NCBI GenBank assembly: GCA_016795505.1
Contig: JAEUHH010000082.1
Location: forward strand, 1 to 46,220
Direction: 5' to 3'
DNA from: Verrucomicrobiales bacterium
GTDB taxonomy: Bacteria; Verrucomicrobiota; Verrucomicrobiia; Verrucomicrobiales; DEV007
Length of the DNA: 46,220 nt
The position numbers and the translations under genes are program-made. Below the pieces are notes generated by a model. The model did no database searches and was not told where the DNA came from. It saw only the letters and a list, made by a program, of their open reading frames with translations. Each line of letters begins with the position of its first letter. Position 1 is the first letter of the stretch. This document shows positions 1-46,220 of this stretch, in pieces.

Positions 1-1107
1 GTGGAGATAGCGCGCCATGTCGCGGACCTCCTCGCTGCTCTGCGTGTTTTCCTCTCCGATGTTCCAATTGAGCGCCAGCGCGTGACCAAACCTCGCGATC
101 ATCTCGCGACAGTAGAGTTTGCGCTCGATCCCCAGCTTGCCACCATCGAGTGCGGCGGAGATGTCGCGGTCCTTGCGCTCCGCGCCCGAGCGATGGTCGT
201 CCATCTCGTTTTCCTGGAGCTTGAAATGCAGATGAAGCCCGCGCGCGGTCGCGTGGTCGAAGACGATGCCCCATTGATCGAGCTTCGAGCCATCGTAGTG
301 GAGCTTCGAGCCACGTTCCACGAAAGGCCAGACGTTGTCGCCATCGCCGGAAGTGTTGTAGGTGAGAAAGGAAAAACCGTTCAGCCCCTTGTCGGCGAGG
401 TAGTTCAGCGCGCCGATGAGCCCCTTGCCCTTCCCGTCCTTCCAAGTGGGGTCACCGGCTTTCCAATCGCGGAGGTGCGGCGCCCAGGTCTTGAGCGGGC
501 CTTTGTCGGGCTTTCCGGTTTGGGTGTTGTCGAAATCGGTGTAGGCCAGCAAGGTCTCGGGAGAATCGGGACCGGCCTTGAGGAAATAGCGTTTCGAACC
601 GGCGAACTGGAGATGGTGTTTGCCGACGTATTGCAGACGGCCCTCGCCGCGGAAGTCACGTCCCGTTTTGTCCGTCTCCGCGATGGTGAAGCTGCCGGTG
701 AGTCCATCGTAGGGAGCGAGCGGATCGCCGCCGCCCTCCACCGCCGCGTTTTTTCCCTGGGTGAAGGAGATCGCGTAATCCCATCGGCCGGTCGTGTCCG
801 GCGAGAGATGGGCGCGCCATTGCTTGCCCGAGTCGGCACCACTTTCGCCCGCGTTTCCATCCGCCGCGAAGTAGCCGGGCACGGTGTAAACCGGCGCGCC
901 CGACTCATGGGTGAAGGTCACCGCGAAGGCGAGATCGGTGAAGGGGTTCGGATCGGTGTCACGCTCCCTTGCGAAGGGACCGTCGAGTGTCAGGGTGACC
1001 TTGTGCCACTGCTTGAGTTCGCCGGTGACGATGACGGTCTGGTTCGCTTGGGCGGAGAGGCCCTCGGTCAAGGCAAGGGCCCAAAAAACGGCTGAGATTC
1101 GATGCAT
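1..1107 (-). CDS. DUF5060 domain protein, glycosidase-like, 3' end outside window
   Basis: Partial gene: 369 codons are visible from the ATG at 1107 and the frame runs off the window edge, so the C-terminus is missing. The first ~19 residues form a plausible signal peptide (LALTEGLSAQA). Residues ~25-130 match the DUF5060 beta-sandwich pattern (ELKQWHKVTLTLDGP, then NPFTDL, VPGYFAADG and TGRWDY). The following part (from ~190) has TIM-barrel-like strands such as GLNGFSFLTYNTSGDGDN and LALNWNIGEEN, as in the DUF4038/apiosidase-like glycosidases that usually follow DUF5060. The substrate cannot be read from sequence; an extracellular or periplasmic polysaccharide role is inferred. It lies 111 bp downstream of the esterase at 1219-2955 on the same strand and may share its transcript. 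Confidence 0.85.
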   Translation of the reverse strand, partial: MHRISAVFWALALTEGLSAQANQTVIVTGELKQWHKVTLTLDGPFARERDTDPNPFTDLAFAVTFTHESGAPVYTVPGYFAADGNAGESGADSGKQWRAHLSPDTTGRWDYAISFTQGKNAAVEGGGDPLAPYDGLTGSFTIAETDKTGRDFRGEGRLQYVGKHHLQFAGSKRYFLKAGPDSPETLLAYTDFDNTQTGKPDKGPLKTWAPHLRDWKAGDPTWKDGKGKGLIGALNYLADKGLNGFSFLTYNTSGDGDNVWPFVERGSKLHYDGSKLDQWGIVFDHATARGLHLHFKLQENEMDDHRSGAERKDRDISAALDGGKLGIERKLYCREMIARFGHALALNWNIGEENTQSSEEVRDMARYLH

Positions 1108-1218
1108 GGGGGTGGCGCGGTTGATGGTGGCAAATGGTGGAGAAAACCTCAAGACTTACCGAACCTGTCGCCGACGATCAAAAGTGTCTCGACCGTTGGC
1201 TGGAAACGACCACGCACC

Positions 1219-2955
1219 TCACGGGGATCGGGGAACCCATTTGAAATCGGCGAAGAGTATCTTGGTCAGGTCGGAGCCTTCTTTCGGGAGAAAGTGGATC
1301 TTGCCCACGCCCGACCAATCGGCCATCGGCTTTTGGTCCCGGCGGTTGATGAGCCGTTCCGGAGCGATCGTCATTTCCTGCCATTCATCCGAGGCGGTGA
1401 TCTCCAGTTCGACCGAATCGTCGTTATCGGCGGTGAGCACCACCGTCTGCGGCTCGGTGCAATAGAACTTGAAACTCAACCGCGAGTTCGCCGGGGCCTG
1501 CCACTTGGGGTCGTGGAGTTGTCCGGTGCCGGAGCCGCGACCGTTGTTCGTCGAACGGAATCCCTTGATGCCCCCGGGACCCTCCAGCTCGGCGATGTGA
1601 CTCCAGGCGCCGTAGCCACTGCTGGAAAGATCATTCGACGGCTTGTCGGTGGCCCGGGCCTCGCCGAGTTTCGCGGGGATCGCCGCATTGAAGTCGGTCG
1701 AACGGACGATCGTCGTGTCGTAGGTGACATTCGCGTAGCCGAAGACATAATCGTCCACCTCCAGCACCGGCATCTTCCCGATCCACTGACCGCCCTGCCG
1801 CACCGCGGGGGTGTCGCGCCAGGAGCGGGTGAAACTGCACGGATCTTTCAGCGCATAAAAGAGCTCCACCTGGCTCACCGAGTCCGGGGAAACCGGGGTG
1901 ATGACGAGTTCCGGCACGCCTTCGGCATCCAGACGGATCTCCGACCGCGGATGTTCCGGCCAGTCCGTCTCTTTGCCGAGGACATGCTTTTCCAGCCAGA
2001 ACCTCGTGTTGTGCCCGATCTTCTCGGTGTCGTGATGTCCGCGCGCCTGAATCGCAAAGGACCACGGCACGCCCTTGGGAAATTTCTTGAAGCTCTCCAG
2101 CCCGCGCTCGTGTCCGCCGTGATGGTCGTTCGAACCATTGAGAAACAAGGTCGCCGCCGTGATGAACGGCACGTGCGCCTCGGGGGCGATCGAGGCCAGG
2201 ATGATCTCCTCACCCGGCGACTTCGGCGGTTCGACATAGGGGAGGTTGTAGAGCCAGACCCGCTTGTCGCGATAATAGTCGTTATAGCCGATCCCGAAGT
2301 AGGCCGCGACCGCCTTCACCCGGGAATCCGTGGCGAGATTCCACATCAGCGTGCCGCCATAGGAGTAGCCCGTCGCGCCGAGGCGGGTGCGATCGACTTC
2401 CTTCTGCTGCTCGAGGTAACTCAGCACCCGGCGCTGGATCGCATACCAGAGGTAGTCCGAGGTCTGCTTCGGATCGGTGATGGCCGCTCCGTCCAAGGTC
2501 TCAGCCCGCACCGGACCGGCCACCGTTCGGTCCATGTTACCGTGCCGCAGCGACTCGGGATATTTCGTGAAGTGCGGACGGTCACCCGTCCGGCCGCAGT
2601 AGTCGTGGGCCATCACCGCCCAACCGTCCTCGACAAACTTCCGGTCGGGACTCGCCGCCCCCATCCAGCCATGCACCGCGAGCAAGCCCGGCGCCTTCGT
2701 CGCTCCGGCCTTCACGCTGTAACGGCAGTAGACGCGGATCTCTTCGCCGAGCAGATAGGCGCTGATGTAAGAGTCGCGATGGTAAAGCCCGTCACGTGTT
2801 TCCTCGCGGACGATCTCCTCTTTGAAGTCGCCTTGGTCGGGGTCGTAGTCTTTCCCCAATTCGACCGGAGTCGGGGGAGAGGCAGTCAACGCAGTGGGCG
2901 GAGCGAGGAAACAGGACAGGAACAGAAGAGTCAGGCGGGGGCGAGTCATGGGCAT
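1219..2955 (-). CDS. secreted alpha/beta-hydrolase (dienelactone hydrolase/acetylxylan esterase-like) with C-terminal beta-domain
   Basis: 578 aa. Cleavable signal peptide (MTRPRLTLLFLSCFLAPPTA region); translation may start at Met1 or Met3, with no strong ribosome site to decide. The alpha/beta-hydrolase core spans ~85-330: oxyanion strand AVHGWMG (94-99), nucleophile elbow GYSYGG with Ser198, probable acid Asp277 in NGSNDHHGG, probable base His307/308 in ARGHHDTE. After the core come a beta-rich stretch (~370-435) and a CBM-like beta-sandwich (~440-578) with VVLTADNDDSVELEI. The family cleaves ester bonds on sugars or small esters. With the DUF5060 gene downstream, deacylation of a polysaccharide is a reasonable inference; exact substrate unknown. 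Confidence 0.85.
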   Translation of the reverse strand: MPMTRPRLTLLFLSCFLAPPTALTASPPTPVELGKDYDPDQGDFKEEIVREETRDGLYHRDSYISAYLLGEEIRVYCRYSVKAGATKAPGLLAVHGWMGAASPDRKFVEDGWAVMAHDYCGRTGDRPHFTKYPESLRHGNMDRTVAGPVRAETLDGAAITDPKQTSDYLWYAIQRRVLSYLEQQKEVDRTRLGATGYSYGGTLMWNLATDSRVKAVAAYFGIGYNDYYRDKRVWLYNLPYVEPPKSPGEEIILASIAPEAHVPFITAATLFLNGSNDHHGGHERGLESFKKFPKGVPWSFAIQARGHHDTEKIGHNTRFWLEKHVLGKETDWPEHPRSEIRLDAEGVPELVITPVSPDSVSQVELFYALKDPCSFTRSWRDTPAVRQGGQWIGKMPVLEVDDYVFGYANVTYDTTIVRSTDFNAAIPAKLGEARATDKPSNDLSSSGYGAWSHIAELEGPGGIKGFRSTNNGRGSGTGQLHDPKWQAPANSRLSFKFYCTEPQTVVLTADNDDSVELEITASDEWQEMTIAPERLINRRDQKPMADWSGVGKIHFLPKEGSDLTKILFADFKWVPRSP

Positions 2956-3052
2956 GGTGACGATTTCGAGGTAGGCCGGGAAACAGGAATGTGGGAATCA
3001 TGGCGTCGATGCGCAAAGACGGAAGCCAAATATTTCCGTAAGGTACCCGGCC

Positions 3053-3916
3053 ATGAAACGCCGCACCTTCCTCCACACTGCCGCACTTGCCAGCCTCGCC
3101 AGCCAGGTCGAGGCCCTGCGCGCCGCCACCGCCGGCATGAAGGTCAAAATCGGAGCCTGCGACTGGACGATGAAACTCGCCGCGCAACCGGCGGCGCTTG
3201 ATCTCGCGAAACGCATCGGACTCGACGGGGTGCAGGTCGATTTCGGGAGCACGCCCGATGCCGCAGGATGGCTGCCTCTCTTCGACGAGAAGCTGCAGGA
3301 CACCTACCTCGCCAAATCCGCCGAACTGGGGATCAAGGTCCCCTCGCTCGCGCTCGCCGTGCTCAACGGAGTTCCGCTCAAGAGCGAACCCGAGGCCGAG
3401 AAATGGGTCCTCGCCAGTCCCCGGGTCGCCCAACGCCTGAACTCGCGCTGCGTGCTTCTCGCCTTCTTCGGAAAAGGCAGCCTCGCCGGCGACGAGGCCG
3501 GGATCGCAAAGGTCACCGGCATTCTCAAGAAACTCGCGCCCCTCGCCGAAGAGGCGGGCCTCATCTACGGCATCGAGTCCACCCTCAAAGTGCCCGTCCT
3601 GGAAACGATCCTCGACGCGGTCGCTTCGCCCCACATTCAGGTCTGGTATGATGTCGCCAACATGGACAAGGAGGGCGAAGACTACGGCGAAGCGATCCGC
3701 CGACTCGGCAAAGAGCGCATCTGCGAATTCCACGCCAAGGATTTCGAAGGCCTCTACGGCCAGGGGAACATCGACTTCGGCAAAATGCGCGATGCCATGC
3801 GCGACATCGGCTGGCACGACGCCTGGGTCCACATCGAGGGCACCCAGCTCCCGAACGGGGTGGAGCAGGATGTCCGGTATGATGCGGAGTATCTGCGGGG
3901 GGTCTTCGGGCAGTGA
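3053..3916 (+). CDS. sugar phosphate isomerase/epimerase-like TIM-barrel protein, exported
   Basis: 287 aa. The N-terminus KRRTFLHTAALASLA resembles a Tat-type leader (RR-x-F-L), common in this family in Planctomycetes and Verrucomicrobia. The mature part is an AP-endonuclease-2-like TIM barrel (PF01261 type): IGACDWTM, then GLDGVQVDF, GIKVPSLAL, GLIYGIES, VWYDVANM and CEFHAKDF. Glu in IES, Asp in YDVAN and His in FHAKD sit where metal ligands are expected. It is the only plus-strand gene in the first 10.7 kb and faces a sulfatase pseudogene. Sugar isomerase or epimerase is the family-level expectation; the substrate is unknown. Confidence 0.85.
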   Translation: MKRRTFLHTAALASLASQVEALRAATAGMKVKIGACDWTMKLAAQPAALDLAKRIGLDGVQVDFGSTPDAAGWLPLFDEKLQDTYLAKSAELGIKVPSLALAVLNGVPLKSEPEAEKWVLASPRVAQRLNSRCVLLAFFGKGSLAGDEAGIAKVTGILKKLAPLAEEAGLIYGIESTLKVPVLETILDAVASPHIQVWYDVANMDKEGEDYGEAIRRLGKERICEFHAKDFEGLYGQGNIDFGKMRDAMRDIGWHDAWVHIEGTQLPNGVEQDVRYDAEYLRGVFGQ

Positions 3917-3945
3917 GGGGAATCTCGACGACCGTACAGCCGAAG

Positions 3946-3970
3946 GAGTGAAGCCTACCGATTTTCACTC
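3946..3970. terminator. possible hairpin between convergent genes
   Basis: GAGTGAA (3946-3952) pairs perfectly with TTCACTC (3964-3970) across an 11-nt loop, 27 bp after the isomerase-like gene stop. There is no clear T-run after it, so a rho-independent terminator is only weakly supported. The element lies between convergent units and could serve either strand. Confidence 0.3.
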
Positions 3971-4088
3971 GAACGCTCCGGTCAGTGCGCCGCCCCGCTG
4001 CGGATTCAGAATGTGCGGTTCCAAACCACTGAGTGCAGTGCCACCATCCGAACGGGAGGGACGACCAGGAAAACAAGCGCATGCGGAC

Positions 4089-4855
4089 CTACTTTGAGGT
4101 GAGCGGCGGCAGCTTTTCCAACCGCGCACCGAGCTCGGCGATGACACCGGGATGCCGCGCGGAGATCTCGTGCAGTTCTTCGGGATCGGTCTCGTGGTCG
4201 GAGAGTTCGGTCCGTCCATCGCTCCAGCGGGTGAAGCGCCACCGGTCCGTGCGGAGGCTTTGGGCGTGGAGTTTCGGGCTGCGGGTGATGAGGTTGAAGG
4301 CGGCGTCCTTGATGGCGGCGGCGGGATCGGCCAGAATGGGACGCAGACTCGCTCCCGCGGCGGGGTGAGGCATCTCCAGCCCGCAGAAATCGGCGACCGT
4401 GGGATACAAGTCGATGAACTCCACCAGCGATCGCGTCGACTGGCCGCCCTTCATGCCCGGTGCGGCGATGATGAGCGGTGCACGGCAACTGCGCTCGAAG
4501 AGGGTGTTCTTGTTCCACCACTGCCGTTCGCCGGTGTGATAGCCGTGATCGCCGACGAAGATCACGAGCGTCTTGTCCCAGAGTTGATTTCAGTCGAGCG
4601 CATCGAGGACGCGGCCGAACTGGGCGTCCATGAAGCTGGTGCCGGCGCAATAGGCGCGGAAGAGCTCGCGCCAGTCCTGTTCGTTGAATTTCGAAAAGGC
4701 TTTTTCGTAGTCGCCAAAGCCAACGCTCTCCTTGGGAACGGCCGTCGTGTCGGCGGGATCACTCCAGGGTTTCAGCGAGTCCGGCGGATAGAGATCGAAG
4801 TATTGCTTCGGTGCGATGAAGGGATCCTGCGGCTTCACGAACCCTTTCTCAAGCT
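4089..4855 (-). pseudogene. sulfatase remnant: N-terminal half missing, in-frame TGA
   Basis: This carries the C-terminal ~255 codons of a type I sulfatase. Recognisable blocks are GFVKPQDPFIAPKQYFDLYP (near 4850-4795), the helix FMDAQFGRVLDALD, VIFVGDHGYHTGERQWWNKN and the C-terminal subdomain ending at 4089. Two lesions are visible. The N-terminal ~200 residues, including the C-x-P-S-R formylglycine site, are absent, because sequence upstream of ~4855 passes directly into the end of the DUF4838 gene. A TGA at 4590-4592 also interrupts the frame between VLDALD and NQLWDKT; the reading frame continues unchanged on both sides, which is consistent with CGA to TGA. Catalytically dead. It was probably the downstream neighbour of the DUF4838 gene before a deletion. 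Confidence 0.85.
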
Positions 4856-4888
4856 TCGCGACCACAGTGAGTGAAGAATCCAGCAGGC

Positions 4889-6904
4889 TCACCGGAATCC
4901 CGGTCTGTCTTCGAGCAGCGTTTCGAGCGTCTGATCGGGACTGTACTTCTGCAGATACTTGTTGCCCGGCGTGGTGTAGGGACCGCTGATCGCAAAGGGA
5001 TGTTGCTTGGGGATCAGCCGGATTTCTTTCCAGATCTCCTCCCACTTGGCCTGCGCGGCGGCTTTGGCGTCGGGGTCCGTGCCTTTCGTCGCGGCGATCC
5101 GGTCGATCAGCGGCTCCATCCCGCGGATGAGGCGCAGGTAATCCAAGCCGGCGCGGACGAAGGCGATGCGCTTCCGGTATTTTTCATCGGCATCGGCCGC
5201 TTCTTTCGCCGCCAGTTCGAGCCGGCCATAGGCGTCATCAAAGAAGGCCTGGTTCCAAACTTCGCGCTCGGGCTTTTTCCCGTATCCGATCCGTGTCGCC
5301 GCATCGCCGATCAACTCCCAGTAAGCGGTCATCGTCTTCGCCGCCGGACCGAAGGCGCGCTGATAGTAGTCGGCGAGGATCGCCTCGCCATCGGCCCGGG
5401 GATTCCAGGTCATCTGCGCGAGCATGTAGTAGTGCGGACCCTGGCCCGCCCAACTGTCGAAGATCCAGTCCATGGCCAGGGAAACGACACCGTGATCGGC
5501 GGCAAAGCGCAGGTCTTCGATGACGCGGCGCGGCGCGGAGTTCGGAAATCCGGCCTTCCATCCGGCGTCGGAGGTGAGGTTGGGACGCCAGGCGAGACGT
5601 GGTGCGATCTTGCTCCATTGGATGAAGGCCTCGCGGTCCGCTTCGTTGGGCTGGTTGTGAAAGCTCCACACCCCGGAAACGATCACATTGGCATCAGGCT
5701 TCGCGGCCACCGGCGGAAGGCTCGACGCTCCGTAAGCCGTGGCGGAAACGAGCAAATCGTCGCGCTCGGGAAAGCGCTCGCGCAGCCGGCGGGCGAGGGT
5801 GTTGGCAAAGTGGATCTGCCGGTCGGCCATCGCCGGATAGGTGTGGGTTTTCCCGCTCTTTTTGTGCACCCAGGGAATCAGCGCCGCGCCGCCGGGCGCA
5901 TCCCAGGCACGACAGTTCTCGCAGGTGCAGTACCCGGAGGTCCAGCCGTCGTTCGCGTTGGCCCCGAAGGTCAACCGGTCGGGATACTCCGCCATGTCTG
6001 CCTCGACGTCTCTCAGCCACTGCTCCCAAACCGCGGGATTCGATTTGCAGAGCTTGGCCAATCGCCCGGAGTTGGCATGGCGCGTGCCATTCGGCTGGAG
6101 GGCGAAGTATTCGGGGTGCGTCTCGTGAAAGCGATCCCACCAGTCGTGAAACGGATGCCCCGGATCAATGAAGAGCGAGTCCAACTGCAAGCGCTGGCGG
6201 CGTGCCCACTCGTTTCCCGACATGTTCTTTTCCAGGGGGTAAATCATGAAGACGAAGCGCCGCCCGCGGATTTGGGGATGATAACGGACCGTGAAGGGCT
6301 TGAAGCGCAGCGTCGACTGTTTGACCACATCCTCGCCCAGTTCGCCGGGCCACAGCCAGCGCACGCCGAGGTGATCCTGGAGGAAGGTATGCACGGCGTT
6401 CACGGTGCCGTATTCCTGCTGCACGCCGACGATTTCCTTCCCGTTGCGATCCTTGATGGTCATGTGATCCGGGTCCCAGCGGTCGCGTCCGGCGATCACC
6501 AGATTCTTTCCATCGCAGGAAATCAGAATTTCCTCCGGGTGCTGGAAATCGAAATCCAGCTTGGGAAAGATCTCCTTCAGCCCGGGCTGGTAGCCCACCC
6601 AGATGGCCTGCTCCGGAGCCGGATCGGGCTGGCCCTCCAGGATCTCCGGCCTGGCTCCGCTGATTTTGGCGATGTAGTCGGCCAGCTCGCCGACGGCCCG
6701 GCGGGTAAAGGGCGGCGCATCCCGCGACACGATGATGGGCATTCGTGCCACGCCGGCCTCGACCAAGGTCAATTCCTCTGCGGCGACGGCGGCCCCTGGC
6801 TGGGAATCCGCCGCGCCCGGCGAGTGGGCGAGCAGCAGGGCGGTGAGGAGGGGAGTGAGTCCGCCAAAGAATCTGAGGTGAAAACAGGGTGCCGTGGTCT
6901 GCAT
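4889..6904 (-). CDS. DUF4838 domain-containing secreted protein
   Basis: 671 aa with a signal peptide (hydrophobic stretch LTPLLTALLLAHSPGAADS). Residues ~50-190 form an N-terminal alpha/beta domain like the non-catalytic domain of alpha-glucuronidases (FTRRAVGELADYIAKISG, IWVGYQ, EYGTVNAVHTFLQDHLGVRWLWPG). The region ~210-560 matches DUF4838: HETHPEYFALQPNG, LCKSNPAVWEQW, NDGWTSGYCTCENCRAWD, GVVSLAMDW. The CTCENC cysteine cluster is characteristic. A role on polysaccharides is expected from its usual neighbours, but no reaction is established. The stop at 4889 lies only ~35 bp from the junction with the sulfatase remnant, so the last few residues may be altered by that deletion. Confidence 0.85.
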   Translation of the reverse strand: MQTTAPCFHLRFFGGLTPLLTALLLAHSPGAADSQPGAAVAAEELTLVEAGVARMPIIVSRDAPPFTRRAVGELADYIAKISGARPEILEGQPDPAPEQAIWVGYQPGLKEIFPKLDFDFQHPEEILISCDGKNLVIAGRDRWDPDHMTIKDRNGKEIVGVQQEYGTVNAVHTFLQDHLGVRWLWPGELGEDVVKQSTLRFKPFTVRYHPQIRGRRFVFMIYPLEKNMSGNEWARRQRLQLDSLFIDPGHPFHDWWDRFHETHPEYFALQPNGTRHANSGRLAKLCKSNPAVWEQWLRDVEADMAEYPDRLTFGANANDGWTSGYCTCENCRAWDAPGGAALIPWVHKKSGKTHTYPAMADRQIHFANTLARRLRERFPERDDLLVSATAYGASSLPPVAAKPDANVIVSGVWSFHNQPNEADREAFIQWSKIAPRLAWRPNLTSDAGWKAGFPNSAPRRVIEDLRFAADHGVVSLAMDWIFDSWAGQGPHYYMLAQMTWNPRADGEAILADYYQRAFGPAAKTMTAYWELIGDAATRIGYGKKPEREVWNQAFFDDAYGRLELAAKEAADADEKYRKRIAFVRAGLDYLRLIRGMEPLIDRIAATKGTDPDAKAAAQAKWEEIWKEIRLIPKQHPFAISGPYTTPGNKYLQKYSPDQTLETLLEDRPGFR

Positions 6905-7107
6905 GACTTCGTCGGGGATTCCGGGGTCTCAAAGAACGCTCGTCCGAGCTTATTTCCCGGCAACGAACGGGAACAACTGGCGGATTTCCGTCTCGCCCGG
7001 GCTGGGTCGGTGTTCGCAACTCCCAACGGACTCCGCGTTTCCACCGCTTTGCCCGGCTCCTCGCCGTCGGCCGTGAAATTGCCTTCCCACCTCAGCCGCC
7101 CCAGGTG

Positions 7108-8436
7108 TCACTCGGCCGCCAGATCAATGCGGATCACCTCCGCATCATTCCGCACGAAGCAACTTTTCATGGCATAGGCCGGGTGCGACCAGACGATGGG
7201 ACGCTGGCGCATGTCGATGCCATTCGGTTCGATGACCTTGGCACGGCTGGTTTCCTGGTAGCCGGAGGGCGTCAGGTTGGCGATGGCGAGCTCACCCGTT
7301 TCGCTGAAGAGGAAAAAGCGGTCTTCGTGCGGAGTGACAAACACCGTGCCCCAGCGCGAGGGTTGCTCGAGCCCCACGGGCTCGAGCGATTCCCAGAGGC
7401 GTTTGCCACTGAGCAGCTCGAGGCAACGGAACTCGCCATACGAACACGCCCCGTAGAAATGACCCTCGGTGATCACCGGGCTGTTGATGATGCTGTTGAG
7501 GTGCTCGGTCCGTCTTTCGCTCTGCTCCCTGGTACGCCAGACGATCGTCGGCGGGTTCGCGGCATCGAGCTTCAAGAGCATGGAGCCGTTGTAGAAGGAG
7601 GTGAGCAGCAAATGATCTCCGGAGAGCTGCGGGCTGGGCACGCTGAGGCCGGCCTTGAGCGGCCAGGGCACCGACCACAGCGCTTTTCCCGTGGCGGGAT
7701 CGAGCGCGTTCACGGATTCGGGATGCCAGACGATCAGCAGCCGCTTGCCGCCGTGTTCGATGAGTTTCGGAGGACAATAGCCGGGCTCTTTCGCGGACAG
7801 GGCGCGCCATTTCTCCTCGCCCGTGATCTTGTCGAAGGCGATGGCCACCGAGCCGTCGCCGGCGGCGAGGCAGATGAGCAGTCCGCCGTCGATCAGAGGC
7901 GATGCCGAAAAGCCCCAGACCGGCGTACGTGCGCCGGGCAGCGTTTTGAAATCCTTCGACCACTGGGTGGAACCATCGGCGACGGAGCGGCAAAGGAGGT
8001 GGCCCTCCGCTCCGATGGTGTAGACACGGTCCCCGTCGACGGTCGGGGTGGTGCGTGGACCGGAGGCGTAGCTGACGGTGTAGTCCACCGGCTCGCTTTT
8101 CTCCCAAAGGATCCTGCCCGATTCGGCCTCGAGACAAACGAGCCGCTCATCACCGGGAATCCGACCGCGGGCAAAGGCGCTTTCTGGCATCGCGGTTCCC
8201 TCCGGCGTCTTCCGGTCGAACACAAAGACGCGGCCGTCGGCGACGGAGGGTCCGGCATAGCCGCGATGGATCGGCACGCGCCAAAGGACCTTCGGTCCGT
8301 CCGTGGGAAAGGTGCGAACGATTCCGGTCTCACGCCAGACCCCATCGTGCCCGGGACCGCCCCACTGAGGCCAGTCGTCGGCGTGTGACGGGAGAGAAAC
8401 GACCGCGAGGGCGAAGAGTAGAAGGATGGTTTTCAT
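7108..8436 (-). CDS. PQQ-like beta-propeller repeat protein
   Basis: 442 aa with a signal peptide (MKTILLLFALAVVSLPSHA). The mature start DWPQWGGPGHDGVWRETGI matches the WPQWRGPxRDG signature of the BamB-like PQQ-propeller proteins abundant in Planctomycetes and Verrucomicrobia. Propeller repeats with AxDxxTGxxxW-type blades follow, for example LEAESGRILWE, FDKITGEEKWR and LDPATGKALWS. No PQQ-binding catalytic residues can be assigned, so a scaffold or binding role is as likely as an enzymatic one. 203 bp without any recognisable feature separate its stop from the DUF4838 gene start (6904). Confidence 0.85.
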   Translation of the reverse strand: MKTILLLFALAVVSLPSHADDWPQWGGPGHDGVWRETGIVRTFPTDGPKVLWRVPIHRGYAGPSVADGRVFVFDRKTPEGTAMPESAFARGRIPGDERLVCLEAESGRILWEKSEPVDYTVSYASGPRTTPTVDGDRVYTIGAEGHLLCRSVADGSTQWSKDFKTLPGARTPVWGFSASPLIDGGLLICLAAGDGSVAIAFDKITGEEKWRALSAKEPGYCPPKLIEHGGKRLLIVWHPESVNALDPATGKALWSVPWPLKAGLSVPSPQLSGDHLLLTSFYNGSMLLKLDAANPPTIVWRTREQSERRTEHLNSIINSPVITEGHFYGACSYGEFRCLELLSGKRLWESLEPVGLEQPSRWGTVFVTPHEDRFFLFSETGELAIANLTPSGYQETSRAKVIEPNGIDMRQRPIVWSHPAYAMKSCFVRNDAEVIRIDLAAE

Positions 8437-8546
8437 GGGATGGGAACGATGGCTGATCGTGTGATTCTCGGCAAAAAAGATCTAACTCTTCAAAACAAGT
8501 CTGACCGTATCACAACGCTCCGAACCCCGCCCTTCAACACGCCCCT

Positions 8547-9383
8547 TCACTTCCGGATCCAGCCGAGATCGACGAGGAAGGCATCGGCTTCCGCGAGGGT
8601 TTTGGTGTAATCCTCCCCGCGATTGAAAAAGCCGTGTTCCGCGCCGTCGTAGCCGACCAGTTTGCAAGAACGGCCGGCGCGTTTCATCTCACTCTCGAAG
8701 GCAAGGGCGGTGGCGTAGGGGACGGTCGTGTCCGCCGTGCCGTGGAGGATCAGGGTCGGCGGTGTGTGTTCGCCGACGTGATGCGCCGGTGAGATCACCT
8801 CCGCCTCGACGCCCAGGCGTTCGACGCCGAGCTTCGCACCCGCCGGCGGATTCCATTCCCCGATCGGACCGAGCGTGCAGCCGGGGTTGAAGAGCATCAG
8901 GGCGTTGGGACGTTCATCGCTGCCGAAACCCGTGACCGTGCCCGTGACAGCGGCGAGGTGACCACCGGCGGAGCCTCCCGAGGCGGCGATCTTGTTCGGA
9001 TCGATGCCGAGACGGGCGGCGTTTTCCCGCACCCAGGCGATCGCGGCCTTGGCATCCTTCACGCATTCCACCACCTGCACCCCGTGACGCGACTTCACGC
9101 GGTAGTCGGCGGTGATCGCGATCATGCCGCGCTTCGCGAAATGACGGGCCTGATTCTCAAACTGGGCGGGCGAGCCCCCGGTCCAACCACCGCCGAAGAA
9201 AAACACGATCGCCGGCTTCGGCGACTTGGGATCCGATTCGCCAAAGATCCAGAGCTTCAGCTCGGTGGAGTCGATCGTCCGGTAGGTCTCGACCCGCGCG
9301 TCCGTGAAGGTGGGTGGATAGGTAAACTGGGCGAAAAGCGGAGCGGCGACGAGGCACAGCAGGAGACAAAGAAGGGATTTCAT
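8547..9383 (-). CDS. secreted alpha/beta-hydrolase, acetyl-esterase-like
   Basis: 278 aa from the ATG at 9383, chosen because MKSLLCLLLCLVAAPLFAQ is a clean signal peptide; an upstream in-frame start would add 17 non-signal residues. The esterase/lipase fold shows an FFFGGGW oxyanion region (61-67, a variant of HGGG), nucleophile Ser138 in SGGSAGGH, Asp218 in HGTADTTVP and His250 in GAEHGFF. These are features of hormone-sensitive-lipase-like acetyl-esterases. Probably removes acetyl groups from oligosaccharides exported or bound outside the cytoplasm (inference). Lies 110 bp upstream of the PQQ-propeller gene, same strand. Confidence 0.87.
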   Translation of the reverse strand: MKSLLCLLLCLVAAPLFAQFTYPPTFTDARVETYRTIDSTELKLWIFGESDPKSPKPAIVFFFGGGWTGGSPAQFENQARHFAKRGMIAITADYRVKSRHGVQVVECVKDAKAAIAWVRENAARLGIDPNKIAASGGSAGGHLAAVTGTVTGFGSDERPNALMLFNPGCTLGPIGEWNPPAGAKLGVERLGVEAEVISPAHHVGEHTPPTLILHGTADTTVPYATALAFESEMKRAGRSCKLVGYDGAEHGFFNRGEDYTKTLAEADAFLVDLGWIRK

Positions 9384-9482
9384 CAAGGGATGATCGGCAT
9401 GGATTCGGATCGTCAAACCCTGGAAGGTCCCCAAAGTTCCGGGAGCGACCGGAGGAACGCCGCCTTTCCTCGATGCCGATGT

Positions 9483-10478
9483 CTATGGAAGCTCCGGATC
9501 GATCTTGAAGAGGATTTTCCCGTTCCGGCGCTCTCCGCTGGCCGCTTCGAGCGCGGCTTCGTATTGATCGAGCGGAAAACACCCTGCCACCGGCAGATGC
9601 AGTCCGCCGGTTTTTGAGAGCCTTGTCAGGGCCTCGAAGAGCTCGGTGACCGCCCCGGGCGCCGCCGACTTGAGCCAGTCGGTCAGCCAGAATCCGCGGA
9701 GATGGAGTCCCTTGAAAATGAGCAGGCCGTTCGGCACCGTCAGCGGTCTCCGGCCCATTGCTCCGTAGGTGACGAGCGTGCCGTGGGGAGAGAGGCCGTT
9801 CATGAGATGCAGGGCGCTGTCGCCGCCGACGGCGTTGAAGGCGAGGTTCACCGGCGTGGTCTCGCCGAGGCGTTCGCGGATGACTTTTCCGGCACCGGTC
9901 TGATCGAGGATCACCTCGTCGGCTCCGAGAGCCGCGAGGGATTCGACGAGTTCGGCGCGACGCACGAGATTGCAGGTCCGGTAGGCGAGGGCTTTCGCGA
10001 GTTGAATGACGGAGAGTCCGACCGCGGAATTGGCGGCATTCTGTAGCACCCAGTCGCCCGCTCGCAGGGGCGTCAGATCCTCGAGCATTCTCCAGGCCGT
10101 CGCCGGATTGATCGCCAGCATCGCCGCCTGTTGCAGATCGATCCCTTCCGGGAGCGGATGACAATCGGTCGCCGGAGCGCAGAGGAACTCGCGCCAGGTC
10201 CCGAAGCGGCGTTTGAAGAGGACCGCCTCTCCCGGCGAGAACCCATCGACGTCCTCCCCGACGGCATCGACCCGCGCCGAGGCCTCGCCCCCCGGAATCG
10301 CCGGGAGGATCGCCAGGGTTCCGTAGGTTCCCTCGATCAGATTCAGGTCCGAGGGATGGATCGGAGCATAGGCGATCTGCAGACGCAGCTCCCCCGGCCC
10401 CGGGTCGGGCAACGGGAGCTCACGGAGCTTGAGGACTTCACGGGGCACACCGGTATGATCGTATTGCAGGGCCTTCAT
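9483..10478 (-). CDS. MDR-family NADPH-dependent 2-enoyl thioester reductase-like (MECR/quinone oxidoreductase type)
   Basis: 331 aa from the ATG at 10478 (MKALQYDHTG), the start expected for the family. The N-terminal GroES-like domain has LPDPGPGEL and APIHPSDLNLIEGTYG, as in trans-2-enoyl-CoA reductases of the MECR type. The Rossmann domain has NAANSAVGLSVIQLAK (the AxNSxVG nucleotide-binding motif) followed by CNLVRR, which favours NADPH. There is no catalytic-zinc cysteine/histidine set. Cytoplasmic, with no signal peptide; metabolic role uncertain. It marks the left border of the repeat and RhuM scar region. Confidence 0.85.
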   Translation of the reverse strand: MKALQYDHTGVPREVLKLRELPLPDPGPGELRLQIAYAPIHPSDLNLIEGTYGTLAILPAIPGGEASARVDAVGEDVDGFSPGEAVLFKRRFGTWREFLCAPATDCHPLPEGIDLQQAAMLAINPATAWRMLEDLTPLRAGDWVLQNAANSAVGLSVIQLAKALAYRTCNLVRRAELVESLAALGADEVILDQTGAGKVIRERLGETTPVNLAFNAVGGDSALHLMNGLSPHGTLVTYGAMGRRPLTVPNGLLIFKGLHLRGFWLTDWLKSAAPGAVTELFEALTRLSKTGGLHLPVAGCFPLDQYEAALEAASGERRNGKILFKIDPELP

Positions 10479-10579
10479 GGATGGGCTGGGCGGAGATGCG
10501 GGGGCTTCAATCTCAAGGCTCCGGCCGGAAAGTCCAGAGGCGGGGTCGTTCCCGTCGGCTCGGTGCCTAACAGACCCAG

Positions 10580-10653
10580 TTGGATCGGCGATCTGACCCT
10601 CTCGGATCGGCGACCTGACCCTCTTGGATCGGCGACCTGACCCTCTTGGATCG
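10580..10653 (+). repeat. 22-bp tandem repeat, ~3.4 copies
   Basis: Units start at 10580, 10602 and 10624, with a partial fourth at 10646. Unit 3 reads TTGGATCGGCGACCTGACCC plus TC; units differ at one or two bases. On the other strand the pattern resembles the 22-bp repeat at 37082-37125 (shared skeleton CCGATC..A..AGGGT). No spacers are present, so it is not a CRISPR array. It lies in the 506-bp gap 10479-10984, which otherwise holds only a methylase-like remnant. Confidence 0.9.
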
Positions 10654-10759
10654 CGAGGGATCGGGGCGGGCGTTTTCGGAGCGATCGCGCGAAGCGAACG
10701 CTTGAGACAGCGGCGCGGATGTGGTTCAGGTAAAGGCGATTCCGTTTTGATTGGAACCC

Positions 10760-10822
10760 ATGGCCCGAAAAGCATCCTCAAAACCCGCCGCCTCCATCGC
10801 CAAGCCCGGCTTCGAGGCGACG
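10760..10822 (+). pseudogene. possible 5' stub of a type I restriction methylase (hsdM)
   Basis: ATG at 10760 opens ARKASSKPAASIAKPGFEAT, resembling the N-terminus of many type I restriction N6-adenine methylases (a Lys/Ser-rich start followed by GFEATLW...). Similarity stops abruptly after GFEAT; the continuing frame (to 10966) is unlike any protein I recognise. A RhuM gene follows at 10985, and RhuM genes are frequent passengers in type I restriction operons, which supports the reading. The stub is only ~21 codons, so confidence is limited. Confidence 0.4.
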
Positions 10823-10984
10823 CGGTCTGTCAGGATCGACCTCGACGGTGACCCGTGCCGCAACCATCCGGACGCGACTGAGCCGAGCGGAGCGACCCAG
10901 ATCACCAAAGGTGACCCGAAGGGCGAGCAACGGACTTCGACTCAAATCCCGCTTCGAACCCCTTGAGAAGCACCGCACCCATCC

Positions 10985-12061
10985 ATGAGCAAAAAGACGT
11001 CAGCCTCCTGCGGTAGTTCGAAAAAGAAAGCTGAGGTCTCGCTCGTACGCTCTTCTGCGGCGGAATACCTGAGCTTTGTCGCGGCCAGCGGCCAGGGCGG
11101 CGTTGAGGCGGTCTATGCGGACGAAAACGTCTGGCTCAGTCAGAAAATGATGGCGGTGCTCTACGACGTGGATGTCCGGACGATCAGCTACCACCTGAAA
11201 AACGTCTTCGCCGACAGCGAGTTGGAGGCAAAGTCAGTTATCCAATATTTTCGGATCACTGCCGCCGACGGAAAGACCTACGAAACCGGCCACTACAACC
11301 TCTCCGCCATCATCGCCGTGGGCTACAAGGTGAATTCCGAGCGCGCGGTGCAGTTCCGCAAGTGGGCCACGGGCATCATCGAGTCCTTCACGATCAAGGG
11401 CTACGCGATGGACGACGAGCGTTTGAAGAACGACGGATCCATCCTCGGCAAAAAATACTTCGAGGAGCAGCTCCAGCGCATCCGCGAGATCCGGCTGAGC
11501 GAGCGCAAGTTCTATCAGAAGATCACCGACATCTACGCGACCTCCATTGATTACGATGTCACCGCCGCCGCCACGAAGCGGTTCTTCGCCACCGTGCAAA
11601 ATAAACTACACTGGGCCATCCACGGCCAGACTGCGGCAGAGGTGATCCTTTCCCGCGCCGATGCCACAAAAGAGCGAATGGGCCTGACCACTTGGAAGGA
11701 TGCGCCGAGGGGGAAAATCCAGAAGTTCGATGTGAGCGTGGCGAAAAACTACCTCACCGAAGACGAGATGGCCCAGCTCCAGCGGCTCGTCTCCGCTTAC
11801 CTGGATGTGGCCGAGGATATGGCCCTGCGGCAGATTCCCATGACGATGCAGGACTGGGAAACCCGCCTCAACCGCTTCATCGCTGCGACCGACCGGGAGA
11901 TCTTGCAGGACGCCGGCAAGGTCACCGCCGAGATCGCGCAGGCCCACGCGGAAAGCGAGTTTGAAAAATACCGCATCGTACAGGACCGGTTGTTCGAGTC
12001 GGACTTTGACCGGATGATCAGGGAACTGATTGCGTCGGAAACGCTCCATATTCCCGAGTGA
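10985..12061 (+). CDS. RhuM family protein
   Basis: 358 aa. Matches the virulence RhuM family over its length (family ~330-350 aa): N-terminal VYADENVWLSQKMMAVLYDVDV, resembling a winged-helix motif, then TISYHLKNVFADSELE, GKTYETGHYNLSAIIAVGYKVNSERAVQFRKWA, the YAMDDERLK segment and the C-terminal DWETRLNRFI region. No signal peptide. The name comes from a Salmonella pathogenicity-island gene; biochemical function is not established. RhuM genes commonly sit inside type I restriction-modification loci and other defence or mobile islands. Here it has an hsdM-like stub upstream and a truncated oxidoreductase downstream, so it is probably the surviving cargo of such an island. Confidence 0.92.
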   Translation: MSKKTSASCGSSKKKAEVSLVRSSAAEYLSFVAASGQGGVEAVYADENVWLSQKMMAVLYDVDVRTISYHLKNVFADSELEAKSVIQYFRITAADGKTYETGHYNLSAIIAVGYKVNSERAVQFRKWATGIIESFTIKGYAMDDERLKNDGSILGKKYFEEQLQRIREIRLSERKFYQKITDIYATSIDYDVTAAATKRFFATVQNKLHWAIHGQTAAEVILSRADATKERMGLTTWKDAPRGKIQKFDVSVAKNYLTEDEMAQLQRLVSAYLDVAEDMALRQIPMTMQDWETRLNRFIAATDREILQDAGKVTAEIAQAHAESEFEKYRIVQDRLFESDFDRMIRELIASETLHIPE

Positions 12062-12360
12062 AGCACATCCTCGCGCCGCGTGGTCGGCTCCTCGCCGTTC
12101 TCGCCGATCTTCCCGCCGTGCTCGGCGCTCCGTTCGTCGGAGGCAGGAATTCCCACCGCGTCATCGCCGGTCCCGCGTCCGAGCGGACCGAGGACCTGAT
12201 GACGATCGCCCGGCTCGCCGAAGAAGGAACCTTTCGCCCCGTGATCGATGCGTGCTTTCCGTTCGAAGACATCGTCAATGCCTACCGCGTCGTCGACTCG
12301 GGAAGGAAGAAGGGCAGCGTCATCCTCTGGCTGGATCCGCGCGCGAAACTCACCGAGTGA
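12058..12360 (+). pseudogene. 3' remnant of an MDR quinone oxidoreductase/alcohol dehydrogenase
   Basis: The frame encodes the last ~100 residues of a ~320-aa MDR oxidoreductase: LAPRGRLLAVL, RVIAGPASERTEDLMTIARLAEEG, FRPVIDACFPFEDI, then AYRVVDSGRKKGSVI, all diagnostic of the C-terminal end of NAD(P)-dependent zinc-type or quinone reductases. The GroES-like domain and nucleotide-binding motif are missing; homology begins almost exactly at the RhuM stop. A GTG at 12058 overlaps that stop by 4 bp, so a short product could be made, but it could not be a functional reductase. It looks like a gene cut by the insertion that brought RhuM. Confidence 0.8.
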
Positions 12361-12390
12361 GAAAGAGCGCCGGGAACGAAACGGCGGGCT

Positions 12391-15150
12391 TCATTCCTCG
12401 ATCAGTTCCTCGACTTTGGCCTGCATGGCCTTCGCCCAGGCCTCATATCCCTCGGCGGTGAGGTGGATGGGAAACGGTTTTTCGTCCATGAACAACCCCG
12501 TCGACAGGGTGCCGTCCGGCTCGAGGAAATGTTCGCCGAGGTCGAGCCAGAAGACCTTCTGGTTGTCGGCCAGCTTCCCGATCCGCCGGTTCACTTCGTC
12601 GTTGCGCTGGCGTTTGATGGTTTCGCCCCGGGGGAAAATCGCGAGGAGGAGGATTTTGGCGTCGGGGGCCTTCGCGGCGAGCGTGTCGAGGATCGCGCGA
12701 ACGCCCTGGGCGGTGTCGTCGGCGGTCTCGGTGCCGAAACGATGCCCGGTGTTGTTGGTGCCGATCATGAGGATGAAAAGCTTGGGCTGGTAGCCGTCGA
12801 GCGTTCCGGGGAATCCGAGACGCCAGAGCACATTCTCGGTTTTGTCCGCCGCGATGCCGAGGTTCAGGGTGCGGTAGGCGGGAAAGTGTTTCGCCCAAAT
12901 CTCCGCCGGGGCGCCGCTCTGCCACCCCGCGGTGATCGAGTCGCCGATCAAGACGAGATCCCATCGGCCGGGTTTGGCCGCCGCCGCCTGTCGCTCGACG
13001 ATCTTCATCCAGCCGGGATTGTCCGTTCGCGGCGTGGGCGTGATGGCGAGTGGCTTGCCTGGAGTCGGCGCGGGTGGACTCGACCGGGTCGGAGGGGAGA
13101 CCGGAGAGGGTTGGGTCGGGGGTGCGGGGCTCGCGGCCGCAAAGGCAAACTCATCGGTGCGGAAGGGCGAGGCGGGCAGGCCGGCCTGGTTGTAGAGATT
13201 GCAGGTCGGGTTGTCGGCCCATGCATAACGCACGGCGATGGGCGCGGGCACCTGGCTTGACGAGACGAGCACGGTGTCTCCCTCGATCTTCGCCTCGGCC
13301 CATACCCACTGCTGGTCGGCACCGCAGATGGCGAAACCTTCGAGCGGGCTTTGCGGGCTGTTGCGCACGAGCGGCGCGGTTTTGCCGGCCTTGCGCATCA
13401 CGTCGTAGGTCGCGGGAAGTTCCTTGGCGACGAGGCCGCCGCCGAGGTGGTCAAAGCTCAGCCGGATGGCGCTGCCCTCGATCGTCATCGAGGTGTAAAC
13501 CGGACCGGAGGACACGACCTCGCGGCCATAGGTGTTCGCGAGCGCGATCCGGGCAAGGCGTTCCCCGGCGATCTGCTTGCTTTGCGGATGGATGTCCTCG
13601 GATTCGCCGGTGTCGATGAGCACGGCCATGCCGGTGTTCGGCACGGAGAGCGTCTTCGCCTGCGCCTCGCGGAGCTCCGCCCACACGCTCTCGCCGGGCT
13701 GGTCCGTCTTCCCGCGGTAGTTGGCGAGCTGGCAGAAGTAGAAAGGGAAATCGCCCTGCTCCCAGTGCTGCCGCCAGTCCCGGATGAGCAAGGGAAACGA
13801 GGTGCGGTAGAGGCTGGGGTTGCCCGTGTTCGACTCTCCCTGATACCAAAGCACGCCGCGAATGGCATAGGGCAGGAGGGGATGCACCATGCCGTTGAAA
13901 AGCCTGCCGGGCAGGACGTGCTGGCCGGTGAGTGGCGGGACGGCTTTCTTCGCCTCGGCATCGAGCGGAGGCAGCGCATATTCCGCCTTGGCCATCCAGC
14001 CACCGGGCATCTTCGTGGTGCCCACGCTGGGGAACCAACTGAATCCCGGAGGCTCGGCCGGAGCAAAAAGGCGCACGGCGAGCTGGTTCACGCCGTCCTT
14101 CAACAGCGCGGGCGGAATCAGGTAATGACGCACGCTATTGAGGCCGGTGAAGCCGTCCACCGAACGCTCGCCGATGAGGGTGCCGTTCCAATACACCTGG
14201 TCAAACGGGGCCGTGGGACCGAACTGCAGCACCTGCGCCGCGCCGGTCTGTCGTGCGCTCAAGGAGACCTCCTTGCGAAACCAGAAGGCACCATACTGGG
14301 GCAAGGAAGGATCGGACACCGGCCCGCTGTCCTTCACCGCCACCCAGCCGTCCTCCGTCGACGCGGGTCCGTTGAGGAATCGCGACACCTCGTCCGAGGT
14401 GCGGTCTTCGCGCTGTGTCCGCTTCAACCACTCGCGAAAGGCGGCCTTGTTGCGCTCGCTCATGGCGTTGAGGTTTTTCGCGCCTGAGGCCAACTCGGGC
14501 ACGCTGGCGAGCGAGGCCGGACTGATCCACGGCTCCACCTTCGAGCCACCCCAGCAGACCTTGATGAGGCCGACGGGGATCTTCAGCTCGCGCTGGATAC
14601 TTTTGGCGAAGTAGTAGCCCGCCGCGATAAAATCCTCCGTCGTGCCTGGACGTGCCGCGGTCCAGTAGCCCGGCACATCGTCCGCCGGAGCATCGGCAGA
14701 AGGGTTTTTCAAGACGTGAAACTGCCGCAGCGCCGGGTTCGCCGAGGCCTCGATTTCGGAAGCCGCACTCGTGATCGCCTTCAGGTCTAACTCCATGTTC
14801 GACTGCCCGCCGCCCGCCCACACTTCGCCCACGAGCACGTCGGCGACCTTCAGGCTGCGGTTCCGGGTCAGCGATTTCACGACCAGCTCGCGGGCCTCGG
14901 CGTTCGCTTCGAGGGCATCGAGCTTCACCGTCCATTTGCCATCCGCGTTCGTCGTCGTGCTCCGGCTCTGTCCCGCAAAATCCACCACCAACTCCTCCCC
15001 CGGATCCGCCCAGCCCCACACCGGTACGGATTTCCCGCGTTGCAGGACCATGTGATCGGAGAAGATCGAGGGCAGCCTCAGCTCGGCTGCATGGAGCACG
15101 GCCAGCGGCGCGAAGACAAGGACAGTGAGGAGTGCCAATCCGAGTTTCAT
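12391..15150 (-). CDS. two-domain esterase: sialate O-acetylesterase-like plus SGNH/GDSL hydrolase
   Basis: 919 aa with a signal peptide (MKLGLALLTVLVFAPLAVLHA). Domain 1 (~22-660) is a sialate O-acetylesterase-like SASA protein: LPSIFSDHMVLQRGK, nucleophile Ser117 in GGGQSNMELD, GVLWYQGESN, and the EDIHPQSK histidine; an inserted beta-sandwich lies near 270-370. A Pro/Ser-rich linker (~665-710) leads to domain 2, an SGNH hydrolase (~725-919): Ser738 in IGDSITAGW, Asn799 in GTNN, and Asp889/His896 in MDEKPFPIH. Both domains keep their catalytic residues. The start codon overlaps the stop of the upstream sulfatase in ATGA, implying coupled synthesis with a desulfating enzyme. Likely removes acetyl or acyl groups from decorated glycans. 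Confidence 0.92.
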   Translation of the reverse strand: MKLGLALLTVLVFAPLAVLHAAELRLPSIFSDHMVLQRGKSVPVWGWADPGEELVVDFAGQSRSTTTNADGKWTVKLDALEANAEARELVVKSLTRNRSLKVADVLVGEVWAGGGQSNMELDLKAITSAASEIEASANPALRQFHVLKNPSADAPADDVPGYWTAARPGTTEDFIAAGYYFAKSIQRELKIPVGLIKVCWGGSKVEPWISPASLASVPELASGAKNLNAMSERNKAAFREWLKRTQREDRTSDEVSRFLNGPASTEDGWVAVKDSGPVSDPSLPQYGAFWFRKEVSLSARQTGAAQVLQFGPTAPFDQVYWNGTLIGERSVDGFTGLNSVRHYLIPPALLKDGVNQLAVRLFAPAEPPGFSWFPSVGTTKMPGGWMAKAEYALPPLDAEAKKAVPPLTGQHVLPGRLFNGMVHPLLPYAIRGVLWYQGESNTGNPSLYRTSFPLLIRDWRQHWEQGDFPFYFCQLANYRGKTDQPGESVWAELREAQAKTLSVPNTGMAVLIDTGESEDIHPQSKQIAGERLARIALANTYGREVVSSGPVYTSMTIEGSAIRLSFDHLGGGLVAKELPATYDVMRKAGKTAPLVRNSPQSPLEGFAICGADQQWVWAEAKIEGDTVLVSSSQVPAPIAVRYAWADNPTCNLYNQAGLPASPFRTDEFAFAAASPAPPTQPSPVSPPTRSSPPAPTPGKPLAITPTPRTDNPGWMKIVERQAAAAKPGRWDLVLIGDSITAGWQSGAPAEIWAKHFPAYRTLNLGIAADKTENVLWRLGFPGTLDGYQPKLFILMIGTNNTGHRFGTETADDTAQGVRAILDTLAAKAPDAKILLLAIFPRGETIKRQRNDEVNRRIGKLADNQKVFWLDLGEHFLEPDGTLSTGLFMDEKPFPIHLTAEGYEAWAKAMQAKVEELIEE

Positions 15151-16568
15151 TTCGGGGAAGCCTTCGGAGTCCAGTGTGCATCCAGCCTGGCGCGGAGGGA
15201 GTCGACGATGTCCGGATGCTGGCTGGCGACGTTGGTTTCCTCCCTCGGGTCGGACTCCAGATCGTAGAGCATGGGTTGAGCGGCTTTGAGCGCTGCGATG
15301 AGATAGGGTTTGAGGTAGTTGTCCGGCGGGATGGTCTTGAGCGAGCCTTCGGCTTCAAAGGTGCGTGGCAGAATGAGACGCCAACGACCGTCGGTGACCC
15401 ACCGCCACACCACATTCGCGTTCACGTCGTCGAGCGTTTGCGAGCGAATGGTGAAGTCCTCGCCAAACACCTGCCGGCGCGTTTCGACGGCCGTGGCGTC
15501 GAGCAGATCGACGCCCCGGAGTCCCTCCGGAACGGGTAGTTGAAGCGCGGCGAGCACCGTGGGCACGAGGTCGATGGACGAGGCCAGCGCGGAGGACATC
15601 GCCGGCTTCACCTGTGCGGGCCAGCGCACGAGGATGGGCGTGCGATGCCCGGCATCGAACGGGCTCGTCTTGCTCTTCGGTGCGAATCCGCCAGTGGTGG
15701 GCGATTGGATCCAGCCGTTGTCGGTCACGTAGATGACGATGGTGTTTTCGGAAAGGTTTTCCTTCTCGAGATGACCGAGCAGTTCGCCGCAGGTTTCATC
15801 AAACCACTCACACATCGCCCAGTAGCGCGCCAGATGCGGCGAATCGGTCTTCGCGGCATACTTTTGAAAGAGACGCTCCGGCGGGGTGTGCGGTGTGTGC
15901 GGCATGAACGGCGCATACCACACAAAGAAGGGTTTTTGCTGCTTCCGTGACTCGGCGATGAAATCGTAGATCGGCTGCATGCCCTCGCGCCCGATGGTGA
16001 GTCCCGCATCGCCGTGGCGGGAGCCCCGCGACATGCCGTGAGTGAAGCCGCCGCGCGTGTAGTCGCCCTGCCACCACTTGCCGGTTTGAAAGCTCAGGTA
16101 TCCCGCGCTCGCGAGCAAGCGCGGCAGCGTCGGCACCTGGTCGAGCATGCCATTCCACCGCGCGGTGAGTTCGGCGGTGGAACCGCGCCCGCCTTTGGCC
16201 TTCGTGCCCGGCGGCAGCGGCGGATCATTGGCGGTGACCTGGTGCTGATGCGGATAAAGCCCGGTGATGATGGTCGCCAGACTCGGACAACAGACGCTCG
16301 TGGGCACGAAACCGCGCGGAAACGCGAGGCTCTGTGCCGCGAACTGGTCGAGATGCGGCATCTGCACCTGCGGATGTCCCATGAAGCCGTAATCACCGGC
16401 GCCCTGATCGTCCGAGATGATGAAGACAATGTTGGGCCGCGCGGGAAGTTCCGCGGCATGCATGTCGGCAAACGTTGCGAGCAGCAGGGCGGCGAGAGCC
16501 GACCGAAGGAAGACAGCCTGCCATGCGGATTTCAACGAGATGCAGGCAAGGGTGAGGGCGTGTTTCAT
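15147..16568 (-). CDS. sulfatase family protein with Leu in place of the signature Arg
   Basis: 473 aa from the ATG at 16568; an upstream in-frame start would add 20 residues before the signal-like segment AVFLRSALAALLLATFADMHA. Alkaline-phosphatase-like sulfatase: NIVFIISDDQGAGDYG gives Asp53/Asp54, the formylglycine region is SVCCPSLATIITG with Cys93, TGKWWQGDY gives Lys164, and the metal-site motif YVTDNGW follows. The usual C-x-P-S-R signature has Leu97 (CTG) instead of Arg, and the His that normally follows GKW is Trp. These may mark a subfamily rather than damage, because the rest of the protein is intact. 4-bp ATGA overlap with the downstream two-domain esterase. Confidence 0.87.
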   Translation of the reverse strand: MKHALTLACISLKSAWQAVFLRSALAALLLATFADMHAAELPARPNIVFIISDDQGAGDYGFMGHPQVQMPHLDQFAAQSLAFPRGFVPTSVCCPSLATIITGLYPHQHQVTANDPPLPPGTKAKGGRGSTAELTARWNGMLDQVPTLPRLLASAGYLSFQTGKWWQGDYTRGGFTHGMSRGSRHGDAGLTIGREGMQPIYDFIAESRKQQKPFFVWYAPFMPHTPHTPPERLFQKYAAKTDSPHLARYWAMCEWFDETCGELLGHLEKENLSENTIVIYVTDNGWIQSPTTGGFAPKSKTSPFDAGHRTPILVRWPAQVKPAMSSALASSIDLVPTVLAALQLPVPEGLRGVDLLDATAVETRRQVFGEDFTIRSQTLDDVNANVVWRWVTDGRWRLILPRTFEAEGSLKTIPPDNYLKPYLIAALKAAQPMLYDLESDPREETNVASQHPDIVDSLRARLDAHWTPKASPK

Positions 16569-16582
16569 GACAACGGGTTGAT

Positions 16583-16752
16583 TCACTCCTTCCATTCGGG
16601 CGAAGCGCGCGGTCCGGCAACTTCGCATTCACGCCTCGGAGCCGCTGTAAAGCGGACGGATGCTTCCTCCGTCTTCACCCATTCCGCTGCCTTGCGGTTG
16701 GCGGCAGTGATGGCGGTGAGAGCGGCGGTGTCAGGAGTCTCGTCGGAGGCGC
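16583..16752 (-). pseudogene. unrecognised 3' coding remnant
   Basis: Frame ending in TGA at 16583, 14 bp before the sulfatase start: ...TAALTAITAANRKAAEWVKT...VAGPRASPEWKE. It has good coding composition and ends like a normal operon gene, but has no start and joins, in another reading frame, the glycosidase-like remnant at 16753. I cannot assign a family. It is probably the tail of the gene that once preceded the sulfatase. Confidence 0.4.
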
Positions 16753-16885
16753 GGGATCAATGTGGTTCAGCGTGATCGAGAAGAAGGGCTTGCCCTCCGG
16801 CGTGACGAACCATCAGCGGCCTTTGCGTTGCGCGAGGGTGAAGAACGTTTCCTCCGATTCGGCGCGAAAGGAGAACGCGGGGGCG
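16753..16885 (-). pseudogene. glycosidase-like N-terminal remnant with in-frame TGA
   Basis: The frame reads SEETFFTLAQRKGR, then TGA (16813-16815), then WFVTPEGKPFFSITLNHIDP. The block GRWWFVTPEGKPFFSxxLNHID is the start signature of agarase- or GH42-like TIM-barrel glycosidases in Planctomycetes and Verrucomicrobia. The stop falls exactly where the first Trp of the WW pair belongs (TGG to TGA). Neither a start codon nor the barrel remains. Family assignment rests on this single motif. Confidence 0.55.
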
Positions 16886-16891
16886 ATCGCG

Positions 16892-17377
16892 GGGGAACTC
16901 CGCCGTGGGATCGAAGGCCGCCATGTTGAGAGAAAAAAGATTGCCGATGGTGTTGAGATATTCGCGACGATTGAGACGGCGGAGAACCATGCTGCTCCCG
17001 TTGCTGGAGAGCGTTTCGCGGGCTTGGGCGAGGGCACCGGCCATTTGCTCGAGAAAGATCTCCCGCTCCTCCGGCGTGGGCTGCGGCGACTTTTTCGGCG
17101 GCATGTCCCCGAGGTGGATCTGCTCGAGGATGTCGTCGATAGCGATGAGGGTGTCGAGATCGGAGGCGGGAAGCGCCAACTCGTCGAAACGTCGATCGCC
17201 CTCCTGTTTCTCGGCGCCGTGGCAGTCGTTGCAGTAGGTGGTGAGGAAGCGGTGGATCTCGGAAGGATCGGCGTGCAGGGTAAGTGGCAGGACGAGAAGG
17301 AAAGCTAGTTTGTGCGTTAGTCCAAGACTCCATCGTTTCGAAATGGGCGTGAAGCCCGGGCAGGTATTTGCCTTCAT
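16892..17377 (-). pseudogene. 5' remnant of a DUF1592/DUF1587 (PSCyt1-type) protein
   Basis: ATG at 17377, signal-like hydrophobic segment (LAFLLVLPLTLHA), then a heme-type motif YCNDCHG (C50/C53/H54) with GDRRFDEL and DMPPKKSPQPTPEE of the Planctomycete cytochrome-like domain. LRRLNRREYLNTIGNLFSL, the DUF1587 signature, follows, then FDPTAEFP. Family similarity stops at ~16892, leaving ~160 of a usual 750-850 residues; the frame then passes into foreign sequence. Intact homologues pair with a downstream DUF1552 gene; here a DUF1552 tail lies upstream, so the pair has been rearranged or duplicated and lost. Confidence 0.8.
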
Positions 17378-17382
17378 GGAAT

Positions 17383-17712
17383 TCAAGCGAGTCCGGTAAG
17401 CGTTCCCGTACTGGTGCCGAAGCTCTCCACCTCCGCCTCGAAGCGGTGCAGCATCGAGAGGTAGAGATTGCAGGGCATCTGGCGGTCCGGTCCTTTCGCG
17501 GGACAGCTCTTGTGTTCGCCGTGTTTGAAGCCGCCTCCGGCGAGGATGATGGCCAGATTCGTGTTCATATGGGAGTTGGCATTGCCCATGCCGCTGCCGA
17601 ACAGCACCATCGAGTGGTCCAGCAGCGTGCCCGCGCCGTCCTCGATCGACTTGAGCTTCGCAAGGAAACGCGCGAATTGCTCGGGGGGGATGGAGGCGGC
17701 GATGCCGTGCAA
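17383..17712 (-). pseudogene. 3' remnant of a DUF1552 protein
   Basis: About 100 codons from the C-terminus of DUF1552: EQFARFLAKLKSI, TLLDHSMVLFGSGMGNANSH, LAIILAGGGFKHGEH, MPCNLYLSMLHRF and the typical ending FGTSTGTLTGLA. The preceding ~330 residues of the family are missing; the open frame begins right at the stop of the DUF6288-like gene (17746). The DUF1592 remnant starts 5 bp after its stop. Confidence 0.82.
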
Positions 17713-17745
17713 TGCGAGGAGGGCACGGGAACGCGGATTGCCGGT

Positions 17746-20148
17746 TCACTCGAGGCGGATGAGGTCGGGGGATTCGGTCGAGTCTTCAATCGCACGGATC
17801 GCCTCGCGGACGGAGGTGGCCTTTTCAATCATCAGTTTGGGGGGGAAGTCCTTCTCTTCCTTTTCGAAATAGTGCGCGATCTTCTCCAGTTCCGGGATGA
17901 CCGATTTCGCGTGGGTGCCATAGGTGAGGAGGATCTTCATCAGTTCCGGCGTCCGTATTTGGCTCGCCCAGGGATTCTGGTCGCGGGTGTATTGCACGAG
18001 GGCGGCCATGCCTTCCTCGATATGGTGCCGAGCGAGGAGGCGGAGCCCTTCGACGCGGATCTGATCGGCGAACATCTCGCCGCTGGGCGCGGGTTGGATG
18101 ATGGCCTCGTGAATCGCGGGCAGGAGCGGCCGGATCTCTTCGAGGGAGAGGTGTTGGTAAACAGAGGCGATGCTGCCGCGGGCGCGTCCGTCCTGGTTTT
18201 TCAGACCGGCTCGAACCGCTTCATAAAGGGCGGCGCGATCCACGCCTTCGAGCGAACGGCTCAGCATGCCATCGCGGTCGAACAGGGCAAAGGACAGGTA
18301 GCGTTGCTGCATGCCACGGGGATCTTTCTCCAAATCGACCTTGGCCAGCAGTTCGAGGAGTTGCGGGACCGCCGGCATGGCGGGTGCGCCGATCGCCGCG
18401 AGGGCCTCGGCGGCCTTGATCCGCAGCCAGAGATCCTCATGCGACAAGGTTTTCCGAAGCGCCTCGACCGCGGGGGCCCCGCGTCCGCGGAGGAAGGTCA
18501 ATGCCTGGCAGGCGCCGTAGCGGGCCTCGAGGACCGGGGATTCGAGCATTGCGATCAAGGGCGCGGCGTTGGCATTTTTGCGACGGCCGAGAGCCATGGC
18601 AGCGCGCTCGCGGACGACGGGTGACCAGTTCTGGAGGCGCTCGATCAGTTGTTCATCGGTCAGCGAATCGTAGAAGGTGTTGCGGTCCTTGTTGTTCCAT
18701 CCACGACCATCGAGGATGACTGCCTGGGCTTTGGCGGCGTCGAGTTGCGGGATGGTCGCAGAGCGTTTCCCGGTGAGAAAAATCTTCTTCAGCGGCATGG
18801 CGTAGGCGAGCAGGAAGGCTCCGGTGCAGTCCCAGCCCGCATAGCTGTCATTGCCCGGCTCCGGTGCCCCCTGGTGAAGAAAAGTGCCATCCCAGCGGCG
18901 GGCCAGGTCGAGATACCAGGAACCGAATTCCTGCATCCAGGCCCCCGTGGCCTGCGGTCCGGAATGCGCCACGCCGGGCATGGCCCAGATCAGGTTGAAG
19001 AAGTTGCCGGTGTGACCGGTGTCGCGTTCGGAGCCGTGGGAGGCAAGGCTCATGCGCGAGAAGAACTCGGCGCCCTCGGCCTCGTCGAGGAGGCTGAACA
19101 GGACCGAGGCCATGCCGCATTTGCCGTTGTCTTCGTGGTTCTCGATCCACGGGTGGTGATCACCATAAGGGATCGCTCCCTTGCCGATGTAAAATCGCAG
19201 CAAACGGGAACTGCGCTCGATCGCGAGGTCGATCGCGGGATCCTTGACTCCGGCAGCACGTGCCATCACAAGTCCGATCGTCATGGGGATTCCAGGCGAG
19301 TTCATCATCCCGTAGCCCCGGAGCCGGCCATCCGGCTTGGCAAAGGTGTGGCCCCAGGAGCCGACCGCGCTCTGACCCTTGGCCGACTCGATGGCGAGGC
19401 GTCCGAGGCCGGGCATCACCGTCGTATCACCGCTCGCCATGGCATACTCGGCCAGCAGCATCATGACGTAGCCGTAGCGCCATGATTGCATGTTGTCGGC
19501 GGAGAAGTCGGCCGCCCATTCGGCCTCCCGCTTCACCAGCGGCAGGTAGGTCGGATCGCCGCTCGCGAGGAGGGCGAGGGCATTGAGTGATCGTGTGATG
19601 GGCTCGCCCGACGGACCGTTGCCGTAGGAAGGATCGGCCATCCGCGCCGCGAGCGCCCGGCATCCTTCCTCAAGAATGCGCTGTGATTTGAGACAATCAT
19701 ACGGGGCCGTGGCCGAGTAGCTGCCGAGGACGGGCAGCGTCACCACGACCTCGTCCGTTTTGCCCGCCCGCCATCGTGTGAGGACCAGCTTCCCCGCACC
19801 GGCCTCCGTTTCGGCGGTCGTGAGGGCGAGGCCCAACTCCGTGCGCGGATCGTAGGAGAAGGGTTTGCCGGCGACTCCCAGGATCACGTCACCAACGGCG
19901 AGGATGCCATCCGCAGGGGACTTCTCTTCGACCTTGGTGATGAAGATTTGACGGGCGTCGCTCGTCACCAGTTTGTCGCAGTGCATCCAGCCCCGCAGGC
20001 CCGTGGCTCCGAGGTTCCAGTCGTGTTTGGCGTTTGGGGGAATGACACCCCCTTTCGTGAAATCGGGAGGCGCGGTGGTTTCATTCGGTCCGGCGGAGTG
20101 GCCGAGCGTCGTGAGAAATAGAGCAGGGAGGAGGAGGGCGAGTTTCAT
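17746..20148 (-). CDS. DUF6288-like protein: PDZ-like + alpha-helical toroid-like + HEAT repeats (copy 2)
   Basis: 800 aa from the ATG at 20148, chosen for the signal peptide MKLALLLPALFLTTLGHSA. Residues ~70-135 look like a PDZ fold (KSPADGILAVGDVILGVAGKPF). The middle (~160-480) has helical-pair repeats resembling (alpha/alpha) toroid proteins: RSLNALALLASGDP, YGYVMMLLAEYAMASGD, and GSWGH. It also carries polar motifs conserved in copy 1: IPYGDH, HEDNGKC, GHTGN, WDG and GWDC. The C-terminal third has HEAT-like repeats (VVRERAAMALGRR, LWLRIKAAEALAAIG). I assign DUF6288 from memory of this architecture in Verrucomicrobia. No reaction is known; the conserved His/Asp/Asn cluster suggests an enzyme. 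Last intact gene of the 11-gene operon. Confidence 0.8.
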   Translation of the reverse strand: MKLALLLPALFLTTLGHSAGPNETTAPPDFTKGGVIPPNAKHDWNLGATGLRGWMHCDKLVTSDARQIFITKVEEKSPADGILAVGDVILGVAGKPFSYDPRTELGLALTTAETEAGAGKLVLTRWRAGKTDEVVVTLPVLGSYSATAPYDCLKSQRILEEGCRALAARMADPSYGNGPSGEPITRSLNALALLASGDPTYLPLVKREAEWAADFSADNMQSWRYGYVMMLLAEYAMASGDTTVMPGLGRLAIESAKGQSAVGSWGHTFAKPDGRLRGYGMMNSPGIPMTIGLVMARAAGVKDPAIDLAIERSSRLLRFYIGKGAIPYGDHHPWIENHEDNGKCGMASVLFSLLDEAEGAEFFSRMSLASHGSERDTGHTGNFFNLIWAMPGVAHSGPQATGAWMQEFGSWYLDLARRWDGTFLHQGAPEPGNDSYAGWDCTGAFLLAYAMPLKKIFLTGKRSATIPQLDAAKAQAVILDGRGWNNKDRNTFYDSLTDEQLIERLQNWSPVVRERAAMALGRRKNANAAPLIAMLESPVLEARYGACQALTFLRGRGAPAVEALRKTLSHEDLWLRIKAAEALAAIGAPAMPAVPQLLELLAKVDLEKDPRGMQQRYLSFALFDRDGMLSRSLEGVDRAALYEAVRAGLKNQDGRARGSIASVYQHLSLEEIRPLLPAIHEAIIQPAPSGEMFADQIRVEGLRLLARHHIEEGMAALVQYTRDQNPWASQIRTPELMKILLTYGTHAKSVIPELEKIAHYFEKEEKDFPPKLMIEKATSVREAIRAIEDSTESPDLIRLE

Positions 20149-20204
20149 GGAGGGTGAACGAATCGAAATGAGCTTGATCAGTGATTGACGCGGTTCCGTT
20201 GTCT

Positions 20205-21392
20205 TCAATCTTTTGCCAGTCCCGCCATGGCCTCGGCGAAGCCCTTGCCGATGCCCCCGAGGATCTTGGCGGAACCGAGGTAGTGGAATTCGGCGTTGGA
20301 GACGCCTTTCTCGAGGATGAGGCGCTCCCGTTCGGAGAGGCCTTCGGCCCGCATCTTCTCCACGAGGCTTCTTTCCTCCGCCGGCTTCAGGCTCTGCTCC
20401 TTGGCGAGCTTTTTGGCCTCATTGGTGATGCCACCGTCTTTGGCGCGGGCGCGGGTCAGCTCCGGATCCCAGTAGTTTTCGGTGAGAACAGATGCGACCG
20501 TGCCCTTGAACTCCGGCAACTGCGCCGGGGCCGCCATGGCGGCGCGGAAGTTTTCATGCGTGCGCTGATAGCGCTTCTGTTCCGGCAGGTATTCCGAAGT
20601 CGGGCCACCGACCCCGAGCACGCCGATGACGAAGGGCAGGGCCGGTGTGTTGAGATCCCTGCGGACATCTCGGATGAAATGGGCCATCACCTCGCTGTAG
20701 GCGTCGTAGCCGCCGGGCTGGTCGCGGTTCGGATAGGTGCCTTGGTCCACCATGTCATTCCAACCCTGGAACCACACGAAACCGGCGATTTCATGGCCCT
20801 GCGAGGCATGGTGGTCCGGGACGACGCTCTGGAGGTCAGCGAGCACGGCTTTCACATGCTCGATCATCAGCCGGTAGTAAACGCCCGTTTCCCTCTCCTT
20901 TGCCGCTTTGATCGCGGCGATGTCTTTTCCCTGCTTTTGGAACTGTGCGAGCTGCGCTTCATTGAACCCGTAAGGTCCGGCGCTCGGTGGACGAAAATCG
21001 GTGTGCAGGCTTTTGCCGCCCCACGCAGTCTTGATGAGCAGAATGGGCGCATCGGTGAGCGTTTCCATCGTGAGGCCAAAGGTGAACTCGGGCCCGATCT
21101 TCGGTCCGTTCTGGCTCGCGCCGAAGCCTGCGGTGAGTTTGCCACTCCTGATCTCATCCGCGCTGCCGAGCGATGAAATCCAGACACGGTCACATACCTT
21201 CGGCTGGCCATCCGGGCCGGTCATCATATCCAGCATCGGCTTGGTGGCGGGGTCCATCCCGATGTGTTCGAAGGTGGCGATCTTCGCGTGGCCCTGCATG
21301 TTGGACTGGCCGGCGAGGATGAAGACCTTCAGCGGTTTGGCATGAAGCGGCGCTGAGAGCGCGAGAAAGAGGAAGGCGATGGCGGATCTCAT
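20205..21392 (-). CDS. SASA (DUF303) acetylesterase-like protein, short form 2
   Basis: 395 aa with a signal peptide (MRSAIAFLFLALSAPLHA). Single SASA/SGNH-type domain: Ser30 in ILAGQSNMQGHAK, LLIKTAWGGKSL, GFVWFQGWNDMVD, and the C-terminal NAEFHYLGSAKI block with its His. It is clearly paralogous to the gene at 25758-26993 (GQSNM.GHAKI.TF, NDMVD..TYP.R, HFIRDVR.DL, PFVIGV.GVGG). Expected to hydrolyse acetyl esters on sugars. Ends 56 bp before DUF6288-like copy 2 and starts 19 bp after copy 1, so the SASA/DUF6288 pairing looks like a duplicated module. Confidence 0.9.
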   Translation of the reverse strand: MRSAIAFLFLALSAPLHAKPLKVFILAGQSNMQGHAKIATFEHIGMDPATKPMLDMMTGPDGQPKVCDRVWISSLGSADEIRSGKLTAGFGASQNGPKIGPEFTFGLTMETLTDAPILLIKTAWGGKSLHTDFRPPSAGPYGFNEAQLAQFQKQGKDIAAIKAAKERETGVYYRLMIEHVKAVLADLQSVVPDHHASQGHEIAGFVWFQGWNDMVDQGTYPNRDQPGGYDAYSEVMAHFIRDVRRDLNTPALPFVIGVLGVGGPTSEYLPEQKRYQRTHENFRAAMAAPAQLPEFKGTVASVLTENYWDPELTRARAKDGGITNEAKKLAKEQSLKPAEERSLVEKMRAEGLSERERLILEKGVSNAEFHYLGSAKILGGIGKGFAEAMAGLAKD

Positions 21393-21411
21393 GGGATGGT
21401 GGGAGCGGGCG

Positions 21412-23826
21412 TCAATTGGCGGAGCGGGCGGTGAACTCGGCGAATCCCACCAGTGTCGGTGTGGCCGTGGCCGACTCGATCGCGGCGACCCCCTGGTCGA
21501 ACATCTGCAGGTGATCGGCGGAAACTTTCTTCACGTTCGCGAGGTAGGCGCGGATCTCCCCGAGTTTTGGAAGGAACGTCTTGGCGTGGGCGCCGTAGCG
21601 CTGGAGGTAGATGAGACAGTCTTTCGTGCGGTTTCTTTCACCCCATCGCTCCGGTTCCATCGTGCTGACGCAGAGTTCCATGCCTTCGCGGATGCCGAGG
21701 CGCGAGAGCAGGTCGAGTCCTGCCAGCCTCACCCCGTCGCCGAACATCTCGTTGCTCGGTGCGAGCTGCTGGATCGCTTTGACGATGTCTGGCAAGAGGG
21801 CGACGACATCCGCGTCGGTGAGCTTGTTGAATGTCTTGGAAGCTCCGCCGCGGGCGATGCTGTCCTCATGATGCAGGAGCGCCTGCAGGGCGGGATAGAG
21901 TTGGGCGCGGTCCACGCCCTCGAGGGAGGCCCCGAGAATGCTCTGCGGCCCGCGTTCTCCGGGATAGTTCGCGAAGAGCGCGAGACTGGCGGAGAGTGCG
22001 GTGTGACGGCGGGGATCGGCGGGGTTGGTGCCGACGGCCAAGGCGAGCAGGTCGCTCACGCAGGCCTTGCGCGCGTCAGGGCCCAGCGCCGGGATCGCCT
22101 CGGCGGCGAGACATTGCACCCACGGGTCGGAATCCCGGAGGGCGGCGCGCAGTTGCGGGGCCGCGGCATCGGCGCGTTTGCCGAGAGCTTCGAGGGCCTC
22201 GCACGCGCCGTAGCGGGCATCAGGGTTGCTGCTAGCGAGCATCTTCAGCAGCACGGGCAGGTGGTCGCCCTCGCGTTGGCCCAGCGCGGCGGCGGAGCGT
22301 TTGCGGACGAAGGGAGACCAACTCGTGAGTCCGGTGAGGAGCTGCTCGTCGCTGCGCTCTTCGTAGCGGTCGGGATCGCCTTTGAAGGCAAAATCGCGGC
22401 CGGCGGCGATGACTTCGGCGACCTGTTTGTCGTCGAGCGGCGGGACGGTGAAGGGTTTCTTGCCGGTGAGGCGCAGGCTCCGCAACGGCAGGGAATAGGC
22501 GATGAGATGCTGGCCGCTGCAATCCCAGCCAACGTATTTGTGGTGCTCCTCGGCTCCTTCGGGAGAGGGTTGATACACAAAGGCACCGTCCCAACTCCGG
22601 GCGAAGTCATAATACCAAGCCTGCTCTTTGAGATAGGCTCCGATGGCCTGCGGGCCGCAGCGGGCGACACCCTGCAGCGCCCAGAGGTAGTTGAAGTAAT
22701 TGCCGGTGTGGCCGCGCTCGCGTTCGCTGTAGGCAGCGGTGGACATTTTGGCAAAGAACAAGGCCGCTTCGCGATCGCCGAGCAGATCAAACAGGACCGC
22801 TCCGGCGGAGCATTTGCCGTTGTCCTCGTGTGCGGGGTAGGGGCGGTGATCGCCGTAAGGAATGCCGCCCTTGTTGACCCACCAGCGGAGGAAGCCGGCC
22901 GCCTTCTCGATGGCCCGGTCGAGATCAGGATGTGTCACCCCGGTCTCGCGGGCGAGGACCATGCCGATGGTGAGGCTCAGGCCTGGCTGGTTCATCGCTC
23001 CGTAGCCGCCGAGATTGCCGCCCGGAACAGCGAAACGATGGCCCCAGGTGCCCACGCCGCTCTGGCCGCGCGCCGTTTCCAGTGCGAGACGCTCCAGGCC
23101 CGGCAACACCGCCGTGTCACCCGTGGCCGCGACATATTCCCCCAGAAAGATCATGAGGTAGCCGTAGTACCAGGAAAGAAATCCGTCCGTGGTGAAGTCA
23201 GCGGCCCATTCCGCCTCCTTCTTGATCAGCGGCAGATACGCCTGGTTGCCGCTCGCGAGCAGGGCGAGGGCGTTGAGGGAACGCGGGATCGGATTGAGGC
23301 CCTTCGTGTAATCCGGCGCAGCCATGCGCTCGGCCAGCGCGGCGCACCCGAGTTCGAGGATGCGCTGCGATTTCGGGCAATCGTAAGGGGCCGTGGCGCT
23401 GTAGCTGCCCAGCACGGGTAGCCGGAGCGTCACCGGTTCCGTTTTGCCGCTCCGCCAACGCAGCAATTTCAGCTCACCGTCGGATGCCTCCGCGGTCGTG
23501 ATGGCTTGGGCGAACTGCACCCGTGCGTCGTCGGAGAACGGCGTGCCGTTCACCCCGAGGATGACATCGCTTTTGCTGAAGGCACCGTCCGCCGGCGAGC
23601 CCGCTGCTACCTCGGTGACGAGGATCTGGCGTGCCTCGCGCGAGTGGCCTTTCGCGGTGAAATACCAGCCGCGGAGCCCGGTGGGACCGAGCGTCCAATC
23701 GTGCTTCGCACCGGTCGGCAGGGTCGGATCGGTCGTGAAATCAGGTGGCGTGGCCGGTGCCTTCACTTCGGCGGACGAAGCGAAGCCGGGCAGCAGGAGG
23801 ATGGCGAGGAGAAGTCTGAGTTTCAT
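21412..23826 (-). CDS. DUF6288-like protein: PDZ-like + alpha-helical toroid-like + HEAT repeats (copy 1)
   Basis: 804 aa with a signal peptide (MKLRLLLAILLLPGFASSA). It has the same layout as copy 2: PDZ-like segment at ~66-128 (GSPADGAFSKSDVILGVNGTPF), SYSATAPYDCPKSQRILELGC, a toroid-like helical region with GTWGHRFA, IPYGDHRP, HEDNGKC, GHTGNYFNYLWA, WDGAF and GWDCSG, then HEAT-like repeats (PFVRKRSAAALGQR, PWVQCLAAEAIPALG). The two copies align over their whole length with many substitutions, so the duplication is not recent. Function unknown; secreted or periplasmic by signal peptide. Confidence 0.8.
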   Translation of the reverse strand: MKLRLLLAILLLPGFASSAEVKAPATPPDFTTDPTLPTGAKHDWTLGPTGLRGWYFTAKGHSREARQILVTEVAAGSPADGAFSKSDVILGVNGTPFSDDARVQFAQAITTAEASDGELKLLRWRSGKTEPVTLRLPVLGSYSATAPYDCPKSQRILELGCAALAERMAAPDYTKGLNPIPRSLNALALLASGNQAYLPLIKKEAEWAADFTTDGFLSWYYGYLMIFLGEYVAATGDTAVLPGLERLALETARGQSGVGTWGHRFAVPGGNLGGYGAMNQPGLSLTIGMVLARETGVTHPDLDRAIEKAAGFLRWWVNKGGIPYGDHRPYPAHEDNGKCSAGAVLFDLLGDREAALFFAKMSTAAYSERERGHTGNYFNYLWALQGVARCGPQAIGAYLKEQAWYYDFARSWDGAFVYQPSPEGAEEHHKYVGWDCSGQHLIAYSLPLRSLRLTGKKPFTVPPLDDKQVAEVIAAGRDFAFKGDPDRYEERSDEQLLTGLTSWSPFVRKRSAAALGQREGDHLPVLLKMLASSNPDARYGACEALEALGKRADAAAPQLRAALRDSDPWVQCLAAEAIPALGPDARKACVSDLLALAVGTNPADPRRHTALSASLALFANYPGERGPQSILGASLEGVDRAQLYPALQALLHHEDSIARGGASKTFNKLTDADVVALLPDIVKAIQQLAPSNEMFGDGVRLAGLDLLSRLGIREGMELCVSTMEPERWGERNRTKDCLIYLQRYGAHAKTFLPKLGEIRAYLANVKKVSADHLQMFDQGVAAIESATATPTLVGFAEFTARSAN

Positions 23827-23904
23827 GACAAGTCGGGATTCAGGGTGGTAAGTCGGAACAGAATGAGTCGGGCTGGTGGGAGGTACAGGCTGGGGAAGGG
23901 TCTT

Positions 23905-25761
23905 TCAGGGTTCGGTGAGGAGCTTCTTTGCCTCCGCGACGCGGCGCTTCCGATCCTCCGCCTTCAGAGCGGTGATGAGTTCGTTGGTTTCCCCGCGATT
24001 CAGTAATCCAGGAGTTGAGGACTTTTTGCCGGTGTAGATTTCATACATGTCTGCGAGCGAGAAGGAATCGTTGCGCTGGGTGTCGAAGGGCAGATTCGAG
24101 AGATCGCTGGACTTGAGGGTTTCGAGTGGATTCCTCGCCCACGCGTAGCGGAAATAGACCGGATCGGGAACCCACTCGCTGGAAAGCACGATGGTGGAGC
24201 GTTCCCAGTTTGGCTGACCCTTTCCAGCATTCTTGTCGAACCATTGCGCCTCGGCTGGTTGGAAACGGCCGTCTTTTCCCGCGATGGCGAATCCCCGGAT
24301 CGGACCGTCGTGGTAGGGGATCGCCCAGGAGTCGAGCTTCAGGATCAGTTTGCCGTCGGCGGCTTTCACCTCCTGGATTTGAGGCGGCAGCCAGCGGATG
24401 TTTTTGCCGTATTGTGTGGCGAGCGCCCACTTCGAGATGCGTTCGCCCACGGGAATTTTGATTTGGGGATGATACCAGGCGCGGTGCTGATCGAAACTGG
24501 CGGCGTAACCGATATTCTGGTCACCGGCCTTGCGCAGGTTCAAGAAAGTCTGGTAGTGGACTTCGCGGATGTAGTTTCCCTCGTCCACCATCGGCGGCAG
24601 GAAATTCTCGAGCGTCTGGGGCTGGTCCTGCGTCTCCTGGGTGATGATGCCGAAAGGCATGGCGGGATCATCGAAGGCGGTGCGCCAGGCCCGGATCATT
24701 TCCGGGAAGACCCGGGCATACAGCTTGTGTCCGTTCGGCATGAGGGCCTCGTTGTAGCCTTGATGCCAGATCGCGCCCTTCACCGGCAGCCCGGCAATCG
24801 TCGAGAGCGTGCCGGCGTAGAGGGTGCCGGGCCGGTTCATATCCGCTGCTGGACCCGGCTGCAGATCGGTGGGCGGTTGACGGTCGGGAGGAATCGGCTT
24901 GCTCTGCGCCTTCTGATTGGCGGCCCAGGTGTTGTACTGCTGGATGCGGTTCTCGAGATCCTTCTTCGGGTCGAACTCAGAAATCTTCTTATCCCATTCG
25001 GCCAGCGCATTCCTCACCTCCGGGGTGTCGATCTGCTGCAACACCTCGATCGGAGTCCAGGACATGAGCGTCGTCCCGCCGCGGGAGACATCGATGAGTC
25101 CGATCGGAATCCCGGTGGCCATGTGGAGGCGGCGGCCGAAGATGTAACCGATGCCCGACATATCCGGCACCGTTTCCGGCGAGCACACGTCCCAATATCC
25201 TTGACGGAAGTGTTGGCTGAAAAACGAATTCCACTGGTATTGGCGGGGAAACGAATTGCGTGGCTCCGGCCCGTTCTGTTGGGGCACGGTGAAGAGACGG
25301 ATCTGATCAAAGTTCGCCGAGAGAATCTCGAGGGGACCTTCCTCCAGTTTGCGGATTTCGAATTCCATGTTGCTCTGGCCCCCGAGCAACCAGACATCGC
25401 CGACGAGGAGGTTCGTCAGCTCGAGGGTCTCCTTCTTGCCCTTCACCGTGATCGTGCGCGGCTCCGAACTGGCGGGCCTCGCGGGCAGTTCGACCTGCCA
25501 GGACCGGTCGTCGGCGGCGGTGGCCGTCCGGGTTTCCTTGCCAAAGGTCACCGTGACGGTCTCACCGGGCGCGGCCCAGCCCCGGATCGGGATGGGGCGA
25601 TCCCGTTGCAAGACCATGTTGGACTGGAACAGGTTGTGGACGCACAAGCCGCTTCCGATCGCGGGCGTGTCGATCCGGTCCTTTCCCTCTTCCGGGGCAT
25701 CCGCGGCGGGAAGGGTGGCAGCGAGGCCGAATGCTAGCAAGATGAGGAAGACGCTCTTCAT
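23905..25761 (-). CDS. sialate O-acetylesterase-like protein (SASA, long form)
   Basis: 618 aa with a signal peptide (MKSVFLILLAFGLAATLPAA). The N-terminal beta-domain is typical of sialate O-acetylesterases (LFQSNMVLQRDRPIPIRGWAAPGE). The catalytic domain has Ser130 in WLLGGQSNMEFE, GIGYIFGRRLH, IPIGLIDVSRGGT and KGAIWHQGYNEA; the usual DxxH-type C-terminal histidine is likely in ASFDQHRAWYHPQIKIPVGER. Predicted to de-O-acetylate sugars; sialic acid itself is not implied, as the family acts on varied acetylated glycans. Its start overlaps the stop of the SASA gene upstream in ATGA; the DUF6288-like copy 1 follows after 78 bp. Confidence 0.9.
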   Translation of the reverse strand: MKSVFLILLAFGLAATLPAADAPEEGKDRIDTPAIGSGLCVHNLFQSNMVLQRDRPIPIRGWAAPGETVTVTFGKETRTATAADDRSWQVELPARPASSEPRTITVKGKKETLELTNLLVGDVWLLGGQSNMEFEIRKLEEGPLEILSANFDQIRLFTVPQQNGPEPRNSFPRQYQWNSFFSQHFRQGYWDVCSPETVPDMSGIGYIFGRRLHMATGIPIGLIDVSRGGTTLMSWTPIEVLQQIDTPEVRNALAEWDKKISEFDPKKDLENRIQQYNTWAANQKAQSKPIPPDRQPPTDLQPGPAADMNRPGTLYAGTLSTIAGLPVKGAIWHQGYNEALMPNGHKLYARVFPEMIRAWRTAFDDPAMPFGIITQETQDQPQTLENFLPPMVDEGNYIREVHYQTFLNLRKAGDQNIGYAASFDQHRAWYHPQIKIPVGERISKWALATQYGKNIRWLPPQIQEVKAADGKLILKLDSWAIPYHDGPIRGFAIAGKDGRFQPAEAQWFDKNAGKGQPNWERSTIVLSSEWVPDPVYFRYAWARNPLETLKSSDLSNLPFDTQRNDSFSLADMYEIYTGKKSSTPGLLNRGETNELITALKAEDRKRRVAEAKKLLTEP

Positions 25762-26993
25762 CGCGAGGAAGCGTTCAACAGGGTTTCCGCAAAGGCCCTG
25801 CCCATCAGCGCAAAGGTCTTCGCGCAGCCGAGATAGTGGTAGCCGGCGTTCGAAGCTCCGCGCTCCCAGAGGGCTACGTCAGAGGGCGTGATGAGTTTGG
25901 CTTCGTAGTCCTTGAGGTAGGCACGCTTCTCTTCCTCGGTCATGTGACCATCGGCATTGGCGTGATCCTTGTGTTTGGAATTCAGGAAATGGCCCATCTG
26001 GCGGACTTGGGCGCGCTTCTCATCGATCACGGCCAGTTCCTCCGACCAGAAGGGCGCGGTGGGCACGGCGAAGACGTTGCCCTGGAACTCCGGCAGCCGC
26101 GACGGCGCCGTCATCGCCTCGCGGAAAGCGAGATTGTCTCCATCCGCCTTTGCCCCGCCGACGCCCATCACCCCGATGACAAAGGGCATCCCCGGCGCGT
26201 CGAGGTCTTTGCGCACATCGCGGATAAAATGGGCGAGCAGGTCGCTATAAACCGCGAAACGCCCCGGCTTGCCGCGATCCGGGTAGGTATGGCCGTCCAC
26301 CATGTCGTTGAAGCCCTGAAACCAAACGAAGCCCGCAATCTCGTAGCCATCTTTCGCCTCGTAGGCGGGGCAGATTCGTTTGGGATCAGCTAGCACGTGT
26401 TTGACATGCTCGATCATGTAGCGATAGAAGCGGCCGGTTTCCTGTTTCTTCTCCGCGAGCCACTGATTCATGTCTTTCGGCACGCCATGGCCGGGAGGGC
26501 CGTAGTAGAGCTTTTTCTGGTAGTCGTTCAGTTCGTACGGTCCCGCGCTCGGTGGGCGGAATTCCGTGTTCAGGCTTCTTCCTCCCCACGCCGTTTTGAT
26601 GATCAGCACCGGCTCGTCGAGCGCCGCGTCGAGTGTGAGCCCGAAGGTGAATTCCGGGCCGATCTTGCCGCCATCCTCCGTCGGACGATCGCCGCGGGCA
26701 CCGTAGCCGGCGGTGAGTTTGCCGAAGCCTTCGCCATTCGCGCTGCCGTCATACCTCCCAGTGAGATAGGAAATCCAGACGTTCTCACAGACCGTCGGCT
26801 TGCCGTCGGATACGCGCATCTGTTTCAGGAGCGGGGCCGTGGCGGGATCGTCGCCGATGTAGTCGAAGGTCTCGATCTTCGCATGGCCCTCCATGTTCGA
26901 CTGGCCGGCTAGGATGTAGACCTTGAGGGGGGCGGCACTAGCGTGGCCGCAGGCGAGCAGGGAGAGGGCAATGAGCGTGTGAATGTGATTCAT
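25758..26993 (-). CDS. SASA (DUF303) acetylesterase-like protein, short form 1
   Basis: 411 aa from the ATG at 26993, chosen because MNHIHTLIALSLLACGHASA is a good signal peptide; an ATG at 27023 is also in frame. Ser32 in YILAGQSNMEGHAK, LIIKTAWGGRSLNTEFRPPSAGPYE, GFVWFQGFNDMVDGHTYP, and NAGYHYLGCAK near the C-terminus. Paralogue of 20205-21392, with an extra segment near 340-375 (NADGHMTEEEKRAYL). Couples by ATGA overlap to the long SASA gene downstream and lies 37 bp after the SASA gene upstream, giving three consecutive esterase genes. Confidence 0.9.
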   Translation of the reverse strand: MNHIHTLIALSLLACGHASAAPLKVYILAGQSNMEGHAKIETFDYIGDDPATAPLLKQMRVSDGKPTVCENVWISYLTGRYDGSANGEGFGKLTAGYGARGDRPTEDGGKIGPEFTFGLTLDAALDEPVLIIKTAWGGRSLNTEFRPPSAGPYELNDYQKKLYYGPPGHGVPKDMNQWLAEKKQETGRFYRYMIEHVKHVLADPKRICPAYEAKDGYEIAGFVWFQGFNDMVDGHTYPDRGKPGRFAVYSDLLAHFIRDVRKDLDAPGMPFVIGVMGVGGAKADGDNLAFREAMTAPSRLPEFQGNVFAVPTAPFWSEELAVIDEKRAQVRQMGHFLNSKHKDHANADGHMTEEEKRAYLKDYEAKLITPSDVALWERGASNAGYHYLGCAKTFALMGRAFAETLLNASSR

Positions 26994-27030
26994 GACAGTA
27001 GGTAGGGGGAGATGGGTTTTCATTTGGATT

Positions 27031-28149
27031 TCATTTGGTTTTCAACAGTTCGACCATTGCTTTGCCCATCGCTTCGCCGACATCCATGTAGACTTCCGCT
27101 TTGCCACCGTAGTGGCCGTTGCCGCTGCCGCCCTGCGCCATCGGGTGGGTGTAGATCGTTGCGACATTTCCCTTGAACCTGGGATATTTGCCGGAGGCTC
27201 CGTCGACCGCGAGCTGGGCGTCGAGAATCAGCGCGCCGTTGCCTTCGCCGCCCTTCACCGACTCGCCCATGGTCGCGAGGACGAAGGGCGCGTCGGGCGC
27301 GTTGAACTCCTTTCTCACCGACTCGATGAAATGCACGAGATTCCGCTCGTAGCGGGCCGCATGACCGGGATTGCCGGCGTCCTTTTCGCCCTGCCAGAAA
27401 AAGAATCCCGCGACCTCGTATCCCTTCGCGCCGGGATGGTGCCGGTCGAGTTCGGAGAGTACCGTCTTCGCGTAGGAAATGTCGTCGTCCCACTGCTTTC
27501 CGGCATACCAGTCGATCGGCTTTCCGTTCTTGTCCACCCAGGGCCCCGGCTCGGTTTTGAGGCCCTTGGCGGGATCGATTTCCCAGGACTCTGGCTTGTC
27601 CTTGTAGCCCGCATAAACCATCTTCTTGTCCACGCCGGCGCGGTCTTTGACGGTGAATTCATACCGCTCGCTGCCCGGCGGGAGCAGGTCCCAGCCCAGG
27701 CTGCGATTGCCGATGCAGCTCTTCAAAATCATCACCGGTTCCTCCAGGGCATCGCCGACGAATTCCGCGATGCCAAACTCCGGCCCGATCGTCTTGCACG
27801 CGTTCACCGTCATCCACTCGTTGTTCAGTCGCTGCATCGCACCACCGCCGCGGCCCTGCATCACGCGGACAAAGCGCACGTCCTTCCGTTCCGTCCATGC
27901 GCCCGAGGCATCCACGAGGTAAGGATACTTCTTTTCAAACTTCACGGCGTGTTCGAGGGACATGTCGCCGCCGGTTACCTTCCCGAGACCGACCATGTTG
28001 GATTGGCCCAGAAGGATGAAAACCTTGACCGGTTTGGAAAGATCCGCGGCTTCGTCCTGCGCATGGAGCGCTGCACCCGGCACGAATAGCGCGAGCGCGA
28101 CGACGAGGGGACGGGGACAGCGGCGGTGGGGCGGAGGAGTGGGGTTCAT
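27031..28149 (-). CDS. SASA (DUF303) acetylesterase-like protein, divergent
   Basis: 372 aa; N-terminal positive stretch then hydrophobic LVVALALFVPGAALHAQ as signal peptide. Ser50 in FILLGQSNMVGLGK, VMILKSCIGNRSLGWDLLPPGS, VAGFFFWQGEKDAGNPGHAARY. The C-terminal part NGHYGGKAEVYMDVGEAMG supplies the likely catalytic His. It is only moderately related to the other SASA proteins here, so it probably prefers another ester or glycan position. The ATG overlaps the M24 peptidase stop (ATGA). Confidence 0.88.
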   Translation of the reverse strand: MNPTPPPHRRCPRPLVVALALFVPGAALHAQDEAADLSKPVKVFILLGQSNMVGLGKVTGGDMSLEHAVKFEKKYPYLVDASGAWTERKDVRFVRVMQGRGGGAMQRLNNEWMTVNACKTIGPEFGIAEFVGDALEEPVMILKSCIGNRSLGWDLLPPGSERYEFTVKDRAGVDKKMVYAGYKDKPESWEIDPAKGLKTEPGPWVDKNGKPIDWYAGKQWDDDISYAKTVLSELDRHHPGAKGYEVAGFFFWQGEKDAGNPGHAARYERNLVHFIESVRKEFNAPDAPFVLATMGESVKGGEGNGALILDAQLAVDGASGKYPRFKGNVATIYTHPMAQGGSGNGHYGGKAEVYMDVGEAMGKAMVELLKTK

Positions 28150-29315
28150 AAGGTGACAAACTCGTTCTGAATTCTGCCGGTTACCCGGGCGCCGCGTTCC
28201 TCGACAAAGAGATTGATCTCGGTGCGCACGCCGAAATCGGGGAGGTAAAGCGCCGGCTCGATCGAGAAACAGGTCCAGGGAATGATGCGGCGGTCGTCGT
28301 GGGTTTCATAGTTGTCGATGTTCGCGCCGACGCCGTGGACTTCGCGGCCGATGCTGTGTCCGGTGCGATGGCGGATGAAGGCCCCCATCCCGCGCGACTC
28401 GATGCAGCCGCGGACCGCGTCATCCACCTCAAAGCCGCGGAGCGTCCGGCCCGCCGCCATGGCTTCCTGGACGAGGCGGATACCGGTGTCACGCGCCGCG
28501 ACCACGGTGGCGAAGGCTTCGCGCATCGGGGCGGGAACCTCGTCGCCGCAAAAGGCCATCCAGGTGATGTCGTAGTAAACGCCGTCCGGCACGTCGATCT
28601 TGGCCCAGAGATCCAGCAGGACGAGGTCACCGCGACGAATCGGCGCGCTGCCGGTTTCCGGCGGGCAATAGTGAGAGTCGGCCGCGTTGACATTCGCGCC
28701 GACGATCGGCGGGTGGTTGGTGACCATCCCTGACTCCGCGAAACGCCGCATCACGAACTGCTGCACAGCATATTCGTCGATGGCCGTGCCGTTGCGGGTG
28801 GCGGTTCCAATGAAATCGAACGCCTCCTCGCGGATTCGGTCCACGTGGCGTCCCGCCTCGAGATGCAGCTCGAGTTGGGCGGGAGACCATTTTGCCTCAA
28901 AGGTCTGGATCAATTCCGCCGAACTGACCACCTCCGTGCCGAGGCTGCGGATGAGTTCCACCGTGCCGGCATCCACATGGGCCACGTAGGGAACCGCGCA
29001 ATGCGGCGAGTACTGCATCGCGACCGTTCGCGCCCCGTCGAGCAACCGCCGCAGGGCCGGTTCCTGCTCCTGCCAGCGTGCATAAAGCTGTTTGTCGCCC
29101 GGCAGGGGATCGAGTTGATGCGGCTCGACGCGGTGCACGAGGCCGCGCGGTTCTCCGCGGGCGGGAATGAAATAATACCAGCGGCGCGAGACATGGCCGG
29201 CGATGGGCAAGCCGAGCACGCGGTAGGCGAGCGGGTCGCGGAGGTGATGGTCGAAGAACAGCCAGCCATCGAGTCCGAGGCGTTGCAGTTCCGATTGAAT
29301 GCCTTCCAGATTCAT
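28146..29315 (-). CDS. M24 family metallopeptidase (Xaa-Pro aminopeptidase-like)
   Basis: 389 aa, no signal peptide, so cytoplasmic. The N-terminal creatinase-like domain (~1-150) precedes a pita-bread catalytic domain with the complete dimetal ligand set: Asp235 (LLDLWAK), Asp249 (YYDITW), His320 (RTGHSIG), Glu353 (SIEPALY), Glu366 (RTEINLF). Expected to release the N-terminal residue before proline, or act as a related proline dipeptidase. It sits between a secreted S9 peptidase and three esterases, with ATGA overlaps on both sides, so uptake and final cleavage of proline-containing peptides from the same substrate is a reasonable inference. Confidence 0.9.
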   Translation of the reverse strand: MNLEGIQSELQRLGLDGWLFFDHHLRDPLAYRVLGLPIAGHVSRRWYYFIPARGEPRGLVHRVEPHQLDPLPGDKQLYARWQEQEPALRRLLDGARTVAMQYSPHCAVPYVAHVDAGTVELIRSLGTEVVSSAELIQTFEAKWSPAQLELHLEAGRHVDRIREEAFDFIGTATRNGTAIDEYAVQQFVMRRFAESGMVTNHPPIVGANVNAADSHYCPPETGSAPIRRGDLVLLDLWAKIDVPDGVYYDITWMAFCGDEVPAPMREAFATVVAARDTGIRLVQEAMAAGRTLRGFEVDDAVRGCIESRGMGAFIRHRTGHSIGREVHGVGANIDNYETHDDRRIIPWTCFSIEPALYLPDFGVRTEINLFVEERGARVTGRIQNEFVTL

Positions 29316-31603
29316 TGGGCTTCGAATGCGGGCGGTAAATCGACCGGCAAATGCCGGTGCAGGTAGTGGGTGAGAGTGGTGTGAAAGTGCCGCACGGTAT
29401 TGGTTCCTTCGGAAATGGCGTGGCTGCGGTTTGGGTAGGGTACGGCCGTGAAAACCTTGTTGTGGGCGATGAGTTCGTCGATCAGAAGCTCCGTGCCCTG
29501 ATAGTGCCCGTTGTCGTCTCCGGTGCCGTGGATGAGCAGGAGATCGCCTTTCATCTGGTGCGCGTGGGTGATAGGCGAGCCGAGTCGGTAGTTCGCGGCG
29601 TTGTCCCGCGGCAGGCCCATGTAGCGCTCCTGATAAATGGTATCATAGAGGAGTTGGCTCGGATTGGGAGCCACCGCCATCGCCATGGCATAGAGCTCGG
29701 GGTAACGAAAAAGGGCATTCAGGCTCATGCTGCCGCCGCCGCTCCATCCCCAGACGCCGACGCGCGCGGGATCGACCTGAGGCCACAGCTTCAGGAGGGC
29801 GCGGACTCCGGCGGCCTGGTCATCCGCCGCGAGGATGCCGATCTGTCGGAAGGCCATCTTGCGCCAGGCGCGTCCGCGCGGGACGGGAGTGCCGCGGTTT
29901 TCGATGCTGGCGACGAGGTAACCCTGCTGCGCCAGCATCCAATGCCACATCCCTCGTTCGCCCTGCCATCTGTCCTGCACCGTCTGGCTGGCGGGTTCGC
30001 CGTAGACATGGATCAGCAAGGGAACCCGTCGGGCCGGGTCCAATGCCGGAGGTTTGATGAAGCTGACATCCAAAAGCACCCCGTCGCCGATCTCCACCCG
30101 GGTGAAGCCGGTCTCCGGAGCGCGCAGGGCGGCCACCCGAGCGCGGAGCGTCTCATTGTCTTCGACCACCCGGACGACCTGGTGGTCGGGAAACCGTACA
30201 AGTTCCACCACCGGTGGCTTGGCAAAGGTGGAATAGGTATGCATGGCCCAGCGGCCGTCACGGGAAAACTCGTAGTCGTGCCAGCCCGGCTGTGATGCCG
30301 GTGAGAGGCGTTCCGGCGTGCCGCCGCCGAGGCGCTGACGGTAGAGATGGTGCTGGGTCGGATTGTCCGGTGAGGCTGAGAAGTAGAGCCAGCCGTTCGC
30401 TTCATCCACCGCCCGGATCTGGATCAGGTCGAAATCGCCCCCCGTGATGCGTTCAAACCGCTCCCCATCGGTGCCGGCGAGATAGGCGTGTCGCCAGCCA
30501 TCCCGCTCGCTCAACCACAGAAAGGCGGAACCGTCCTTGAGCCAGCGGATCGGATTGTCGTTTTCGAGCCAGGCGTCGTCGGTTTCGGTGAGGACGTCAC
30601 GAATTGAGCCGGTCCCGGCATTGGCCAGCATGACCCGGTTGCGGTTCTGGAGACGATTGAGCTGCTGCACGAGGATGTGCTTCCCGTCGGGCGACCATTC
30701 CGCGCGGGGAAGGTAGTGTTCCCGCGGATCGCCCGGCAGATCGAGCCAGCACACCGCGCCTCCGTCGGCGCCGACCACCCCGAGGCGGGTGGCGGAGTTG
30801 GTTTCGCCGACCTTGGGATACGGAAACGACGTGATCTCCGGGTAGTTCCCGGCCGTGTTGTTGATGAGATGAAACCGCCCCACGCCGCGGGTGTCGAACT
30901 GCCAGAACAGGATCGACGAGCCATCGGGGCTCCAGCGGAAGGCATCGCGGATCTGGAGTTCCTCCTCGTTGACCCAGTCGGACGTGCCGTTGATGAGAGT
31001 GGCCGAGCCATCGGTGGTCACAGCGGCAATCGTCATCCCTTCCAGTTCCTGGACATGGACATTGTTCTCCCGGACATAGGCCACCCGGGTGGCATCGGGC
31101 GAAAACTTCGCGAACATGAGGGTGGCCGGCTCCGCGTCGCCACCGAGCTGCCGCAGAGAGCCAGGCTTATCGACTTCCAGCACCCAGTAGTCGCCGCGCG
31201 TCTTTTGCCGCCAGACCCGTTGGCTGTTTGTGTAGATCAGCACCCGCGATTCGTCTTCGGAGAATTCGAAGGAATCGATCTTCAAGGGTTCGCTTGCGCC
31301 CGCTGGAACGAGGGCACCGGCAGGCACGACGATTTCCTTCGCGCCGGTGGCGGCATCGTTCCGAACCAGGTCCTGTCTCTTGCCATCGCCTGTCGTCGTC
31401 TCGAGCGTGAAATACGATTCCGAGCGGCGGCTCCACCGGTAGGGGCCGAGGCGGCGCTCCTTGAACTCGCCTTCGGAGAAGATGCGGTCGAGATCGAGCA
31501 GGGCTGGATCGTTCCACCTCTTTTCCTCTTCGGCGGCCATGGGGGCGGTGATGATGGAAAGCATGAGAGCGAAAGTGAGGAGAATGAAGCGCTGGGAGGT
31601 CAT
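29312..31603 (-). CDS. S9 family peptidase (dipeptidyl peptidase IV-like)
   Basis: 763 aa from the ATG at 31603 (signal peptide TSQRFILLTFALMLSIITAPMAA); an upstream in-frame start lacks a signal. The N-terminal beta-propeller follows the DPP IV pattern (LLDLDRIF, FRWSPDGSSILFWQFD, TSFPYPKVGETN). The C-terminal alpha/beta-hydrolase domain has Ser621 in GWSGGGS, Asp696 in IHGTGDDNGHY and His728 in NRSHAISEG. Expected to remove X-Pro or X-Ala dipeptides from peptide N-termini in the periplasm or outside. ATGA overlaps couple it to a sulfatase upstream and the M24 peptidase downstream, an unusual desulfation-plus-proteolysis pairing. Confidence 0.93.
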   Translation of the reverse strand: MTSQRFILLTFALMLSIITAPMAAEEEKRWNDPALLDLDRIFSEGEFKERRLGPYRWSRRSESYFTLETTTGDGKRQDLVRNDAATGAKEIVVPAGALVPAGASEPLKIDSFEFSEDESRVLIYTNSQRVWRQKTRGDYWVLEVDKPGSLRQLGGDAEPATLMFAKFSPDATRVAYVRENNVHVQELEGMTIAAVTTDGSATLINGTSDWVNEEELQIRDAFRWSPDGSSILFWQFDTRGVGRFHLINNTAGNYPEITSFPYPKVGETNSATRLGVVGADGGAVCWLDLPGDPREHYLPRAEWSPDGKHILVQQLNRLQNRNRVMLANAGTGSIRDVLTETDDAWLENDNPIRWLKDGSAFLWLSERDGWRHAYLAGTDGERFERITGGDFDLIQIRAVDEANGWLYFSASPDNPTQHHLYRQRLGGGTPERLSPASQPGWHDYEFSRDGRWAMHTYSTFAKPPVVELVRFPDHQVVRVVEDNETLRARVAALRAPETGFTRVEIGDGVLLDVSFIKPPALDPARRVPLLIHVYGEPASQTVQDRWQGERGMWHWMLAQQGYLVASIENRGTPVPRGRAWRKMAFRQIGILAADDQAAGVRALLKLWPQVDPARVGVWGWSGGGSMSLNALFRYPELYAMAMAVAPNPSQLLYDTIYQERYMGLPRDNAANYRLGSPITHAHQMKGDLLLIHGTGDDNGHYQGTELLIDELIAHNKVFTAVPYPNRSHAISEGTNTVRHFHTTLTHYLHRHLPVDLPPAFEAQ

Positions 31604-33024
31604 GGGGCTTTCGTCTCCGGCCGTGGAGCCATGGAATCGGAGGCAAGCGTCCGCATTTCGGACAGTTTGCCGGCGTGTTCGGGCTGCGATGCGAGATTCT
31701 CCCATTCGTGGGGATCGGATGCGATGTCGTAGAGCTCCTCCGCGCCGTCATGGTAGTGGAGATAACGCCAGTGTTCCGTGCTGATCGCGTAGTTCTGCGG
31801 GTTGTCTAGATGGGTGAGGGCGGCGTGCGGCCAGTCGGCTTTCGGATTGCTCAGCAGCGGTGTGAGGCTGCGCTTGGTGATATCGGGATTTGGCGGCAAC
31901 CCGCAAAGCTCGGTGAGCGTGCCGAACAAATCCACCAGGCTCACGGCACGGTCGCAAACGCCGGCCGCGCGGGTTCCCTCGGGCAATCCCGGCGCACCTT
32001 CGGGCACCCGGATGATGAGGGGAACGCGGGTGCCGACGCGCCAGCCAGTGAACTTCTGCCAGTGTTCCTTCTCACCGAGATGCCAGCCGTGGTCGCTCCA
32101 CAACACCACGATGGTGTGGTCGCGCTGCGGACTCTTTTCGAGCGCGTCGAGGACGCGGCCGAGCATCGCATCGGCGAAATGGATAGACGCGAGATAGGCC
32201 TGGATGCCTTTTTTCCACTGCCCGTGCTTCTTGATGTGCTCGAAGTAGCGGTTCCGGGCGATGCGTTGCCCTTCGGCGGGCACATCGTCGAGATCAGTCT
32301 CCAGATATCCCAGAGGAAGCTGGATGCTTTCGAGCGGAAACGGTTCGAAATACGCCTTCGGCACGAACCAGGGCTCGTGCGGGCGGTAGATTCCGCAGGC
32401 GAGGAAGAACGGCTTCTCATGCTCGCGCGATAGCTGCTCGCAGATCCATTCGGTCACAAGCCAGTCGCCGCCGAACTCCTCGTCGGTGACCTCGAGGGCA
32501 GCCCAATCCGTCTCCACATACTGCCACGGCCCACCGCGAGGCAGGCTCACCGGCCGCTCTTTCGGATAAAAGGTGCGCGGAAAGGGATCGTTCTTCGCCT
32601 TGTCGGGAAAGTAGTCGTCCCATGATGGTGGGTCGATGACGTAGTGCAGCAGTTTTCCGGAGCCGGCCGACCAGTAGCCGTGGCGCGAGAAATAGCGCGG
32701 GAGCAACTCCGCCTGAGGCAGCACCTCGCGCATCGTCTGCTGGTTCCGATAAAGCCCCGAGCGATGCGGAGGCAGCCCGCTGAAGATCGCGGTGCGCGAT
32801 GGATTGCAGGAGGCCGCCGGGCAATAAGCGTTGCGGAACAACACGCCGCTCGCGGCGAGACGGTCCAGATTCGGCGTCTTCGTCTGCGGATGCCCTCCGA
32901 GGCAGCCGATCCAATCGTTCAGATCATCCATCGCGATGAACAGCACGTTCGGCTTCCGCTCCGCGGCGGGAAGACCGCCGCCGAAAAGCGCGAAGAACGC
33001 GAGAATGACGGCGAACGGTTTCAT
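31600..33024 (-). CDS. sulfatase (iduronate-2-sulfatase-like)
   Basis: 474 aa from the ATG at 33024; the open frame extends upstream but the signal peptide MKPFAVILAFFALFGGGLPA fixes this start. AMDDLNDWIGCLGGHP gives Asp33/Asp34. The formylglycine signature ASCNPSRTAI with Cys73 and Arg77 is intact. GSGKLLHY replaces the usual GKxH, as in iduronate-2-sulfatase-like enzymes. VVLWSDHGWHLGEKEHWQKFT supplies the second metal motif. Activity requires a formylglycine-generating enzyme, which is not in this window. Substrate inferred only at class level (sulfated glycan). ATGA overlaps with both neighbours. Confidence 0.93.
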   Translation of the reverse strand: MKPFAVILAFFALFGGGLPAAERKPNVLFIAMDDLNDWIGCLGGHPQTKTPNLDRLAASGVLFRNAYCPAASCNPSRTAIFSGLPPHRSGLYRNQQTMREVLPQAELLPRYFSRHGYWSAGSGKLLHYVIDPPSWDDYFPDKAKNDPFPRTFYPKERPVSLPRGGPWQYVETDWAALEVTDEEFGGDWLVTEWICEQLSREHEKPFFLACGIYRPHEPWFVPKAYFEPFPLESIQLPLGYLETDLDDVPAEGQRIARNRYFEHIKKHGQWKKGIQAYLASIHFADAMLGRVLDALEKSPQRDHTIVVLWSDHGWHLGEKEHWQKFTGWRVGTRVPLIIRVPEGAPGLPEGTRAAGVCDRAVSLVDLFGTLTELCGLPPNPDITKRSLTPLLSNPKADWPHAALTHLDNPQNYAISTEHWRYLHYHDGAEELYDIASDPHEWENLASQPEHAGKLSEMRTLASDSMAPRPETKAP

Positions 33025-34559
33025 GGACGGCTGCGACCGGAGGCGCGGGATTGTTCGAGGAGGTCGCGGAGTTCCTTCACGAGTCCGGGTTTCGCGGAAA
33101 AGCGGTTGGTGGTTTCGCCGGGGTCGTTCGCGAGGTCGTAGAGTTGGCCGGGAGCTTCGGGGTCGGTTTCGGGCAGGGCGAAGGGCTTCAGCCCTCCGGT
33201 ATCGTAGCGGTTCCCGCCGGAGCCGCGGTGATCGAGGTATTTCCAATCGCCGCGACGGATCGAGAGCGTTTTGGCTCCGCTGAACGCCTGGGTCAGCAGA
33301 TAGGGGCGGACCGGGGTCGTGGTCTTGCCTTCCAAAACCGGCAGCAGGTCGAAGCTGTCCTCGGCCGCATCGCGGGGCAAGGCGAAGCCGGTGATCGCCG
33401 CGAGCGTGGCCATCACATCGGTCAGGCAGACGAGTTGTTCACTCGTCGTGCCGGGCTTGACCCGTCCCGGCCAGCGGACGATCAGCGGCACGCGGTGACC
33501 GCCCTCCCACGAGTCGCGTTTGATGCCGCGCCAGGGCCGTGCCCCGTCGTGATCGTGATCGGCCCGCATGTGAACGACGCTGGCGACCTCGGGTCCGTTG
33601 TCGCTGCTGACGAGGACGAGGCTGTTTTCGGCGAGGCCGTGCTTCTCGAGCTCCGCCATCAGTTCGCCGATGATCCAGTCGAATTCGTGGATGAAGTCCC
33701 CGTGCGGGCCGGCCTGGGTTTTTCCGCGGAAGTTTTTTCCGGCAAAGGACGGCAGGTGGACTGCTTGCGTCGCGTGATAGAGGAAGAAGGGACGGTCCGG
33801 AGAGTCGCGGACGTGTTGCGCGAGGAATTCGCGGCTTTTTTCAAGAAAGACCATGTCCACCTCCTCCATCGGGAAATCCGGAGCGATGAGCCCTTCCCGG
33901 CAGTCGTTCGCATAAGGGTGTTTTGGCAGGGTGGAGCGGTCGAGCGGCTTGACCGGTGGCACCGGGATGCGGTCGCCGTCGATGAAGGCATAGAGCCAGT
34001 CCGTCGTCGGACAACACGCCGTCCCGAAGAAACGGTCGAAGCCGTGATCGAGCGGTCCGCCTTCGATACGGCGGGAGTAGTCGATGCGTTTCACCGCTTC
34101 GAGTCCGCCGTCGTGGATGGGCCTTCCGTCCGTGTCTCGAACGGTCAACCCGACATGCCACTTGCCGATGGCGGCGGTCGCGTAGCCTTGCTGTTTCAGC
34201 ATCGCGGGCAACGTGAGCCGGCCCGGTTCGATGAGGGAAGGCCCGCCCACGCCGGTGAAGACCGTGCCGCCATTCGGAGCCCGGAAGGCCATCCGGCCGG
34301 TCATGAGGCTGTAGCGCGAGGGTGTGCAGACTGTCGCGGGACTGTGGGCATCGGTGAAACGCATTCCCTCGCCCGCGAGACGGTCGAGGTTCGGCGTGGG
34401 CACCTTCGATGCGTCGTTGTAGCAGCGCACATCCCCGTAGCCCAGATCGTCGGCAAGGATGAGGAGGACGTTGGGTTTCGAAGGTTCGGCCCGCGCCAAG
34501 ACCAACCCGCCCGTACAGGCGAGGCCCACGAGGAGCGAAATCCGTGGCAATGGCTTCAT
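33021..34559 (-). CDS. sulfatase (arylsulfatase A/GalNAc-6-sulfatase-like)
   Basis: 512 aa from the ATG at 34559 (signal peptide KPLPRISLLVGLACTGGLVLA). NVLLILADDLGYGDV gives Asp37/Asp38; the intact C-T-P-S-R signature has Cys78 and Arg82 followed by YSLMTGR. AIGKWHVG, ATQAVHLP and VLVSSDNGPE complete the active site. It belongs to a different subfamily from the sulfatase that follows, implying at least two sulfation positions or linkages in the substrate. Coupled by ATGA overlaps to the Sel1/C39 gene upstream and the sulfatase downstream. Confidence 0.93.
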   Translation of the reverse strand: MKPLPRISLLVGLACTGGLVLARAEPSKPNVLLILADDLGYGDVRCYNDASKVPTPNLDRLAGEGMRFTDAHSPATVCTPSRYSLMTGRMAFRAPNGGTVFTGVGGPSLIEPGRLTLPAMLKQQGYATAAIGKWHVGLTVRDTDGRPIHDGGLEAVKRIDYSRRIEGGPLDHGFDRFFGTACCPTTDWLYAFIDGDRIPVPPVKPLDRSTLPKHPYANDCREGLIAPDFPMEEVDMVFLEKSREFLAQHVRDSPDRPFFLYHATQAVHLPSFAGKNFRGKTQAGPHGDFIHEFDWIIGELMAELEKHGLAENSLVLVSSDNGPEVASVVHMRADHDHDGARPWRGIKRDSWEGGHRVPLIVRWPGRVKPGTTSEQLVCLTDVMATLAAITGFALPRDAAEDSFDLLPVLEGKTTTPVRPYLLTQAFSGAKTLSIRRGDWKYLDHRGSGGNRYDTGGLKPFALPETDPEAPGQLYDLANDPGETTNRFSAKPGLVKELRDLLEQSRASGRSRP

Positions 34560-35821
34560 GGCACCTCGATGACAAAGGCCGGTCGCGAGAGGACGGCGTT
34601 GGCTTTGGCTCCATAATAATCGGAGCGCCAGAAATCCTTCAAGTCCGCCGACGTGATGAGCTGGAGCCCCGGCGTCGCGACCGCCGGATTGCACAGGATG
34701 TAGAGATCCTCCTCCGCAAGGTAGCCGCAGACGCTGAGGGTGTGTCCGGCGAACCCTCCCGCGTATTGCGGGCCGATGTATTTGAAATCGACGACCACGG
34801 GACGGCCGGCGTCGAGTTCGCGTTTCAGCATCGCGGTGGCTTCCTCGAAGCCGGCATCATCCGGCGTGTAGGTGACGAGCTTCCAGTTTTGGCCGATCTT
34901 TGCCGAGGCCTCGAGCAGATGCCACCAGTCCGTGCCGGTGCCGAGGGGACTCGGACAGAGCTTTTTGAAATCCCAGCCGCCGATCTCGCTGCCTTGAAAG
35001 CGCGCGAACGTGGCGCAGGCGGTCGCGCCGCAGTTGTTGTAGCCCTGGTGGATGTGCGGCATGGGGACAAAGGCGAACTTCCCCGGCTCGCCCTTGCGCC
35101 GGCGATAGTCGATGAGCTTCAGGAGATCGGCCCCCTGTTGGGCAGAAGCGTTGTCGGAGGGCTGGGCGGGATGGCCGGTTTCGCCGGTGGGGTGGAGTTG
35201 GGAGGCCTTCGTCCAACTCGCTTTCGCCGCCTCGAGATCTCCGGCTTGGAATTGCATCTCCCCGAGGACGACCAAGCCCGAGGCATTGCCCAATTCCGCG
35301 GCCCGTTCAGCGAGACGGCGGGCTTTTGCGGGATCGCGCGGGACGCCCTCTCCCGAGAGATAAGCCATCGCCGCCGCCGCCGCCGCGCGACCGTGCCCCA
35401 TGGCCGCCGCCTTCTCCCACCATTCCAGCCCCTTCGCGCAATCCTGCTCCGTGCCCTGCGCCCCGTAATGGCACTGCCCGAGATTGAAGGCCGCCTGAGC
35501 CGATTCCCCCGCGGCTGCTTGGAAGTAGGCCAGGGCGAGCGGCGTGTTGCGCTTCACCATCGCGCCGCGGAGATAGGCAAAGCCGACGAAGTCGAGTGCC
35601 TCGGCATGGCCCTGATCGGCGGCCCGGTGCCCCCAGAGCATGGCGGCCGCAGGATCCTTTTCGACGCCCTTGCCATCACGATAGGCGATCGCGAGCGAGA
35701 GTTGTGCCGCCGGATCGCCTTGCGCAGCCGGCTCCAGAAGCGAGCGGAATTCGGCCTCGTCGGCGGCGGCAATCGTGGCGGTCATCAAAAGCGCGGTCAA
35801 GACTTGGCGAAAGAGCTGCAT
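34556..35821 (-). CDS. Sel1-repeat protein with C39-like cysteine peptidase domain
   Basis: 421 aa from the ATG at 35821 (an in-frame ATG at 35842 is possible), signal-like start MQLFRQVLTALLMTATIAAA. Residues ~30-190 carry Sel1-type TPR-like repeats (AQLSLAIAYRDGKGVEKDPAAAM, AAFNLGQCHYGAQGTEQDCAKG, AAAAAMAYLSGEGVPRD). The C-terminal domain (~250-421) resembles peptidase C39-like papain folds: Cys264 in GYNNCGATACA, His360 in GFAGHTLSVCGY, Asn378 in LCNPA. No ABC transporter domains, so it is not a bacteriocin exporter. First gene of the operon, next to the regulator. Protease or transglutaminase-like activity is possible. Confidence 0.82.
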   Translation of the reverse strand: MQLFRQVLTALLMTATIAAADEAEFRSLLEPAAQGDPAAQLSLAIAYRDGKGVEKDPAAAMLWGHRAADQGHAEALDFVGFAYLRGAMVKRNTPLALAYFQAAAGESAQAAFNLGQCHYGAQGTEQDCAKGLEWWEKAAAMGHGRAAAAAAMAYLSGEGVPRDPAKARRLAERAAELGNASGLVVLGEMQFQAGDLEAAKASWTKASQLHPTGETGHPAQPSDNASAQQGADLLKLIDYRRRKGEPGKFAFVPMPHIHQGYNNCGATACATFARFQGSEIGGWDFKKLCPSPLGTGTDWWHLLEASAKIGQNWKLVTYTPDDAGFEEATAMLKRELDAGRPVVVDFKYIGPQYAGGFAGHTLSVCGYLAEEDLYILCNPAVATPGLQLITSADLKDFWRSDYYGAKANAVLSRPAFVIEVP

Positions 35822-35894
35822 CAGAGCGGAAACGTAGGCCATGGCGGCGGCGGGGACGGCGAGAAGCGAACGTTTCGACTGTGACTGAATCCAA

Positions 35895-35948
35895 GCGCTC
35901 GAGCAGCCGTTTTCGCGCTCGACAACCTGTCCATCAATGGGGCAGGTT
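35895..35948. promoter_or_regulatory. candidate operators in the divergent promoter region
   Basis: The 134-bp region between the operon (start 35821) and the divergent regulator (start 35956) holds two kinds of repeat. A direct repeat GCGCTCGA occurs at 35895-35902 and 35915-35922, 20 bp apart (about two helical turns). An inverted repeat AACCTGTCC/GGGCAGGTT occurs at 35924-35948, ending 8 bp before the regulator ATG. A weaker palindrome-like CGAACGTTTCG lies closer to the operon. These are natural binding-site candidates for the adjacent GntR/LacI-type protein, which would then control both itself and the operon. No convincing -35/-10 pair could be fixed. Confidence 0.45.
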
Positions 35949-35955
35949 TCGGCCC

Positions 35956-37026
35956 ATGCCCTTTGCCCCGCAACGCATCGTCGAACAAGTCACCGACCAC
36001 CTCCGGACCGCCCTCCGCGCAGGACGGTGGCAGGGGCGCCTGCCCGGTCGCGAGCGCCTCGCCGGGGAACTGGGGGTGAATGCCAAGACCATCGAAGCCG
36101 CCCTGCGCCAGTTGGAGCGCGAAGGCGTGTTGATGAATCCGGGGAAAGGCCGGCGGCGACAGATTGTCGCGGGGGAGGAGCGGCCCGTCGCCCCGTTGCG
36201 CATCGCCCTGCTCCTCAGCGAAAAGGACGACGCTCGCTTCGATTTCATCGTCGATATCCGGCAGCAACTGCTGCTGGCAGGTCACGAGGCCTTCCATGCC
36301 GAGAAAACCCTCATCGATCTCGCGATGAATCCCGATCGCATCGCCAGCCTCGTCGCGCGGACCGCGGCGGATGCCTGGATCGTGGTGGCGGGCTCGCGCG
36401 AGGTGCTGGAAAGCTTCGCCACCGGTTCCGTCCCGGCCTTTGCCCTCTTCGGACCGATGACCGGCATCCGCATCGCCGGGGCCGGGCCGCGCAAGGCGCC
36501 CGCCATCGTCGAGGCGGCGCGGACACTGCTGGGTCTCGGGCACAGGAGACTCGTCATGCTGGTGCGGCCGCGCCGTCGCGAACCCGTACCGGGCGTGCCG
36601 GAGCAGGCTTTTCTCGATGAACTGCAGGCGCACGGCATCGTGCCCGCGCCCTATCACCTGCCCGAGTGGGATGAGACGCCCGAGCGTTTTCACGCCATGC
36701 TGGAGTCCATCTTCCGCGTCACGCCACCGACGGCCATGATCGTCGACGAGGCGGCGCTGTTTGTCGCAGTGATGCAATTCTGCCTCGCCCGGCGGCTTCG
36801 GGTGCCGGAGGATCTCTCGCTCGTCTGCACCGATGCCGATCCCATTTTCGCGTGGTGCCGCCGGAGCGTCGCCCACATCGACTGGAGTCGCGGACCGGTG
36901 ATGCGGCGCGTGTTTCAATGGGCTGACGGGCTCAGCCGTGGCCAGGGGGATGTCCGTCAGGTTTCTTCGGTGGCGAAATTCGTGCCCGGCGATACCATCG
37001 GCCCGGTGCCGAAAAAAGCCGGGTGA
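35956..37026 (+). CDS. GntR-type HTH / LacI-type ligand-domain transcriptional regulator
   Basis: 356 aa from the ATG at 35956, where family similarity begins (MPFAPQRIVEQVTDHLRTAL). Residues 1-72 are a GntR winged helix: GRLPGRERLAGELGVNAKTIEAALRQLEREG, a wing GKGRRRQIV. Residues ~80-350 are a periplasmic-binding-like sensor domain as in LacI (LRIALLLSEKD, FDFIVDIRQQLLLAGH, LLGLGHRRLVMLV, MIVDEAALF, VPEDLSLVCTD). Such hybrids are common beside carbohydrate loci in Verrucomicrobia. Divergent from the sulfatase/esterase operon with 134 bp between starts, so it very probably controls it in response to a sugar. Confidence 0.9.
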   Translation: MPFAPQRIVEQVTDHLRTALRAGRWQGRLPGRERLAGELGVNAKTIEAALRQLEREGVLMNPGKGRRRQIVAGEERPVAPLRIALLLSEKDDARFDFIVDIRQQLLLAGHEAFHAEKTLIDLAMNPDRIASLVARTAADAWIVVAGSREVLESFATGSVPAFALFGPMTGIRIAGAGPRKAPAIVEAARTLLGLGHRRLVMLVRPRRREPVPGVPEQAFLDELQAHGIVPAPYHLPEWDETPERFHAMLESIFRVTPPTAMIVDEAALFVAVMQFCLARRLRVPEDLSLVCTDADPIFAWCRRSVAHIDWSRGPVMRRVFQWADGLSRGQGDVRQVSSVAKFVPGDTIGPVPKKAG

Positions 37027-37081
37027 TCGTGCTTGGTTTCGAAAAGCGGAGAGCCTGGCGGAGATTATCTGCCTGCCGATT

Positions 37082-37125
37082 TCCGATCAGACAGGGTATC
37101 ATCTCCGATCAAACAGGGTCTCATC
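37082..37125 (-). repeat. 22-bp tandem repeat, 2 copies, overlapping a stop codon
   Basis: Two adjacent 22-bp units (37082-37103 and 37104-37125) share TCCGATCA.ACAGGGT.TCATC, differing at two bases. The second unit contains the TGA stop of the sialidase-like gene (37121-37123). The pattern resembles the reverse complement of the repeat at 10580-10653 in length, in the CCGATC block and in AGGGT. It lies in the 94-bp gap between two convergent genes. Confidence 0.8.
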
Positions 37126-38356
37126 GGGTCCACCGGATTTTGGCCACCCAGACGCGGTTGTCGGCGCCTCGGGCGACGAGGGAACTCGGGTCGTGGGCGG
37201 CGGCGCCGGGCCCCTGCATCCATTCGGCGGCGGTCACCCAGACTTCGTCGGGACCGATCGGGGTCACGCCGAAGTTGCCCAGCCGGGCGCCTTTTTCCGG
37301 CACCAGCACGCGTTCGGTGGCGCGGATGACGTGCAGCTTTTCCGGATCGACGCGGGCGATGAAGAGCGGGGCGCGGTGGCGAAACACATGGTCGTTGTTC
37401 GCTCCCCGGCGCGTGTAGACGAGGTAGAGATCGTCTCCATGGGTGACCCAATGTTGCTGGGTGTTGTAGTTTCCGAGGTCCGAGCCGTCGTCGAAAGTCC
37501 AGGGCCGCGGCTCGCCGAATTGCTGGCCGTCGTCGCTCGCGGCGACGTAGCCGTGCGAGTCGTTGCGCATGGTGAGGAAAAAGCGGCCGCCGGCCCGGGC
37601 GAGGGACGACTCATAGAGCCCGCGGCCGGAGTCGACAGTCAGCTCCGAGCCGTGGCCGGCGTAGGTCAGCGTCTCGCCGTCGAAGCGGCAGCGCAGCACG
37701 GTCGCGTGGTAGCGCTTGGCGGAGGCTTCCTTGAAATGGATCGGGAGCAGGATGTCGCCGTTTTCGAGATCGACCCGCTGGGTGCAGCCGGCTCCGGCAT
37801 TTTCGAAGCGGGGCTCGTCCGGCATGGCGAGGGCTTTCCAGCCCGACCACGCGCCGGTGGCGGGATCAAAGGCGGCGTAGGCGGTGGAGCGCGGCCTGAC
37901 TTCGGCGACGCGGTTGTTCTCATAGACGACGGTGTGCCCGGTGCCGAGTAGCTTGCCGGAGGCGGCGTGCCACTGGGGCCAGAAGTCGCAGACGGTGATT
38001 TCGAGGTCGGCTTTGCCGCCGTAGGCGAACGGTCGGCGGCCAAAGCCGGGCAACTCGGCGGGCGCGGACCAGCTTTTGCCTCCATCGGCACTGCGCAGGT
38101 CGTGGAGGGCGAAAAACACATCGGAGCCGGAGAGTTGCAGCCGTTGCAGGGTCATGATGACGAGCGGTTGCGGCCCCGAATGGGCGCCCATACCGGCAGG
38201 GATGGCTCCCGCGCGGGCATGGACCCAACAGTGGGTGCCCTCGAAGCCCTGCCGGGCGACGGTGAGGTCGATTTCGAAATCAGCCGCTGGAGCGGGGATC
38301 GCCAGGGCGGCGGCCAGCAAACCGGCGGCGAGGCTGGGGCGGGGGAGGGAGTGCAT
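37121..38356 (-). CDS. secreted sialidase-like (BNR/Asp-box) propeller protein
   Basis: 411 aa from the ATG at 38356, chosen for the signal peptide SLAAGLLAAALAIPAPAA; the frame is open for 40 more codons upstream without signal features. An Asp-box motif SADGGKSW and a degenerate one ASDDGQQF place it in the sialidase superfamily of six-bladed propellers. The Arg/Glu/Tyr set needed for true sialidase catalysis cannot be assigned with confidence, so exo-sialidase, another glycosidase or a binding role remain open. Converges on the regulator gene; its stop codon lies inside a 22-bp repeat. Confidence 0.75.
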   Translation of the reverse strand: MHSLPRPSLAAGLLAAALAIPAPAADFEIDLTVARQGFEGTHCWVHARAGAIPAGMGAHSGPQPLVIMTLQRLQLSGSDVFFALHDLRSADGGKSWSAPAELPGFGRRPFAYGGKADLEITVCDFWPQWHAASGKLLGTGHTVVYENNRVAEVRPRSTAYAAFDPATGAWSGWKALAMPDEPRFENAGAGCTQRVDLENGDILLPIHFKEASAKRYHATVLRCRFDGETLTYAGHGSELTVDSGRGLYESSLARAGGRFFLTMRNDSHGYVAASDDGQQFGEPRPWTFDDGSDLGNYNTQQHWVTHGDDLYLVYTRRGANNDHVFRHRAPLFIARVDPEKLHVIRATERVLVPEKGARLGNFGVTPIGPDEVWVTAAEWMQGPGAAAHDPSSLVARGADNRVWVAKIRWTR

Positions 38357-38492
38357 GGGGGATCTCGTGGGTAAGAGGCTAAATCGGATGCTACCAAGGT
38401 CGGAGCGGGTTCCCCAAGCGAAAGCGTCTGGCGCATTGGCGGCGCCGAAATGGCCGGAAAAGGGCCGGTTTCGCAATGTTGGGAATAATTTC

Positions 38493-38512
38493 CATAAATT
38501 TTAGCATTTATG
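38493..38512. promoter_or_regulatory. AT-rich perfect palindrome in a divergent promoter region
   Basis: CATAAAT (38493-38499) and ATTTATG (38506-38512) form a perfect 7-bp inverted repeat with a 6-nt centre, inside an AT-rich island (38480-38552) of an otherwise GC-rich window. TTGCAT (38513-38518) and TAAATT (38535-38540), 16 bp apart, would be a sigma70-like -35/-10 pair, but they end only 12 bp before the ATG at 38553, which implies an almost leaderless mRNA. Alternatively TTGGGA (38479) and TAGCAT (38502) are 17 bp apart and would place the palindrome over the -10 box. Confidence 0.4.
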
Positions 38513-38552
38513 TTGCATCTCTACCTAGAAAGGGTAAATTTTTATAGAAATC

Positions 38553-39089
38553 ATGAAAAAGCCTCAAATTCTTGCGTCCCTGGCCTTGGTTGCCCTCATT
38601 ATCTTGGTGGCGATCGGCCTGATTCGCCGGCCTGCTGAGACTTCCGCGGGTGATTCCCACGCGGAGAAGGCCGTGGCGGCCGTGACGCTGGCGCCGACCG
38701 AGGCTCCGCAGGAGGAAAAGCCGGCGGTGGTGGTCGAGACGCTGCCGGATTTTCTGACGGACGACTTTCTTTCGGCTTCGCTGGCGGCTTTGAAACAGAA
38801 TGGTTCGGACCTGGCCTTGCCGATGCCGTCGAAGCACTTGGTGCGTTGTGAGACGTCGGCGATCGCGGACCGCATGATCGCCTGGGGTCGGGCGAACGGC
38901 TTCGAGGCGGCCGAGCCGACGGTGTTTCTGGGACACGGCGGCGTGGAATTTTTCGATGTCGAACTGCGCCGCACCGAAGTGCCCGATCCGGCGCGCATCC
39001 AGCAGCAGGGCCGCCAAGTCCTCGGCGAGGTCGCGCGCACCGAAGGCGCCGAGTACGCCACCTGGGTCGGCGAGATCGTCGGCCGCTGA
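38553..39089 (+). CDS. membrane-anchored RraB-like protein
   Basis: 178 aa. One N-terminal membrane segment (ILASLALVALIILVAIGLI), a low-complexity Ala/Pro/Glu linker (~30-62), then a ~110-residue domain resembling RraB/ribonuclease E inhibitor domains (PF06877): LAALKQNGSDLALP, ADRMIAWGRANGFEAAEP, VELRRTEVPDPARIQQQGRQV and the ending EGAEYATWVGEIV. Soluble RraB binds RNase E. Here the domain would lie outside the cytoplasm if the anchor is N-in, so a different role is likely. There is no Shine-Dalgarno close to the ATG. The giant heme/CBM-like protein gene starts 47 bp downstream, same strand. Confidence 0.72.
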   Translation: MKKPQILASLALVALIILVAIGLIRRPAETSAGDSHAEKAVAAVTLAPTEAPQEEKPAVVVETLPDFLTDDFLSASLAALKQNGSDLALPMPSKHLVRCETSAIADRMIAWGRANGFEAAEPTVFLGHGGVEFFDVELRRTEVPDPARIQQQGRQVLGEVARTEGAEYATWVGEIVGR

Positions 39090-39136
39090 GGTTGTCCGCC
39101 TTTTTCTACCCAAACCGTTTTCCCGTTCCCACGACT

Positions 39137-42100
39137 ATGAAACACATCCCCACCACCGCTCTCCGCGCCTTCGCCGTGGCCGCAGTCCTGATGGCCGGCA
39201 AGGTCCTGGCCGACACGGCTCCGACCGATGGCTTGGTCAACTACGAGACGCCCCACGTGCATCCCATCGATCTGACTCCGGATCGGCAGACGTTGCTGGC
39301 GGTGAACACCGCGGCGCACACGCTGGAAATCTTCGACGTGCGCGGCGGGACGCCGGTGCTGGTCGACAGCGTGGCGGTGGGCATTGATCCCGTGTCGGTG
39401 CGCGCCCGGTCGAATACGGAGGCTTGGGTGGTGAACCATGTGTCGGACAGCATCAGCATCGTCGATCTGACCCTGAAAGCGGTGGTGCAGACGCTGACGA
39501 CCAGCAATGAGCCGGCCGATGTGGTGTTCGCCGGTACGCCGGCGCGGGCTTTCGTGAGCTGCTCGGAAGTGAATCGGGTGGAGGTCTTTGATCTGGCCAA
39601 TCTGGGCGCCGCTCCGACCCGGCTGGCCATCGGCGGCGAAGATCCGCGCCACCTCGCGGTCAGCCCCGACGGTCGCACCGTGTATGCCGCGATTTTCGAG
39701 TCCGGCAACGGCACCACCGCCATCAGCGGCGGCGGCAGCGTGACGGCGCAGAATGTGGTCTCGCGCCCCGAGGGACCCTATGCCGGGCAGAATCCGCCGC
39801 CGAATCGCGGCAATTCCTTTGTGCCGGCCATCAATCCCGCCCTGCCCGCGCCGCCCCGCACGGCGATGATCGTGCGCAAGAACGCCTCGAACCGCTGGAT
39901 GGACGACAACAACCGCGACTGGTCGATCTTCGTGAATGGCTCGCTGGCCAGCCTGACGGGTCGCGTGGCCAACTGGGACCTGACCGACCGCGATGTCGCG
40001 GTGATCGATGCCCAGACGCTGGCGATCTCGTATCAGACGCGCATGATGACGACGGTCATGGCCCTGGGAGTGAATCCCGCCACCGGCCGCGTCACGGCGA
40101 TCGGCACCGAGGCCATCAACGAGGTGCGCTTTGAGCCGATCCTCAACGGCATCTTTGTGCGGGTCCGCGCGGCCAGTTTCGGCGGCGGCGGGGCGGCGGA
40201 CAGCGATGATCTGAATCCCCATCTCACCTATCAGGTCGCCACTCTGCCGGCGGATCAGCGCCAGCAGTCCATCGGCGATCCGCGCGGCATCGCGTGGCGC
40301 CAGAATGGCCAGCAGGCCTTCATCACCGGCATGGGGTCGAACAATGTCGTCATCATCGACCCGGCGGGCAACCGGCTCGGCCATTTCACGGTCGGGCAGG
40401 GGCCGACCGGCATCGTGCTCGATGACAGCCGCGGCATCGGCTTTGTGATGAACAAGTTCGACGGCTCGATCTCGACGGTGGATCTCAATGCGCGTCGCCA
40501 GACGGCGGTGACCGCCTTCAACGACCCCACGCCGGCGGTGATCAAGGAAGGGCGCCCCTTTCTCTACAATACCCATCTCACCTCGGGCCTCGGTCAGGTC
40601 TCCTGCGCGTCCTGCCACGTTGATGCCCGCACCGACAGGCTTTCCTGGGACCTGGGAAATCCCGCCGGCACGATGGATACGGTGCTGCGCGCGGACAACA
40701 ACACGGGCAACACGACCGGCACCACCACGGTGCATCCCATGAAGGGGCCGATGCTCACGCAGACGCTCCAGGACATCATGAATTACGACCGGCTCCACTG
40801 GCGCGGCGACCGGGCCGGTCTCAGCACGTTCAATGGCGCCTTCACCGGGCTGCTGGGAGCGGAGCGCCAGCTCACCTCGGCCGAGATGGCCAAGTTCGCC
40901 GCCTTCCTCGGCACCATTCACCTGCCGCCGAATCCCTACCGCCGCATCGACAACACCCGGCCGGCTTCGGTGACGCTGCCGGACGGCTCCACCGCCACGA
41001 CCGCCTCTTTCAACGCCTTGCGCGGGCAGAACAGCCGCGGCAACAACTGCCTGCAATGCCACCTGAACGGCGACACCCGCAACGACGCGTCGAATGTAGA
41101 GCTGAGCCAGGCATTCATCGCGCCGTCCTTCGCGCCGTTCTATGACCGGCTCGGCTTCTGGCCGCGTAGCCAGAATGGGTCGACCTCGGGCTTCGGCTTT
41201 TTCCATGACGGCGCGGATTCGATCGGGGGGGCGGCCCGCACCACCACGGCGGAGAACCAAACCGACATGCTGGCCGAGATCCTGACGCTCGAGGGCCCGG
41301 GCGGACCGCTGACGGGCAGCGAGCGACGCCAGGACACGCATGCCGGCGTGGGGCAGCAGATCACCCTGCGGGGCACGGTGACCACCGCCCAGCGCAGCCG
41401 GGTCGATCAACTGATCGCCATCGCCAACGGCAGCACCCATGCCGATCTGATCGTGAAAGGCCGCGTCGCGGGCGTGAAGCGGGGCTACCTGCATGTCTCC
41501 GGCACGACTTTCCAGGCCGACAAGCAGGGCGAGACCCGCACCCTCAACGACCTGCTGGCGCTGGCCGCCTCGGGCAATCCGCTGACTTTCACCCTCGTCG
41601 CCAACGGCATGGCGAACCGGCTCGCCCTCGATTTCAACCGCAACGGCGTGCTCGACGGCGACGAGACCACCTTCACCGAGGATCCGAACAACCTCCTCCG
41701 CAACGGCGGCTTCGAGAGCGGCCTGACCAACTGGGATGGCGGCGGCACCTTCGCCGCGACGGCCACGCCCCACAGCGGCGCGCGCTCGGCGACCATCGGT
41801 GAGTGGTCCCACATCGTGCAGTCGGCCACGGTGACGGCGGGCTCGAACTACCAACTGTCCGGTTTTTACTTCAGCCAGGGCAGCGGACAGAATCTGGAGG
41901 CAGGCATTTCTTTCTGGAGTTCGAACGGCACCTGGGTGGGCGACCGCGTGGTCTCGCTGGCGCAGGTCAGCGGTTACACCGCCTTCAGCAAGGATGTGAC
42001 GGCACCGTCCGGCGCGGCAGTCGCGTCCGTCTGGGTGCTGGCCGGCGGTGGTGGCGGAGCCACCGTGGACCAGATTGTCTTCAAGGCTGGTGGCAATGGA

Positions 42101-44095
42101 GACGGCCAGGGAGGCGGCGGCGGCAATGGCGGCGGCGGTTCGCAGAACCTGCTCGACAATGGTGGCTTCGAGTCCGGCCTGACGGGCTGGGATCGCGGCA
42201 ATGCCGTTTCCCTTTCGACCACAGCCCGCGAGGGCGCACAGGCCGCCCGCATCGGCGACGAATCCTTCATCGTGCAGGGCAAGGGCGTCAACGTGGGTGA
42301 GAATCTGGAACTGCGCGGCTCCTACTTGTCCACCGGCAATTCCCAGCGTCTGGAGGTCGGCCTGTCCTTCTGGAATGCCGCCGGCCAGTGGCTCGAGGAT
42401 AGCACCATCGTGCTGTCGAATTCCGCATCGTATCGCGACTTCACGGTGTCGGCCACGGTCCCGCCGACCACCACGGTCGTGACGGTCTGGGTGTGGAGCG
42501 GCGCCGGCGGACAGATCACGGTCGACTCCCTCCAGTTGCTCCGCACCGGCGACGGGAACTCGACGAATCTCTTCAGCAACGGTGGCTTTGAGAGCGGCGG
42601 CCTCGCGGGATGGGACACCGGTGGCTCGGCCTCGCTGGTCGGTGGCGCCCGCACGGGCTCGAATGCCGTGCGGCTGGGCTCCGAGTCGTTCGTGGTCTTC
42701 AATCGCGCTGCGGCAGCGGGTGAGGTGTATCGGTTTGGCGGGTTCTATCGCACCGAGGGCACAGGAACGGGCAACGAAGCCGGCATCAGCTTCTGGGGGG
42801 CGGATGGATCGTGGCTGGGTGACAGCAAGACGACCCTGACGGCGGCCTCCGGCTACACCGCCTTTGAGGTGCTGGCCCAGGTGCCGAACGGCGCGACGTC
42901 GATCTCGGCCTGGGTCTGGAGCGGCACCAATGGCGTGGTCATTACCGACGACCTCGACCTGCGGCAGAATGCGACCACGGCCCAGGGACAGCTCGCGGAT
43001 GTCAATGCCCGGTCCGGCTCTGTCGGCGATCTGGAAATCACCGAGGGTCTCTTCACCAGTGGTGCGGAAAAGGGCCGCGCGGTGTCCTTCGACTTCGGCA
43101 AGGGCGGCGCCTACAACGGTCTGTTCTTTGGCCCGGTCGGCGACGACGGGGTGGAACCGGTCACCGGCGGTCTGACCAGTCTGATTCTCCGCACGGATGG
43201 CATTTTCAGCGGCCAGGGTGTCCTTAACGGGCGCAAGATCGTGCTGAAGGGCCGATTCGATGCGGGTGGCAGCCACAGCGCCGTCTATGCCGATGGCAGC
43301 CGTCTCGAACTGCGCCTGTTCGAAAACGACGGAGCCATCGATCTCTACGGCCTCTTCATCGATGCCGCCGGTGTCGAGAGCCGGCTCCGGGCGCTGCGGG
43401 GTGGCTATTCCAAGGCCGCGCCCGCGCCGCTGGCCGGTGTTTATACCCAGTTGCTTCCGGGTTCGACCGCGTCTCAGCCGACCGGGTATGGTGTCACCGC
43501 CATTGCCCCGACCGGCATCGTGAAGACGGTGGGCCGGCTGTCCGATGGCCGCTTGTTCAGCCACGCCGGTTATCTGTCCGCCCGCGATGAATGGTCGCTC
43601 TTTGCGATCATCGCCACGAAGCCGTCGGTCGTGCTGCTCGGGGGCGAACTGGCCTTTCGCGACACCGGCGGAGTGAGCGACTTCGACGGCAAGCTCCAGA
43701 TCGCCGGAGGCGGCACCGGGGCGGGCGTCAGCGCCAGCTTTGTGACGGCGATCGGCTCGCGTTTCGCACCGGTCGCGGGACGCCCGCTGATCGATGGCCT
43801 CACGGCGACCGGTGGCGAGGCCATCGCCCTGTTCCAGGATGCCGCCTCGGGTGGCGAAGACTACTGGCCTGTCCTTTGGCAGGCCAATAACCGGATCGTG
43901 GCCACCGGCACCCGCCGCTTCGCGGGTGTGGTGAATCCCCGGACCGGCGTTTTCACCGCCACGGCGATCGATTTGGCCACTGGCTTCCGCGTCGCGGTCG
44001 AAGGCGTCGTCTTCCAGCGCCAGGGGCTCGTCGGGGGCGGTTACCGGGGCAAGACGGTCTCCGGCTCGGTCATTCTGACTCCCGGAAAATGGTGA
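39137..44095 (+). CDS. giant secreted protein: YVTN-like propeller, two c-type hemes, three jelly-roll repeats, beta-rich C-terminus
   Basis: 1652 aa from the ATG at 39137 (signal peptide TTALRAFAVAAVLMAGKVLA). Residues ~30-480 form a YVTN-type beta-propeller (VNTAAHTLEIFDV, DSISIVDLTLKAVVQTL, RHLAVSPDGRTVYAAIFES). Then a cytochrome c peroxidase/MauG-like region with two heme motifs, CASCH (490-494) and CLQCH (638-642), and YDRLHWRGDR. Three tandem carbohydrate-binding-like modules start with N-L-x-x-NGGFESG near 850, 1004 and 1143, each ~140 residues; a Gly-rich linker precedes the second. The end (~1280-1652) has repeats of the GxYxGLF...GxFSGxxxxxG type found at the C-termini of large Verrucomicrobia proteins. 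Plausibly an exported electron-transfer or oxidase protein that binds glycan. Confidence 0.85.
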   Translation: MKHIPTTALRAFAVAAVLMAGKVLADTAPTDGLVNYETPHVHPIDLTPDRQTLLAVNTAAHTLEIFDVRGGTPVLVDSVAVGIDPVSVRARSNTEAWVVNHVSDSISIVDLTLKAVVQTLTTSNEPADVVFAGTPARAFVSCSEVNRVEVFDLANLGAAPTRLAIGGEDPRHLAVSPDGRTVYAAIFESGNGTTAISGGGSVTAQNVVSRPEGPYAGQNPPPNRGNSFVPAINPALPAPPRTAMIVRKNASNRWMDDNNRDWSIFVNGSLASLTGRVANWDLTDRDVAVIDAQTLAISYQTRMMTTVMALGVNPATGRVTAIGTEAINEVRFEPILNGIFVRVRAASFGGGGAADSDDLNPHLTYQVATLPADQRQQSIGDPRGIAWRQNGQQAFITGMGSNNVVIIDPAGNRLGHFTVGQGPTGIVLDDSRGIGFVMNKFDGSISTVDLNARRQTAVTAFNDPTPAVIKEGRPFLYNTHLTSGLGQVSCASCHVDARTDRLSWDLGNPAGTMDTVLRADNNTGNTTGTTTVHPMKGPMLTQTLQDIMNYDRLHWRGDRAGLSTFNGAFTGLLGAERQLTSAEMAKFAAFLGTIHLPPNPYRRIDNTRPASVTLPDGSTATTASFNALRGQNSRGNNCLQCHLNGDTRNDASNVELSQAFIAPSFAPFYDRLGFWPRSQNGSTSGFGFFHDGADSIGGAARTTTAENQTDMLAEILTLEGPGGPLTGSERRQDTHAGVGQQITLRGTVTTAQRSRVDQLIAIANGSTHADLIVKGRVAGVKRGYLHVSGTTFQADKQGETRTLNDLLALAASGNPLTFTLVANGMANRLALDFNRNGVLDGDETTFTEDPNNLLRNGGFESGLTNWDGGGTFAATATPHSGARSATIGEWSHIVQSATVTAGSNYQLSGFYFSQGSGQNLEAGISFWSSNGTWVGDRVVSLAQVSGYTAFSKDVTAPSGAAVASVWVLAGGGGGATVDQIVFKAGGNGDGQGGGGGNGGGGSQNLLDNGGFESGLTGWDRGNAVSLSTTAREGAQAARIGDESFIVQGKGVNVGENLELRGSYLSTGNSQRLEVGLSFWNAAGQWLEDSTIVLSNSASYRDFTVSATVPPTTTVVTVWVWSGAGGQITVDSLQLLRTGDGNSTNLFSNGGFESGGLAGWDTGGSASLVGGARTGSNAVRLGSESFVVFNRAAAAGEVYRFGGFYRTEGTGTGNEAGISFWGADGSWLGDSKTTLTAASGYTAFEVLAQVPNGATSISAWVWSGTNGVVITDDLDLRQNATTAQGQLADVNARSGSVGDLEITEGLFTSGAEKGRAVSFDFGKGGAYNGLFFGPVGDDGVEPVTGGLTSLILRTDGIFSGQGVLNGRKIVLKGRFDAGGSHSAVYADGSRLELRLFENDGAIDLYGLFIDAAGVESRLRALRGGYSKAAPAPLAGVYTQLLPGSTASQPTGYGVTAIAPTGIVKTVGRLSDGRLFSHAGYLSARDEWSLFAIIATKPSVVLLGGELAFRDTGGVSDFDGKLQIAGGGTGAGVSASFVTAIGSRFAPVAGRPLIDGLTATGGEAIALFQDAASGGEDYWPVLWQANNRIVATGTRRFAGVVNPRTGVFTATAIDLATGFRVAVEGVVFQRQGLVGGGYRGKTVSGSVILTPGKW

Positions 44096-44098
44096 GTT

Positions 44099-44112
44099 GC
44101 GAGGCCCCTCGC
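44099..44112. terminator. short hairpin between convergent genes
   Basis: GCGAGG and CCTCGC are complementary arms separated by two bases, 3 bp after the giant gene's stop and 18 bp before the convergent metallophosphoesterase stop. The arms could form a GC-rich hairpin with a small loop, but no U-tract follows, so terminator function is only suggested by position. Confidence 0.3.
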
Positions 44113-44130
44113 CACGCTGGGCCGGATAGG

Positions 44131-44934
44131 CTACACGGCGGGCAGGGGCGTCAACTCCTTCACCATCGTCTGGCCGGGAAGCAGCGTGATGTGATTGTGG
44201 GCCAGCGGGCAGGCCGAATCGAATGAGACGGCCCCATCCCGCGGTCCGACGCTGAACTGGCAGGCCGGGCTGGAAACGGCGGAGTAGAGAATGCCATCGC
44301 GGGTGATCTGCAGGCCCCGGTGCAGGTGACCGAAAAAGACGCCGCGATTCCGCGCCGCCCCGGCTTGGGCCAGCAGGCGGTGCAGGTCGGCTCCGTTGCG
44401 CAGGGGCAGGTGCTCATCGATCCACGGCGAGCCGATCGGTAGGGTGGGGAAATGGAGAAAGACCGCGTATTCACCGGGCCACGCCGCGAGATCGTGCCCG
44501 AGGGCGGCGAGCTGGTCATCGGGCAGCCGGCCGTGGGGACCCTCGGTTTCGGGCACTTTGGCGTCTAGGAAATAGAGGCGGAAACCGCCCAGGTCGATCC
44601 GGTAGGCCAGTCGATCTTCCACGTTGGGTCCCAGCGGCACGAGACCGGCCGGATGCGGCAGCAGGCGGCGCATCATGGCCGCGTCGTCATGATTTCCCGT
44701 GACGTAGCAAACCGGCGCGCGCAGTCGCATCAGCCGGTCGGCGGCGAGTCGGTAGGCCTCGGGGTGCGGATCATTCGCCACATCGCCGGTATGGACGATG
44801 AGGTCCGGCACAAAATCGAGCCCGTCGATGGCGGCGATGAGCGCCTCCAGACGGGCCAGCGGACGGGCGCCCCGCACCTCAAAGTCCGGATCGGGACCGA
44901 TGTGGGTGTCGCTGATGTGGATGATCTGGAGCAT
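44131..44934 (-). CDS. calcineurin-like metallophosphoesterase (CpdA-like)
   Basis: 267 aa from the ATG at 44934 (MLQIIHISDTHIG), the position typical for the family; no signal peptide. All phosphoesterase motifs are present: D-x-H (Asp9, His11), HTGDVAND, GNHDD, LHFP and GHLHRG. Similar in length and layout to class III cyclic nucleotide phosphodiesterases (CpdA) and related metallophosphatases. The substrate may be cAMP or another phosphoester. Lies 25 bp downstream of the esterase gene at 44960-45694 and is probably cotranscribed. Confidence 0.9.
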   Translation of the reverse strand: MLQIIHISDTHIGPDPDFEVRGARPLARLEALIAAIDGLDFVPDLIVHTGDVANDPHPEAYRLAADRLMRLRAPVCYVTGNHDDAAMMRRLLPHPAGLVPLGPNVEDRLAYRIDLGGFRLYFLDAKVPETEGPHGRLPDDQLAALGHDLAAWPGEYAVFLHFPTLPIGSPWIDEHLPLRNGADLHRLLAQAGAARNRGVFFGHLHRGLQITRDGILYSAVSSPACQFSVGPRDGAVSFDSACPLAHNHITLLPGQTMVKELTPLPAV

Positions 44935-44959
44935 GGGCGGGCCTGAGGGCGCGATCAGG

Positions 44960-45694
44960 TCAGGGCTGGCGCTGCTGGGCGAACAGCCAGTCCCACAGTT
45001 CCGCCGTGTCATAGGCCGGCGTCCAGGAGTCGTGGCCTGCCTCGGGGTAGGCAGTGTATTTCACGGCGGTGTTGCCGGCCTTTTCGAGGGCATTGATCAG
45101 GCGGACGGATTCCTCCGGGGGGACCACGGTGTCTTTTTCCCCGTGAAAGGCCCAGACCGGAAGCTTGCCGAGTTTGCGCATGTGGTAGGGCACTCCGCCG
45201 CCGCAGATGGGCACGATGGCGGCAAAGCGGTCCGGGGCCTGCGAGGCGAAATGCCAGGTGCCGTAGCCGCCCATGCTCAGGCCCGTGAGGTAGAGCCGCG
45301 CGGGATCGAGGCGGTAGGTCTTTTCGGCATGGTCGACCAGTTCGAGCACCGGCTGGTCGGTCCACCAACTGTCGGCCGGGCACTGGGGGGAAATGACGAC
45401 CGCGGGGAAACGCCGGCCGGCTTCGATGAGTTTCGGGGGGCCGTGCTTCTTCAGGACCGACAGGTCGCTGCCTCGCTCGCCGGCGCCGTGGAGGAAGACG
45501 ACGAGCGGCCACTTCTTGCCGGCATTCTCAGGGGCGTCATAGCCTTCGGGGAGTTGCACCAGATAATTGAGCGACAGTTGGCGGGTGACGCTGGCGGTGA
45601 ATGTGGCGCTGCTTTGCTGGGCTTGGGCGGCAGATGGCAGCGCCGCTAGCAGCGAGAGAGCAGCCAGGGCGACGAGGGACGAGCGGGGATTCAT
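44960..45694 (-). CDS. secreted alpha/beta-hydrolase (feruloyl esterase/phospholipase-like)
   Basis: 244 aa with a signal peptide (LVALAALSLLAALPSAAQA). Strand and oxyanion region VVFLHGAGERGSDL, nucleophile Ser in TGLSMGGYGTW, Asp in HGEKDTVVPPE, His in PEAGHDSWTPAY. This is the compact prolyl-oligopeptidase-like esterase type often annotated as phospholipase/carboxylesterase or polyhydroxybutyrate depolymerase-like, and found in xylan loci as feruloyl or acetyl esterase. Substrate unknown. First gene of a two-gene unit with the metallophosphoesterase. 289 bp upstream to the transposase remnant hold no recognisable gene. Confidence 0.88.
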   Translation of the reverse strand: MNPRSSLVALAALSLLAALPSAAQAQQSSATFTASVTRQLSLNYLVQLPEGYDAPENAGKKWPLVVFLHGAGERGSDLSVLKKHGPPKLIEAGRRFPAVVISPQCPADSWWTDQPVLELVDHAEKTYRLDPARLYLTGLSMGGYGTWHFASQAPDRFAAIVPICGGGVPYHMRKLGKLPVWAFHGEKDTVVPPEESVRLINALEKAGNTAVKYTAYPEAGHDSWTPAYDTAELWDWLFAQQRQP

Positions 45695-45983
45695 GTGCCA
45701 GACGCTAGCACCGCCGGGCAGGGATGCAATGCGGCACGCGGCGCCCCGTCAGGGAAACGCGAAAAAAGACCACCCCGAGTCAGGCTTGGGGCCTGTGACT
45801 GGTTGCGAACAGGGGAGTAGGATCGAGCCGACCGGATCCGCATCAAGTGAGCCGTCGGCACCTTGTCGGCATTCGATCATCCGGCTTGGTGAGTCGCACC
45901 GATCCATGAGGGAATCGTGGGGCAAAGTCTGAGGGCCCTATTACTTCCCAATCAAATTGGCGATGAAACCAACTTTACTCCAG

Positions 45984-46220
45984 TCACCCCACTGGCCTCA
46001 TCTGCAAGTCCCGCAGCGTCCGCAGGTCTCCCCAGTCCACCCCGCCTCGCAGTCGGCGCGCGCCCGTTTTCCGCTTCGGACCGTAGCGCCAGCGATTCGC
46101 TTCGAAGACGCCATTCACAAACTCCACCGAGCCGAAGACCGCCCCATCGCAGAAATACCGCACCCGACAGCGGATGATCTCCGGGATCGACAACTTGCCC
46201 TCCCGCCTTTCCTCCGCCTC
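45984..46220 (-). mobile_element. 3' end of a REP-associated (RAYT-type) transposase, cut by window edge
   Basis: The visible C-terminal 78 codons read PEIIRCRVRYFCDGAVFGS, FVNGVFEANRWRYGPKRKTG, then ARRLRGG.DWGDLRTLRDLQ. This matches my recollection of the tail of Y1-type (IS200-like/RAYT) transposases widespread in Verrucomicrobia (RYF.DG...GS..FV..VF..NR..FGPKRKTGAR). The catalytic HUH/Tyr core would lie beyond 46220, so it cannot be judged intact. Such single-copy transposases are linked to dispersed short repeats; two 22-bp repeat loci occur in this window. Confidence 0.7.

Follow-up and report, generated by a model that had tools for sequence, protein, structure and literature searches.

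DUF6288 proteins of a Verrucomicrobiota esterase and sulfatase locus as candidate secreted toroid enzymes acting on glycans

Results

A DUF6288 pair among esterase and sulfatase genes

The window, a 46,220-nucleotide stretch of a Verrucomicrobiales contig, contains two DUF6288 genes, whose products are called WA and WB here (Table 1). The first-pass annotation had described both copies as a signal peptide, a PDZ-like segment, an alpha-helical toroid-like middle and a HEAT-like tail. This architecture was borne out by the open reading frames at the positions in Table 1. Both proteins matched the PF19805 (DUF6288) profile over its full length (model positions 1-402 of 402), with 523.8 bits for WA and 467.1 bits for WB against a curated cut-off of 26.3, and Pfam profiles gave HEAT_2 tails and weak PDZ matches in both. 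WB is 804 aa long and WA is 820 aa if read from a TTG. Translation of WA more probably starts at the ATG at 20148 than at this upstream TTG, because a signal-peptide-like stretch opens there. Judged by eye, WA (from the ATG) and WB both have a signal peptide at the N-terminus. The two proteins showed 50% identity overall and 61% in the toroid, and all five motifs quoted earlier (IPYGDH, HEDNGKC, GHTGN, WDG and GWDC) were present in each of them.

Table 1. DUF6288 genes, their toroid domains and the surrounding esterase and sulfatase genes in the window.
Feature	Position	Strand	Evidence
SASA + GDSL esterase protein	12391..15150	-	domain matches
Sulfatase-family protein	15147..16628	-	PF00884
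WA, DUF6288 protein (signal peptide, PDZ-like, toroid, HEAT)	17746..20208	-	ORF; PF19805 E 4.5e-157, HEAT_2
WA toroid domain	18766..19737	-	alignment
SASA-family carbohydrate esterase, between WA and WB	20205..21392	-	PF03629 E 2.7e-21
WB, DUF6288 protein (signal peptide, PDZ-like, toroid, HEAT)	21412..23826	-	ORF; PF19805 E 7.1e-140, HEAT_2, PDZ; AlphaFold model
WB toroid domain, residues 136-457, with H263, Y275, Y324, H373, W404, R410	22456..23421	-	toroid model, conservation
Three more SASA-family esterases (23905-25761, 25758-27023, 27031-28149)	23905..28149	-	PF03629; close-spaced, same strand
Two sulfatase-family ORFs (31600-33246, 33021-34694)	31600..34694	-	PF00884

WA, WB, the SASA gene between them and their neighbours are close-spaced on one strand. 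The earlier remark that the operon otherwise has no backbone-cleaving enzyme held, as none of the window proteins scanned matched a GH or PL family above its Pfam cut-off. The sulfatase next to the SASA and GDSL gene (15147-16628) has VCCPSLAT at the C-x-P-x-R signature, with Leu for Arg, and differs in this from the window's two other sulfatases; it may be inactive or divergent. A short minus-strand ORF (16757-17749) overlaps the end of WA by four bases and contains PSCyt1 (planctomycete cytochrome C) and the first half only of PSD3. It looks truncated or frameshifted. A RhuM-family gene was found on the plus strand at 10985-12061, and of the 92 neighbours of DUF6288 that were scanned at other loci one is a RhuM protein as well.

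Paralogy and distribution

In a tree of 57 sequences WB clustered with proteins such as L005-L009 and WA clustered with genes from other genomes, the grouping of WA being less firmly supported than that of WB. Both lineages are found outside the source genome, so the pair does not go back to a recent tandem duplication, and from their placement in the tree WA and WB are old paralogues. At locus L007, too, two DUF6288 genes are surrounded by SASA and sulfatase genes. The source genome encodes a third DUF6288-related protein of 1522 aa (L048:2279-6847, minus strand, contig C6, G000:C6), which is divergent and matched the toroid only partially. DUF6288 occurred above the cut-off in 37 of the 289 genomes sampled, all from the phylum Verrucomicrobiota, and no relatives were found in the viral contigs and plasmids searched. 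The open-access literature searched yielded no mention of DUF6288 by name.

Predicted fold of WB

AlphaFold models of the toroid alone (pLDDT 62.5, pTM 0.71) and of full-length WB (pLDDT 77.7, pTM 0.77), both computed from a shallow alignment of 9 sequences, showed 12 helices arranged as six hairpins in the middle of the protein. A beta-rich PDZ-like part stood at the N-terminal end of the WB model and a helical HEAT tail came after the toroid. The prediction supports an (alpha/alpha)6 toroid and agrees with the toroid-like middle proposed in the first pass. Several of the motif-bearing loops had pLDDT below 50 and were the least confident part of the WB model.

A fold search against GH and PL toroid families had been suggested as a check. 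Foldseek gave weak matches for the toroid core (best E 0.014), and its list for the full model consisted mostly of HEAT/ARM proteins; hence only the toroid rows of the VIA-align list were used. In these rows cellobiose 2-epimerases, GH76, GH88, glucose 2-epimerase, squalene-hopene cyclase and related toroids aligned over 255-314 residues, with Z of about 16-21. GH76 was the top match of the full model with Z 20.7, compared to values up to 19.4 for AGE, 19.0 for cellobiose 2-epimerase and 18.3 for squalene-hopene cyclase. The search thus recovered the toroid fold with GH76 on top, but since the scores were near-tied with those of the epimerases and squalene-hopene cyclase, it identified the fold and not the family.

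Profile comparison with other toroid families

Family profiles were built from the fetched loci and compared by hhalign. A 25-row DUF6288 profile showed a clear match only to a toroid family of roughly 350 aa (98-99%), with weak values for AGE (8%) and SQHop (27%), and when the PDB was searched with a profile of the 25-row toroid alignment, nothing meaningful was returned (best E 0.33). The roughly 350-aa family itself matched squalene-hopene cyclases (97-98%) and also found squalene-hopene cyclase in a PDB search, at 4e-11. With 57 rows, the profile matched the roughly 350-aa family at 99%, SQHop directly at 94-96%, and AGE at 91-95% in local and 81% in global mode, with lower values for PL10 (30-53%), GH88 (22-43%), GH76 (3-23%) and alginate lyase (PF05426, 2-7%). 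As the AGE and SQHop links depended on the deeper profile, they were checked against shuffled, reversed and family-against-family controls. Column-shuffled and reversed profiles gave less than 1%, the accepted pairs taken as a yardstick gave 88-92% (AGE-GH76) and 77-83% (AGE-GH88), and SQHop compared with AGE directly gave 1.5%. On these profiles the DUF6288 toroid is placed between the terpenoid-cyclase-like toroids and AGE, and not with GH76, GH88 or alginate lyase. A close profile relationship to any of these three was thus not supported.

Two further observations were made in the same comparisons. Profiles of PL10 pectate lyase (L213-L232) and squalene-hopene cyclase (L056-L066) matched each other at 97-98%, which is another link between lyase and terpenoid-cyclase toroids. 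Proteins of about 350-500 aa in L042-L047 have a prenyltransferase-like toroid and are likewise of uncharacterised function; those of L046 and L047 have an N-terminal membrane segment and a proline-rich stretch, and are TonB-like in this respect.

In the hhalign alignment H263 fell on the His of the AGE motif PGHxxE, and H373 was not aligned in sequence with the second AGE His (FHxPR). PGHxxE lies near residue 247 and FHxPR near residue 380 in the AGE proteins compared. In cellobiose 2-epimerase His247 and His377 form the general acid/base pair (PMC5726027), so H263 stands at the position of the catalytic His247. By helix counting, H373 would lie two hairpins past H263, the spacing expected of the second AGE His.

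Conserved residues in the toroid

Conservation was scored in 57 toroid rows, 39 from the main clade (including the WA/WB branch) and 18 outer ones. E230, Y324 and H373 were invariant in all 57, and D237 (56/57), H263 (55/57), Y275 (53/57) and W404 (52/57) nearly so. H263, Y324 and H373 were nearly invariant even at an overall identity of about 20%, and H263 and Y275 are family-wide residues additional to the motifs quoted earlier. In the main clade N336, W382 and R410 were invariant (39/39), D407 was kept in 37 of 39 rows, H327 and H333 in 34 each, and D326 in 31 with Glu at this position in 7 more. Most of N336, W382, R410, D407, H327 and H333 were lost in the 18 outer rows.

The first-pass annotation had noted that the polar motifs were kept although the rest had diverged, and had named family-wide loss of these residues as refuting. 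The first point is correct for WA and WB, which share all five motifs; most of the motif residues are kept within the WA/WB clade and not family-wide. Loss was found to a large extent for PYGDH, HEDNGK, WDG and GWDC, whose residues were kept in about 35-67% of the 57 rows, and not for the GHTGN His and the PYG Tyr. No acidic residue on the long loops was kept across all 57 members; hence these putative cleft-side loops have no carboxylate pair common to the family. Most toroid glycosidases depend on such a pair.

Loop lengths alternated between long and short along the WB model, and the even helices, assigned from helix order, were called inner. Fifteen polar or aromatic residues between positions 151 and 444 were kept in at least 75% of the 57 rows. 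Seven of them (H263, Y275, Y324, H373, W404, R410 and Y431) lie on long loops into inner helices; of the other eight, four lie deeper in inner helices and one stands at an inner-helix start, while an outer helix carries two and a short turn one. The long loops already make up about 37% of this range, therefore the excess of conserved residues on them is modest and no P value is claimed. Toroid enzymes usually have their active site on the face formed by the long outer-to-inner loops, and in the model the long-loop side of the DUF6288 toroid is the putative cleft side.

Linkage and fusion across DUF6288 loci

We counted SASA and sulfatase genes within 5 kb of 19 DUF6288 loci in 14 genomes and derived expected numbers from genome-wide counts. 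Gene densities were taken from search tallies, the sulfatase density being an upper bound from first-look candidate numbers, and the SASA matches of L159 and L172 were added from a second search, that of L172 lying beyond 5 kb. A SASA homologue was found near 10 of 19 loci (0.93 expected, P 3e-9), a sulfatase near 11 of 19 (3.8 expected, P 1.5e-4), and one or the other near 17 of 19 (4.5 expected, P 5e-10). The chance model assumes that loci are independent of each other and that genes are spread evenly. Neither assumption holds strictly, and these P values are therefore indicative only. GH106, pectate-lyase-like and GH3 proteins were among the further neighbours in the 92 proteins scanned.

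DUF6288 and SASA were joined in one open frame in L163, L171 and L180, and L052 showed a weak N-terminal SASA match. These four proteins sit on separate branches of the 57-sequence tree and retain H263, Y324 and H373. Other members contained Laminin_G_3, PA14, F5/8 type C, NPCBM or Ig/cadherin-like domains. The short members, which are about 500-600 aa long, stop soon after the toroid and have no HEAT repeats, so the PDZ part and the toroid form the constant unit, to which HEAT repeats, an esterase domain or glycan-binding modules would be exchangeable add-ons.

Discussion

DUF6288 is probably an unrecognised enzyme of sugar polymers, because it is repeatedly fused to or found beside enzymes that take acetyl and sulfate groups off sugars. 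The case for a candidate new carbohydrate-active enzyme made in the first pass is supported in part: the toroid, the conserved long-loop residues, the linkage and fusion to esterases, the linkage to sulfatases and the fusions to likely glycan-binding modules all speak for it. Three things were not supported, namely motif residues kept throughout the family, a close relationship by profile to GH76, GH88 or alginate lyase, and a carboxylate pair common to all members. From the computed membership, predicted fold, conservation, profile kinship, linkage and fusion we infer catalysis, a reaction type, a substrate and a single pocket, and we see about an even chance that WA and WB are secreted toroid enzymes with a His/Tyr-centred, epimerase- or lyase-like site, whose substrates would be acetylated and sulfated glycans. 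The active site would comprise H263, Y275, Y324 and H373, and W404 and R410 would probably contact the substrate. The chemistry would consist in taking a proton from a carbon of the sugar, the way AGE-type epimerases do, or else toroid lyases and DS-epi1. The toroid would act together with the SASA acetyl esterases and the sulfatases. Two points count against an epimerase- or lyase-like site, namely that H373 is off FHxPR and that the beta-sheet domain of toroid lyases and DS-epi1 is absent. AGE enzymes work on free reducing-end sugars and the DUF6288 proteins look secreted, which we also count against an AGE-like reaction.

The main and serious rival is that the toroid binds glycan or protein and has no catalytic role; together with PDZ and HEAT it would form a periplasmic or cell-surface scaffold that keeps the esterases and sulfatases at their substrate. 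PDZ and HEAT typically serve as interaction modules, binding proteins use the toroid fold too (C3d and transcobalamin were in the Foldseek list), and the fusions to SASA and glycan-binding domains, which fit recruitment as well as catalysis, are explained by it nearly as well. We consider such a scaffold somewhat unlikely, as HEAT is absent from the short members, and as near-invariance of H263, Y324 and H373 at about 20% identity is more usual for catalysis than for binding. It is because His and Tyr stay near-invariant across such divergent members that catalysis is given its even chance over binding.

Among catalytic alternatives, a conventional toroid glycosidase that cleaves the backbone with two carboxylates, using D326, D335, D407 or D413 in the WA/WB clade, would agree with GH76 as the top VIA match, with the main-clade retention of D407 and of an acidic residue at 326, and with the scan of window proteins, in which no GH or PL was recognised. 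This is improbable in our judgement, given that no long-loop acidic residue is family-wide and that the profile matches to GH76 and GH88 are weaker than that to AGE; the conserved His, Tyr and Trp, with Arg in the main clade, suggest proton-transfer chemistry instead. An isoprenoid-type enzyme related to terpene cyclases or prenyltransferases would account for the SQHop match of the deep profile and for the 99% match to the roughly 350-aa family with its own link to squalene-hopene cyclase, yet we regard it as very improbable. The squalene-hopene cyclase motif DxDD was found in 0 of 57 DUF6288 members, the Cys of HEDNGKC was kept in no more than 18 of the 39 main-clade rows and in none of the 18 outer ones, and the signal peptides and the esterase and sulfatase context point to extracellular glycans. 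A zinc prenyltransferase, in which HEDNGKC and GHTGN would correspond to the DxC...H site of farnesyltransferase, was rejected on the same Cys counts.

If DUF6288 is an enzyme, it would provide a step that is missing from loci whose enzymes take off acetyl and sulfate groups and in which no backbone-acting enzyme is recognised. The recurrent DUF6288-SASA fusions offer a concrete pairing that can be assayed, and the link in sequence that joins two toroid superfamilies is relevant to the way in which the toroid fold diversified.

Comparison with known toroid families

The AGE superfamily (N-acylglucosamine and cellobiose 2-epimerases, YihS; PF07221) resembles DUF6288 in the predicted 12-helix toroid, in the profile match of 81-95% and in H263 on the PGHxxE His. 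DUF6288 proteins differ from it in being secreted and multidomain, in the unaligned FHxPR and, it appears, in a helix register shifted by one hairpin. The terpenoid cyclase and prenyltransferase toroids (squalene-hopene cyclase; PF13243, PF00432) have the same fold and sequence-related repeats, whereas DUF6288 is without DxDD and has signal peptides and a glycan-related context. The GH76 and GH88 glycosidases are alike in fold, GH76 being the top match by VIA, and unlike in their weaker profile match and in the acidic pair, which is not family-wide in DUF6288.

The toroid polysaccharide lyases and DS-epi1 (PL15, 17, 21, 33, 35 and 39) have the (alpha/alpha)6 toroid that is predicted for DUF6288. 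Their chemistry is carried out by Tyr and His (PMC8006597, PMC11848413, PMC12088678); DUF6288 has near-invariant His and Tyr, which may or may not be placed alike. They have a C-terminal beta-sheet domain, in contrast to DUF6288, where WB goes on to HEAT and other members go on to SASA or end.

WA and WB are full-length members of PF19805 and their family assignment is itself not new; what is added to this family of previously uncharacterised function is its fold, its kinship, its conserved residues and its association with SASA esterases and sulfatases. Tentatively, DUF6288 may represent a new class of toroid glycan enzyme that is secreted, has a two-histidine epimerase-like centre and no beta-sheet lid, and works with SASA in cis or in trans; in sequence it would bridge the terpenoid-cyclase toroids and those of AGE and the six-hairpin glycosidases.
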